64,000 nucleotides of DNA, from contig OZ025265.1 of NCBI GenBank assembly GCA_964019135.1, forward strand, positions 27,441,143-27,505,142, read 5' to 3'. The translations under genes were made by a program, and so were the position numbers. The notes under the pieces are model-generated. The model was not told the origin of the DNA. It did no database searches and worked only from the letters and a program-made list of their open reading frames with translations. The stretch comes from Arenicola marina. Taxonomy: Eukaryota > Annelida > Polychaeta > Arenicolidae. Numbering within the stretch: position 1 is the first letter of the stretch; every line of letters begins with the position of its first letter. Of the stretch, positions 1 through 64,000 are shown one piece after another.

Positions 1-402
1 GACTGTTATTCGGTGCTCACACCCTGTTAAAAGAGGAATCAACAAAGTAAGTGGCCACATACATTATTCAAGCAAGTAACTTCAAATGTAACATCCAATC
101 AAACATATTGAATTGAGCAAAGAATAAAGGATACTATTATAAATCATCAATATGACATATCACTTGTCAACAAATGTGGCGTTCATCGTAATAAATATCT
201 TCATATATATGTTGTTTTCGCATGATTGTTTAAAAATAAAATGATTTATTTAACAATAAAAATAAAAATACAGGTATGTATATATGTAATTACAAGTCAT
301 AAAGATAACAAGGAAAAGAAGTTGACTGATCAGACTAATTGTGAAAGAATCTTATCAATTATAGAACATAATTCATGCTTATCGCACGGACTATAATTAT
401 AG
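1..402. repeat. Dispersed repeat, copy 1
   Basis: This segment matches 21099-21494 in the same orientation almost base for base, with small indels. The match begins near base 5 and stops abruptly at the shared CTATAATTATA around base 402. It is AT-rich and has no open frame worth reporting. It begins at the window edge, so its true left end is unknown. The second copy has no LINE sequence after it, so the repeat is separate from the ORF1 fragment that follows here. Confidence 0.85.
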
Positions 403-411
403 AACGAACAG

Positions 412-960
412 TTGCAGGATAGAATTGGCGGGCTTGCTAAGGAAAACGGGAAGCTGAAAGACAGGCTGGATGATCTAGAAAACAGATCAAGGTTCAGGAG
501 AAAAAACGTTGTTATAACTGGCCTGGAGGAGACTGTGAATGAGACGTGGGAGCGGAGCGAGGAGATCGTCAAGGAGTTCTTTAGTGACAAGTTAAAACTT
601 AATAATGACATCGAACGGGCTCACAGAATGGGTCAGAAACGAAGCGAAAGAAACCGAACAATGATAGTGTGCCTCTCAAAGTTCAAAGACAACGCGCAGG
701 TCCTGGATGCAGCAAGGCATGTTAAGCCCCGTGGGATCTATATGATGGAGGATTATGCGAAATCAACACGAGACGCGAGAGCCAATCTTCGGATTTCCAT
801 GACCAAAGCCAGGAAGAGAGGTTTCCGCGCTCATCTCAGTCTGGATAAGTTGATAATCACAAATGAACAAGGAGACAGGGATGTATACTGCGACCAACAC
901 GGAAAAGTTACTGCTATCCGAACCTCCTACCCATACGAAGCCCTGTCTGAAAAAAACAGA
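412..960 (+). pseudogene. LINE ORF1-like fragment (L1/Tx1 type)
   Basis: The frame encodes a coiled-coil-like start (residues 1-25, KENGKLKDRLDDLENRSR), then an RRM-like core beginning NVVITGLEE, the element hallmark ERAHRMGQK, and a C-terminal part containing RDARANLRISMTKARKRG. This order is typical of L1/Tx1-clade ORF1 proteins, which bind RNA and act as chaperones during retrotransposition. No ATG opens the frame: the first usable codon is TTG at 412, so the 5' end is missing or has decayed. The frame is otherwise intact through to the 18-bp minisatellite at 1005 and runs on through it to about 1536, giving a Cys/Leu/Phe/Ala/Ser-rich tail that is most likely an accident of the repeat. No ORF2 follows. 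Confidence 0.75.
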
Positions 961-1004
961 GGAACGCTGAGATTTCGGCCGGGCCCTAGCTCCAGATTCC
1001 GCCC

Positions 1005-1523
1005 AAGCTGCGATCTCTCCGCAAGCTGCTGTCTCTTCGCAAGCTTCTGTCTCCCCGCAAGCTGCGGTCTCTTCGCGAGCTGCTGTCTCTTTGCAAGTTG
1101 CTGTCTCTTCGCAAGTTGCTGTCTCTTCGCGAGCTGCTGTCTCTTCGCAAGTGGCTGTCTCTTCGCGAGCTGCTGTCTCTTTGCAAGTTGCGGTCTCTTC
1201 GCGAGCTGCTGTCTTTTTGCAAGCTGTTATCGCTTCGCAAGCTGCTGTCTCTTCGCGAGCTGCTGTCTCTTTGCAAGTTGCTGTCTTTTCGCAAGTTGCT
1301 GTCTCTTCGCGAGCTGCTGTCTCTTTGCAAGTTGCTGTCTCTTCGCAAGCTGCTGTCTCTTTGCAAGCTGCTGTCTCTTTGCGAGCTGCTGTCTCTCCGC
1401 GAGCTGCTGTCTCTTCGCAAGTTGCTGTCTCTTCGCGAGCTGCTGTCTCTTTGCAAGCTGCTGTTGCTTTGCAAGCTGCTGTCTCTCTGCAAGCTGCTAC
1501 CTCTTTGCGAGCTGCTGTCTCTA
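1005..1523. repeat. 18-bp minisatellite, about 29 copies
   Basis: Tandem units of GCTGCTGTCTCTTCGCAA with transition variants (TTCGCAA, TTTGCAA, TTCGCGA). Because 18 is divisible by three and the unit lacks stops in several frames, long open frames appear on both strands (for example repeated CCLFAS on plus and RRDSSLQ on minus). These look like by-products of the repeat. The array abuts the LINE ORF1 fragment and continues its frame. Confidence 0.95.
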
Positions 1524-1527
1524 CCTT

Positions 1528-2070
1528 TACAGGTGACGCCCCCCCCTCCCCAGACTCAATAACATTGTTGGACCCTGTCGTTATATTACAAGCACTGCTT
1601 CAAAACTCGTCGACACTTATCTTGAAAGCGATCCTGCCATTATGAAATCATAGAGGCGGCATTAGGCGTTATTAGGCGGTGCTAGGCGACATGGAGGCCA
1701 CCCTCGGTGAGCCTCTCGTGTCTCATGTCATTAATGAGCCAACGACAAGGCCATGATATGTAAGGGGGGGGGGGGTACGGGGGAGGGGGGGTGCTAGATG
1801 CGAACGGATGGTGGGAGGGGTTTAGGCATACATATTGAGCGTGGCCGGTGGGGGGGGGGGCATACATATTGAGCGTGGCCGGTGGGGGGAGGGGCGGATT
1901 TTGGTGCAAACAGGCCCCCATCGCACACATACACATGCGGATGGGACGTCACCAAGGGATATCAACAAACAGTGTAGAGGGCGCTCCCGAGGCACGGAGA
2001 GCCACTTGACCAGCGGCCTACATCATGCTAACGTATCGGAAGCCTTTCTGTACTACGCCATCCAACAACC
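1528..2070. other. Non-coding, G-tract-rich stretch
   Basis: No gene seen. It contains long G runs (1767-1793, 1850-1860) and a roughly 34-bp direct duplication: the block with CATATTGAGCGTGGCCGGTG occurs near 1829 and again near 1863. The G runs could form quadruplexes and are also likely sequencing trouble spots. Confidence 0.6.
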
Positions 2071-2258
2071 CTCACGGAACGTCCACGTTACTGCCACGTA
2101 ACCATCACGTTACCGCCACGAAAGCTCCGCGTAACTGCCAAGTTACTGCCACGTACCAGCGGCGTTACTACCACGTAACTGCCACGTAACCGCCGCGTAA
2201 CATCCACGTTACTACCACGTCACGGCCACGTTACTGCCACGTCACCGCCACGAAAGTC
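2071..2258. repeat. Degenerate 11-bp tandem repeat
   Basis: About 17 copies of a unit close to GTTACTGCCAC, with T/A and C/T changes (GTAACCGCCGC, GTCACGGCCAC). No coding content. Confidence 0.85.
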
Positions 2259-2259
2259 C

Positions 2260-4079
2260 CCTTTTTTTACTCAATCAATGTATGAGCTTGGGCCTTAGTT
2301 TTACTGGACTGATATTCGTTTATTAGCGTGCGCTTTAGCCGCAATTTGAGTATTCTGTTCTGGATGCACAATAATTGCACAGAAAGTGTTTAAATATCCT
2401 TAGCACTTATGTCCCGTTATTCTGTAGCTCCCGGTCTCAATTTATGTCAATATAATTATCGATATTATTTCTGCCCAATGTCTACCTTCTGCCTGCTACT
2501 ATTTGACGTATAAAACAAAATACCGTCATACTGTTATTTCTTTCGCTTGTTAGTACGAACGCTAGACGGCGGCTAGTACCTCTTTGTGGAAAGGGTGCGA
2601 AGCTTATTTAATTTGTTCATGGGGGATATTCATAGATTAATACAGGAGTGGACAGCATCTCACTACTACTGCCATATACCCCCCTAACCACCAGCCCGCG
2701 GCGACACGAGGACGTGGCCTGAAACTGGCAAAGAGACACTATCGTGCACAACCAACGGACTACCTCTCTGAAAACATATGTTAGCAGGATAGAGAGGCGT
2801 TGAGAAAGGGTACGTATGAAACAAGTATGCCAACTACCCAAGTAGTTCAGTGGTGGAGTGAAGATCCGAAAGCATACATAGATCTACATATTCATTCTGG
2901 TATAGCCAGTCCCCCCTCTCCCTCCTTGCCGCACCCCCTTACCCCCCCCCCCCCCTTTGCCTGCTTGTCCCCCACTGCCCCCGGAAAGACTGGCCTCCTT
3001 TTTCCCGGCGGATGGGGAGGTCGGACGGACCGCACGTAGGCCAGTCGTCTGATATCGCGTCACACGTATGTTGTAATATAGCGCAAGTAGTTCCAGACAT
3101 CATGAAGTTTGACGACTTCCAGGAGGCGGGTTCCGAGAACGGTGTCAAGGTAACCATTAACGAAATATTGCCGCAGTTTACTCTACTCTCACTTACTAAA
3201 TTCATTTCTGAATTTTTACTGTAACTGTATTCTCCTAGGTATTTTGTCGTCCTGATGCAATAACTTTGATTTTGTTGCTGAAAATCTGTCGACTAGCCGT
3301 GTCCTTCTGAAGCATCTGTACACATGTAATTTCCTTTATAAAACCTTTTGTAGGTTTTCTCACACGCGATTTCGATGTATATCGTGTAGCTTGTGTTTAT
3401 GTGCTTGCCCGGTGACGACAACAATGTGACTATGTGTGTCAGATCAGGGAACTTGTATTTGTCCTCACATGATTGACATGAGAGACATATTAGCGAATGA
3501 CGCGCTATGCAAAAAACACCTGCATCCAGTTTGTTGGTATTTACGCGTTGGCTCAGAGCTGCCAATACTATTGGTATTGATACTTGACGAGTGTAAGTCA
3601 ACTAAAAGGGAGGACAAAGCTTCCGATTTGGCCCTGCACCATTGCGATGAGGACTAATGACGACTTTAGTATTTGTTAAAAACTGTTTACAACATATCTG
3701 TGGCGCATTATCTCGGTACTATCTGCTTGTGGCTCTGCGGCAAGCTTCCTTAGCTCCTCGTGGAGCACAATCCATGGCACATTTTGGGCACGTGGATGTT
3801 TGACACGTTCGCGCCCGCTGTGGTCATGTCTGTGTGGTCGCAGGATAAAGATCCCATGTCCTTCCTCGCAAGGGGTAGGGGGTTACCCCCTGGGACATGG
3901 CTCCACTCTCCCTTCCTTCTCCCATTGACGCCATATGACCAAAAGTGGGTAAAGCGTCCTGAATATACAACCAACCAACCAACCCTGTTTATTTGTGCCA
4001 CCGTGGCGCCGCCATGCAGGGTGTATGTGTGGCGTTCGGGCGTCAGTCACGCCAGCAAAACTAGTAACCCGGTTGAACT
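2260..4079. other. No gene recognised
   Basis: Unique-looking sequence with a C-rich patch (2909-2956) and a CCAAC run near 3970. Small open frames here are short and lack recognisable motifs. A possible 48-bp coding exon at 3102-3149 is discussed under rejected items. Confidence 0.5.
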
Positions 4080-4091
4080 GCGTGATATGGA

Positions 4092-4278
4092 ATGGAATGT
4101 TGGTGTTTTAGGCCACTGTTGTGCACATACAGGCTAAATTGGGCCAAGGAACCTCCCGAGACGATGAAGGATGAAGGAATGAAACATGCCCCAGATTAGG
4201 TGCCCGAGCCCGGATTCGAACCCAGGACCTATTGATCTGCGGTCTAGTGCGCTAACCACTACACCAGGGAGGCCCCCC
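4092..4278 (-). mobile_element. tRNA-derived SINE with 12-bp target-site duplication
   Basis: On the minus strand the element begins with a tRNA-like head. Its A box is TGGTGTAGTGG (plus-strand 4256-4266) and its B box is GGTTCGAATCC (4212-4222), the internal RNA polymerase III promoter. The anticodon arm is degenerate and the acceptor stem does not close, so this is not a functional tRNA gene. A 12-bp perfect direct repeat, GCGTGATATGGA, flanks it at 4080-4091 and 4279-4290, as expected after target-primed reverse transcription. The 187-bp body has an unrelated 3' tail without a poly(A) run. The partner LINE supplying reverse transcriptase cannot be named from this copy. Confidence 0.88.
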
Positions 4279-4290
4279 GCGTGATATGGA

Positions 4291-5846
4291 GCGTAACCAT
4301 GTTTAAACTAGGTTGATAAGCGAGACTACGTATATAATATGTGCTTCTTTCTCTGCTTGAATGTTTTCTACAGTCACTTACACGCCCTAAGGGGCTGGGC
4401 AAGGAGGTTTTTCTTCTTTTTTAGTTGCATAACAATGCCGTCTGATTGTCGCGGCGACACCTGCGTGCCTCTTGTCACGTACACCGTTTCGCTTGGATCT
4501 CGTGTGTTTTTCGCATGTTTGACGAAGGGATTCATTCGACTGCATTCGGTTGCATTCGGCTGTTGGTTGTATTGAAGTCCCCCGCCCTCGGTGGTAGGCC
4601 TATGTTGCTTGCATTGGCTGACGGTACGCAAGGAGTACAAGGCGCGATACCGTCTAACCCCGTGATAACTAGATGACATTGATATTTACAACATCAAAAT
4701 ACGTGGGCAGATCTGGGCTTAGAATGTCAATGAATGCTATCCGCGTTGACACTGCTTGGTCGCGGGGGTTACTAAATCAAAAGCTAAATAGAAGTAAGAT
4801 CAAGTGTTGAAGATTCTGTTTATTTCACAGACAAGTAGAAGCTATATATATCGCATTGTCTTGGCTGAATGTGAATAATGCAGTTTAGTCCAATTTCAGT
4901 TAGCTAGTTCAGCAGGATCAAAGGATTAATCCCCATATTTTACAAAGTAAAATGTCTTTATTGGTTATATAAAGGAATATTACGGAGAGTATACGACTTA
5001 CCGGTACTTGAATATCGCCACAGCAAATAAATACCAGAAAAAGTTTCTTTTTTAATTATGGTGTGGGGTGGGGGGAGCCGCTGACGGACCGAGGGGCTAT
5101 GAAAACAAGGGCGGGGAGGCACGTGCCCCGTGTGCCCCCCCCCCCCCCCGCGCTTCCCCCCCCCCCACCATGGAGACGCCCATGCCTGGATATGCAGAGC
5201 CTGCTCCCGCTTTTAATATAACCAATCGCTGATCTAAAGTTTTCAAATGCATTTTGAAATATTGGTCTGGTAGTTGAAATGATGATAACAATGTCTCTCA
5301 CCTGCTGTCTGGAAGTGGGACCTTTGCCTAGGCTGATGTAAGTTGCAAAGTCGATGACAACCGCCTGCCCCCTTCCGCTACGACCCACCCTCCCCACCAC
5401 CCACACCCCTTGTCCCCACCGCCCACATTCTTCGTCTTCAGCACCTCCAAACATCCGCGAGGCCCTTCTGTCTGACATCCTGTGTAAAGAGTCTATAGTG
5501 GATGGGGTATGGGTAGCGGGCATAACATCACTTTCACTTTCTCAGAAGAAAAATCGCGCTCTTATAGAGTAAGCCAAGGTGGATTTTAAAAAACCCAACT
5601 ATTTGCCAATACTTTTTCGATTGTTTGCACGTATGTGCCTTGATGTCAGTCAGACACCAATGGACCTGACGGATTCCCACGTGACAAATATGCAAAAGTG
5701 TCAAATTTCCCTTTGCCAGCGGGCAAAACTCGTCGTAAACTGGTCGAAACGACGTAATTTTTTGTGGTCAGAAACTGGTTGGAAACTGTATCGCATTTGC
5801 AAATTAAATAGACGTGTGTATGGCGACGAGTGTAGCCGTGTTGTCG
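4291..5846. other. No gene recognised
   Basis: AT-rich spacer with long C runs (5134-5167) and C-rich low complexity at 5368-5450. No motif-bearing open frame was seen. The last 250 bases lead directly into the 36-bp array with no obvious transposon end. Confidence 0.5.
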
Positions 5847-5848
5847 AC

Positions 5849-8800
5849 GTCTGTACACCGACGGGTGTATGACCTGTTTCTGACGTCTGTACACCGACGG
5901 GTGTATGACCTGTATTTAACGTCTGTAGAGCGACGGGTGTATGACCTGTTTCTAACGTCTGTAGAGCCACGGGTGTATGACCTGTTTCTAACGTCTGTAG
6001 AGCGACCAGTGTATGACCTGTTTCTAACGTCTGTAGAGCGACGGGTGTATGACCTGTTTCTAACGTCTGTAGAGCGACCAGTGTATGACCAGTTTCTGAT
6101 GTCTGTAGAGCGACCAGTGTATGACCAGTTTCTGATGTCTGTAGAGCGACGGATGTATGACCAGTTTCTAACGTCTGTAGAGCCACGGGTGTATGACCTG
6201 TTTCTAACGTCTGTAGAGCGACGGGTGTATGACCTGTTTCTAGCGTCTGTACGCCGACAGGTGTATGACCTGTTTCTATCGTCTGTAGAGCGACGGGTGT
6301 ATGACGTGCTTCTAACGTCTGTAGAGCGACGGGTGTATGACCTGTTTCTAACGTCTGTAGAGCGACGGGTGTATGACCTGTTTCTAACGTCTGTAGAGCG
6401 ACGGGTGTATGACCTGTTTCTAACGTCTGTAGAGCGACGGGTGTATGACCTGTTTCTAACGTCTGTACGCCGACTGGTGTATGACCTGTTTCTAACGTCT
6501 GTAGAGCGACGGGTGTATGACCAGTTTTGGACGTCTGTAGAGCGACGGGTGTATGACCTGTTTCTAACGTCTATACACCGACAGGTGTATGACCTGTTTC
6601 TGACGTCTGTAGAGCGACGGGTGTATGACCTGTTTCTAACGTCTGTAGAGCGACGGGTGTATGACCTGTTTCTAACGTCTGTAGAGCGACGGGTGTATGA
6701 CCTGTTTCTAACGTCTGTAGAGCGACGGGTGTATGACCTGTTTCTAACGTCTGTAGAGTGACGGGTGTATGACCTGTTTCTAACGTCTGTAGAGCGACGG
6801 GTGTATGACCTGTTTCTAACGTCTGTAGAGCGACGGGTGTATGACCTGTTTCTAACGTCTGTAGAGCGACGGGTGTATGACCTGTTTCTAACGTCTGTAG
6901 AGCGACGGGTGTATGACCTGTTTCTAACGTCTGTAGAGCGACGGGTGTATGACCTGTTTCTAACGTCTGTAGAGCGACGGGTGTATGACCTGTTTCTAAC
7001 GTCTGTAGAGCGACGGGTGTATGACCTGTTTCTAACGTCTGTAGAGTGACGGGTGTATGACCTGTTTCTAACGTCTGTAGAGCGACGGGTGTATGACCTG
7101 TTTCTAACGTCTGTAGAGCGACGGGTGTATGACCTGTTTCTAACGTCTGTAGAGCGACGGGTGTATGACCTGTTTCTAACGTCTGTAGAGCGACGGGTGT
7201 ATGACCTGTTTCTAACGTCTGTAGAGCGACGGGTGTATGACCTGTTTCTAACGTCTGTAGAGCGACGGGTGTATGACCTGTCCCTAACGTCTACAGAGCG
7301 ACGGATGTATGACCAGTTTCTAACGTCTGTAGAGCGACGGGTGTATGACCTGTTTCTAACGTCTGTAGAGCGACGGGTGTATGACCTGTTTCTAACGTCT
7401 GTAGAGCGACGGGTGTATGACCTGTTTCTAACGTCTGTAGAGCGACGGGTGTATGACCTGTCCCTAACGTCTACAGAGCGACGGATGTATGACCAGTTTC
7501 TAACGTCTGTAGAGCGACGAGTGTATGACCTGTTTCTAACGTCTGTAGAGCGACGAGTGTATGACCTGTTTCTAACGTCTGTAGAGTGACGGGTGTATGA
7601 CCTGTTTCTAACGTCTGTAGAGCGACGGGTGTATGACCTGTTTCTAACGTCTGTAGAGCGACAGGTGTATGACCTGTTTCTAACGTCTGTAGAGCGACGG
7701 GTGTATGACCTGTTTCTAACGTCTGTAGAGCGACGGGTGTATGACCTGTCCCTAACGTCTACAGAGCGACGGATGTATGACCAGTTTCTAACGTCTGTAG
7801 AGCGACGGGTGTATGACCTGTTTCTAACGTCTGTAGAGCGACGGGTGTATGACCTGTTTCTAACGTCTGTAGAGCGACGGGTGTATGACCTGTCCCTAAC
7901 GTCTACAGAGCGACGGATGTATGACCAGTTTCTAACGTCTACAGAGCGACGGGTGTATGACCAGTTTCTAACGTCTGTAGAGCGACGGGTGTATGACCTG
8001 TTTCTAACGTCTGTAGAGCGACGGGTGTATGACCTGTTTCTAACGTCTGTAGAGCGACGGGTGTATGACCTGTTTCTAACGTCTGTAGAGCGACCAGTGT
8101 ATGACGTGCTTCTAACGTCTGTAGAGCGACTGGTGTATGACCTGTATCTAACGTCTGTAGAGCGACGGGTGTATGACCTGTTTCTAACGTCTGTAGAGCG
8201 ACAGGTGTATGACCTGTTTCTAGCGTCTGTAGAGCGACGGGTGTATGACCTGTTTCGCACGTCTGTAGGGCGGCGGGTGTATGACCTGTTTCTAACGTCT
8301 GTAGAGCGACGGGTGTATGACCTGTTTCTAACGTCTGTAGAGCGACGGGTGTATGACCTGTTTCTAGCGTCTGTAGAGCGACGGGTGTATGACCTGTTTC
8401 GCACGTCTGTAGGGCGGCGGGTGTATGACCTGTTTCTAACGTCTGTAGAGCGACGGGTGTATGACCTGTTTCTAACGTCTGTAGAGCGACGGGTGTATGA
8501 CCTGTTTCTAACGTCTGTAGAGCGACGGGTGTATGACCTGTTTCTAACGTCTGTAGAGCGACGGGTGTATGACCTGTTTCGCACGTCTGTAGGGCGGCGG
8601 GTGTATGACCTGTTTCTAACGTCTGTAGAGCGACGGGTGTATGACCTGTTTCTAACGTCTGTAGAGCGACGGGTGTATGACCTGTTTCTAACGTCTGTAG
8701 AGCGACGGGTGTATGACCTGTTTCTAACGTCTGTAGAGCGACGGGTGTATGACCTGTTTCTAACGTCTGTAGAGCGACCAGTGTATGACGTGCTTCTAAC

Positions 8801-9315
8801 GTCTGTAGAGCGACTGGTGTATGACCTGTATCTAACGTCTGTAGAGCGACAGGTGTATGACCTGTTTCTAACGTCTGTAGAGCGACGGGTGTATGACCTG
8901 TTTCTAACGTCTGTAGAGCGACCAGTGTATGACGTGCTTCTAACGTCTGTAGAGCGACGGGTGTATGACCTGTTTCTAACGTCTGTAGAGCGACGGGTGT
9001 ATGACCTGTTTCTAACGTCTGTAGAGCGACCAGTGTATGACGTGCTTCTAACGTCTGTAGAGCGACTGGTGTATGACCTGTATCTAACGTCTGTAGAGCG
9101 ACCAGTGTATGACCTGTTTCTAACGTCTGTAGAGCGACGGGTGTATGACCTGTTTCTAACGTCTGTAGAATGACAGGTGTATGACCTGTTTCTAACGTCT
9201 GTACGCCGACAGGTGTATGACCTGTTTCTAACGTCTGTAGAATGACGGGTGTATGACCTGTTTCTAACGTTGTTAGATCAACGGGTGTGTCACCAGTTTC
9301 TGACGTCTGTAGATA
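5849..9315. repeat. 36-bp minisatellite, about 96 copies, open on both strands
   Basis: Tandem units of 36 bp built around CGTCTGTAGAGCGACGGGTG followed by TATGACCTGTTTCTAA. Plus-strand translation gives repeated VERRVYDLFLTS; minus-strand translation gives DVRNRSYTRRST. The minus frame is open for more than 900 codons (5804-8584, starting at GTG, not ATG). The plus frame is broken only by CGA-to-TGA changes at about 6758, 7046, 7586 and 9171. Variant units recur at multiples of 36 (for example CGCACGTCTGTAGGGCGGCG at about 8255, 8399 and 8579), showing block duplication of 4-19 units. No signal peptide, splice signals or known domain support real translation. Confidence 0.95.
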
Positions 9316-10336
9316 CGGGTGTTTGAACTGTTTATTGATTATCCACTTTCCAAATATATATTATGAAAACAACGTACAGTATATGAATAATAACATAATT
9401 CAATAATATGAAATGTACAACATTCTAGCAATATTGACCTACCAAACATAAAATATTCAGCATGTTCAGTGCACTGCAATTCAAAGTATATATTCAGCCC
9501 AGAAAGAAAATCTATAGAATAAGTGTCTATTATTAACGTTGATAGTAAAATTATGTTGGTCAATAGAACTTTGCATCTGTCAGAAGTTGATGTTATGGTC
9601 ATAGATTCTGAGTGCAATTTCATAAAACAAATATTTTCCTGACATATATACCTTGCTGTACACCCACAAATATTATCTAACCGATGGAGCTTAATGCAAT
9701 GAATGTCCAACTAACCAGGTAAAAAACAATAGTACAAATCTCTCGGAATTGCTCCAACATTCTTTATCTTACATAGGAAGTTTATACCAGGAATGTGTTC
9801 TAAAGGAATAAAATAATAGTCCCCAACTGCAAATTCAGGCGGCTATGATTTTGCAATTTACCTAATTATATTACTCTCACAATCTTCAGCAACTTACAGT
9901 TTACACACATATTAATTAGTCACAACATTATGATCATAAATAATACAGCCTCAATTTACTTCTGCTGGATCATTCCCTAATATGCGCAGTAGCTTCTGAT
10001 GGTCTCCTTGTAGCTTCTTGTTTCTTCCTTGCCATCAGAGAATCATGATGCTTGTTATGATGCACTGAAATGTAAAAGTATTCACAAAATCGAACGCTAT
10101 ATCTGCTGACCTCTTGTCTTTTTTAAAATAACAGTTTATTACCTTATATGCTACAGGTAAAAAATGACTGAAAGGTGCATATTTTGATGATGTAGTACCG
10201 AGGAAAGCCACACGTTTTCCATCATCCGGTATAGCATTATCTGACAAGAAAACATTTTTCCATAACTAAATGTTTCATGGGAGACAGAAAATGTATATCT
10301 ATTTTTTTCCTTTTTAAGCGATCTGCATAATTTGAC
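9316..10336. other. No gene recognised
   Basis: AT-rich sequence without motif-bearing open frames. The longest open frame (9339-9710, minus) has no recognisable domain and atypical composition. Confidence 0.5.
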
Positions 10337-10436
10337 CAGAGGTGCTCAGATCTGCTGACAGAACCCCCAAAGTAAATATAAGGGGTGCATTGTTTAGTTA
10401 CCTGTTGGCTTCTGTCAGCAGGTCTGAGCGCCTCTG
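10337..10436 (+). repeat. 27-bp-arm hairpin with wobble-only mismatches
   Basis: Arms 10337-10363 and 10410-10436 are reverse complements over 27 bases with two differences, separated by 46 bases. In a plus-strand transcript both differences become G-U pairs, so the stem would be unbroken; in a minus-strand transcript they would be A-C mismatches. It could be an RNA hairpin or the remains of a small inverted-repeat element. No function is shown. Confidence 0.8.
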
Positions 10437-10842
10437 ACTTTTATCTGTTTCTCTGCATGCAATCACTGATCTGCATGATTACTACATGATCACAGCTACC
10501 CCGGACCAATCTTTCCTTAACAAATAAGTTGTTTTGCCTACCTGACTAGTAGGGGCCATACAGTAGGAGTACATACTGTAGCCATACTGCCAATGTCAAA
10601 AGCTGTCACATTAGGCGTACACATTCTTTTGAATCATTAACGTTATACAGTCAAGTCTCCTTATTTCCGTGATCTCTGATGGGCACCTTATTTCCGTGAT
10701 CGTAAACTGCCATGATTCCTATGTCGTGATGCGGGATTTAGCAATTTTATATCTTTGATCCGAGATGAGATACCCCTCTTACCCCACTCAAGGCAAGCCA
10801 AAAGTGGATTTTTAAGGGAGTGTTTGCACATATGTCCAAATA
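10437..10842. other. No gene recognised
   Basis: Contains two short direct repeats of CCTTATTTCCGTGATC near 10665 and 10687. Otherwise unremarkable. Confidence 0.5.
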
Positions 10843-10926
10843 TTCGAAGATATCAGTAATTCATTTAGAGATATCAGTAATTCATTTAGATATATCAGTA
10901 ATTCATTTAGAGATATCTGTAATTCG
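10843..10926. repeat. 21-bp tandem repeat, 4 copies
   Basis: Four units near AGATATCAGTAATTCATTT at a spacing of 21 bp. The last unit has CTG in place of CAG. Confidence 0.85.
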
Positions 10927-11647
10927 ACTTTATTAAACATATCTATGATTGATTTGAACATATCTAAAATGATATAAATGATTTAGAGATGAACCGAATG
11001 GATGCGCGCGCACCCATACCCGGGTGAAAGAAGTATCGGGCGGTGAACCGATGCGTAATGTGCGTGTTCGGTCAATCAGCTTTTTTTATAACTCGCTTAA
11101 GTAATGAAGAGCTGAACTGCTGCTTTGTATATTATCTCGCTTTCTCCTGTTCAAGTGAACAGTGGTAATGTTAATCTCAATCGCAAGACGTCATGCGTTA
11201 TAAGTTATAAGTTTACCACATAAAGGTTTGAATTAACAGTGCTAATAATTTAAGAGGAACATTACGCATATACTGTACATTACAAGCATTGCAAGCACTT
11301 ATTTTGATTGCAATTAAAGGTATTTAGACAGTACGTTATTGTTTTTAATGTTTATATATTGTACAAATGCGTAAAGTATTTCTGATGTTTGTTTTATGTA
11401 ATATATTTGAATATTGTGAAAGCAAATTGTACTATTCGTCCTTTGCCTGTTGCATATTATTTCGAGGAATTTTCCGCGATTCACTGTGGACTCCCCTCGC
11501 GTCTTATATACCCATGCGTTGCGTTCTGCTGGGCTTAATCATCTTTATCTTGTGCTTGTAAGTTCGTTTGGTCTTGTCGAGTCATGTGGAACTAGTTTCT
11601 TCCACAAGCCACCGCAACGTGGCGCGCTCACATGGAGCGTTGAGTGA
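10927..11647. other. No gene recognised
   Basis: AT-rich non-coding sequence. Small open frames at 11367-11650 overlap one another in different frames and carry no recognisable motif. Confidence 0.5.
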
Positions 11648-11800
11648 AGGCTGTGTTAGATGTGACGAAAGGTGTGTGACGGTTCCCTGTTACCAAGACA
11701 CCGACATTGATACACCCACGCGCATACCACTGTCTACTTGCGTCATTCTACTTTGACAATAAAGGCCTAACGCCCTAGCCGGTCTTGTTTATCAGCCAGC
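11648..11800 (+). repeat. Dispersed repeat copy A, without minisatellite
   Basis: Matches the outer parts of 22803-23330. Shared blocks include ACCAAGACACCGA, GCGCATACCACTGTC and CTTTGACAATAAAGGC, followed by a GGTCTTG..TCAGCC tail. AATAAAG near the end suggests a retroposed 3' end in this orientation. Where copy B carries a long 12-13-bp array, this copy has a single TACACCCA. Confidence 0.75.
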
Positions 11801-12448
11801 CTCGCCGCAGCTTGCTGCCCGACAGTTTGCTGCTGATCAAAGATAACAAATCGTGTTTTCGGTAAAAGGACACTAGTTTCTAACTGACCGAAACTTATAT
11901 ACAAATTACAATATATCAGAACATCTTTACCTGATATAACGAACTATTACACAAGATTGCATAAGGTAACCGAATATGTATTAACTTTAAAAACCATCAG
12001 TGGTTACACAGTCCAACACAACATTACGTACTCTTACGCAACATAATGTCGGACATTGTAAAACCAGGGCGACAAAGAGGTCGCCTCTCAGGACACAGGA
12101 AGGAGACTACGCGGTAAATAGTGCATGACAGTCCGGGCGAATGCCAGGTGAAATTAACTTAGTAAGCGGTTAATGGGGGAGTATTGGAATTTCCTTTTCG
12201 GTGCCGAGTTCCGTAGAAACCCCATGGAACAGTGGCGCCATCTGGTGAAGGAATCACCCATGGGTAACAACGACAAAAATCTGCCCGCTACGCGTGGGTG
12301 ACTGAATGGCTCAGCCAGTAGAGGGCAGCTCTGTACTATGTGGTGTACGGAATTCGGCAATGATTTTAAAATAAGCAAACCTCCCCCATTGATACCAATA
12401 TATAAGGCGTACATAGCCTACATCCCACTATATACTTATCAGCCTGTA
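11801..12448. other. No gene recognised
   Basis: Non-coding sequence of average composition, no motif-bearing frame. A block GTGTACGGAATTCGG (12341-12355) resembles part of the palindrome at 16321 but is not itself palindromic. Confidence 0.45.
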
Positions 12449-12540
12449 TACCATAGTAAATGCAGCAGCGGTGATTATCCCTTTCCAAATACCACAGTAC
12501 ACCATGGTGTTTACTCTGATATACATTATTTACTATGGTA
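12449..12540. mobile_element. Tiny inverted-repeat element (possible MITE)
   Basis: A 92-bp segment bounded by 13-bp perfect inverted repeats, TACCATAGTAAAT at 12449-12461 and its complement at 12528-12540. No target-site duplication is clear, so mobility is inferred only from the shape. Confidence 0.4.
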
Positions 12541-12884
12541 AATATTATGGTATGGGAGGCGCTATCCTACATGCTGAAACCCATTTTCAGCGTACATGCA
12601 AACTCAGAGAGGACTTGTAGCTTTTGAGTAGCGTCATGCTAAAAGTAGGTCATCTACTTCACAGTGTTTCAATGTCGTTGTAGCCCAGACATAGCCTTTA
12701 TAACATGGTAGGTGTGAAGTTGGTGGCAACTTGCCAATTACATTGGATCATTACATTCCCAGCCCCGTGTACTTAATGGTAACATAAATGCTATGCTAGC
12801 AGTTACCTTCACCGGATAAGCAAATAAGCACATCTTCCTGCGTTCTGCCAAAGTGTTGGCTACATTTTAAAGGTCACTGACAAG
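12541..12884. other. No gene recognised
   Basis: Short unique spacer between the inverted repeat and the 65-bp tandem repeat; no motif or open frame of note. Confidence 0.45.
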
Positions 12885-13345
12885 AGGTATTCCTGCCTGA
12901 TCACAGTTGTTCTTTACATAAGTTTCCTTTTGTCGCTGTGAGGTGAGGTCTGCCCACAGCTTGATTATACAGAGCCTTTTCATGCATTTTGCCTTGGTGG
13001 TTGTGAGGTAAGATCTGCCCACAGCTTGATTATAAAGGACCATTCTCTTATATTTTGCCTTGGTCGTTGTGAAGCGAGGTCTGCCCAGAGCTGGATTCAA
13101 CAAGGCCATTTCCATAGGGTTTACCTTGGGTGTTTTGAGGTAAGGCCTGCACACAGCTTCATTATACAGGGCCATTTCATATATTTCCCTTGGTCGTTGT
13201 TAGGCGAGGTATGCCCACAGCTTGGAAATACAGGGTCCCTACATTAAGTCTTGAATGGTCGTTGTATGCGAGCTCTGCCCACTTTACAGGGCTTTTTCAT
13301 ATATCTTGCTTTGGTCGTTGTGGCCAGTTAATCCATTCTGCCAGG
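12885..13345. repeat. 65-bp degenerate tandem repeat, about 7 copies
   Basis: A block close to GTGAGGTGAGGTCTGCCCAC recurs at about 12939, 13003, 13069, 13134, 13199 and 13264, a spacing of 64-66 bp. Between blocks lies CAGCTTGATTATACAGGGCC and a TTGCCTTGGTCGTTG element. Copies differ by many substitutions, so the array is old. Confidence 0.88.
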
Positions 13346-13759
13346 GTCGAAGTGAGGGAGGTTTCTGTACTGCTCGAGGTATTTCAAACCCACGGTTAGT
13401 AACCATTGGATCAGGAGACCCATTAAAATGTATTTTGGGAGGTTAACTACATTTAACTTTAAACAAAGCTGTGAGACCTCGCTATGTCTGTACGCAAGAA
13501 AGATGCTAGATTCACTGGATACTAATGCTCTTTTAACAAGAGCATAAAATAAAACAAAAGTGTATCGGTAAAATAGTTAAACGCTCTACAACAATCACCA
13601 AATATAGTAATATACAGTTGGATGCACCTTTGGGACGGCCTAATTATTGTTCTGCATGCGCACATAGAGTGATTATATAGTCCATGGTCTACTGTAGGTT
13701 CTTCCACAGCCCCACCTCCGCTCGCTCCATGTGAGGCTGTAAACGGCTAATCTAAGGTT
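13346..13759. other. No gene recognised
   Basis: Unique sequence leading into the CCAAT-containing stretch; no open frame of note. Confidence 0.45.
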
Positions 13760-13841
13760 GGCAGGGATTGGTCAACGCGCTCTGCCTGTTTCGAATATTC
13801 TTATTGGCTGTGCTAACTTTAGCTGAGTGCGATGCACCATG
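13760..13841 (+). promoter_or_regulatory. Possible TATA-less promoter with two inverted CCAAT boxes
   Basis: ATTGG occurs at 13767-13771 and 13803-13807, 36 bp apart, the phasing often seen for NF-Y sites. An ATG in strong context follows (GCACCATGG, ATG at 13839) and opens a 17-codon frame beginning MAAVDNVLEKVKEF. No clear splice donor follows, so whether this is a first exon or chance is undecided. Confidence 0.3.
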
Positions 13842-15633
13842 GCCGCCGTTGACAACGTTTTGGAGAAAGTGAAAGAGTTTTGGTTCAAATAAGATTTAAA
13901 CTTGCTCCTGAAATAGTTTTAATGCATATAAACGAAACAACCCGGAAAGAAAAGCAGCTTCATTAAGTATACTTATTCAATTAAATGCCTTGATTAATTT
14001 GTGCCAAATTTAGCATTTTAAATTAATGACTGTTTTTTTGAAGCTGTAATATCCGTGGTGTATCAATATAAAGGGCCAGCATATGATTTTACCTATTGCA
14101 ACAAGTTAATAAGCTTATCTGTATTTCTTTCTTTTAGATGCATGAAGAGCTATACTGCAGATATGTGCAGACCTCCAGACAATATTCATTTGCCAACTGC
14201 TATTGAGTTATTTAGAATAGGTGTGGATATTTATATATATTCCTGTTATTTATTACTTAAAGGGTTTTAGCCTTAATCGTGTTCATTCCTTAATTCTTAT
14301 CTAAATTTGGTAGTGTTATAATCTATTTCTGGTAAAGTCTCTGTGTAAGGACTTCATATGCACATGACATGTACATATGCACATGAGTGAAATATATAGA
14401 ACATGTTATTATTGTCATTTATGTGAAGTACAATTAAGCATGATGTATAAGCAACTGACTGAGCCATAAGAGCAGATTAGGCTCTGTTTAGTAAACTCTC
14501 GGTCAGATTATCAAGTATTAGGCATCAAGTATTACTTTTTCTCACCTGGGTAATTTACTTTGCCTGAAATTTTTTTACATAGGTGTCTCCTCTACTAAGA
14601 TACCTTTGTATAGTTATATACTGCATCTCCAAAACTCACATGATGGGAGCTTGGCCCAGTACCTTATTATATATAATCATGTATCAAAGTAATGATCAAT
14701 CTGTCAAACCACTAATATATAAAGTAATTTTTATATTCACAGCATATTGTCAAGAGGCTGGTTAAGGCACTGGACTATTGAACACATGGAGGAGAACCAA
14801 CTCATGTTAACCCTTTAGTGTTACTGTTTCGTGAGAGGTCAAACTTGCGAGAATGGTGCTTTGTCAAGACCAGGACACCACATCTGGGGCCATCACAGGA
14901 TGCTGTGTCATGACTGTCAGAGTGAAGCACAGGTCGAATGCATGCTAATGCAAGATTTTGAAATGAAATAAGCCAGGGATTTTTAGTGATGATTTTTAGT
15001 GATGAGAAGCCAGCATAAACATGCAAAGAACTGTTAATTAACCTGTAATTGTATGCGCTATAGAACTATAATAGTTTCTTTCTCCAAATCAAAACCTATC
15101 CTTTGCACTAAATAACATAATACAAATTTCTATTTCACCGAAAGATAAAATCACCTAACAAACAAAAGCTTTTTCACTAGAAGACACAGCATATGAGAGG
15201 AGTGATACAGTAAAATGTTCATTGATTACTTTTAAACAATTGAACGTGATAATGCGCAACAAAATATTATATCATACATGAGCTTATCATGATACTTAAT
15301 AAAAGTTAAATATTACTTTAATAGGTTGATGCAGGTAATTTTATATTGATCTTTATGACCTGAATGTTGCTGAACAATCGGAAATTTACATGATCAATGT
15401 TTCAAAAAGAAGTCTCGGGTGACCCATTAGCTTTAATAGGGGCATACCCCCTTTCCCCTCTCTCCGTCGCTTTACGGTGCCCAGCTGTGGCTAGATTTTA
15501 AACATCAAAATTTTGGACATTACAACTCTTTGCATGTTCTAGATTTCTAAGTTAAAAGTAAAACAAAACCATCGCCCCCTCTTGCCTTTGGGATCAAATG
15601 GCCCGTCTCTTAGGCTCAGCGGCTCAGCCGGGG
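13842..15633. other. No confirmed gene
   Basis: AT-rich. A weak exon-like piece at 14138-14218 is discussed under rejected items. Otherwise no motif-bearing frame was seen. Confidence 0.45.
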
Positions 15634-16012
15634 GGGTGGGGGGGCGGGGTAGGGGCCCCACAATGTATACTAAACCCACAAGGTGTCCAACTCCCGCTGG
15701 AACTGAGCGACAGGCACCCGCTTCAATCTCCATTATCGCACATTTACCGCGCTTGACTTGCCCCGTAAATGCCTAAGTCCGATTTCTAAGTAATTTATTT
15801 ATTTCATCAATAAGTAAACGAGACCTGTACTGCCGTGTATTCGCGACAAATAAAGAATTATGCAACGACAACAACCAACTCCGGAACAGATTGAGCAAGC
15901 ATGGCTGACATCGCGAGAATTCGCCTGCGAGATCTTGGGCACAGTGACGTCACACCTTGTGTGTTAAGTATATGTTGTGGGGACCGCTACGCCCCCCCCC
16001 GCCCCCCCCCCC
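15634..16012. repeat. Possible foldback element with imperfect inverted ends
   Basis: Sequence at about 15634-15690 (G-rich, then GGGGCCCCACAATGTATACT) is the imperfect reverse complement of about 15953-16012 (AAGTATATGTTGTGGGGACC, then C-rich). Arms of roughly 55 bp and 80 percent identity enclose about 260 bp without coding capacity. The G and C runs align only loosely, so the exact ends are uncertain. No target-site duplication was identified. Confidence 0.5.
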
Positions 16013-16312
16013 CACCCCGGCCTTCCCCATCCACTGATTTGCTGTGCCTGTGGCCCAGTTGGTACCTGCGCCAGTAAGCCACCGATGAAGCAGAGTGCAA
16101 AGTTCCAAAGAATGAAGAAACTTTGTCTTGTCATGATCAAGAAGTGATACGAAAACATCAAAACGGTCTTGTTTTACCTTTATCGTGTAGTGTAATGCAG
16201 CATCATTGTGTTCTTACGCCATGCACCACACAGCTTTGCAGCGGTATGGTTATGTCGACCACTTGCTCTCGCCATCTTCGTTGTTGAGATGCCGCAGAGG
16301 CTGATGGGATTT
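16013..16312. other. Upstream region of the caspase-like gene
   Basis: No coding content seen. It lies between the foldback-like repeat and the promoter motifs. Confidence 0.45.
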
Positions 16313-16314
16313 TG

Positions 16315-16530
16315 TGACGTCACTGTACGGAATTCCGTACGGTGAATTTAGCCGTTTACAGACCCAATCTGAGTATGCGGGCCACGCAGCGGGAGGTTGT
16401 GGAGGAGACTATGGTCTACTGTATTCCTGTTGCGTCGGAACAACACATATGTAAATATATGCAAATAAGGAGTCACGTGTCACATGCTGCCGATCGAGTA
16501 TTTATACCCGGTATTCACGCAGATCTCACC
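16315..16530 (+). promoter_or_regulatory. Promoter of the caspase-like gene
   Basis: In order: TGACGTCA, a full CRE/ATF site (16315-16322); a 24-bp near-perfect palindrome (16321-16344, inner 16 bp GTACGGAATTCCGTAC exact); ATGCAAAT, the octamer recognised by POU/Oct factors (16459-16466); CACGTG, a bHLH E-box (16474-16479); and TATTTATA (16499-16506). With a TATA box there, transcription would start near 16530, about 85 bases before the ATG. The motifs are visible; that they work together is inferred. Confidence 0.55.
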
Positions 16531-16550
16531 ACGAGCAGACAGACCACTGC

Positions 16551-16592
16551 ATGTGTCTCAGCAAAAGAACATTTAAAGTTGCATTTCTGTGA
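16551..16592 (+). promoter_or_regulatory. Upstream ORF, 13 codons, before the caspase-like gene
   Basis: An ATG at 16551 opens 13 codons (MCLSKRTFKVAFL) ending at a TGA 24 bases before the main start. If transcription begins near 16530, ribosomes meet this first, so it could damp translation. Its ATG context (CTGCATGT) is weak, allowing leaky scanning. Confidence 0.4.
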
Positions 16593-16616
16593 GCCAGATA
16601 CCTGAACGTTTTCGTC

Positions 16617-18299
16617 ATGGCGACTGGTGGGTCATTACCCTCGACCTCGTCATTCTCGCTCCCTCCGCCGGTGAAAGAACCGACCGAGACCCATGAGAAC
16701 CCACACCACGGGGGTAAAGCGGACCACATGGCCAGGCCGGACTCATCTGACGCAATTGAGGAGGATTGTGTCGGGTCCCAGTTGGAGCTAGCGGATGACA
16801 TGGCCGAGCAGGACTCATTTTACGACAGTGAGGAGGACTCATTTTACGACAGTGAGGAGGACTCATTTTACGACAGTGAGGAGGACTATTTCAAGTCCGA
16901 GTTGGAGGTACTATCCAAGATCATCGATCAGATCATGACAGAAAATGCAAAGGAAGTACGCGAACGTTATTTTAAAGATATTAAAGGATTGATTGGTAAC
17001 ATCGTGCACGATGACGCTGGGATCAACGACTGGATGGATGATCTAGATTTTGAGTTAACCGCGGACGCGAATGACGGCAGTATTGACAATAATCTTGACG
17101 ATGCGGATGATCTCCGGAATCAGCTGTCCAATCTAAATGATTTGGCAGTTTTGTTCATTACTGCTCCAGTAGGCACCAAATGCCCTGAGCCAGAGGAGCT
17201 GGAAGCATCTGCGACACATAAAGTGTGTAAGTCTTTACTCGCCGATACAAATACTGGTAGCCGGTTAGTGGTTATTTCGTGCCACAAACAGACGGGTCAA
17301 AAAAAGCCGTTCAGGAAAATCGAATACACCTTAAACAAGTCTCGTCTGGCAGCGATTTTAAAAGATCCAGCGTTTAAGGAATATGAAGAAATTCCAGAAT
17401 CCGAAGATTTAGTAAAAATCAACAAATGGAAACTGGTCGTCCTACACGTAAGGAAAAGCAAGAATACAGATCAAAATGATAAGGTATGGCGCCTGGGCTG
17501 GCGTTCACATGGAAGCATGGACTTATTCCGTCACATGTGTGACGAACTCAACAAGTTTTATAGTGATTTCGAAAAAGACAAATCAAGAAGAAGGTTGTTG
17601 GCAGAAGACTATATAAAGTGTCTCAAAGTCACAGAGGGGCCAAAAGTGAAGGTCGACTTTGCTGCTGTCGCTTGCGTTGCAGAAATAGAGTCCGGTATCG
17701 CTACTTTTATGCTAAAACATGGCACCAAGTCTAAAATGGTTTTGGTGCTGTACAATGGTCATGGCTACGAAAACGGTGATCTCCGCTTGCATTCCCCTCA
17801 TCCAGCGAAACAGATGACCATCTTAAATGCAATCAGCAAAAGCTGGAGGAAGCCTATCCCACGTTCAATTGATATGGTCTGGATATGCTGCCATAGTTAC
17901 ATGGGCGTCAAAGAACAAAAGAAAAACGCAGACCCTCACATTAACGTCATTGAACGATACATGTGGAATAAGGGTCACTACGATTTTTGGCCTAAGGAAG
18001 GTAGTCTCTATAGTTTTCACTTGACATGCAAAAAGAATCGACTAACATCATCTATGACAACTATTACCAGGGAGACGGAGGGACGAGGAAATATAACGGC
18101 TGCATATAGCTCTCAGGCACGCGAGTTCGCGGACGAGCAAAATCGGAAAGCATATGGCACGAGATATGACAGATTGTCAAGCAATGCAATTGCTGAGTCA
18201 TCAAGCGGGGAAAATACCAGGCAGCCCCCTGCTACACTCACGGACGATCTTCCGGACGAGGTGGCCAAAATGCAACTTGAGGGTGCACCAACAGACTAA
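16617..18299 (+). CDS. Intronless caspase-like (clan CD) cysteine protease candidate, 560 aa
   Basis: A single open exon from an ATG in good context (GTCATGG) to TAA. Residues 1-65 are Ser/Pro/acidic; residues 66-89 are three exact copies of DSFYDSEE (24-bp repeats at 16812-16883); residues 90-175 are acidic and helical-looking. From 176 on, hydrophobic strands alternate with charged helices (LAVLFIT at 176, LVVISCH at 217, LVVLHV at 273). The core is VLVLYNGHG with His382 and DMVWICCHS with Cys424/Cys425, about 42 residues apart. This matches the His-Gly and Cys motifs of clan CD peptidases (caspases, metacaspases; compare metacaspase GHG and CCHSG). Family membership rests on these motifs and the strand-His-Gly-helix-strand-Cys order; catalytic activity, substrate and role are inferred. 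The tail (500-560) looks disordered. There is no signal peptide or membrane segment, so it is likely cytosolic or nuclear. No prodomain (CARD, DED, death) was recognised, and no AATAAA was found in the next 500 bp. Confidence 0.75.
   Translation: MATGGSLPSTSSFSLPPPVKEPTETHENPHHGGKADHMARPDSSDAIEEDCVGSQLELADDMAEQDSFYDSEEDSFYDSEEDSFYDSEEDYFKSELEVLSKIIDQIMTENAKEVRERYFKDIKGLIGNIVHDDAGINDWMDDLDFELTADANDGSIDNNLDDADDLRNQLSNLNDLAVLFITAPVGTKCPEPEELEASATHKVCKSLLADTNTGSRLVVISCHKQTGQKKPFRKIEYTLNKSRLAAILKDPAFKEYEEIPESEDLVKINKWKLVVLHVRKSKNTDQNDKVWRLGWRSHGSMDLFRHMCDELNKFYSDFEKDKSRRRLLAEDYIKCLKVTEGPKVKVDFAAVACVAEIESGIATFMLKHGTKSKMVLVLYNGHGYENGDLRLHSPHPAKQMTILNAISKSWRKPIPRSIDMVWICCHSYMGVKEQKKNADPHINVIERYMWNKGHYDFWPKEGSLYSFHLTCKKNRLTSSMTTITRETEGRGNITAAYSSQAREFADEQNRKAYGTRYDRLSSNAIAESSSGENTRQPPATLTDDLPDEVAKMQLEGAPTD
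16812..16883 (+). repeat. Three exact 24-bp in-frame repeats (DSFYDSEE)
   Basis: Three identical 24-bp units encode DSFYDSEE three times. Identity at silent sites shows recent tandem duplication. The Ser residues sit in acidic surroundings suited to casein kinase 2, though this is inference. Confidence 0.9.
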
Positions 18300-19111
18300 T
18301 CTTTTATATTATTGAACTTCAGGAGTTGGATTGGCGATGCTGCTTGGTTCCTGCCACTGGTCAGAGAGAGGACTTATCTGTCCTGATCTCTGTTTTGATT
18401 CCCCAGATGACCGGAAATGAAACGCAGCCTCGAAATATATTTAACCAGTGCACCGGATGTAAACAAACACACGTTTTAATGTGCATATATTACCCGAATA
18501 GCTGATTGTGTTCTGGCATGTGATATTACCACAGGAAATAACAGCAGCCCATAATTAAGGATAACTGACCACAGCATAAATACACTAATCGCGTTGCTGA
18601 TAAGTTAGCATTATTTAAATCTACTAATTGTTGATTAGTGCATATGTAGGCGCGTAGTTTCTGTCCATGCGATATCATGAATTATAAGTGTTTTAGATAG
18701 TTTAATATATTGTTTGATGTAAAAAGGAAATATATGAAATAATACAATTGCTATATATACATATACAGGCTATACACATGATCGTATGAAAACCTTTTTC
18801 GCGAATTCGTAAATATTAGAATAGAGATTTTCGACTGGATATAGTTTCTGTGGTCCACCCCCACAGATCACTATAGCATATGAATGACTCGCATGATTTT
18901 AATCCATGTCTTTTCTCAACGGTGTGTCTTGTGACATGTCTGATGAATTTCTTGTTTTTGTTACAAGTTTAAGTTACCGGGTTGAGTGGCGAGTAAAGCG
19001 AGAGTCCAGGAGAGGAGCCTATAAAGGTGGGGTTCTGTCAATGGTATCAGAGGCGGGAATATATATATGGCTTAATATGACGTCGGTTATGCGTTGTTAT
19101 GTCGATTGGAT
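18300..19111. other. No gene recognised
   Basis: AT-rich 3' flank of the caspase-like gene. No canonical poly(A) signal was found by eye, so the transcript end is unknown. Confidence 0.5.
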
Positions 19112-19444
19112 GTTGGTTTAGTGACACGTCGGTGATGTACATTGGTTTGGTGCCGTGTCGGTGATACACGTTAGCCTAGTGTTGTGTCGGTGATTAACGC
19201 TGGTTTAGTACCGCGTCGGTGATATATGTTGGTTCACTGACACGTTGGTGATGTAAGTTGATTTAGTACCGCGCCGGTGATATATGTTGGTTTACTGAAA
19301 CGTTGGTGATGTAAGTTGATTTAGTACCACGTCGGTGATATATGTTGGTTTACTGACACGCCAATGCATCTAGAGGAAGCAACTTGGTATTCAAGTTTTC
19401 AGTAGAGCATATGACTGTAATGATAATACATACTATATATTAAT

Positions 19445-19918
19445 ATGCCTGATGAAATAACATTCGCCAGTATGAATGTAAGAGGATTAGCTGACCATCA
19501 GAGAGCTGATGTGTTTAATTGTTTGCGTGATAAGCGCTACTCAATATATTGTCTACAAGATGTACATTGCAATGATAACTTAGTGTATAAATTTCGACAA
19601 GATCGGGGGTATGATATGGTTATTACTACTTATAGATCATCAGATAGGAAATATAATGCGTTTCAATATACAATTTTGCAACTAATCTTGCCCACAAATC
19701 ACCAGCTCTATCTATGGGGTATAACTGAGACGGATCTTTGCCCTTTGTCTAAAACTGAAACGGAAACAATAGAACATTTATTTTGGTCATGTGGGGAAAC
19801 CCGGATGCTTTGGCAGCAAGTGAAATATTGTTTTATGGCCCTTTTTATATATTACAAGCTATCTATCGATGGAAAACATTCTTTTAGGCGTGATAGATGC
19901 AAAATATCAATTGATTGA
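19445..19918 (+). pseudogene. Fused LINE ORF2 remnant: endonuclease start joined to C-terminal zinc motif, 157 aa
   Basis: From an ATG, residues 5-65 match the start of the AP-type endonuclease of non-LTR elements (FASMNVRGL, YCLQDVHC). Around residues 65-80 the frame jumps directly to the ORF2 C-terminal region (TETIEHLFWSC, zf-RVT type). Of the expected Cys-Cys-His-Cys zinc ligands, Cys99, His111 and Cys116 remain, but the second Cys is Ser102. The central catalytic endonuclease residues and the entire reverse transcriptase are absent. The join keeps the frame open. It ends at a stop, and the remaining C-terminal sequence continues in another frame. Confidence 0.8.
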
Positions 19919-20120
19919 TCAAATATTCCTTACCTTTAAGAAATATATTTATAAGACTCGATGTTTGGGTGATAAGTTGAATGTAAAGCATGGGTTTCGT
20001 ATGTTGAAACAGTTATACGCTGTATACTATTATATAAGCGAAAGAACCCCTGGTGGAAAACGAAGCCAAATGTATAAGTTAAAATGGGAGGGTCTTGAAA
20101 AGTTTTTTGCCACTGTATGA
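19869..20120 (+). pseudogene. LINE ORF2 C-terminal end in a shifted frame
   Basis: Encodes LTFKKYIYKTRCLG and later RSQMYKLKWEGLEKF, the pattern found after the zinc motif at the end of L1/Tx1-type ORF2 proteins. It overlaps the end of the fused frame, so a frameshift lies between about 19830 and 19900. Confidence 0.75.
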
Positions 20121-20520
20121 CTGGAGGTGCTGCTATTTTCTGCAGGTTGAAAATGATAACCATATCCTATATATCTCTTTTGGGGTACTGTATAATGTTT
20201 TGGGGGTGTGCTGCTCGTTTATCGTGTACTGTATACTGTCTGTTCGGTGCCTTGATGAAATAAAGAATTATATTTTTTTAAAAAGACACGTTGGTGATGT
20301 AAGTTGATTTGGTACCGCGCCGGTGATATATGTTGGTTTACTGACACGTTGGTGATGTAAGTTGATTTAGTACCGCGCCGGTGATATATGTTGTTTACTG
20401 ACACGTTGGTGAAGTAAGTTGATTTAGTACCGCGTCGGTGATATATGTTGGTTTTTTAAACGTTGGTGATGTAAGTTGATTTAGAACCGCGCCGGTGATA
20501 CACGTTTGCTTAGTGCCGCG

Positions 20521-21098
20521 TGGATCAGTACCAGTCTACTACAACAAGAATAGCCTGGCAGCTACAAACTACAAACGATTCAAACGATCTTGAAACAACC
20601 GGTTCTCCTCCGCCAGCCTGGCCAACCCGTTCGATTGTACCGTTACGGTTGGCCTGCCTGCGTTCATTCATACTTCGCTTCCTTTACTCGAGGTTAGGAC
20701 TTTATTAGGCCTACTAACATGCAATATCTATTCCTAAAACCATGTGTGACGTCACGCCTTGGTGTCCCTTTTCTAACAAAATGCACCAAGACACAGACCT
20801 AGCTGTGTTTTATTAAGTTAAACGTAAGTGTGCAAAAAACATTATTTAAATAATCAAGGACAAAACAGGGCATATTTATATTATCTTGATAATGAATATG
20901 TTCTCGTTAGTATTGACTCGCGTGACTCCGACAAATGTCACGGTGTAATCAGTCGAGCCGAGTCGAGCTATCTGGTCCAATGTCTAACTTGCAGATTTCA
21001 ATAGAAACAATGACATGCATAACTCAATATAAACGTAGCAAGGCCCACAACTAGGTGGGGCGAGGCAGCCAAGGCTAGAAGTCGGATTTAGAGCAACT
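20521..21098. other. No gene recognised
   Basis: Unique spacer between the minisatellite and dispersed repeat copy 2. It contains TGACGTCA near 20747 but no coding sequence. Confidence 0.5.
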
Positions 21099-21494
21099 CT
21101 TATTCGGTGCTCACACCCCGTTAAAAGAGGAATTAACAAAATAAGTGGCCAAATACAGTATTCACTCAAGTAACTTCAAACATCCAATAAAGCATAATGA
21201 ATTGAGCATAGCATAAAGGAGATTATTCTAAATCATCAACATGATATAACACTTGTCAACAAATGCGGCGTTTATCGTAATAAATATCTTCATATATATG
21301 TTGTTTTCGCGTGATTGTTTAAAATAAAATTGCCTTATTTAGCAATCAACATAAAAATACAGATATGTATATATGTAATTACAAGTAAAAAAGATAACAA
21401 GTTAAAGAAGTTGACTGATCAGACTAATTGTGAAAGAATCTTATCAATTATAGAACATGTTTCATGCTTACCGCAAAGACTATAATTATATATT
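21099..21494. repeat. Dispersed repeat, copy 2
   Basis: Matches 1-402 in the same orientation, with a few indels, ending at the same CTATAATTATA. Sequence beyond differs from copy 1. Confidence 0.85.
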
Positions 21495-21899
21495 CTAAAA
21501 TGTTTTCGCAGGGATGTATTGTCTCAAATGCTATGAAATTAGGAAACTTTGCAATGCATTAACCCAATCATGTATATGTTGCGAAAGGTACATTATTCAG
21601 AAGAGTATTTTTTCACTAATCGCATATGAATCCCGGCAACATAGGGGACATCTTCCAACCCAGGTTGGAAGACATGGGACACGGTGCCTAACACTCGAAG
21701 GTCGAACGTGTTGATATGGATCTCCTTTTGTGTATTACGGTTCAAAATGCGTCACGGTGTGGCATTTGTTGCAGGATGAGCCCCAGTAACCATGTTAAAT
21801 GTTGTGTTAATGGAGAGCTAAAAAATAAAACGCTACCTGTTGGAAACAATGTGACCCCCTTCACTGGCCTAGCTGGAATTCGTTACATAAATAACTAAA
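21495..21899. other. No gene recognised
   Basis: A palindromic short repeat, CTTCCAACCCAGGTTGGAAG, lies near 21652-21671. No coding sequence recognised. Confidence 0.45.
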
Positions 21900-22262
21900 C
21901 AGGCCGTGTCTGATTACAATAGAAAGGTTCTGTCTAATTACAATAGAAAGGTCCTGTCTGATTACAATAGACGGGCCATGTCTGATTACAATAGAGAGGC
22001 CGTGTCTGATTACAGTATAAGGCCCTATCCGATTGCAATGAACATGCACTCTCCGAATACACTAAACCGGCCCTGTTCGATTATATATAATAAACAGGCC
22101 TTGTCCGATTACAAGACAGGCCCTGTCCGATTACAATAGACAGGCCCTGTGCGATTACAATAGATAGGCCCTGCCCGATTACAATAGACAGGCCCTGTCC
22201 GATTAAACTAAACAGGCCCTGTGCGATTACAATAGACAGACCCTGTCTGATTACACTAAACA
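21900..22262. repeat. 24-bp tandem repeat, about 15 copies
   Basis: Units near GATTACAATAGACAGGCCCT followed by GTCC, with substitutions and length variants (AAACTAAACAGG, TATATAATAAACAGG). Non-coding. Confidence 0.88.
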
Positions 22263-22802
22263 TGGCCTATTTTGATGCACTGTGGACGATGCATTAACAG
22301 CTACGTACGGACTAGGCATGGTAGCGTCATCTGCATAACAAATTGAGGAATGCAATAATATTTATAATGTAATCAGCGTAAAGGCTAATCAATAGGGGCC
22401 TAACATTGAGCCTAATGGGGACGGCAGTAGTGATGGGTCGAAGATGATATCTGTTCAAATATTGTTATGGTTTATATCAGTGTTGTGCGATCCATGATGT
22501 CAAAGGCATTGGATGCGTCACAATAAATATAAATCCGAACTACTCTTTTGTCCGTGTCTAGCAGAGTGCGATCTAGTACTAACAGGTCTGTTTGTAGAAT
22601 AGTTGAAAGTGGTGCCATCTTGCGGACACATCTTACGCCAGGCAAATGTGGTGCCCTCTGGCGATTATCAGACTTACTACGAACTCACGGAAACGGCGCT
22701 TCAAGTGTGTGGTGCTATATCGTGTCATTTATGCCCAGAAGAGTAGACCAAGTAATATGTTGATACATATCGGGAGCTACTAAACTGGGGTAATTGCACG
22801 AC
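22263..22802. other. No gene recognised
   Basis: Unique spacer; the small frame at 22548-22763 has no recognisable motif. Confidence 0.45.
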
Positions 22803-23330
22803 GTACTTGAGTGACAAAAGGTGTGATACGGTGACCTGCCACCAAGACACCGATAGGCCTACACCCAGGCCTAAACCCAGGCCTACACCCATGGCCTACA
22901 CCCAGGCCTACACCCATGGCCTACACCCAGGCCTACACCCAGGCCTACACCCATGGCCTACACCCAGGCCTACACCCATGGTCTACACCCAGGCCTACAC
23001 CCATGGCCTACACCCAGGCCTACACCCATGGCCTACACCCAGGCCTACACCCAGGCCTACACCCATGGCCTACACCCAGGCCTACACCCATGGCCTACAC
23101 CCAGGCCTACACCCATGGCCTACACCCATGGCCTACACCCAGGCCTACACCCAGGCCTACACCCAGGCCTACACCCATGGCCTACACCCAGGCCTACACC
23201 CATGGTCTACACCCAGGCCTACACCCAGGCCTACACCCAGGCCTACACCCATGCGCATACCACTGTCAGCGATCATGTTAGCCTACCACTTTGACAATAA
23301 AGGCTTGACTCGTTAGTCGGTCTTGCTCAT
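22803..23330 (+). repeat. Dispersed repeat copy B, carrying a minisatellite
   Basis: The outer parts align with 11648-11800 (ACCAAGACACCGA upstream; GCGCATACCACTGTC, TTTGACAATAAAGGC and GGTCTTG..TCAGCC downstream). The interior has been replaced by about 400 bp of a 12-13-bp array. Confidence 0.78.
22854..23252. repeat. 12-13-bp minisatellite, about 32 copies
   Basis: Mixed units AGGCCTACACCC (12 bp) and ATGGCCTACACCC (13 bp), with a rare ATGGTCTACACCC. The seed is the single TACACCCA found in copy A. Open frames here (repeated Tyr-Thr-Gln-Ala or Leu-His-Pro-Gly) are artefacts of the repeat. Confidence 0.93.
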
Positions 23331-24544
23331 CAGCCCTCAGCTTATTCACTCTAAAACACGCTTCTTAGCAACGCGTTGTAAACGCGCCTTGTGACTCTAT
23401 CAAATATAGCTGTCGTTTACATTTTAAACATTTGCGTTTCTAGGCTGAGGTGTGGGTGGGGGGGGGGGGGGAGAGGGGTAAGAGGGGTATCTCTTCTCGG
23501 ATCACAAAAATAAAGTCCCTCAAACCAAAACCGGCCCCCCTGGATCCGATCCTAAAACCGGTCCCCCTATCCAGATTTTCTGGATCCGCTCCTGTATATC
23601 TCTACGGAGCAAGACCAGTTGAACAGTTCGACAACGGTTTCGTCCTTACTAAGCGAACACAACAAGAGCTCAATATAGTCTTGATTCTCTAAAATTATCA
23701 TTCGTCGGTTATCGGTGCCGAATATATCCAGACGTATTACTGAATTTCACTTCCAACTAACACTCATTACGAGGGTTTTCCTACTACACGTAGTGAACCA
23801 ATATTAAACAACAGGTTTAGTTCTTTCGTAAGCTAAACTTTTAATGCATTATGCTTTGGAGAACCTATATGTTGTTATCTGGTTCACCATGGCCCAAAAT
23901 GCACCTAAATGTCACTATTGCAGATCTAATGGCAAAAATTCTCGGCCCCCGGAAGTGGGAACACTGCCCTTAACACGTGCAATCCACCGATGAGGTACAC
24001 ACATTGTATGAAGAGTCTTTGTCAAGGCCCAAAAAAGGTGGCAAAACTAACAATGGACGAAGTGTTTAACTAAGGTCAGCATACCAAGCATTGCTCTAAT
24101 CAAGCAAAGAGACTTGTTCCGCTAGCAACGACAGAACACGATAACTAGGTTCATAAATTTGTATTATTAACCGATTTTAATGTAGAAGTTTTATGATGCC
24201 ACGAGATCCATCATAACGTTTTGCGTTCAAGTTTCAGCATAGATAGCAACGTTATGACTTTGTCACCAGCAGCCTCCGTCACGTGACAAATTCGAGGCCA
24301 TGTGACCACACACACGCTGTCTGGTCGCCATCTTGCTGCGAGAAGGTCATAAAAACCTTGCACTTAAATTTCACCCGTTTTGCATTACTCTCTGGGGCGA
24401 AATTGTTACAGTTATGTTGTTATTTTGAAGACTATCTGCGAGACCTTTTGAACGTCTTCACCCTCCCCGCGAAGGCAAGAATTCAAAATTATAATTCTGA
24501 TATTTACCAATAGGCCTTTCAGTACTCAATAAAGCATTAAAAGA
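23331..24544. other. No gene recognised
   Basis: Includes a G run (23456-23471) and C-rich patches. No recognisable coding sequence up to the Gypsy remnant. Confidence 0.5.
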
Positions 24545-25720
24545 TTAAAAGAAGGTCAACGGCAACTGGCACATACCGTATACTGTCAGTGTACTGCCTT
24601 CAGGGTGTGTGAAGGCGTGAGGTCTGGAGGTACTTCTTTCCTCCCATTGCTCACATCAGACGCAAAAAGTCTCTTATAGGTGGCCAGGGGTATGACGTTA
24701 CCTTCTGCGCCAGTGTCGAGCTTGCACGTCATCTGTAGTCGATGCTGGTTTCTTTCTTACAGGTAGCTGAATCAGGGCCTGTGTCGAATGCTTGTCATCA
24801 TAATCCATGGCGTCGATGTTTATAGTGTCGAAATACAGCTCTGCAAGGTCAGCCTGTATCTCGTTCACCTTCTTGTAAGGTATGGGCTGAGTTCGCGTTC
24901 TTTGTGAGCGACACACTTTTTTTAAATGATTTAGTTTCCCACATAGCAAACATGTGTCACCTTTAGCAGGACAGGCGTCCGGGCTATTTTCATGCCTAGT
25001 GCCACATTTGCCAAAAGCGTTCTGTTGAATCTTCTGGCTGCGATATGTGGGATTTTGCGGCGGCCGGTTTGCAGACCAGGTCTGAGATCTGGTCTGCAGG
25101 TCGCGCACTGTTCTGCCGCTGTGTAAGTCGTCCAACTGCTTGCGTGGGGTTTTGTCAGTTCTTGCAATGCCAAGCGCTGGATCTAATGTTAGTCCTCTTC
25201 TCTGTGAAGTAGCTTTGACTGTTTCCGTTCAGATGAAACACCAAAGATTAACGTGTCAAATTGATGTGTTTATCCTCATCATTGTACTTACAATTCGCTG
25301 CAATGATGCGGATGCGTTTTACAAATGTGTCGATGCATTTGCCAGACTCCTGTCTTCAAGCTCGAGCTTGTACCGAGCGATGCGGAAGTTGCTTCTGGGT
25401 CTAACAAATTCAAATCGCACACAGTAACTGTTTAGCTTCTTGGCTTGATCTGCGTTGAGGTTCCATGTGTTGACCAGGTCTCTGCCTTCCTCTCCTGCCC
25501 AGAAAAGGAGATATTTCACTTTCCTATCTTCGTTCAAGGCAAACAGAGGTCCTTCCAGCATAAGTTCCACAATTTCTTGAATTTGGCGAGACCTCGTGGA
25601 GCGTCCGACACGTGCCAGTCCATGCTGGGAGTAGGCAAGCCTTCCAGGCTCATAGCCATTGTGCCTTGCGACTGTGAGTGGCGGCTGATTCAAAAGTTCA
25701 ACACTTCCAGTAGTTACTAC
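24545..25720 (-). mobile_element. Gypsy-type LTR retrotransposon remnant: gag and start of protease
   Basis: Read on the minus strand: a capsid-like segment (25319-25693) with KVKYLLFWAGEEGRDL and PRSNFRIARYKL; then a nucleocapsid segment (24698-25135) with a CCHC zinc knuckle, CLLCGKLNHLKKVC (24911-24952), preceded by a second knuckle that has lost a Cys; then, in a shifted frame, the aspartic-protease motif LDTGAEGNVIPL (DTGA codons at 24706-24717). This order is typical of Gypsy gag-pol. Frames start at non-ATG codons and are broken by at least two frameshifts. Reverse transcriptase, integrase and LTRs are absent, so this is a dead fragment. Confidence 0.82.
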
Positions 25721-27229
25721 CGCAATACTACCACAAATATTCCAAGTGTGTATCCACCGCTTCTGGCCCCGGGATCAAACGTCCACATCACTAACGTCAA
25801 CGTTGGAAGATGTACTGCCAAAGTTCAATGGTGCAAAATACTTCTCAATACTTGACGCACGCAGTGGATACTGGGACATCTCGTTGGACTAGGAAAGTTC
25901 GCTACTAACGACCTTCAATACATCGTTCGGACGATACAAATACGTGTATAAGCTTGACCCTATCATATAAGTTTGAGCGATAATAGGGATAAGCCAGAAA
26001 CAGCAGGATCATCGCCTAAAGTAGCATCGGGAGACCCAATCCGTCCCGCCGGAGTGGTCTCCCTGCTCATTGGCTTGGACTTAACGAAAAGCCCTCAACC
26101 ATGAGAACAGTACACGCCCACGACAACAGATGCCTACACACTGCATCAAAACTCACTTGTCAATCTTGTGACATCATTGGGAATGTCTAAACAACGCCCA
26201 GATGCAATGATCCCAGAAATAAACCCGCCGGACCTCACTTTTGCCACTTTGACGAACGCATTTATACTGATAAAGTCCTATTAAGATAAATTCTTATTTG
26301 TTTGTCTTCTCTTAAAAAAAAAGAACTATGAGCTAAACAAAATCGTGGCACGAACACTTTAGAGCCTGCGTTGTGGCTTTGAAGTCCTATGGCAGGCGTG
26401 AAAAATATTTTTCCCGGGGTGCCGGAGTATTTGGGGACCAATAAAACTGTGACAAAGCTATCATGGAAATTTCGACGAATAAATTAAAAATGGATATAAC
26501 CCGCGAATAAACCAAATATGGCTTGGTTTGTGGTACAACCTAAAATAGATTTATTTCATATAAATCAGAATCATTCATGCATAACATTCATACATATATA
26601 TTATATCTTATACTTCTTCAATCATTATAATTCCTACTATGCATTCTAATTGTATACAGGTAATATTAAAGCTCTAAGATTTCTACATCACTAATTTAGG
26701 TTAACTAGATAGGAATAGTGACAATACTTGCGCATGGGGTTTAGTTATTCCTAGAAAATTTATACTTTATGTGTAAATAACAGTTCAAGTATCCTTACAA
26801 CCTACACCAAACCCCGCTATGCCATCCTTCATCAGTTACAATGGAGCCGTGTTTGTAGTAAACTGTCTGTAACAAAAAAGTCCCTTTAACTAGGTCCAAT
26901 GGCAGACTAACCATGATTTTTAACTGTTTTTTTAATATACTCGTTAAACAATTGTATAACTATCTCCGATCTTTAATACTAATATTTAATATCGGCTATG
27001 CTCTCTATATTTAGAATAATTACAAGAAAAGTTGAGAAGATTATGCTAATATAAATATCTTTGAGTGTCACAGGTCAACCTCTGTGGCTCTGATGTCAAC
27101 AAACCCAACAGAGGTTGCTAACGGGTTAATTAATAAAACATTCGCCAGGGCACGTTCGTAATCATAATGTGCTCGTGATTTTCATGGTCACGCTCACATG
27201 CATAATGCACCCGCGACCTACATAGGATG
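25721..27229. other. No gene recognised
   Basis: AT-rich. A short hairpin, CAACCTCTGT (27076-27085) with ACAGAGGTTG (27108-27117), lies near the end. No coding content seen. Confidence 0.5.
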
Positions 27230-27632
27230 GTCACATGGATAACCCGGACTCTATCCGACTTCAGAGGTGCCACCGACTTGGAGCGAAACCGCAACCAGGC
27301 AGGCCCCAAAACAAGCCAAGGCCCATTATCGCCAAATTTGCGTTTTCCAGGAAAGACAAAGGTCTGGAAAAAGAAGCAACCATTGCGGGGCACTAAGCTG
27401 GTATCGGTGGGTCTGGAAAAAGAAGCAACCATTGCGGGGCACTAAGCTGTTATCGGTGAAGATCTACCCAAGCCTATGCAAAGGGAACGACGGCGTCTGG
27501 TGACAATTATAAAGGCAGCCAGAAAGGATGGCAAGAGGGCGTCCGTGGTAGAAAACAGACTGATCATAGATGGCAAAACCTACAACGTGGAAACAGCCTC
27601 CACTCTCCCCGAAAAGTGGCTGAAAGACTTTT
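27230..27632 (+). pseudogene. LINE ORF1-like fragment with frameshifts and internal duplication
   Basis: Pieces in different frames match LINE ORF1 order: PIIAKFAF, then KVWKKKQPLRGTKL, then EDLPKPMQRERRRLVTIIKA, then RLIIDGKTYNVETAS, ending WLKDF and a stop at about 27632. A 49-bp segment is duplicated in tandem (27362-27410 and 27411-27459), which breaks the frame. It is a different ORF1 family from the one at 412, as shown by the DLPK motif and the C-terminus. No ATG start and no ORF2 follow. Confidence 0.72.
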
Positions 27633-29464
27633 GATAACGTCACGTATGAGACGGTTCCTGACTGTTTTCAGTAGCTAGTTTCAGCTCTGCGGTGTAATCT
27701 CGGTCGTACACAGGGAACGATGCTTGAGATTGGTGCAGGTTTCAGGTACGGTATAGAGAGTACGCGTATGGAGCAGAGCTGCTGCCACGAGGTAGTGAAC
27801 CTGTGGTTCACCTCTTGGACTACTGGAGTACAATATTTTGTTGTGCTCTCGGTCGTTCGATCGATCACTTGGCTGGTGTTGGCACCTCGCCATCTTGTAA
27901 CTCATTGCCTGGTATAAGAGCTATATAAGCGTTTTTTACTTTTTGTGTTCTGTTTGTAAATTTGTATGTTGGTTTGCTAATGAGAAAAATCTACGATGGA
28001 AAATATTGAGCTGAGCCATCTACTTGAAACATTGTGACATAACGTAGTTACTTCTCGGTATATAGTTGAAAACGTTTAACATGGGAGCCTATGGAAATAA
28101 TCGAACGTCATTCAATATGACGTACTTCCGTTTTTACGACTTCACTTTTCTTTACCATGATGGACGATGTTAAGGCGTACAAGAACCAGGCTGGAACTGA
28201 GATTGTTGTGGCTAATGGCAGGGATCATACAGCTCCAGATAACTAGAGAGTAAAAAACGTGTTTGCCGTCTTACTATGGACCGCAGTGTCCTTTGTAGGT
28301 CTGCTCGTTTTAGGTACCCGTCATGGTGAAGTATAGCATTTTTTCTTGGTAATTTCGTCAAGGGCTGATGCTGAAGCGCTGATGCTCCTACCGCCGGGCT
28401 GGCGTTGCCATGCATCATGTCATGACGTCACCATGGCATCATGACGTCAAACACTCAGCTATTATACGATATGGCGAAATCCGGTTTACTTTACGTCGAT
28501 TACAATGCGTCATCAGGGACAACTGCCATGCGTTACTTTTTTGGCCTGGTGTGCGTCAAAAATAACGTTCGTAGCTAACGTGCTCCTATGATATGTTGGG
28601 CTTGCTTTATTTTCAGCTACGTTAGCAATAGCTACCATCACCCGAATTCGTAAGTAGGTGTATTAAAAAAAAGGCCATCTTGATCATTTTGTGATCGTCA
28701 AATAACGTCATGTGACGTCTCGATGACGTCATTTTAAATAAAAGGTAAACTTCATAGCAACATTAATATTGTATCAAGAGAATCGTTCTTGACTTTTCGC
28801 TTATAGTGCGTCGCCAGCATCAGATGTGGAATACCTTGTTTGCATTTGACTTGTTTGCATTTGATAGCTACGATTAATCTAGAGCAAGCGTTATGTTGGA
28901 AGGGGGTCACTTGGGGCTGTGGTGGGATGGTGGTAGATGCTTATGTTATTGATATAGATTGATTGGAAGAGGTGTTGTTGCAAAACGAACTCGACTGGTT
29001 TCAGCAGTGGGGTGCGCACCGTATGGTATGGGAGTTTCTTGGAGATGCCCTTCATACAGACCGGTCGCATTTGAACTGTTCCAATGTTTAGTTCTTGTTC
29101 AAATAGTCACTTTAAGGTATAAAACCATATAGTAAAATCATGATTACATTCAATGTAATCTTAATCCTGATATTTCCAAGTGATCGTAATAGATTACATT
29201 AACAATTTAATCACCTCATGCCTGGTGCCCAGGCCAAATAGGGGGGGGGGTGCGGGGGTCCCATGCAAAATTTACTTAATCCGCCCGGAATAGTAAGTTG
29301 GATGGACCGATGCGGCGTGGATGAGTTTTGACATCCAACCTCTTGTCCCCATCGACTGATTGTATCAAGGTTTGACGTACCCCCCCCCCGCCCCTCTCAT
29401 CCCCCTTTATCGAGATTCGATTCCGTGATTCGATTAAAATCGTTTATTTTATCATTATTATATT
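27633..29464. other. No gene recognised; CRE-like sites
   Basis: Non-coding. Full CRE palindromes TGACGTCA occur at 28423-28430, 28442-28449 and 28724-28731, with TGACGTCT at 28713. Long G and C runs lie near 29240 and 29380. No gene start could be tied to the CRE sites. Confidence 0.5.
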
Positions 29465-29665
29465 TATTCCCGATTTTAATATTTAATTCCCGGTTTTAAT
29501 ATTTAATTTCCGGTTTATATATTAAAAAGTATTAGTAAACTCAAGGTTAAACTCCCAATTTTACTCATTTACTCATGGTTTGAAACATTTATTCCAGGTT
29601 TAAATGTTTTATTCTCGGTTTGAATGTTTTATTCCCGGTCTGAACCATTTAGTGCTGGTTTAAAT
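29465..29665. repeat. Degenerate short tandem repeat (TTCCCGGTTT)
   Basis: About ten loosely spaced copies of TTCCCGGTTTTAATATTTAA-like units, drifting to TTTATTCCCGGTTTGAATGT. Period is about 17-24 bp and irregular. Confidence 0.7.
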
Positions 29666-29934
29666 ATATAACTAATATATAAATAATATATAAAACTAAT
29701 ATATAAAAATATTGATTAAGAGAAACAAACTTGAATGACACTAACGACCTTACGTAGATATAGCCAGATATTCAATATGATATTTTGAAACAGTGATAAC
29801 TGAGATAAAACTGTCCTTTCACCTGGTTCCTCGGAGTTGATTTGACGACATCCGCGGCGCTGTTGTCTTCATCATATTGGGCAGCGCCGTTCTGGCGGGC
29901 TGGTGTGTGAATGCATCATTCCTTCAACAGTCGT

Positions 29935-30665
29935 GAGTTCGGGTATGCGAGCGGAGTAGTCGGACTCCGCGGAGTGCATAACCGAAACGCTGAGATTGTG
30001 TTCCGATAAGGCGGTCACGTGGTACATTTTACTCCCGAAACTTACTCCCCACCCAGGGAAGGATCACGAGGATTTCCAGCATGGCGTCCAGGCCCAACAA
30101 TACGTAAAAAAAGATATAGTAGTACTTCGACTTGCCAAAAGTCTGTAAATATTATTATAACAACTAGAATAAAAAAATGAATACAACACGCATCCGTTGA
30201 TTTTGTTATGGTACTGTTTAACGATCTCCAGGATTTGTGCATTTCAGCAGGTGCAACATTCACGCGGACCGCGGATTTTGCGTTCGCTTTATCTTGATCG
30301 GCACATGAGCTGACAGTATGAGTGCGCATGCTCCAAATATCTGCGCCGATTACTCCAACCGCGTATCCGAACTCAACCCATGTACCAACCAACAATTATC
30401 ACTATCGCCACCTAGCGAACACACCATTCGAGCATAATTAATAACGTCATACATACAAGCCACGCACACCTTCAGAACTGTCATAACGCAAACGATATCA
30501 ACATGATCAGCTCAAACGCTGATTGGCTGATAATTCCCAAAACGTGAAGTTGATCGAAACTTTAGAACATGCGCTAATCTAACGATGCGTGAAAAACCGA
30601 CCCTCCAATCGCCCAGTTGGACGAAAACTTGATTTCTTGCAATGAACTTTACAACGTATTGCATC
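29935..30665 (+). repeat. Diverged copy of the 49.56-50.83 kb sequence
   Basis: Several blocks align in order and orientation with the left inverted-repeat arm: GGAGTAGTCGGACTCCGCG (about 29953) with 49581; GCATGCTCCAAATATCTGCG (about 30327) with 49613; and 30395-30665 with about 50545-50820, including GTGAAGTTGATCGAAACTTT. The VNTR in between is absent here. This shows a dispersed family of at least three copies in the window, counting the right arm. Confidence 0.7.
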
Positions 30666-31189
30666 GTGTGAACATAGCATAACTGATTATCTTAACGGGC
30701 GGCATGGAGATGATACTACGAGGAATGGACAAGTTTGTCACTGCGTTGGTGACTGTCACGTGGCGATCTTTAATTATATAACGATTATATAATTAGGAAT
30801 GCCAGGACCAAAGCAAACAAAGATATCACACGCGCTCAATTCTTCACGCCTAAACCGTGCAGCCGGCTGGTTCCCAGCACTCAAGCGTTGACTACAATGA
30901 GTGCGCGTCAGAGAGCTGCAGCAAGGCACCAGCGTGATGCGCACTCATTCTAAGAGCACGTTTTGTTGTCGCTCCACAAAGCATCTAAACCGGAAATAGA
31001 ACCCGCGAGAACTGTGCAGTCCTATTGCGACCAAATCTCATGCACAAAACTCGACTGTCAGCGAAAATGTCCTGGCTTCGTGGAAGTTGTCAGACGGGTA
31101 CGTTTCGGCGCAGAAGAAACAAACATTTTCGCATGTCGCTTCTTCCTGGTGTTTTAAACGTGTAATCTTTGTTCGTATTTGTGTAAATT
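30666..31189. other. No gene recognised
   Basis: The frame at 30963-31157 is Cys-containing but matches nothing I recognise. Its right end overlaps sequence that looks like decayed LINE. Confidence 0.45.
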
Positions 31190-31630
31190 AGTTGAAAACG
31201 GATTTGTGTACTTTTTGCGAAGCAGAAGTAGAGGCTATTGAAGATGTATTTTGGCAATGTGAGGAAGTGAAACAGTTTTGGAATCACACACTGGGGTGGC
31301 TTGGAAGAACTTTCAATATAAGAACAAATGTTGAACTTAATTCTTAAGTTGTACTTCTAGGTTTTAAGCAGAATGAATATTCCTCTTTAATAAACCATGT
31401 TTTGTTGATAGCGAAAATATATATATAAATACATGCAGGTGCTTGAAAACACCGCTATCCATATCGGCATTGGTGATCATGATCAATCAATATCATCAGA
31501 TAGAAAGGTATATAATTTCAGGTAATTCAATGATATATGATAAAACAATCTTTGAGAAGAAGTGGAATCTGTTCGTCATGTGTTGTCTCTTCGCAGCCCT
31601 CCTGGGCTTGGTACAATACATTTTCCTATG
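31190..31630 (+). mobile_element. LINE ORF2 C-terminal fragment, decayed
   Basis: Encodes TDLCTFCEAEVEAIEDVFWQ then CEEVKQFW (zf-RVT type zinc motif with all four ligands, C-x2-C..D/H..C partly changed because HLFW is DVFW here), then, in another frame, INHVLLIAKIYIYKYMQ, then YIISGNSMIYDKTIFEKKW. This is the usual order at the end of L1/Tx1-like ORF2. Several frameshifts and stops separate the pieces. It belongs to a family related to, but not the same as, the element at 19361. Confidence 0.75.
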
Positions 31631-33399
31631 ATACGACACGATAGTGAGAGAGATCTCGTTCCTCACATCATCTCTGCCCCACGTAACCGATTTAACTCAA
31701 CGGTTCTTGGGCCACGAATGGTTTAGAGAGTTGTGTACGTTGACTTTTGTAGTTTGATGCACATTTGAAAGCTGTACACAGTCCGTTGTAGTATGATCAC
31801 AATGCAAGGGGTAAACGAAACAATTATTTCAAATTAAGTCGGGTTCAAAGTTTAAAGCGCTTCACGCCTTTGACCTCGATCGAACTCGAAAACATAGTTC
31901 GAAAGTAACCAAAAGTAATCTAAATCGAATCAATTCGTCCGGTACCGTACCGGTAACCCAGTAAATGTTAAATAGTGGCGTATTTGATACCAAATTGCGA
32001 CTAGATCTTCGATAAGATTCACTTCAATTTTCGCGTATGAGTGATAATTCTGATGGTTAAATTTGACGTAGGGCAGAGGGACAATAGCTCAGGCGGAAGG
32101 CCCTCTGCCGGGAGATCGACGACTTGTGCCATTCGGCCTTGATGCTGGAGCTTGTCCGCATTCCACAATTGATTGGAATAAGTAACCATTGAGGTCACGA
32201 AATTCATGAAATGTTCAGACATTGTACGGTGCCCAATTATATATATACGTAAGCGCATATAATGCACTTAGTCCAGCCAATTGACTGTATTGCTACCTGG
32301 ATCGTTGCAGTCAACATTTGCTTACCACTTTCCATATATCCCCTTCACTTCCTACACATCCCCCGTCGTTTGGCAGCGACCGAGGCAATAACTAAAGTGG
32401 TTGCCGGGGTTACCAGTGTAAGCATACATAAGAAATGTGTCAATATATAGATAATAAAAATGTACTGTCTGTAACCGATTTAAACTTATTTGAGCAACGG
32501 TTCGCAACAGCTCAAAATCGCAGCACAAGATGAATGGGAATACCACATTGTTCCCACGAACTATCAAATGGTAATAAGAATAGATTGCATGAGTTATGTT
32601 AATTATATTGTGTATAAACGCTTCACTATTATGTCACATGCCATGTAAATTGTATTGTGTATAAACGCTTCACTATTATGTCAATGTATTAACCCTATAA
32701 TGAATATTACAACTGACTCGTACTTGATGTAGCGCCTTCTCAAAGAAAAAAAAATGGTCAATATATTGAGCTCCAAATCAGAACTTCAAAGAACACCAGA
32801 AGCAATATTTAATGGCGGTTCCACTTTTCATTCTAGCTGTAACAAATTTGTTGTTAAACTGTTACATTATTAAATAGCGAATCGCCAAGTTACAACGCTT
32901 TTTGGGGATTCTACACCATGAACATCTAGGCATTAGCAGTATATATGTCATGTTAGCACCCTTGGTTTCAAAGCTATAATGCGAATGTAATGAATTACCT
33001 TTTTTTCTCTACAAACATCATTTATTTAACGCCATTTTTGGAATTACAGCCATGAAAACATGGGTATGAATAGCATATTTGTCAAGATAGCATGCCTGGT
33101 CGCCAGGCTATAGTGAAGAATATCAGGGGCGAGCCCAGTAGTCTGGGGGGGGGGGGGGAGGGGGGCGAAGTGACTACAAAGTTGCGACCGGGCGTGGGGC
33201 CTCTACACCTCGGATGGCCTTGATTTTGTATAAAAAATGAGTCATTGAACATCTCTCAACTTTATCATTCCTTAACATTCCCTAACTTGAGGGGAGTGAT
33301 AACCCCCCCCCCGCCTCCCTTGGATCTGCCACTTAACATGGTTTCCCCTAATGGCGTCATCAAATGGCCGCGATGGCCGATAGGGGGCGTTGTGGCGCT
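31631..33399. other. No gene recognised; two small duplications
   Basis: A block TTGTGTATAAACGCTTCACT occurs at about 32608 and 32653, a recent duplication of about 44 bp. At 32880-33120 two diverged copies of about 155 bp follow each other (TTTGGGGATTCTACACCATG against TTTTTGGAATTACAGCCATG). No coding sequence seen. Confidence 0.5.
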
Positions 33400-33718
33400 G
33401 CCTTGATCTCCAGGTTTGTTCCTAGCGATACCACCTATAATCGTGCATCGTGCAAAAAAGGCGCAATGCGGTCAATTGTCAGCACCGATCGCCTGCATTA
33501 TGGTGGCTGTTGATGTCGGAAGCGTCAGAGAGGAAACATGATCTTCTTAGGCATACGTTTTTATTGATCACTTCCAACCAGAAAACTTGCATGAATGACA
33601 GAAACAAAGCGTGTCTGTTTGCATAGGCGGATGACCCTCAGGGTAAGAAGACACCCAAATAATTGGTTTTAGACGCGCACATATTTATATATACTGCACA
33701 TATCCAGTATGATCGACG

Positions 33719-33724
33719 TTTATT
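33719..33724 (-). terminator. Poly(A) signal AATAAA for the secreted-protein gene (left copy)
   Basis: AATAAA on the minus strand about 160 bases after the stop codon; the same signal is kept in the right copy. Confidence 0.5.
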
Positions 33725-33883
33725 GAACATGTGAATTTGGAATCGCCTATGACTCAAATATCACAAGTGACAGTGTCACGGTTAACTGCCCCGCCACAAT
33801 TGCTCCAGCTCTAGCATTGTCATTGGGAATGGTGACACGTTGTCAAGATATATCTGTGACAATAAAGGCAAAAGTCCGTATTT

Positions 33884-34567
33884 TCAGTCAGTTGAGGTGT
33901 AAGATTTGTCCACCAAGATGCGATCGAGCAGCTGCAAAAGGAGTTTCTCTGACGGCGATAGTCCGTTCATGGCGTCTTCATGGTTATCGTCGGCCTTGAT
34001 AGCCGAGTTGGGATCACCGCTCTCGGTTGGCGAAGTCGTGTCAACTACACCTTCTGAAGCTGAGGTTATACTCCCGTTTATGTCGTTCAGCGATTTCTCA
34101 TGGCGATTTCCGCGCCCTTCGCTGTGCAGGGTCAGCGAAGACAGGTCGGCCTCAAGGTCAAGTGCCCTTTGAAGTGACGTTACGTTCTCCAATGCGCCAG
34201 TTGTAGCATTCTCTAAGCTAACAACAGACGTCGCTGCTGTTCCCACTTCTAGAGACTTCGCCCTAGAATCGGAGGTCGAAGTGACCTCTCCTGGTAGGTC
34301 TGTCGGGGTGACGATGGCGGTCGGGGGGACAACTGTTGCATTTACAGATGTGTTCGGTGTTACCTGGTCGCACCCACCGTTCCGGATACAGCTAATGATT
34401 CCGGAGATGTACTCCGAGATCCCGGGGTACTCAGCTATCCAGCCAACGGGCGGGGACGCCTGCTTGATCGGCGACGGCAATGGGCCGGCGGAACATCGCA
34501 AAAATAAGGTCACCACGCATGCGCAACAGACAAGACACCATACCGTGCCACTGAGTGGATAACCCAT
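33884..34567 (-). CDS. Putative secreted glycoprotein, 227 aa (left copy)
   Basis: I do not recognise the family. The ATG at 34567 (TACAATGG context) starts a signal peptide (residues 1-27, GTVWCLVCCACVVTLFL core, likely cut after CSA). The mature part has two Cys (60 and 66, SCIRNGGC), five N-glycosylation sequons (N72, N76, N120, N128, N164), a Thr/Ser/Pro/Val-rich middle and an acidic C-terminus with an amphipathic stretch, SEKLLLQLLDRILVDK (206-221). No transmembrane segment follows, so it is probably secreted. It is intronless here. An open frame of identical length is kept in the right copy, with eight residue differences, which argues that it is a real gene. An in-frame TTG seven codons upstream is not a credible start. 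Confidence 0.65.
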   Translation of the reverse strand: MGYPLSGTVWCLVCCACVVTLFLRCSAGPLPSPIKQASPPVGWIAEYPGISEYISGIISCIRNGGCDQVTPNTSVNATVVPPTAIVTPTDLPGEVTSTSDSRAKSLEVGTAATSVVSLENATTGALENVTSLQRALDLEADLSSLTLHSEGRGNRHEKSLNDINGSITSASEGVVDTTSPTESGDPNSAIKADDNHEDAMNGLSPSEKLLLQLLDRILVDKSYTSTD

Positions 34568-35938
34568 TGTAGATCTATGCGTATGCAAACAGTAGTCCAG
34601 AAAAACGAATATATCCCAAGATTTTTAAGGACGATCCTGATTATATTGGTACAATGGTAGGGCTATATCCGTATTTTCATCCCCTGGTGCTGAAACCAGT
34701 TATGGAATGCGTTCTCATGCCGAGTCCTATCCTGATGCTAATAGAAGTGTATTTCAACCGGGGATACAGTATACATATATATCTACAGGTGCCACGTACC
34801 GTGACTATGCAACAGGCTGGTTCCCGGGCGAGACTGTAAGAACGACCTAATAAAGCGCTGACGCACACGTGCACTGAATGTGGGTCGCGCGGGCGTTCTA
34901 TCCTATGCTGGCGGCTTGTTCCAGCTGTCATATGTGGGCCTCTAGTTCATATCCAATAGAAGACATTTAAAAGGACCCGCATGTAATAACCATACAGGGT
35001 ATGGGTCATCGTGTTTGTGGGTGTCACCGCGTCACGAGACGAGTTAATTAAAGCCACGGGACATGAAGAAGAACAGACATTATTCATTCTTCAGCCCGCA
35101 GGTGTATAGCGACGCACGTGTCCTCAACCACATATGTTACTGCTTCCGGTATGGTGTTCTCCGCATTGAGAACCTATAATCACTACCTGTCTATATTTTG
35201 TTCAAACAATGTTATTCCAAAGTTACATTTGAGAATATGAATTCAGTCTGTAAAATTATTTTAGAGGTATACGAGATGGTCTTACGCCCAGTCTAGTCCT
35301 TGTGTGCGCAGCAAACACCGATTTATTAATTCCAGTGTGGTCGACAGGAGCCAGGGAAATTCGTCATAGAAGGTGACCAGGGTTTCATTCTCAGGTCTCT
35401 CTACGAACGTCGAATCCAGGTTAACGGCAGTTGTATATATACTTAAATTTGGCCATTGTACAGGACTCGATCTGGGACTTCAGTGGGACAAGATGATCAG
35501 GGCGGTGTGTAGGAGCGGGTGTGTCTTGCCCCTTCTTCTACATAATTGTTCGCATTTAAGCCATAATCCGACTTTATTGCTGATGCCCCTCGCCCCCCCC
35601 CCGTCAGGTAAACCCAGCACTCCCTCCCCCAACCTCAACCCCCACCGCCGCCGTAACACCCCATGCATACACCCTCCCACCCCCGCACCATGCGTTCTGG
35701 CCTGCCCCAAGGACACACGTGTTATCGCGGTCACCAGTCTGTGACGTGTGACACGCCCCCATACCGACTCCCCCGAGGCTCTACCAACTGTAGGTCATTT
35801 ATTATGCGGGTATTTATGCGATAGGCCAGATTCCAACTCTATTCACGAGTCGTCAATATCGACCCGAGGGGCCAGTCAGGCGTGTAATGGGAGCCACTGC
35901 AGCGCCATCATGCGGGAAGATTGACAATAGACCCCTCC
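34568..35938. other. No gene recognised
   Basis: Promoter side and spacer of the secreted-protein gene. C-rich low complexity at 35588-35660. The frames around 35373-35744 lie over this low-complexity DNA and are not credible. Confidence 0.5.
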
Positions 35939-36007
35939 AGGCTGTCAATCATTCACGGACGTCACTGTTGCTTTCATCCAATCACGTGGTGAAAAAGTTC
36001 TTTTACG

Positions 36008-39000
36008 TGCGTCGGTCTATAGACGAACCCATACTCCGACAGTAAGCTCCGCCCACGTCGGTCTATAGACGAACCCATACTCCGACACTAAGGTCCGCCC
36101 ACGTCGGTCTATAGACGAATCCCCAATCCGACACTAAGGTCCGCCCACGTCCGTCTATAGACGAATCCCAACTCCCACACTAAGCTCCGCCCACGTCGGT
36201 CTATGGACGAATCCCTACTCCGACACTAAGCCCCGCCCACGTCGGTCTATAGACGAATCCCCACTCCGACACAAAGGTCCGCCCACGTCGGTCTATAGAC
36301 GAATCCCAACTCCCACACTAAGCTCCGCCCACGTCGGTCTATGGACGAATCCCTACTCCGACATTAAGCTCCGCCCACGAATCCCTACTCCGACACTAAG
36401 CTCCACCCACGTCGGTCTATGGACGAATCCCTACTCTGACACTAAGCTCCGCCCACGTCGGTCTATAGACGAATCCCCACTCCGACACTAAGCTCCCCCC
36501 ACGTCGGTCTATAGACGAATCCATACTCGACACTAAGCTCCGGCCCCGTCGGTCTATAGACGAATCCCTACTCCGACACTAAGCTCCGCCCACGTCGGTC
36601 TATAGACGAATCCCTACTCCGACACTAAGCCCCGCCCACGTCGGTCTATAGACGAATCCCCACTCCGACACAAAGGTCCGCCCACGTCGGTCTATAGACG
36701 AATCCCAACTCCCACACTAAGCTCCGCCCACGTCGGTCTATGGACGAATCCCTACTCCGACATTAAGCTCCGCCCACGAATCCCTACTCCGACACTAAGC
36801 TCCACCCACGTCGGTCTATGGACGAATCCCTACTCTGACACTAAGCTCCGCCCACGTCGGTCTATAGACGAATCCCCACTCCGACACTAAGCTCCCCCCA
36901 CGTCGGTCTATAGACGAATCCATACTCCGACACTAAGCTCCGCCCACGTCGGTCTATAGACGAATCCCTACTCCGACACTAAGCTCCGCCCAAGTCGGTC
37001 TATAGACGAATCCCTAATCCGACACTAAGCTCCGCCCACGTCGGTCAAAAGACGAATCCTTACTCCGACACTTAGCTCCGCCCACGTCGGTATATAGACG
37101 AATCCCTACTCCGACACTAAGCTCCGCCCACGTCGGTCTATAGGCGAATCCCTACTCCGACACTAAGCTCCGCCCACGTCGGTCTAAAGACGAATCCCTA
37201 CACCGACCCTAAGCTCCGCCCACGTCGGTCAATAGACGAATCCCTACTCCGACACTAAGCTCCGCCCACGTCGGTCTATGGACCAATCCCTACTCCGACA
37301 TTAAGCTCCGCCCACGAATCCGTACTTCGACACTAATCTTCGCCCACGTCGGTCTATAGACGAATCCCTGCTCCGACACTCAGCTCCGCCCACGTCGGTC
37401 TATATACGAATCCCTACTCCGACACTAAGCTCCAACCACGTCGGCCTATAGACGAATCCCTACTCCGACACTAAGCTCCGCCCACGTCGGTCTATAGACG
37501 AATCCCTACTCCGACACTAAGCTCCGCCCACGTCGGTCTACGGACGAATGCCTACTCCGACATTAAGCTCCGCCCACGAATTCCTACTCCGACACTAAGC
37601 TCCGCCCACGTCGGTCTATGGACGAATCCCTACTCCGACACTAAGCTCCGCCCACGTCGGTCTATAGTCGAATCCCCACTCCGACACTAAGCTCCGCCCA
37701 CGTCGGTAAAAAAGACGAATCCCTACTCCGTCACTAAGCTCCGCCCACGTCGGTCTATAGACGAATCCCTACTCCGACACTAAGCTCCGCCCACGTCGGT
37801 CAAAAGACGAATCCCTACTCCGACACTTAGCTCCGCCCACGTCGGTATATTGACGAATCCCTACTCCGACACTAAGCTCCGCCCACGTCGGTCTATGGGC
37901 GAATCCCTACTCCGACACTAAGCTCCGCCCACGTCGGTCTATGGACGAATCCTGACACCGACCCTAAGCTCCGCCCACGTCGGTCTATAGACGAATCCCT
38001 ACTCCGATACTAAGCTCCGCCCACGTCGGTCTATGGACGAATCCCTACTCCGACATTAAGCTCCGCCCACGAATCCGTACTCCGACACTAATCTCCACCC
38101 ACGTCGGTCTATAGACGAATCCCTGCTCCGACACTAAGCTCCGCCCGCGTCGGTTTATATACGAATCCCTATTCCGACACTAAGCTCCACCCACGTCGGT
38201 CAAAAGACGAATCCCTACTCCGACACTAAGCTCCGCCCACGTCGGTCTATAGACGAATCCCTACTCCGACACTAAGCTCCGCCCACGTCGGTCTATAGTC
38301 GAATCCCCACTCCGACACTAAGCTCCGCCCACGTTGGTCAAAAGACGAATCCCCAGTCCGACACTTAGCTCCGCCCACGTCGGTATATAGACGAATCCCT
38401 ACTCCGACACTAAGCTCCGCCCACGTCGGTCTATAGGCGAATCCCTACTCCGACACTAAGCTCCGCCCACGTCCGTCTAAAGACGAATCCCTACACCGAC
38501 CCTAAGCTCCGCCCACGTCGGTCTATAGACGAATCCCTACTCCGACACTAAGCTCCGCCCACGTCGGTCTATGGAGGAATCCCTACTCCGACATTAAGCT
38601 CCGCCCACGAATCCGTACTCCGACACTAATCTCCGCCCACGTCGGTCTATAGACGAATCCCTGCTCCGTCACTAAGCTCCGCCCGCGTCGGTCTATATAC
38701 GAATCCCTACTCCGACACTAAGCACCACCCACGTCGGCCTATGGACGAATCCCCACTCCGACATTAAGCTCCGCCCACGAATCCCTACTCCGACAGTAAG
38801 CTCCGCCCACGTCGGTCTATAGACGAATCCCTACTCCGACACTAAGCTCCGCCCACGTCGGTCTATAGACGAATCCCTACTCCGACACTAAGCTCCGCCC
38901 ACGTCGGTCTATAGACGAATGCCTACTCCGACATTAAGCTCCGCCCACGAATCCCTACTCCGACACTAAGCTCCGCCCACGTCGGTCTATAGACGAATCC

Positions 39001-42000
39001 CTACTCCGACACTAAGCTCCGCCCACGTCGGTCTATAGTCAAATCCCCACTCCGACACTAAGCTCCGTCCACGTCGGTAAAAATGACGAATCCCTACTCC
39101 GACACTAAGCTCCGCCCACGTCGGTCTATAGACGAATCCCTACTCCGAAACTAAGCTCCGCCCACGTCGGTCTATAGTCGAATCCCCACTCCGACACTAA
39201 GCTCCGCCCACGTCGGTAAAAAAGACGAATCCCCACTCCGACACTGAGCTCCGCCCACGTCGGTCTATAGACGAATCCCCACTCCGACACAAAGGTCCGC
39301 CCAGGTCGGTCTATAGACGAATCCCAACTCCCACACTAAGCTGCGCCCACGTCGGTCTATGGACGAATCCATACTCCGACATTAAGCTCCGCCCACCCTA
39401 CTCCGACACTAAGCTCCGCCCACGTCGGTCTATAGACGAATCCCTACTCTGACACTAAGCTCCGCCCACGTCGGTCTATAGACGAATCCCCACTCCGACA
39501 CTAAGCTCCCCCCACGTCGGTCTATAGACGAATCCATGCTCGACACTAAGCTCCGCCCACGTCGGTCTATAGACGAATCCCTACTCCGACACTAAGCTCC
39601 GCCCACTTCGGTCTATAGACGAATCCCTACTCCGACACTAAGCTCCACCCACGTCGGCCTATAGACGAATCCCTACTCCGACACTAAGCTCCGCCCACGT
39701 CGGTCTGTAGACGAATCCCTACTCCGACACTAAGCTCCGCCCACGTCGGTCTATGGACGAATCCCTACTCCGACATTAAGCTCCGCCCACGAATCCGTAC
39801 TCCGACACTAGTCTCCGCCCACGTCGGTCTATAGACGAATCTCTGCTCCGACATTAAGCTCCGCCCACGAATCCCTACTCCGACACTAAGCTCCGCCCAC
39901 GTCGGTCTATAGACGAATCCCTACTCCGACACTAAGCTCCGCCCACGTCGGTCTATAGTCAAATCCCCACTCCGACACTAAGCTCCGCCCACGTCGGTAA
40001 AAAAGACGAATCCCTACCCCGACACTAAGCTCCGCCCACGTCGGTCTATAGACGAATCCCTACTCCGACACTAAGCTCCGCCCACGTCGGTCTATAGTCG
40101 AATCCCCACTCCGACACTAAGCTCCGCCCACGTCGGTAAAAAAGACGAATCCCTACTCCGACACTAAGCTCCGCCAACGTCGGTATATAGACGAATCCCT
40201 ACTCCGACACTAAGCTCCGCCCACGTCGGTCTATAGGCGAATCCTACTCCGACACTAAGCTCCGCCCACGTCGGTCTAAAGACGAATCCCTACACCGACC
40301 CTAAGCTCAGCCCTCGTCGGTCTATAGACGAATCCCTACTCCGACACTAAGCTCCGCCCACGTCGGTCTATGGACGAATCCCTACTCCGACATTAAGCTC
40401 CGCCCACGAATCCGTACTCCGACACTAATCTCCGCCCACGTCGGTCTATAGAGGAATCCCTGCTCCGACACTAAGCTCCGCCCGCGTCGGTCTATATACG
40501 AATCCCTACTCCGACACTAAGCTCCACCCACGTCGGCCTATAGACGAATCCCTACTCCGACACTAAGCTCCGCCCACGTCGGTCTATAGACGAATCCTTA
40601 CTCCGACACTAAGCTCCGCCCACGTCGGTATATAGACGAATCCCTACTCCGACACTAAGCTCCGCCCACGTCGGTCTATGGAGGAATCCCTACTCCGACA
40701 TTAAGCTCCGTCCACGAATTCCTACTCCGACACTAAGCTCCGCCTACGTCGGTCTATGGACGAATCCCTACTCCCACATTAAGCTCCGCCACGAATTCCT
40801 ACTCCGACACTAAGCTCCGCCCACGTCGGTCTATAGAGGAATCCCTACTCCGACATTAAGCTCCGTCCACGAATTCCTACTCCGACACTAAGCTCCGCCT
40901 ACGTCGGTCTATAGAGGAATCCCTACTCCGACATTAAGCTCCGTCCACGAATTCCTACTCCGACACTAAGCTCCGCCTACGTCGGTCTATAGACGAATCC
41001 CTACTCCGACACTAAGCTCCGCCCGCGTCGGTCTATATACGAATCCCTACTCCAACACTAAGCTCCACCCACGTCGGTCAAAAGACGAATCCCTACTCCG
41101 ACACTAAGCTCCGCCCACGTCGGTATATAGACGAATCCCTACTCCGACACTAAGCTCCGCCCACGTCGGTCTATGGAGGAATCCCTACTCCGACATTAAG
41201 CTCCGTCCACGAATTCCTACTCCGACACTAAGCTCCGCCTACGTCGGTCTATAGACGAATCCCTACTCCGACACTAAGCTCCGCCCACGTCGGTCTATGG
41301 ACGAATCCCTACTCCCACATTAAGCTCCGCCCACGAATTCCTACTCCGACACTAAGCTCCGCCCACGTCGGTCTATAGAGGAATCCCTACTCCGACACTG
41401 AGCTACGCCCACGTCGGTCTATAGACGAATCCCCACTCCGACACTAAGCTCCGCCCACGTCGGTCTATAGACGAATCGCTACTCCGACACTAAGCTCCGC
41501 CCACGTAGGTCAAAAGACGAATCCCTACTCCGACACTAAGCTCCGCCCACGTCGGTCTATGGATGAATCCCTACTCCGACACTAAGCTCCGCCCACGTCG
41601 GTCTATAGACGAATTCATACTCCGACACTAAGCTCCGCCCAGGTCGGTCAAAAGACGAATCCCTACTCCGACACTAAGCTCCGCCCACGTCGGTCTAAAG
41701 ACGAATCCCTACACCGACCCTAAGCTCCGCCCTCGTCGGCCTATAGACGAATCCCTACTCCGACACTAAGCTCCGCCCACGTCGGTCTATGGACGAATCC
41801 CTACTCCGACATTAAGCTCCGCCCACGAATCCGTACTCCGACACTAATCTCCGCCCACGTCGGTCTATAGACGAATCCCTGCTCCGACACTAAGCTCCGC
41901 CCGCGTCGGTCTATATACGAATCCCTACTCCGACAGTAAGCTCCACCCACGTCGGCCTATAGACGAATCCCTACTCCGACACTAAGCTCCGCCCACGTCG

Positions 42001-45000
42001 GTCTACAGACGAATCCCTACTCCGACACTAAGCTCCGCCCACATCGGTCTATAGGCGAATCCCTACTCCGACCCTAAGCTCCGCCCACGTCGGTCTATGG
42101 ACGAATCCCTACTCCGACATTAAGCTCCTCCCACGAATCCGTACTCCGACACTAATCTGCGCCCACGTCGGTCTATAGGCGAATCCCTGCTCCGACACTA
42201 AGCTCCGCCCGCGTCGGTCTATATACGAATCCCTACTCCGACACTAAGCTCCACCCACGTCGGCCTATAGACGAATCCCTACTCCGACACTAAGCTCCGC
42301 CCACGTCGGTCTGTAGACGAATCCCTACTCCGACACTAAGCTCCGCCCACGTCGGTCTATGGACGAATCCCTACTCCGACATTAAGCTCCGCCCGCGAAT
42401 CCGTACTCCGAAACTAATCTCCGCCCACGTCGGTCTATAGACGAATCCCTGCCCCGACACTAAGCTCCGCCCGCGTCGGTCTATATACGAATCCCTGCTC
42501 CGACACTAAGCTCCGCCCACGTCGGTCTATAGACGAATCCCTACTCCGACACTAAGCTCCGCCCACGTCGGTCTATAGTCAAATCCCTACTCCGACACTA
42601 AGCTCCGCCCACGTCGGTAAGAAAGACGAATCCCTACTCCGACACTAAGCTCCGCCCACGTCGGTCTATAGACGAATCCCTACTCCGACACTAAGCTCCG
42701 CCTACGTTGGTCTATAGTCGAATCCCCACTCCGACACTAAGCTCCGCCCACGTCGGTAAAAAAGACGAATCCCTACTCCGACACTAAGCTCCGCCCACGT
42801 CGGTCTATAGACGAATCCCTACTCCGACACCAAGCTCCGCCCACGTCGGTCAAAAGACGAATCCCTACTCCGACACTTAGCTCCGCCAACGTCGGTATAT
42901 AGACGAATCGCTACTCCGACACTAAGCTCCGCCCACGTCGGTCTATAGGCGAAACACTTACTCCGACACTAAGCTCCGCCCACGTCGGTTTAAAGACGAA
43001 TCCCTACACCGACCCTAAGCTCCGCCCTCGTCGGTCTATAGACGAATCCCTACTCCGACACTAAGCTCCGCCCACGTCGGTCTATGGACGAATCCCTGCT
43101 CCGACACTAAGCTCCGCCCGCGTCGGTCTATATACGAATCCCTACTCCGACACTAAGGTCCACCCACGTCGGCCTATAGACGAATCCCTACTCCGACACT
43201 AAGCTCCGCCCACGTCGGTCTATAGACGAATCCCTACTCCGACACTAAGCTCCGCCCACGTCGGTCTATGGACGAATCCCTACTCCGACATTAAGCTCCG
43301 CCCACGAATCCGTACTCCAACACTAATCTCCGCCCACGTCGGTCTATAGACGAATCCCTGCTCCGACACTCAGCTCCGCCCGCGTCGGTCTATATACGAA
43401 TCCCTACTCCGACACTAAGCTCCACCCACATCGGCCTATAGACGAATCCCTACTCCGACACTAAGCTCCACCCACGTCGGCCTATAGACGAATCCCTACT
43501 CCGACACTAAGCTCCACCCACGTCGGTCTATAGACGAATCCCTACTCCGACACTAAGCTCCGCCCACGTCGGTCTATGGACGAATCCCTACTCCGACATT
43601 AAGCTCCGCCCACGAATCCGTACTCCGACACTAATCTCCGCCCACGTCGGTCTATAGACGAATCCCTGCTCCGACACTAAGCTCCGCCCGCCTCGGTCTA
43701 TATACGAATCCCTACTCCGACACTAAGCTCCACCCACGTCGGTCAAAAGCCGAATCCCTACTCCGACACTAAGCTCCGCCCACGTCGGTCTATAGACGAA
43801 TCCCTACTCCGACACTAAGCTCCGCCCACGTCGGTCTATGGAGGAATCCCTACTCCGACATTAAGCTCCGTCCACGAATTCCTACTCCGACACTAAGCTC
43901 CGCCTACGTCGGTCTCTAGACGAATCCCTACTCCGACACTAAGCTCCGCCCACGTCGGTCTATGGACGAATCCCTACTCCCACATTAAGCTCCGCCCACG
44001 AATTCCTACTCCGACACTAAGCTCCGCCCACGTCGGTCTATAGAGGAATCCCTACTCCGACACTGAGCTCCGCCCACGTCGGTCTATAGACGAATCCCCA
44101 CTCCGACACTGAGCTCCGCCCACGTCGGTCTATGGACGAATCCCTACTCCCACATTAAGCTCCGCTCACGAATTCCTGCTCCGACACTAAGCTCCGCCCA
44201 CGTCCGTCTATAGACGAATCCCCACTCCAACACTAAGCTCCGCCCACGTCGGTCTATGGACGAATCCCTACTCCCACATTAAGCTCCGCCCACGAATTCC
44301 TACTCTGACACTAAGCTCCGCCCACGTCGGTCTATGGACGAATCCCCACTCCGACACTAAGCTCCGCCCACGTCGGTCTATAGACGAATCCCCACTCCGA
44401 CACTGAGCTCCGCCCACGTCGGTCTATGGACGAATCCCTACTCCCACATTAAGCTCCGCCCACGAATTCCTACTCCGACACTAAGCTCCGCCCACGTCGG
44501 TCTATAGAGGAATCCCTACTCCGACACTGAGCTCCGCCCACGTCGGTCTATAGAGGAATCCCTACTCCGACACTGAGCTCCGCCCACGTCGGTCTATGGA
44601 CGAATCCCTACTCCCACATTAAGCTCCGCCCACGAATTCCTACTCCGACACTAAGCTCCGCCCACGTCGGTCTATAGACGAATCCCCACTCCGACACTAA
44701 GCTCCGCCCACGTCGGTCTAAAGACGAATCCCTTCTCAGACACTAAGCTCCGCCCATGTCGGTCTATGGACGAATCCCTTCTCCGACACTAAGCTCCGCC
44801 CACGTCGGTCTATAGACGAAACCCTGCTCCGACACTAAGCTCCGCCCACGTCGGTCTATAGACGAATCGCTACTCCGACATTAAGCTCCGCCCACGTAGG
44901 TCAAAAGACGAATCCCTACTCCGACACTAAGCTCCGCCCACGTCGGTCTATGGATGAATCCCTACTCCGACACTAAGCTCCGCCCACGTCGGTCTATAGA

Positions 45001-45234
45001 CGAATTCATACTCCGACACTAAGCTCCGCCCACGTCGGTCAAAAGACGAATCCCTACTCCGACACTAAGCTCCGCCAACGTCGGTCTATGGACGAATCCC
45101 TACTCCGACACTAAGCTCCGCCCACGTCGGTCTATAGACGAATCCCCACTCCGACGCTAAGCTCCGCCCACGTCGGTCTAAAGACGAATCCCAACTCCGA
45201 CACTAATCTCCGCCCACGTCGGTCTAAAGACGAA
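36008..45234. repeat. 46-bp satellite array with higher-order structure
   Basis: About 200 copies of a 46-bp unit: GACGAATCCCTACTCCGACA then CTAAGCTCCGCCCACGTCGG then TCTATA. A recurrent 32-bp variant lacks the TCGGTCTATAGACG part, so CCCACG joins directly to AATCC. Variants (CTAATCTCC, CCTGCTCC, GCCCGCG, GGTAAAAAAGACG, GGTCAAAAGACG) recur in a fixed order, giving higher-order repeats; one block of about 290 bp at 36240 recurs near 36640, an offset of about 399 bp. The unit holds a GTCTATAGAC palindrome. No frame stays open for long. Confidence 0.95.
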
Positions 45235-45539
45235 TCCCTACCACAGAGTAGATATTATACAGAGGGCCCACTCAGCCGTTTTAACGCGCCAGGCCGACCG
45301 TAGCGCCACCCGACGGTCAGCGTGTGGTTTTGATTTTCTCGCTTCGCGACCAACACTTTACGATTTTCTGGATTTTCTGCAGTGAACGGTTTGCATTAAT
45401 GTAATATTTTGAAAGGGAATATAGCAAGTGTCATGATTATACCCAGTTATCCTTGAAAACTGGGTGAGTCACAACACAAATTTGATTCGATGCGCCAGAC
45501 TCCTGCATTATCGCTCACGCGCCTACTGACAAACAACGC

Positions 45540-45975
45540 TGAACAGACTGAGACTGTCACTGTCATCTGTCACTGACACTGTCACTAGCCTAGTGTCAGT
45601 GACACTGAGAGTGTTGTGGCAGGCTGTGAAACGGGCACTGGTTCAGCGCCTGATAGTCGGAGAGGATAGTCAGTAACAGTGGTTGTGATGAGCGCCCATT
45701 GCTATTAGTATTAACTGTAAACAATAAATCGTAGTGACACTGTCACTGACACAAATGACAGCCTCACCGAGACTGACACACTGATCAGCTGATCTGCTGA
45801 TACAGTGATAGTGATACCGAGAGCCTCTTTCACAGCCTCTGTCGCAGCCTCTGACTGTCACAGTCACTGACACATTGACTGACACTGACAGCCTCAATTG
45901 ACTGACACTGACAACCTCAATCGACTTACACTGACAGCCTCAATCGACTGACAGTCACTTACACTGGTACATTGA
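45540..45975. repeat. CACTGACA-rich simple repeat inside the transposon
   Basis: Irregular repeats of GACTGACACTGACAGCCTCA and CACTGTCACTGACA, including an inverted pair CACTGACACT..AGTGTCAGTG near 45570-45604. Non-coding. Confidence 0.75.
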
Positions 45976-47742
45976 TAGTGACCAAGTGACAATAAAATGT
46001 AATTGGCACTATATCATGAGTAGTATAGATGATACTGACAGGATTTAGTTTCACAGTATTATTTTTTAGAAATTACATTAAAACACATAGCCTGCACTGT
46101 AGGCCCTAATAAGCTGCAAATGCTGGCACTTGCGCCAAGATTAACCTGTGTTGTGTTGATGAGTAGCTGTAACATCTTGTTTTCTGGCAACAGCACTGGA
46201 GGTGTAAGGCAGTGCTTGATGGGACTTTCATTATTATTTTTCCATATGCAATATCTAGGAAATCTTTTTGTACAGCCATAGACATAAGAAGGGTAGTGAA
46301 TTAGCAGTTTTATTGGGATAGCTGGGCTACTACTAGCCCTGAAGTCAAGATAAATTCAAGCGTCGCTACATATCAGCCAAAGGTAGCAAGGCCTTGGTTC
46401 TTCCGGGCTAGGCTAAAACCTGACAACCAGGAGATTTATCTGAAGAAAAATGCTGGGGTTGCAATGGCAAGCGCTAGGCATGCTCTTTTTGGACTATATC
46501 CTCCTAAATATATGAAATACTGGATAAGCCTCTGTTGGTTAGCTAGCGGTATGTCTGATATAGCCTGCTCAATAGTAATGGTATTATTACCAAATAATAA
46601 TTGATACTGGAATACTAAATTGAGATATTTTATCAACCCTAGAAATAAAGTTGCCAGTGCAAAACTTTATATTTTGTAGACTTTGCAGAATGTGACATTA
46701 CTCCATACATTATTCTATTTTGGTTTTTATTATTATATTTAATGTTACATTTTTATGCAACTATGCATGATGATACATCTTAATAGGTATACTTTAGTTT
46801 AGCTATGTGAATACTGATCACCAGAAGTTCACATTTTACCCATATGTGATGCACAATTCAGGCCAAAACCATTCTGGTCTTTAATGTTATATAGGGTATT
46901 ATTATAATTGTATTGTAAAAAGACTTGCATTTATTTACTAATGAGTAAAATACATGATTTCCATCTAAAATATTTTGTGAGGCATTCTTCTTGTGTAAGA
47001 AGTAAAAGGGTTATGCACACCCTAATTTCAAAGACGTTTGATAAACTGTAATAATATTTCACCATTCAGGAGATTCTGACTATAAAATTATTATAACGTT
47101 TATCTCCCTCTCTTCAATGTAAAATATTTTGAGTCTATGGGAAACAATTATCATTTTTATTAATATGATAATACCTCTGATATCTACCTGTAGATATTAT
47201 TTCATTTATTTGAAACTGAGACATTCAAACAATCAATTTAAAAGAATTTATTGGGTAGCAGCTTGAATATCGGTTGGCAAGAATCCTCTAGATCACTTTT
47301 CTAGGTCACAAGTTACAAGCCTGTGTTACTTATATGCTCCTGTTACAAACCATGTATTTTGTGAAATATATTCTGTTAATAATTGGCATTCATTAAATTT
47401 GGTTCTATAAAACATTAGCAGTGTTCATAACACCCCAACATATTTTAGAAAAAAAATTGTACTACTATGGTAGAATGTTAACATCCATAACTGTGTATCT
47501 TTCCATATCTCTTGATATCATATATCCTACCCTGGTACATAACATTTTTGGCACGAACCAATCCAAACATATTTTCTTACAATTCAGTATTTTACACAAT
47601 TGTGTAGATATTGAGAACAAATGAAAAAAAAGTTGTTAGATATGTTTTCCAATTCAGCGAAATGTTGATAAAGAGGCAAAGCTTAGATCTAAGCTAAATT
47701 CTTGGATCCATTTGGCTATTATGAAGTCAGTTCATCACATTG

Positions 47743-48300
47743 TAATAATAATAATAATAATAATAATAATGTTTATTAAGTACTTTAGGCACAACGCCCA
47801 TGGTACATATGTACAGTTTTCGGTTCAAAATGCATATAGATAACGTGCAAATACAAATATATACAAGTCTATATCAACTACAGCGATGATAAAAATGCCT
47901 CTCTTATGTTGAATGCTTCGTAAACAAAACTGGCTAAAGTCATAACAACGTTGTCGTTTTTACTGCTAAAGAGTCTGTTAAAATTTTCTGAAGAGGGGTA
48001 CCGTGTATATACTTTTGGCAGTCTATTATCCCGACTTGAGGCATATAATGGGCACACCAGAGTAAAATGATATTCGTCTTCCACAAGATATTTCCCATGT
48101 TTAAAACAGAATTTGCAATACCTATCTTGTGGCTCTATATTACAATGCCTACCCCTTTCAATTTCTAAGCTATGAGCCGAGCACCTCAACCTGGCTAGTG
48201 CCCTTCTGTGATTGATAACTTTAACACACCTCAGATATAATTCAGGCTCTAGTAAAGACTTAAATTGTAATAATGCAATGGATACTCCATTTATAATTTT
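47743..48300 (-). mobile_element. LINE ORF2 C-terminal fragment with microsatellite tail
   Basis: On the minus strand the frame reads FKSLLEPELYLRCVKVINHR, then RLRCSAHSLEIERGRHC, then the zinc motif YCKFCF..VEDEYHFTLVCPLY, then FNIREAFLSSL and a stop at 47878. This is the end of ORF2 in a LINE family common in marine invertebrates. After the stop comes a 3' UTR with AATAAAC, then a microsatellite of (ATT)n (plus strand 47743-47770), the usual tail of several LINE clades. It is 5'-truncated and nested within the TIR transposon. Confidence 0.82.
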
Positions 48301-48404
48301 ATATAGATAGATCTACTTCCGAAATCAGCAATTAATGCGGTGCCTTGCACTCATCATAAGTATTGACTTAGGTGCCTATAAATTAATATTTATATGCCTA
48401 TAAA

Positions 48405-48462
48405 TATGGTACAGTCTGTCATAACGCGCTTTTTTTAGCGCGTTTTGACAGACTGTACCATA
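48405..48462. repeat. Near-perfect 26-bp hairpin with 6-base loop
   Basis: Arms 48405-48430 and 48437-48462 are reverse complements with one mismatch, around a TTTTTT loop. The arms begin TATGGTACAGTCTGTC. It may be a tiny palindromic element or an RNA hairpin. It lies just upstream of the LINE fragment, inside the TIR transposon. Confidence 0.9.
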
Positions 48463-49000
48463 ATTCTATACCCAATTTAAACATTTAATTATCCATATAT
48501 ATCGAATATAAATTACGATTTACAAGATCATCACATGTTGAAAACTCATGTTGAGAATAAGCTGTGTTGTATTGCTTGACACCACACCTAGCTGAATTCG
48601 TTTGTATTGAGCAAAACTGTATGGGCAGAGTTCGCTTGTGTGCCAAACACACCATGAAAAGTAGACCGGCAGTCATTCATTCATTTAAAGAACTTTTGAC
48701 TAATTTTCAGGGTGTTATGCATTCACAGAAATGTTATTGTAAGTAAACAACATTCGTGTTCTTTTGGAAGCCGAAATAATGATTTGTCTGATCGTAGACC
48801 TCAGGCATTTATTGAAGTATTCAGCACTGCTGCTCTGCCTCGTTCGCCCGTTTTTGACGAAGCGCGGCACAGACGACGCCATTATTCTAGCCGACCACAC
48901 GCTCACCGCTTGGAGCGCCACCGTCGCTCGGCTGTGCGAGTGGTTACGTGGGAGCCAATGGGAGTGGGCCCTCTGCATAATACCTACTCTGTGTCCCTAC

Positions 49001-49368
49001 TCCGACACTTAGCTGCGCCCACGTCGGTCTATGGATGAATCCCTACTCCGACATTAAGCTCTGCCCACTTCGGTCTATAGACGAATCCCCACTTCGACAC
49101 TAAGCTCCGCCCACGTCAGTCTATAGACGAATCCCCACTTCGACACTAAGCTCCGCCCACGTCGGTATATAGACGAATTCCCACTTCGACACTAAGATCC
49201 GCCCACGTCGGTCTATATACAAATTCCTACTCCGACACTAAGCTCCGCCCTCGTCGGTCTATAGACGAATCCCCACGCCGACACTAAGCTCCGCCCACGT
49301 CGGTCTACAGACGAATCCCCACTCCGACACTAAGCTCCGCCCACGTCGGTCTATAGATGAATCCCTAA
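49001..49368. repeat. 46-bp satellite, remaining part after the transposon
   Basis: Eight units of the same satellite continue after the insertion, more uniform (CTTCGACACTAAG variants), up to the inverted-repeat end. Confidence 0.9.
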
Positions 49369-49726
49369 CATGGTGCTTTGTTTGTCCGACTTGTTTATCC
49401 GACATATTGCATGCGGAAGAGCTTTTCTGCCACATGATTGGATAAAAGCAATAATGATACGTCAATGAATGATTGACAGCCTAGATCAGTAAATTCTCTT
49501 TGCGTAAGCTGGTGCCAACGCTCCTACATGAAACTGGGCCCACAAAGCAGTCCGCATGGGTCATTTCGGATATGGAAAAGGAGTAGTCGAACTCCGCGAA
49601 CAATCACATGCGCGCATATTCCAAATAACGGGCCGGTTACTCCGATCGCATATCCAAACCCACCCCCTGATTTCCCCTGGTTGGCACAGATCCCCACGGT
49701 TGGCACAATTTTCCCTGACTGTAACA

Positions 49727-50165
49727 GGGCCCTCCCAGCGCCACCTAACGAATGGCGGCGGGGCCTCCCGTTTGTCTAGTGGTCCTCCCAGCGCCATCTA
49801 ACTAATGAGGGTTGGGCCTCCTCTTTGCCTAGTGAACCTCCCAGCGCCACCTAGCGAATGACGGTGGGGCCTCCCCTTTGTCTCGTGGTCATCCCAGCGC
49901 CATCTAACTAATGATGATGGGGCTTCCATGGTCTAATGGTCATCCAAGCGCCACCTAGCGAATGACGGCGCGGCCTCCCCTTTGTCTAGTGGTCCTCCTA
50001 GCGCCACCTAACGAATGACGGCGGGGCCTCCCTGGTCTAGTGGTCCTCCCAGCGCCACCTAGCGAAAGGCGGCGGTGCCTCCCTGGTCTAGTGGTCCTCC
50101 CAGCGCCACCTAACGAATGACGACGGGGCCTTCCCCTTTGTCTAGTGGCCCTTACAGCGCCACAA
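49727..50165. repeat. 51-53-bp VNTR, 9 copies (left)
   Basis: The CCAGCGCCACCTAACGAATG block recurs at spacings of 53, 53, 53, 51, 53, 51, 51 and 54. Units alternate between a GGGGCCTCCCCTTTGTCTAG form and a shorter GGGCCTCCCTGGTCTAGTGG form. The right arm carries about 11 copies. The short form resembles the A-box end of the SINE at 4278. Confidence 0.9.
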
Positions 50166-50829
50166 TGTTACGGTAAAGCCAGTCTCAGCTTTATTTGTGT
50201 CATCCACATCGTCCATTTTACAACTGACGTTTATTAACGCTAGATTTGTATATATAAATCACTTCATTTCACTTCATCAATCACACACTGCATTTAAACA
50301 ATTACGGTACGTAAAATATAGGTGTTGCGGCATTTCAACTTGTAAACATCCATCAATGATATGATATAAAAGCCAATTATTTCTTTTCCTAGAATTGCCA
50401 CGCGATTGTTTGTTTCATGATAAAGATTAATGGCAAGGTAACACGGTACGATCATTCCTTCAACAGTTACTGTTGTCAAAACTGTAGAAACATCGGTCGG
50501 TCAACAGTTCACATGGTGAAACCGCTTATCAACCGATTCAGCAATTATCATTATCGCCATATAGGGAACACACCATTAGAGCATCATTCATAACGTCATG
50601 CATACAAGCCGCACATAGGTTTATACCTGTCATAATGGAAACAATATCAACGTGATCATCTCAACGCTGATTGTGTAAGACGCTTGACGCTGATTGGGTG
50701 GCAATCAAATCGTGAAGTTGATCGAAACTTTAGAACATGCGCTAAACTTACAATGCGTAGAAAAGCGGCGCTCTAGTTGCACAATCGGTCGAAAAGTTGA
50801 TTTGTTGCCAGGAACTTCATGATCTGTAT

Positions 50830-51010
50830 TACGGTAGTTAATTACACAGGTGCGTGGCGGATGAAGATGATCTGTATTAATTAAGGTAGTTATTTACATA
50901 GACGATTGGCGGATGAAGAGATCTGTATTACACATGCGATTGGCGGATTAGGTGATCTTTATTAAGATTGTAAATTACACAGGCGAGTGGCGGATGACGA
51001 TGATTGGTAT
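50830..51010. repeat. Degenerate tandem repeat (GGCGGATGA)
   Basis: Four loose copies of a 40-55-bp unit with ATTACACAGGCGAGTGGCGG or ATTGGCGGAT. The right arm has one extra 133-bp round of it (56591-56856). Confidence 0.75.
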
Positions 51011-52539
51011 CAATGAACTTGTATGGCGAAGAAGCGAAAGCGCGACGTAAATCTATAAGAAGACACGCGCCCCTAGCAGGGAGGGTTAATCAGCGCTCGG
51101 TCAATCCGGTGCAGACGGAGACACTGCCGGCAAAATGGACGCAGATTGTAGCCGCTCAAAGTTTGGCCGGGGCACAATTGTGCGGCATGGAATTGCATTA
51201 ATTACAAAGGGAAGATAGTCAAGGTGAGATATTTCCTTCTTGCCATTCATCAGAGACAAAGCAAGATAAGTGTCGTTTCTATAAAGCTTTGGCGAACATT
51301 TATCATATAAGCCTGTTGTATTATCGCCCATGTTTGTTTATGTTCTGTCTTTGTGACACCGTCCTCTGCTGCGTTGGGCAATACTTACAATCTTAGTCTT
51401 AGTTTGAACATAAGAGTTAGAAAACAGTCCATTATTTAATTTTTGATAAGTTGAATCTTGTATTCTTTGGAATAATCTTGTGTATTTTTCTTAATCCTAT
51501 TTTTTATTATATATGAATAAGGGTTTTTCTTCATGTGATTAAAATTAAATATTTTGCATTCGTAGCAATAAACTTGTGTGGAGTGTCGTGCCCACTCAAA
51601 GAAACACCCTGAATCCTAATTGCCTTGTTAATTAAAATTATTCTCCATTATATAATGATATTCCTTTTCGCCCAATAGAGGAATGTACACAAGAGGAGGC
51701 ATGCAGCTATATCCGGCCCAAACGACTTCGCATATCTTCCCCAAACAAGTTGGAGCGCAATTATAATGAATCAAGAGTTACAAACATCCCTGTGTCGCCT
51801 TGAAAAGAACCTACACAGGCATAAAGACTCACAAGTAAAGACAGCTGATGTCGTCAATGCCTAAACTAATTGTTTAACTGGTACAGATGGTCATCACCTT
51901 GTAGAACTGCACACTGTGGAGGGTTTTCATACTTGGCCGGGTCAAGGTGGTAGAAGTATAGTATGTGGTCGGTATGGGGCCTGCGCGAGTTATTTGTAAA
52001 TTTGCCCTTTCTTTGTTGTTGTAATGACTACCAGGAATGGTTCTGCTATTATAGTATGAGGATAACTTGGACTTATAATAATGGTTAATAGTGGAGGATA
52101 CTTTATGCTTGCATATAGCTTACTTTCTGTAAATCTCTAGACAGTTAACTAGACACCTGCATGGCTGTGTATGCAGTCGACATCACAATTGAGTGAAGAC
52201 AATTTTATCTTTCACGTGAGAGACATGCCTCGAATAATAAAATATGTTAAATATGTCGAATGTGTTTTACTTGTGTGTATATATATAGGCTAGATATGTG
52301 ACAATACAGAAACATCCAAGTTAGCCAGCCAAATGATTAAATCAGTGACTAGAGCAAGTTAGCTGCACCCCTCCTCTCTCTCCTATATTCCCTACCGCCT
52401 CCACATCCTTCAGCGCAGAGGGCAAAGGATATGCGGCAGTTATGTGCGATTGAGTACACGATTTGGAGGTAACTAACTTGGAAGTAACTTGGAGGTAACT
52501 AACAAGAAATCGAAAAAATATAGTATAAGCAAAAATCGA
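51011..52539. other. No gene recognised
   Basis: Shared with the right arm. A 65-codon frame at 51004-51201 is open in both arms (56399-56596 minus), with several residue changes and no motif. The opposite-strand frame across the same DNA is open too, so neither is strong evidence of coding. Confidence 0.45.
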
Positions 52540-53130
52540 AAGCTCTCAGCATCCCCTACACCCCGCCCCCACCACCACCCACACCCTCGACGCCTCTTAC
52601 CCTTCTCTCTCCCACGACCCTTAATTGGGGGTGGTGTCAAAGAAGCAAACCTTTAGACTCCATATGCTCCAAGAACAATCTTAAGTGCAAGAAATCGTCA
52701 ACAAAGTGTTAAAGAAATGAAAAAAAACTGCCATCAGCGTACCCTAACTCCCCTTATTACTATGCCTACGCGCCTATCCCTCCACCTCTCCCACGCTCCT
52801 TGGGGGTTGGTGGTGTCAGGAAGAAAACCTTTAAACTAAAATTGTAACATAAAAATTGCCCTTGACCCCCCACTACGCCCCCAACCCCCCACTCAACACT
52901 ACGTCCCTTATCCCCCTCCCATGGCCTTAGGGAGTTGGGTGGTGTTCAAGAAGTAAACCTTTAGACAATAAAATTCAAATAACGCACAAGCCAAAACAAT
53001 CCCTCAGCACCCCCTACCCCGCCCCCCCCCCCGCCCCCACCCTATGCACCCTACCCCACTTCCACGCCCTTGGGGGTGGGGGGTGCCAAAGAAGCAAACC
53101 TCCAAATTCAAACAACTCACAAGCGAAACA
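52540..53130. repeat. C-rich diverged tandem repeat, 4 copies
   Basis: Four copies of 130-180 bp, each with C-rich sequence and then a GGTGTCAAAGAAGCAAACCT block at about 52635, 52813, 52942 and 53087. Mirrored at 54480-55085. C runs vary in length between arms. Confidence 0.8.
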
Positions 53131-53274
53131 AAAACCGTGAAAAAACTGTGTTACAAAGTTCGAAAAACAATCCCTCAATAGCCGGCCCCTCCAAGAAAGT
53201 GCGGAGCCACATTGGGGGCTCGTCTGCTGTCTGCTTACATTGGCGTCGGGCGACGACGTTTCTCTCGGGTATGT

Positions 53275-53474
53275 NNNNNNNNNNNNNNNNNNNNNNNNNN
53301 NNNNNNNNNNNNNNNNNNNNNNNNNNNNNNNNNNNNNNNNNNNNNNNNNNNNNNNNNNNNNNNNNNNNNNNNNNNNNNNNNNNNNNNNNNNNNNNNNNNN
53401 NNNNNNNNNNNNNNNNNNNNNNNNNNNNNNNNNNNNNNNNNNNNNNNNNNNNNNNNNNNNNNNNNNNNNNNNNN
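53275..53474. other. Assembly gap of exactly 200 N
   Basis: The round length indicates a placeholder gap of unknown true size. Sequence on its left stops in the middle of homology with 54308 onward. Confidence 0.98.
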
Positions 53475-54307
53475 GAAAATAAATAAGCCTATCCCATTGT
53501 GTCTAGAATTGGCACTGAAGTAATTGGCTTCGTTCGCCGGTGGGATTTTGATAGGCAGTTTTGCTGGAAGATAGGGACAGGGTAGCAATAATGTGATCAA
53601 TTATGTTAGTAACAAATCTTAATAGCAGTCTAAATGTCTGTATAATCAGGCTATCTAAGATACCAGTAATGTGTGGTCTATCATGGGGGTCAATAGTAGG
53701 TACCCCTATTATTACTGAACACTTTGTTCTTATGTTTTTTTGTTGTCGCCCATGCGGGCATGTTAACGAGTACTCCACGGCCAGCGGATTGGAGCGGCCA
53801 TTATGGCTTGTACTATTAAAGGGAATTATACATCACATGGTTATATCGTTTCGTGTGACTGGATCGTAGTTTGATCGGTTGTCGCACGTTAGCAAAAGGT
53901 GAGGTAACGTTTTTTTTAAACATTCAGCGAACGTTCGTTTGAAGGTTCAAATAACGTAACAAAAACTTTCCTGGCGAACGTACCTCGAACGTTCCATGTG
54001 AACGTTCAGCGAACGTTGGCTTAAAGGTTCAACTGACGTAAAAAAACTTTCCTGGCGAACGTACTTCGAACGTTCCATGTGAACGTTTGCGAAACCCTCA
54101 GCGAACCCTCTATTAACGTTCGCGGAACGTTCAATTGTTAGCTGGGACGCTACTATATTTAAACCAGTTATACTCCTTTCTTAACCTTTCACTCGTTACC
54201 ACACTCAAATAAATCTCCGCAAAGCAAAGCCTCCTTGCTGGAAGAGCCCGTTGCTGCCCCACTTGCTGCCCCATAGGAGGCACACGACGAGGCCGAGAAC
54301 CAGGATG
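53475..54307. other. Unpaired sequence between the gap and the right arm
   Basis: This 833-bp stretch has no partner on the left of the gap. If the arms are two haplotypes, it is simply where the right contig extends further than the left one. No gene recognised. Confidence 0.6.
53925..54148. repeat. GAACGTTC-rich repeat, two tandem units
   Basis: Two units of about 75 bp with many AACGTT palindromes (CAGCGAACGTTCGTTTGAAG; CTGGCGAACGTACCTCGAAC), ending at AATTGTTAGCTGGGA. Such AACGTT-dense units are palindrome-rich and resemble small non-autonomous elements; this identity is inferred. Confidence 0.75.
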
Positions 54308-54479
54308 ACATACCCGAGAGAAACGTCGTCGCCCGACGCCAATGTAAGCAGACAGCAGACGAGCCCCCAATGTGGCTCCGCACTTTCTTGGAGGGGCCGG
54401 CTATTGAGGGATTGTTTTTCGAACTTTGTAACACAGTTTTTTCACGGTTTTTGTTTCGCTTGTGAGTTGTTTGAATTTG

Positions 54480-55085
54480 GAGGTTTGCTTCTTTGGCACC
54501 CCCACCCCCAAGGGCGTGGAAGTGGGGTAGGGTGCATAGGGTGGGGGCGGGGGGGGGGGCGGGGTAGGGGGTGCTGAGGGATTGTTTTGGCTTGTGTGTT
54601 ATTTGAATTTAATTGTCTAAAGGTTTACTTCTGGAACACCACCCAACCCCCTAAGGCCATGGGAGGGGGCTAAGGGACGTAGTGTTGGGTGGGGGGTTGG
54701 GGGCGTAGTGGGGGGTCAAGGGCAATTTTTGTGTTACAATTTTAGTTTAAAGGTTTTCTTCCTGACACCACCAACCCCCAAGGAGCGTGGGAGAGGTGGA
54801 GGGATAGGCGCGTAGGCATAGTAAGGGGAGTTAGGGTACGCTGATGGCATTTTTTTTTCATTTCTTTAACACTTTGTTGACGATTTCTTGCACTTAACAT
54901 TGTTCTTGGAGCATATGGAGTCTAAAGGTTTGCTTCTTTGACACCACCCCCAATTAAGGGTCGTGGGAGAGAGAAGGGTAAGAGGCGTCGAGGGTGTGGG
55001 TGGTGGTGGGGGCGGGGTGTAGGGGATGCTGAGAGCTTTCGATTTTTGCTTATACTGTATTTTTTCGATTTCTTGTTAGTTACCT
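54480..55085. repeat. G-rich diverged tandem repeat, right-arm counterpart
   Basis: Mirror of 52540-53130, with different homopolymer lengths. Confidence 0.8.
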
Positions 55086-56590
55086 CCAAGTTACCTCCAA
55101 GTTAGTTACCTCCAAATCGTGTACTCCATCGCACATAACTGCCGCATATCCTTTGCCCTCTGCGCTGAAGGATGTGGAGGCGGTAGGTAATATAGGATAG
55201 GGGGGGCGGTGCAGCTAACTTGCTCTAGTCACTGATTTAATCATTTTCGGCTGGCTAACTTGGATGTTTCTGTATTGTCACATATCTAGCCTATATATAT
55301 ACACACAAGTAAAACACATTCGACATATTTAACATATTTTATTATTCGAGGCATGTCTCACGTGAAAGATAAAATTGTGTTCACTCAATTGTGATGTCGA
55401 CTGCATACACAGCCATGCAGGGTGTCTAGTTAACTGTCTTGAATGACCAACAAATTATAAATCCTAGCACACAAATTCCATCAACCTTAGAGATTTACAG
55501 ATAGTAAGCTATATGCAAGCATAAAGTATCCTCCACTATTAACCATAAGTCCAAGTTATCCTCATACTATAATAGCAGAACCATTCCTGGTAGTCATTAC
55601 AACAACACAGAAAGGGCAAATTTACAAATAACTCGTGCAGGCCCCATACCAACCACATACTATACTGCTACCACCTTGACCCGGCCAAGTATGAAAACCC
55701 TCCACATTGTGCAGTTCTACAAGGTGATGACCATCTGTACCAGTTAAACAATTAGTTTAGGCATTGACGACATCAGCTGTCTTTAATTGTGAGTCTTTAT
55801 GCCTGTGTAGTTTCTTCTCAATGCGACACAGGAATGTTTGTAACTCTTGATTCATTGTAATTGCGATTCAACTTGTTTGGGGACGATGTCCGAAGTCGTT
55901 TGGGCCGGATATAGCTGCGTGCCTCCTCTGGTGTACATCCCTCTATTGGGCGAAAAGGAATATCATTATATAATGGAGAATAATTTTAATTAGCAAGGCA
56001 ATTAGGATTCAGGGTGGGCACGGCACTCCACACAAGTTTATTGCTACGAATGCAAAATATTTAATTTTAATGAGGAAAAACCCTTATTCATATATAATAA
56101 AACATAGAATTAAGAAAAATACACAAGATTATTCCAAAGAATACAAGATTCAACTTATCAAAAATTCAATAATGGACTGTTTTCTAACTTATGTTCAAAC
56201 TAAGACTAAGATTGTAAGTATTGCCCCACGCAGCTGAGGACGGTGTCACAAAGACAGAACATAAACAAACATGGGCGATAATACAAGAGACTTATATGAG
56301 AAATGTTCGCCAAAGCTTTATTGAAACGGCACTTACCTTGCTTTGTCTGGTGAATTGCAAGAAGGAAATATCTTACCTTGACTATCTTCCCTTTGTAATT
56401 AATGCAATTCCATGCCGCACAATTGTGCCCCGGCCAAACTTTGAGCGGCTACAATCTGCGTCCATTTTGCCGGCAGTGTCTCCGTCTGCACCGGGTTGAC
56501 CGAGCGCTGATTAACCCTCCCCGCTAGGGGCGCGTGTCTTGTTATAGATTTATGTCGCGCTTTCGCTTCTTCGCCATACAAGTTCTTTGA
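55086..56590. other. No gene recognised (right arm)
   Basis: Mirror of 51011-52539; no additional coding content. Confidence 0.45.
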
Positions 56591-56856
56591 TACCAATCAT
56601 CGTCATCCGCCACTCGCCTGTGTAATTTACAATCTTAATAAAGATCACCTAATCCGCCAATCGCATGTGTAATACAGATCTCTTCATCCGCCAATCGTCT
56701 ATGTAAATAACTACCTTAATTAATACCAATCATCGTCATCCGCCACTCGCCTGTGTAATTTACAATCTTAATAAAGATCACCTAATCCGCCAATCGCATG
56801 TGTAATACAGATCTCTTCATCCGCCAATCGTCTATGTAAATAACTACCTTAATTAA
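56591..56856. repeat. 133-bp tandem duplication, right arm only
   Basis: TACCAATCATCGTCATCCGC starts at 56591 and again at 56724, and the 133 bp between is repeated nearly exactly. The left arm has one copy. Confidence 0.9.
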
Positions 56857-57572
56857 TACAGATCATCTTCATCCGCCACGCACCTGTGTAATTAACTACC
56901 GTAATACAGATCATGAAGTTTCTGGCAACAAATCAACTTTTCGACCGACTGTGCAACTAGAGCGCCGCTTTTCTACGCATTGTAAGTTTAGCGCATGTTC
57001 TAAACTTTCGATCAACTTCACGATTTGATTGCCACCCAATCAGCGTCAAGCATCTTACACAATCAACGTTGAGATGATCACGTTGATATTGTTTCCATTA
57101 TGACAGGTATGAACCTATGTGCGGCTTGTATGCATGACGTTATGAATGATGCTCTAATGGTGTGTTCCCTATATGGCGATAATGATAATTGCTGAATCGG
57201 TTGATAAGCGGTTTCACCATGTGAACTGTTGACCGACCGACGTTTCTACAGTTTTGACAACAGTAACTGTTGAAGGAATGATCGTACCGCGTTACCCTGC
57301 CATTAATCTTTATCATGAAACAAACAATCGCGTGGCAATTCTAGGAAAAGAAATAATTGGCTTTTATATCATATCATTGATGGATTTTTACAAGTTGAAA
57401 TGCCGCAACACCTATATTTTACGTACCGTAATTGTTTAAATGCAGTGTGTGATTGATGAAGTGAAATGAAGTGATTTATATATACAAATCTAGCGTTAAT
57501 AAACGTCAGTTGTAAAATTGACGATGTGGATGACACAAATAAAGCTGAGACTGGCTTTACCGTAACATTGTG

Positions 57573-58105
57573 GCGCTGGAACGGCCACTAGACAAAGGGG
57601 AAGGCCCCGCCGTCATTCGTTAGGTGGCGCTGGGAGGACCACTAGACCAGGGAGGCCCCGCCGTCATTCGTTAGGTGGCGCTGGGCGGACCACTAGACAA
57701 AGGGGAGGCCGCGCCGTCATTCGCTAGGTTGCGCTTGGATGACCATTAGACCATGGAAGCCCCATCATCATTAGTTAGATGGCGCTGGGATGACCACTAG
57801 ACAAAGTGGAGGCCCCACCGTCATTCGCTAGGTGGCGCTGGGAGGGTCACTAGACAAAGGGGAAGCCCAACCCTCATTAGTTAGATGGCGCTGGGAGGAC
57901 CACTAGACAAAGAGGAGGCCCCGCCACCATTTGTTAGGTGGCGCTAGGAGGGCCACTAGACAAATGGGAAGGCCCCGCCGTCATTCGCTAGGTGGCACAG
58001 GAAAGACCACTCGACCAGGGAGGCAACGTCATCATTCGCTAGGTGGCGCTGGGAGGACCACTAGACAAAGGGGAGGCCCCGCCGCCATTCGTTAGGTGGC
58101 GCTGG
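57573..58105. repeat. 51-53-bp VNTR, about 11 copies (right)
   Basis: Mirror of 49727-50165 with about two more units. Confidence 0.85.
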
Positions 58106-58357
58106 GAGGGCCCTGTTACAGTCAGGGAAAATTGTGCCAACCGTGGGGATCTGTGCCAACCAGGGAAAAACAAGGGGTGGGTTTGGATATGCGATCGGAG
58201 TAACCGGCCCGTTATTTGGAATATGTGCGCATGTGATTGTTCGCGGAGTTCGACTACTCCGCGTGCATACCCGAAATGACCCATGCGGACTGCTTTGTGG
58301 GCCCAGTTTCATGTAGGAGCGTTGGCACCAGCTTACGCAAAGAGAATTTACTGATCT

Positions 58358-61349
58358 AGGCTGTCAATCATTCATTGCTTTTATCCAATCATGTGGCAGA
58401 AAAGCTCTTCCGCATGCAATATGTCGGATAAACAAGTCGGACAAACAAAGCACCATGTTAGGGATTCAGCTATAGACCGACGTGGGCGGAGCTTAGTGTC
58501 GGAGTGGGGATTCGTCTGTAGACGGACGTGGGCGGAGCTTAGTGTCGGAGTGGGGATTCGTCTATAGACCGACGTGGGCGGAGCTTAGTGTCGGAGTAGG
58601 GATTCGTCTATAGACCGACGTGGGCGGAGCTTAGTGTCGGAGTAGGAATTCGTGGGCGGAGCTTAATGTGGGAGTAGGGATTCGTCCATAGACCGACGTG
58701 GGCGGAGCTTAGTGTCGGAGTAGGGATTCGTCTATAGAACGACGTGGGCGGAGCTTAGTGTCGGAGTAGGGATTCGTCTTTTTTACCGACGTGGGCGGAG
58801 CTTAGTGTCGGAGTGGGGATTCGACTATAGACAGACGTGGGCGGAGCTTAGTGTCGGAGTAGGGATTCGTCTATAGACCGACGTGGGCGGAGCTTAGTGT
58901 CGGAGTAGGAATTCGTGGGCGGAGCTTAATGTCGGAGTAGGGATTCGTCCATAGATCGACGTGGGCGGAGCTTAGTGTCGGAGTAGGGATTCGTCTATAG
59001 ACCGACGTGGGCGGAGCTTAGCGTCGGAGTAGGGATTCGTCTTTTGACCGACCTGGGCGGAGCTTAGTGTCGGAGTAGGGATTCGTCTATAGACCGACGC
59101 GGGCGGAGCTTAGTGTCGGAGCAGGGATTCGCCTATAGCCCGACGTGGGCGGAGATTAGTGTCGGAGTACGGATTCGTGGGCGGAGCTTAATGTCGGAGT
59201 AGGGATTCGTCCATAGACCGACGTGGGCGGAGCTTAGTGTCGGAGTAGGGATTCGTCTATAGACCGACGTGGGCGGACCTTAGGGTCGGTGTAGGGATTC
59301 GTCTTTAGACCGACGTGGGCGGAGCTTAGTGTCGGAGTAGGGATTTGCCTATAGACCGACGTGGGCGGAGCTTAGTGTCGGAGTAGGGATTCGTCTATAT
59401 ACCGACGTGGGCGGAGCTAAGTGTCGGAGTAGGGATTCGTCTTTTGACCGACGTGGGCGGAGCTTAGTGTCGGAGTAGGGATTCGTCTATAGACCGACGT
59501 GGGCGGAGCTTAGTGTCGGAGTAGGGAATCGTCTATAGACCGACGTGGGCGGAGCTTAGTGTCGGAGTAGGGATTCGTCTATAGACCGACGTGGGCGGAG
59601 CTTAGTGTCGAGTATGGATTTGCCTATAGACCGACGTGGGCGGAGCTTAGTGTCGGAGTGGGGATTCGTCTATAGACCGACGTGGGCGGAGCTTAGTTTC
59701 AGAGTAGGGATTCGTCTATAGACCGACGTGGGCGGAGCTTAGTGTCGGAGTAGGGATTCGTCCATAGACCGACGTGGGCGGAGCTTAGTGTGGGAGTTGG
59801 GATTCGTCTATAGACCGACGTGGGCGGACCTTTGTGTCGGAGTGGGGATTCGTCTATAGACCGACGTGGGCGGAGCTTAGTGTCGGAGTAGGGATTCGTC
59901 CATAGACCGACGTGGGCGGAGCTTAGTGTGGGAGTTGGGATTCGTCTATAGACCGACGTGGGCGGACCTTTGTGTCGGAGTAGGGATTCGTCTATAGACC
60001 GACGTGGGCGGAGCTTAGTGTCGGAGTATGGGTTCGTCTATAGACCGACGTGGGCGGAGCTTAGTGTCGGAGTAGGGATTCGTCCATAGACCGACGTGGG
60101 CGGAGCTTAGTGTCGGAGTAGGGATTCGTCCATAGACCGACGTGGGCGGACCCTTGTGTCGGAGTAGGGATTCGTCTATAGACCGACGTGGGCGGAGCTT
60201 AGTGTCGGAGTAGGGATTCGTCTATAGACCGACGTGGGCGGAGCTTAGTGTCGGAGTAGGGATTCGTCTTTTGACCGACCTGGGCGGAGCTTAGTGTCGG
60301 AGTAGGGATTCGTCTATAGGCCGACGCGGGTGGAGCTTAGTGTCGGAGTAGGGATTCGTCTATAGACCGACGCGGGCGGAGCTTAGTGTCGGAGCAGGGA
60401 TTCGTCTATAGACCGACGTGGGCGGAGATTAGTGTCGGAGTACGGATTCGTTGGCGGAGCTTAATGTCGGAGTAGGGATTCGTCCATAGACCGACGTGGG
60501 CGGAGCTTAGTGTCGGAGTAGGGATTCGTCTATAGACCGACGTGGGCGGAGCTTAGGGTCGGTGTAGGGATTCGTCTTTAGACCGACGTGGGCGGAGCCT
60601 AGTGTCGGAGTAGGGATTCGCCTATAGACCGACGTGGGCGGAGCTTAGTGTCGGAGTAGGGATTCGTCTATAGACCGACGTGGGCGGAGCTAAGTGTCGG
60701 AGTAGGGATTCGTCTATAGACCGACGTGGGCGGAGCTTAGTGTCGGAGTAGGGAATCGTCTATAGACCGACGTGGGGCGGAGCTTAGTGTCGGAGTAGGG
60801 ATTCGTCTATAGACCGACGTGGGCGGAGCTTAGTGTCGAGTATGGATTCGTCTATAGACCGACGTGGGCGGAGTTTAGTGTCGGAGTGGGGATTCGTCTA
60901 TAGACCGACGTGGGCGGAGCTTAGTGTCAGAGTAGGGATTCGTCTATAGACCGACGTGGGCGGAGCTTAGTGTCGGAGTAGGGATTCGTCCATAGACCGA
61001 CGTGGGCGGAGCTTAGTGTGGGAGTTGGGATTCGTCTATAGACCGACGTGGGCGGACCTTTGTGTCGGAGTGGGGATTCGTCTATAGACCGACGTGGGCG
61101 GAGCTTAGTGTCGGAGTAGGGATTCGTCCATAGACCGACGTGGGCGGAGCTTAGTGTGGGAGTTGGGATTCGTCTATAGACCGACGTGGGCGGACCTTTG
61201 TGTCGGAGTAGGGATTCGTCTATAGACCGACGTGGGCGGAGCTTAGTGTCGGAGTATGGGTTCGTCTATAGACCGACGCACGTGAAAGAACTTTTTCACC
61301 ACGTGATTGGATAAAAGCAACAGTGACGTCCGTGAATGATTGACAGCCT
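58358..61349. mobile_element. Inverted-repeat-bounded satellite block (right)
   Basis: Same end repeats as at 35939-49482, here 2,992 bp apart. It holds 46-bp satellite (58461-61278, about 62 units including 32-bp variants) and no transposon insertion. Higher-order variants resemble those at both edges of the left array. Confidence 0.65.
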
Positions 61350-62832
61350 GGAAGGGTCTATTGTCAATCTTCCCGCATGATGGCGCTGCAGTGGCTCCCA
61401 TTACACGCCTGACTGGCCCCTCGGGTCGATTATGACGAGTCGTGAATAGAGTTGGAATCTGGCCTATCGCATAAATACCCGCATAATAAATGACCTACAG
61501 TTGTGGACACAATAACTGGTGTGTTCCAGAGCTGTAGTTAATGCTGTAACAGTGGATTGTTATCTGGCCATTCAGACAACACAATGGTAGAGCCTCGGGG
61601 GAGTCGGTATGGGGGCGTGTCACACGTCACAGACTGGTGACCGCGATAACACGTGTGTCCTTGGGGCAGGCCAGAACGCATGGTGCGGGGGTGGGAGGGT
61701 GTATGCATGGGGTGTTGCGTCGGCGGTGGGGGTTGAGGTTGGGGGAGGGAGTGCTGGGTTTACCTGACGGGGGGGGGGGGGGAGGGTGGCGAGGGGCATC
61801 AGCATTAAAGTCGGATTATGGCTTAAATGCGAACAATTATGTAGAAGAAGGGGCAAGACACACCCGCTCCTACCCACCGCCCTGATCATCTTGTCCCATT
61901 GAAGTCCCAGATCGAGTCCTGTACAATGGCCAAATTTAAGTATATATACAATTGCCGTTAACCTGGATTCGACGTTCATAGAGAGACCTGAGAATGGAAC
62001 CCTGGTCACCTTCTATGACGAATTTCCCTGGCTCCTATCAACCACACTGGAATTAATAAATCGGTGTTTGCTGCGCACACAAGGACTAGACTGGGCGTAA
62101 GACCATCTCGTATACCTCTAAGATAATTTTACAGACTGAATTCATATTCTCAAATGTAACCCTGAATGGTATATAATTTTGGAATAACATTTTTTGAACA
62201 AAAATATAAAGACAGGTAGTGATTATAGGTTCTCAATGCGGGGAACACCATACCGGAAGCAGTAACATATGTGGTTGAGGACACGTGTGTCGCTATACAC
62301 CTGCGGGCTGAAGAATGAATAATGTCTGTTCTTCTTCATGTCCCGTGGCTTTAATTAACTCGTCTCGTGACGCGGTGACACCCACAAACACGATGACCCA
62401 TACCCTGTATGGTTATTACATGCGGGTCCTTTTAAATGTCTTCAATTGGCTATGAACTAGAGGCCCACATATGACAGCTGGAACAAGCCGCCAGCATAGG
62501 ATAGAACGCCCGACGGCCCACATACAGCGCACGTGTGCGTCAGCGCTTTATTAGGTCGTTCTTACAGTCTCGCCCGGGAACCAGCCTGTTGCATAGTCAC
62601 GGTACGTGGCACATGTAGATATATATGTATACTGTATCCCCGGTTGAAATACACTTCTATTAGCATCAGGGTAGGACTCGGCATGAGTTATGTTCCATAA
62701 CTGGTTTCAGCACCAGGGGATGAAAATACGGATTTAGCCCTACCATTGTACCAATATAATCAGGATCGTCCTTAAAAATCTTGGGATATATTCGTTTTTC
62801 TGGACTACTGTTTGCATACGCATAGATCTACA
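61350..62832. other. No gene recognised
   Basis: Mirror of 34568-35938, with a G-rich homopolymer region (61764-61785) and a roughly 76-bp insertion absent from the left arm. GATATATTC at about 62786 could act as a TATA box for the following gene. Confidence 0.5.
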
Positions 62833-63516
62833 ATGGGTTACCCACTCGGTGGCACGGTATGGTGTCTTGTCTGTTGTGCATTCGTGATGACCTTATTCTC
62901 GCGATGTTCCGCCGGGCCATTGCCGTCGCCGATCAAGCAGGCGTCCCCGCCCGTTGGCTGGATAGCTGAGTACCCCGGGATCTCGGAGTACATCTCCGGA
63001 ATCATTAGCTGTATCCGGAACGGTGGGTGCGACCAGGTAACACCGAACACATCTGTAAATGCAACAGTTGTCCCCCCGACCGCCATCGTCACCCCGACAG
63101 ACCTACCAGGAGAGGTCACTTCGACCTCCGATTCTAGGGCGAAGTCTCTAGAAGTGGGAACAGCAGCGACGTCTGTTGTTAGCTTAGAGAATGCTACAAC
63201 TGGCGCATTGGAGAACGTAACGTCACTTCAAAGGGCACTTGACCTTGAGGCCGACCTGTCTTCGCTGACCTTGCACAGTGAAGGTCACAAGAATCGCCAT
63301 GAGGAATCGCTGGACGACATAAATGGTAGTATAACCTCAGCTTCAGAAGGTGTAGTTGACACGACTTCGCCAACCGAGAGCGGTGATCCCAACTCGGCTA
63401 TCAAGGCCGACGATAACCATGAAGACGCCATGAACGGACTATCGCCGTCAGAGAAACTCCTTTTGCAGCTGCTCGATCGCATCTTGGTGGACAAATCTTA
63501 CACCTCAACAGACTGA
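62833..63516 (+). CDS. Putative secreted glycoprotein, 227 aa (right copy)
   Basis: Reverse-complement partner of 33884-34567, with the same length and frame. Differences from the left copy are S6G, C17F, V19M and L23S in the signal peptide and R152H, G153K, K158E and N161D in one short acidic segment; all five sequons and both mature Cys are kept. The signal-peptide core stays hydrophobic. No indel separates the two copies. It is followed by AATAAA at 63677. Function unknown. Confidence 0.65.
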   Translation: MGYPLGGTVWCLVCCAFVMTLFSRCSAGPLPSPIKQASPPVGWIAEYPGISEYISGIISCIRNGGCDQVTPNTSVNATVVPPTAIVTPTDLPGEVTSTSDSRAKSLEVGTAATSVVSLENATTGALENVTSLQRALDLEADLSSLTLHSEGHKNRHEESLDDINGSITSASEGVVDTTSPTESGDPNSAIKADDNHEDAMNGLSPSEKLLLQLLDRILVDKSYTSTD

Positions 63517-63676
63517 AAATACGGACTTTTGCCTTTATTGTCACAGATATATCTTGACAACGTGTCACCATTCCCAATGACAATGCTAGACCTGGAGCAA
63601 TTGTGGCGGGGCAGTTAATCGTTACACTGTCATTTGTGATATTTGAGTCATAGGCGATTCCAAATTCACATGTTCA

Positions 63677-63682
63677 ATAAAC
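63677..63682 (+). terminator. Poly(A) signal AATAAA for the secreted-protein gene (right copy)
   Basis: AATAAA about 160 bases after the stop, in matching position in both copies. Confidence 0.5.
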
Positions 63683-64000
63683 GTCGATCATACTGGATAT
63701 GTGCAGTATATATAAATATGTGCGCGTCTAAAACCAATTATTTGGGTGTCTTCTTACCCTGAGGGTCATCCGCCTATGCAAACAGACACGCTTTGTTTCT
63801 GTCATTCATGCAAGTTTTCTGGTTGGAAGTGATCAATAAAAACGTATGCCTAAGAAGATCATGTTTCCTCTCTGACGCTTCCGACATCAACAGCCACCAT
63901 AATGCAGGCGATCGGTGCTGACAATTGACCACATTGCGCCTTTTTTGCACGATGCACGATTATAGGTGGTATCGCTAGGAACAAACCTGGAGATCAAGGC

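Follow-up and report, generated by a model that had tools for sequence, protein, structure and literature searches.

A multigene family of putative caspase-fold cysteine proteases in the annelid Arenicola marina

Judged from its sequence, an intact gene of Arenicola marina probably belongs to an animal multigene family of cysteine proteases with a caspase fold (clan CD-like). The gene lies in a stretch of 64,000 nucleotides, hereafter the window, and its features are collected in Table 1. The family was previously unlabelled and is without a Pfam model.

Table 1. Coordinates of the window gene and of associated features (position 1 is the first nucleotide of the window)
Feature	Position	Strand	Basis
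TATA-like TATTTATA	16499..16506	+	118 bp 5′ of the ATG; consensus match alone
5′ leader, ~101 bp, homologous to copies L003, L008 and L012	16516..16616	+	blastn of 1.5-kb flanks
Putative caspase-like gene, intact single frame, 560 aa	16617..18299	+	Open frame and related loci in the genome
24-bp minisatellite, acidic SFYDSEED units	16806..16891	+	Three units here, about one in L002
Conserved N-terminal region, residues 88-172	16878..17132	+	D132, W139 and A163 invariant in 11/11 long members
Conserved hydrophobic strand LNDLAVLFITAPVGT, residues 173-187	17133..17177	+	L176, V178, L179 and A183 invariant in 11/11 long members
YNGHG, candidate catalytic His382, residues 379-383	17751..17765	+	G-H-G in 19/19 aligned members
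DMVWICCHS, candidate catalytic Cys425 (codon 17889-17891), residues 419-427	17871..17897	+	Cys in 18/19 aligned members
LINE remnant with zf-RVT, downstream neighbour, outside the gene	19427..20120	+	zf-RVT E 1.9e-8

Results

The window gene

The gene runs without interruption from an ATG at 16617 through 560 codons to a TAA at 18297-18299. From stop to stop the frame measures 568 codons; in 60 first-order Markov simulations of 64 kb, the longest such frame had 236. It had been described as intronless; being one open frame, the coding sequence agrees with this, the statement being limited to the CDS, and the 5′ UTR may contain an intron. The absence of a known prodomain was likewise upheld by the Pfam, NCBIfam, PADLOC and PHROGs searches, none of which gave a match above cut-off where a cut-off exists: the window protein had nothing above it in Pfam or NCBIfam, no match whatever in PADLOC, and two weak matches only in PHROGs (best E 0.054).

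The TATA-like string TATTTATA is also found in copy L002; it is absent from the other scanned copies, some of which have different TATA-like strings. In the protein, SFYDSEED units begin at residues 67, 75 and 83. The acidic triple repeat of the original prediction is present in the window copy, and it is recast here as a minisatellite of variable length, of which L002 has about one unit. The conserved region that follows (residues 88-172) had no Pfam match over cut-off and is perhaps helical, helices being seen only in a low-confidence model. Next to it, LNDLAVLFITAPVGT is a candidate for the first core strand. By eye, the protein has no start resembling a signal peptide, and it is probably cytosolic.

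A family of long and short members

Protein queries were run against the assembly that contains the window (867 Mb in 762 contigs), and matches at E <= 1 were taken: 15 with the window protein, 27 with a distant member and 21 with a short member. After merging by hand, the family numbers at least 29 loci spread over 8 contigs, with 13 long and 16 short members. The long loci (at least 13) are distributed over contigs C20 (five), C9 (four), and C3, C6, C18 and C268 (one each), and the short loci (at least 16) over C14 (eight), C11 (six) and C20 (two). Six C14 copies form a tandem array from 15205922 to 15259389 with a spacing of ~10.6-10.7 kb. This array of short members occupies C14:15205922-15260219, its unit is ~10.6-10.7 kb, and several of its copies have stops. 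Among the disrupted or partial loci, L004/L009/L012 is one locus in two frames, L008 is a fragment, and stops interrupt several copies on C14 and one on C11.

The alignment comprises 19 of the 29 loci, without the L004 locus, the fragment L008 and eight further loci; two of its entries are incomplete, L076 with a frame of 184 codons and L078 with one of 206. In the 19-member tree the long and short groups are separated (support 100/100). Their profiles match each other in hhalign (probability 98.2%, E 3e-14) at 17% identity over the aligned stretch, which covers both motifs. The sequences of the short members suggest a compact order of strand (NAMLCIVAP), helix, strand, helix, strand-NGHG, helix and strand-QC, and those of the long members suggest the same layout with an insertion of ~100 residues; this layout was read from the sequences, the first strands of the two groups having been left unaligned by MAFFT. 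The low-complexity parts vary by group, from the acidic minisatellite of the window copy and L002 to the Pro/Ala-rich start of L014/L015 and the long Thr/Ser/Pro-rich tails of L011/L013.

Conservation of the His and Cys motifs

Are the two motifs kept among copies that differ so much? In the window protein, His382 is 42 residues from Cys424 and 43 from Cys425, so the positions originally given for YNGHG and DMVWICCHS were borne out in the 560-codon frame. Across the 19 aligned members the His and the Gly after it (G383) are found in all, and the Cys in 18; L005 has Phe instead. The spacing between His and Cys is 41-49 residues in 18 of the 19 and 60 in L015. A hydrophobic stretch directly precedes both the His and the Cys motif, the clan CD order, in the sequences of 18 of the 19 members. 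Residues before the HG are N/S/A/I-G, and in the short subfamily the motifs read FNGHG...F.QC[YF][SG]H. Two residues before the Cys (Cys-2), long members have I, A, G or T and short members A.

Among the residues invariant in the 11 long members are G381, H382, G383, Q399, W422 and S427. Cys425 is kept in 10 of these 11, while Cys424 is confined to the window copy and copies L002 and L003. Conservation thus singles out Cys425 over Cys424 as the candidate catalytic residue.

A motif pattern (two hydrophobic residues, xHG, a spacer of 34-50 residues, two more hydrophobic residues, CxS/G), devised after the sequence was seen, arises in 15 of 20,000 shuffles of the window protein. Among 287 frames of at least 100 aa from the window and loci L001-L029, some of them counted twice where loci overlap, the pattern was matched by 14, all of which are family members; it was not matched by L005, L015 or the disrupted L004 locus.

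Since the His-Gly and Cys positions are kept between subfamilies that are only 17% identical, a working dyad is suggested. The caspase-type His/Cys pair of the original prediction accordingly gained support from this conservation, from its clan CD spacing and from its alignment with SGHG...SCHSG of metacaspases. It is unlikely that the members instead act mainly as caspase-fold scaffolds or decoys (pseudoproteases) in many of which the dyad is a leftover. This reading could draw on L005, whose frame is open though its Cys has become Phe, on the known S1 pocket residues, which appear to be missing from the family, and on the several disrupted or partial loci listed above; however, a Cys in 18/19 and a His-Gly in 19/19 members at such divergence are hard to explain without catalysis. 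Family members are thus more plausibly proteases, with Cys-dependent cleavage predicted.

Tests of the fold and of known peptidase families

Profile searches against Peptidase_C14, CHAT (PF12770) and Peptidase_C13/legumain (PF01650), which had been proposed as a check, did not lend support: none of the 19 members passed a Pfam cut-off, and for CHAT and legumain there was no match whatever. L005 reached 14.7 bits (E 0.025) against Peptidase_C14 (PF00656), below the curated cut-off of 21.4 bits, over residues 300-355, which take in its GHG at ~330; the other 18 members had no Peptidase_C14 match. L005 (C6:9713954-9715276), in whose open frame the catalytic Cys is replaced by Phe, is thereby the sole member of the 19 that touches Peptidase_C14.

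A metacaspase profile was built from yeast Yca1 and 11 plasmid caspase-family proteins. The profile of the 11 long members aligned with it so that His matched His and Cys matched Cys (P 5e-4, probability 31%; before trimming, P 0.0013 and 19%). None of 120 column shuffles scored as high and the reversed profile gave P 0.3; when 12-column blocks were shuffled, the score was reached 3 times in 100. Masking both motifs raised P to 0.22, and the profiles of all 19 members and of the 8 short members aligned at one motif only (P 0.018 and 0.013, respectively). On account of the masked-motif value, the block shuffles and these single-motif alignments, the connection with C14 is attributed to the two motifs. 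PDB sequence searches, among them those with the long- and short-member profiles, found no clan CD chain; the long-member profile had one weak unrelated match (E 0.16) and the short-member profile none. Two AlphaFold runs on the window sequence alone gave only low-confidence models (pLDDT 33.6 and 34.0).

A caspase-like core fold is judged likely for the family. There is a low probability that the two motifs are convergent and belong to some other alpha/beta fold, where HG and C-x-S would bind metal or take part in a different chemistry. The low pLDDT of both models, the PDB profile searches of long and short members and the confinement of C14-profile similarity to the two motifs are all in keeping with it, but the order of the motifs, their spacing, the hydrophobic stretches before them and the Gly after His fit clan CD as that clan is characterised in the relevant text of PMC4357240.

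Sequence change between copies

For recent pairs, dN/dS over whole frames was 0.57-1.33 (n=10 pairs, among which L071/L074 is an older pair with dS 0.85). With another aligner, the values were 0.97-1.41 in four long pairs and 0.42-0.62 in three older pairs. After 30 comparisons, positive selection was not convincing for any pair. In a simulation, the observed changes were placed randomly on the first 1,500 bases in 2,000 runs. The mean number of stops was 8.7 for L006/L007, 4.6 for L011/L013 and 3.5 for L014/L015, while the actual frames are open; stop-free runs amounted to 0%, 0.75% and 2.65%, respectively. For the window copy (L001) and L002, the mean was 1.3 stops with 28% of runs stop-free, which is no evidence of frame maintenance. 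Indel lengths are mostly divisible by three; L011/L013 and L014/L015 depart from this through single-base indels, and L006/L007 through a pair of 23 and 10.

Origin and genomic surroundings

No relative was found in a set of 5.8 billion proteins (7995, 2351 and 7993 candidates scored). Collections of phage, viral, plasmid and GTDB sequences likewise yielded none, the collections scanned by DNA being confined to non-animal genomes. The suggestion of a transferred gene is unsupported: no microbial or viral relative appeared in these searches, while ~29 copies sit in the host genome. Homology of the window copy to L003, L008 and L012 ends abruptly at ~16516 (L001 position 1399/1400). The neighbouring C20 copies L003 and L012 have more than 1 kb of upstream DNA in common; the window copy and L003, compared over 1.5-kb flanks, share only ~101 bp before the ATG. 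It is highly improbable that the gene was acquired from bacteria or viruses or is carried by a mobile element. A single coding exon and the LINE and satellite neighbours would suit such an origin, but the empty microbial and viral searches, the short shared flank of L001 and L003, and the arrangement of copies in local clusters and a tandem array argue against it. The preferred, tentative reading is a lineage-specific effector.

That the gene lies beside mobile DNA was confirmed by the LINE remnant from 19427. The remnant interrupts an array of 57-58-bp repeats at 19110-20521. Elsewhere in the window, a 36-bp tandem array (5847-9333, ~97 copies, 93% match) has several open frames, one of 1157 codons.

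A large inverted repeat takes in the window from 13844 to 64000 and the next 20 kb (C20:27505143-27525142), each arm being at least ~30 kb. In its outer part, 13844-33399 pairs in inverted orientation with the 20 kb that follow the window, at 98.3-99.4%; in its inner part, 33400-53274 matches 54308-64000, inverted and in pieces, at 87-96%, satellites being lowest. A 200-N gap (53275-53474) is located in the spacer. The window gene and L002 lie on opposite arms. Either a genuine palindrome or a false duplication of two alleles in the assembly could account for this structure; the remaining family is independent of the question. Also present in inverted copies are a 246-codon frame (33884-34624 on the minus strand and 62776-63516 on the plus strand), which begins like a signal peptide and matches nothing in Pfam above cut-off, and a 46-bp satellite array (36010-45241, 48994-49365 and 58459-61278).

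Discussion

In the proposed mechanism, a caspase-like core would follow a conserved N-terminal region and a low-complexity segment that changes fast. Within this core, His382 and Cys425 would form a dyad, each at the end of a core strand. Cys425, activated by His382, would then attack the peptide bond. Genes in immune conflict often change quickly between duplicates. Because of the copy number, the fast change and the clustering, a diversifying effector role in immunity or cell death can be proposed tentatively. It is conceivable, though less likely than not, that this is a new family of caspase-fold cysteine proteases of some animals only, intronless, clustered and in tandem, with a pocket unlike those of caspases and metacaspases, and serving as an immune or cell-death arsenal beside ordinary caspases. 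Animal clan CD proteases are generally held to be caspases, a paracaspase, separase and legumain-type enzymes. If the proposal is true, it would extend this list by a new set of candidate immune proteases whose specificity pocket differs, and current profile libraries would prove to overlook caspase-like genes of animals. PMC8195603 describes TRADD-N domains that expanded in particular lineages of marine animals, a suitable backdrop from a different family.

Comparison with known clan CD families

According to the relevant text of PMC4357240, the Cys-His dyad of clan CD sits at the ends of strands 3 and 4, and a Gly beside the catalytic His is conserved across all clan CD families. The dyads given there are 144/186 in caspase-7 (spacing 42), 133/179 in PmC11 (46) and 91/140 in MARTX-CPD (49). 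The window family shares the order from His to Cys, the spacing and the Gly next to His. MARTX-type CPD and clostripain (C11) are akin to it in the dyad, the Gly by the His and the spacing of 46-49; neither they nor other clan CD families showed a sequence relation to the family profiles in the PDB searches.

Metacaspases and bacterial caspase-family proteins (PF00656) have SGHG and SCHSG or CCHSG in the same order and with a hydrophobic stretch before each, as in the family. Metacaspases constitute subfamily C14B, are defined by an Asp at Cys-2 and are specific for Arg/Lys. In contrast to their DxCHSG, no acidic residue is found at Cys-2 in 19/19 family members, and the long members have a Trp at Cys-3, unlike metacaspases. 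Similarity is confined to the motifs, with none detectable outside them.

Animal caspases are marked by Gln at Cys-2 and by Arg residues that read Asp at P1, the S1 residues being those given in PMC4357240. Animal caspases (C14A) share with the family the His-Gly and Cys, a spacing near 42 and the same host, but their motif is QACxG, and 0/19 family members have Gln at Cys-2. The lack of both an acidic residue and Gln at this position suggests that the specificity of the family pocket is neither of caspase type (Asp) nor of metacaspase type (Arg/Lys). The host genome has 38 PF00656 matches among 40 candidates scored, on C4, C5, C6 and C20; by coordinates, no family member is among these 38. 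One of them, L041, reads MFFIQACQGG, the animal caspase form, as expected of an animal host. The host caspase matches lie in separate exon-like pieces, whereas the members of the window family are intronless in their coding sequence.
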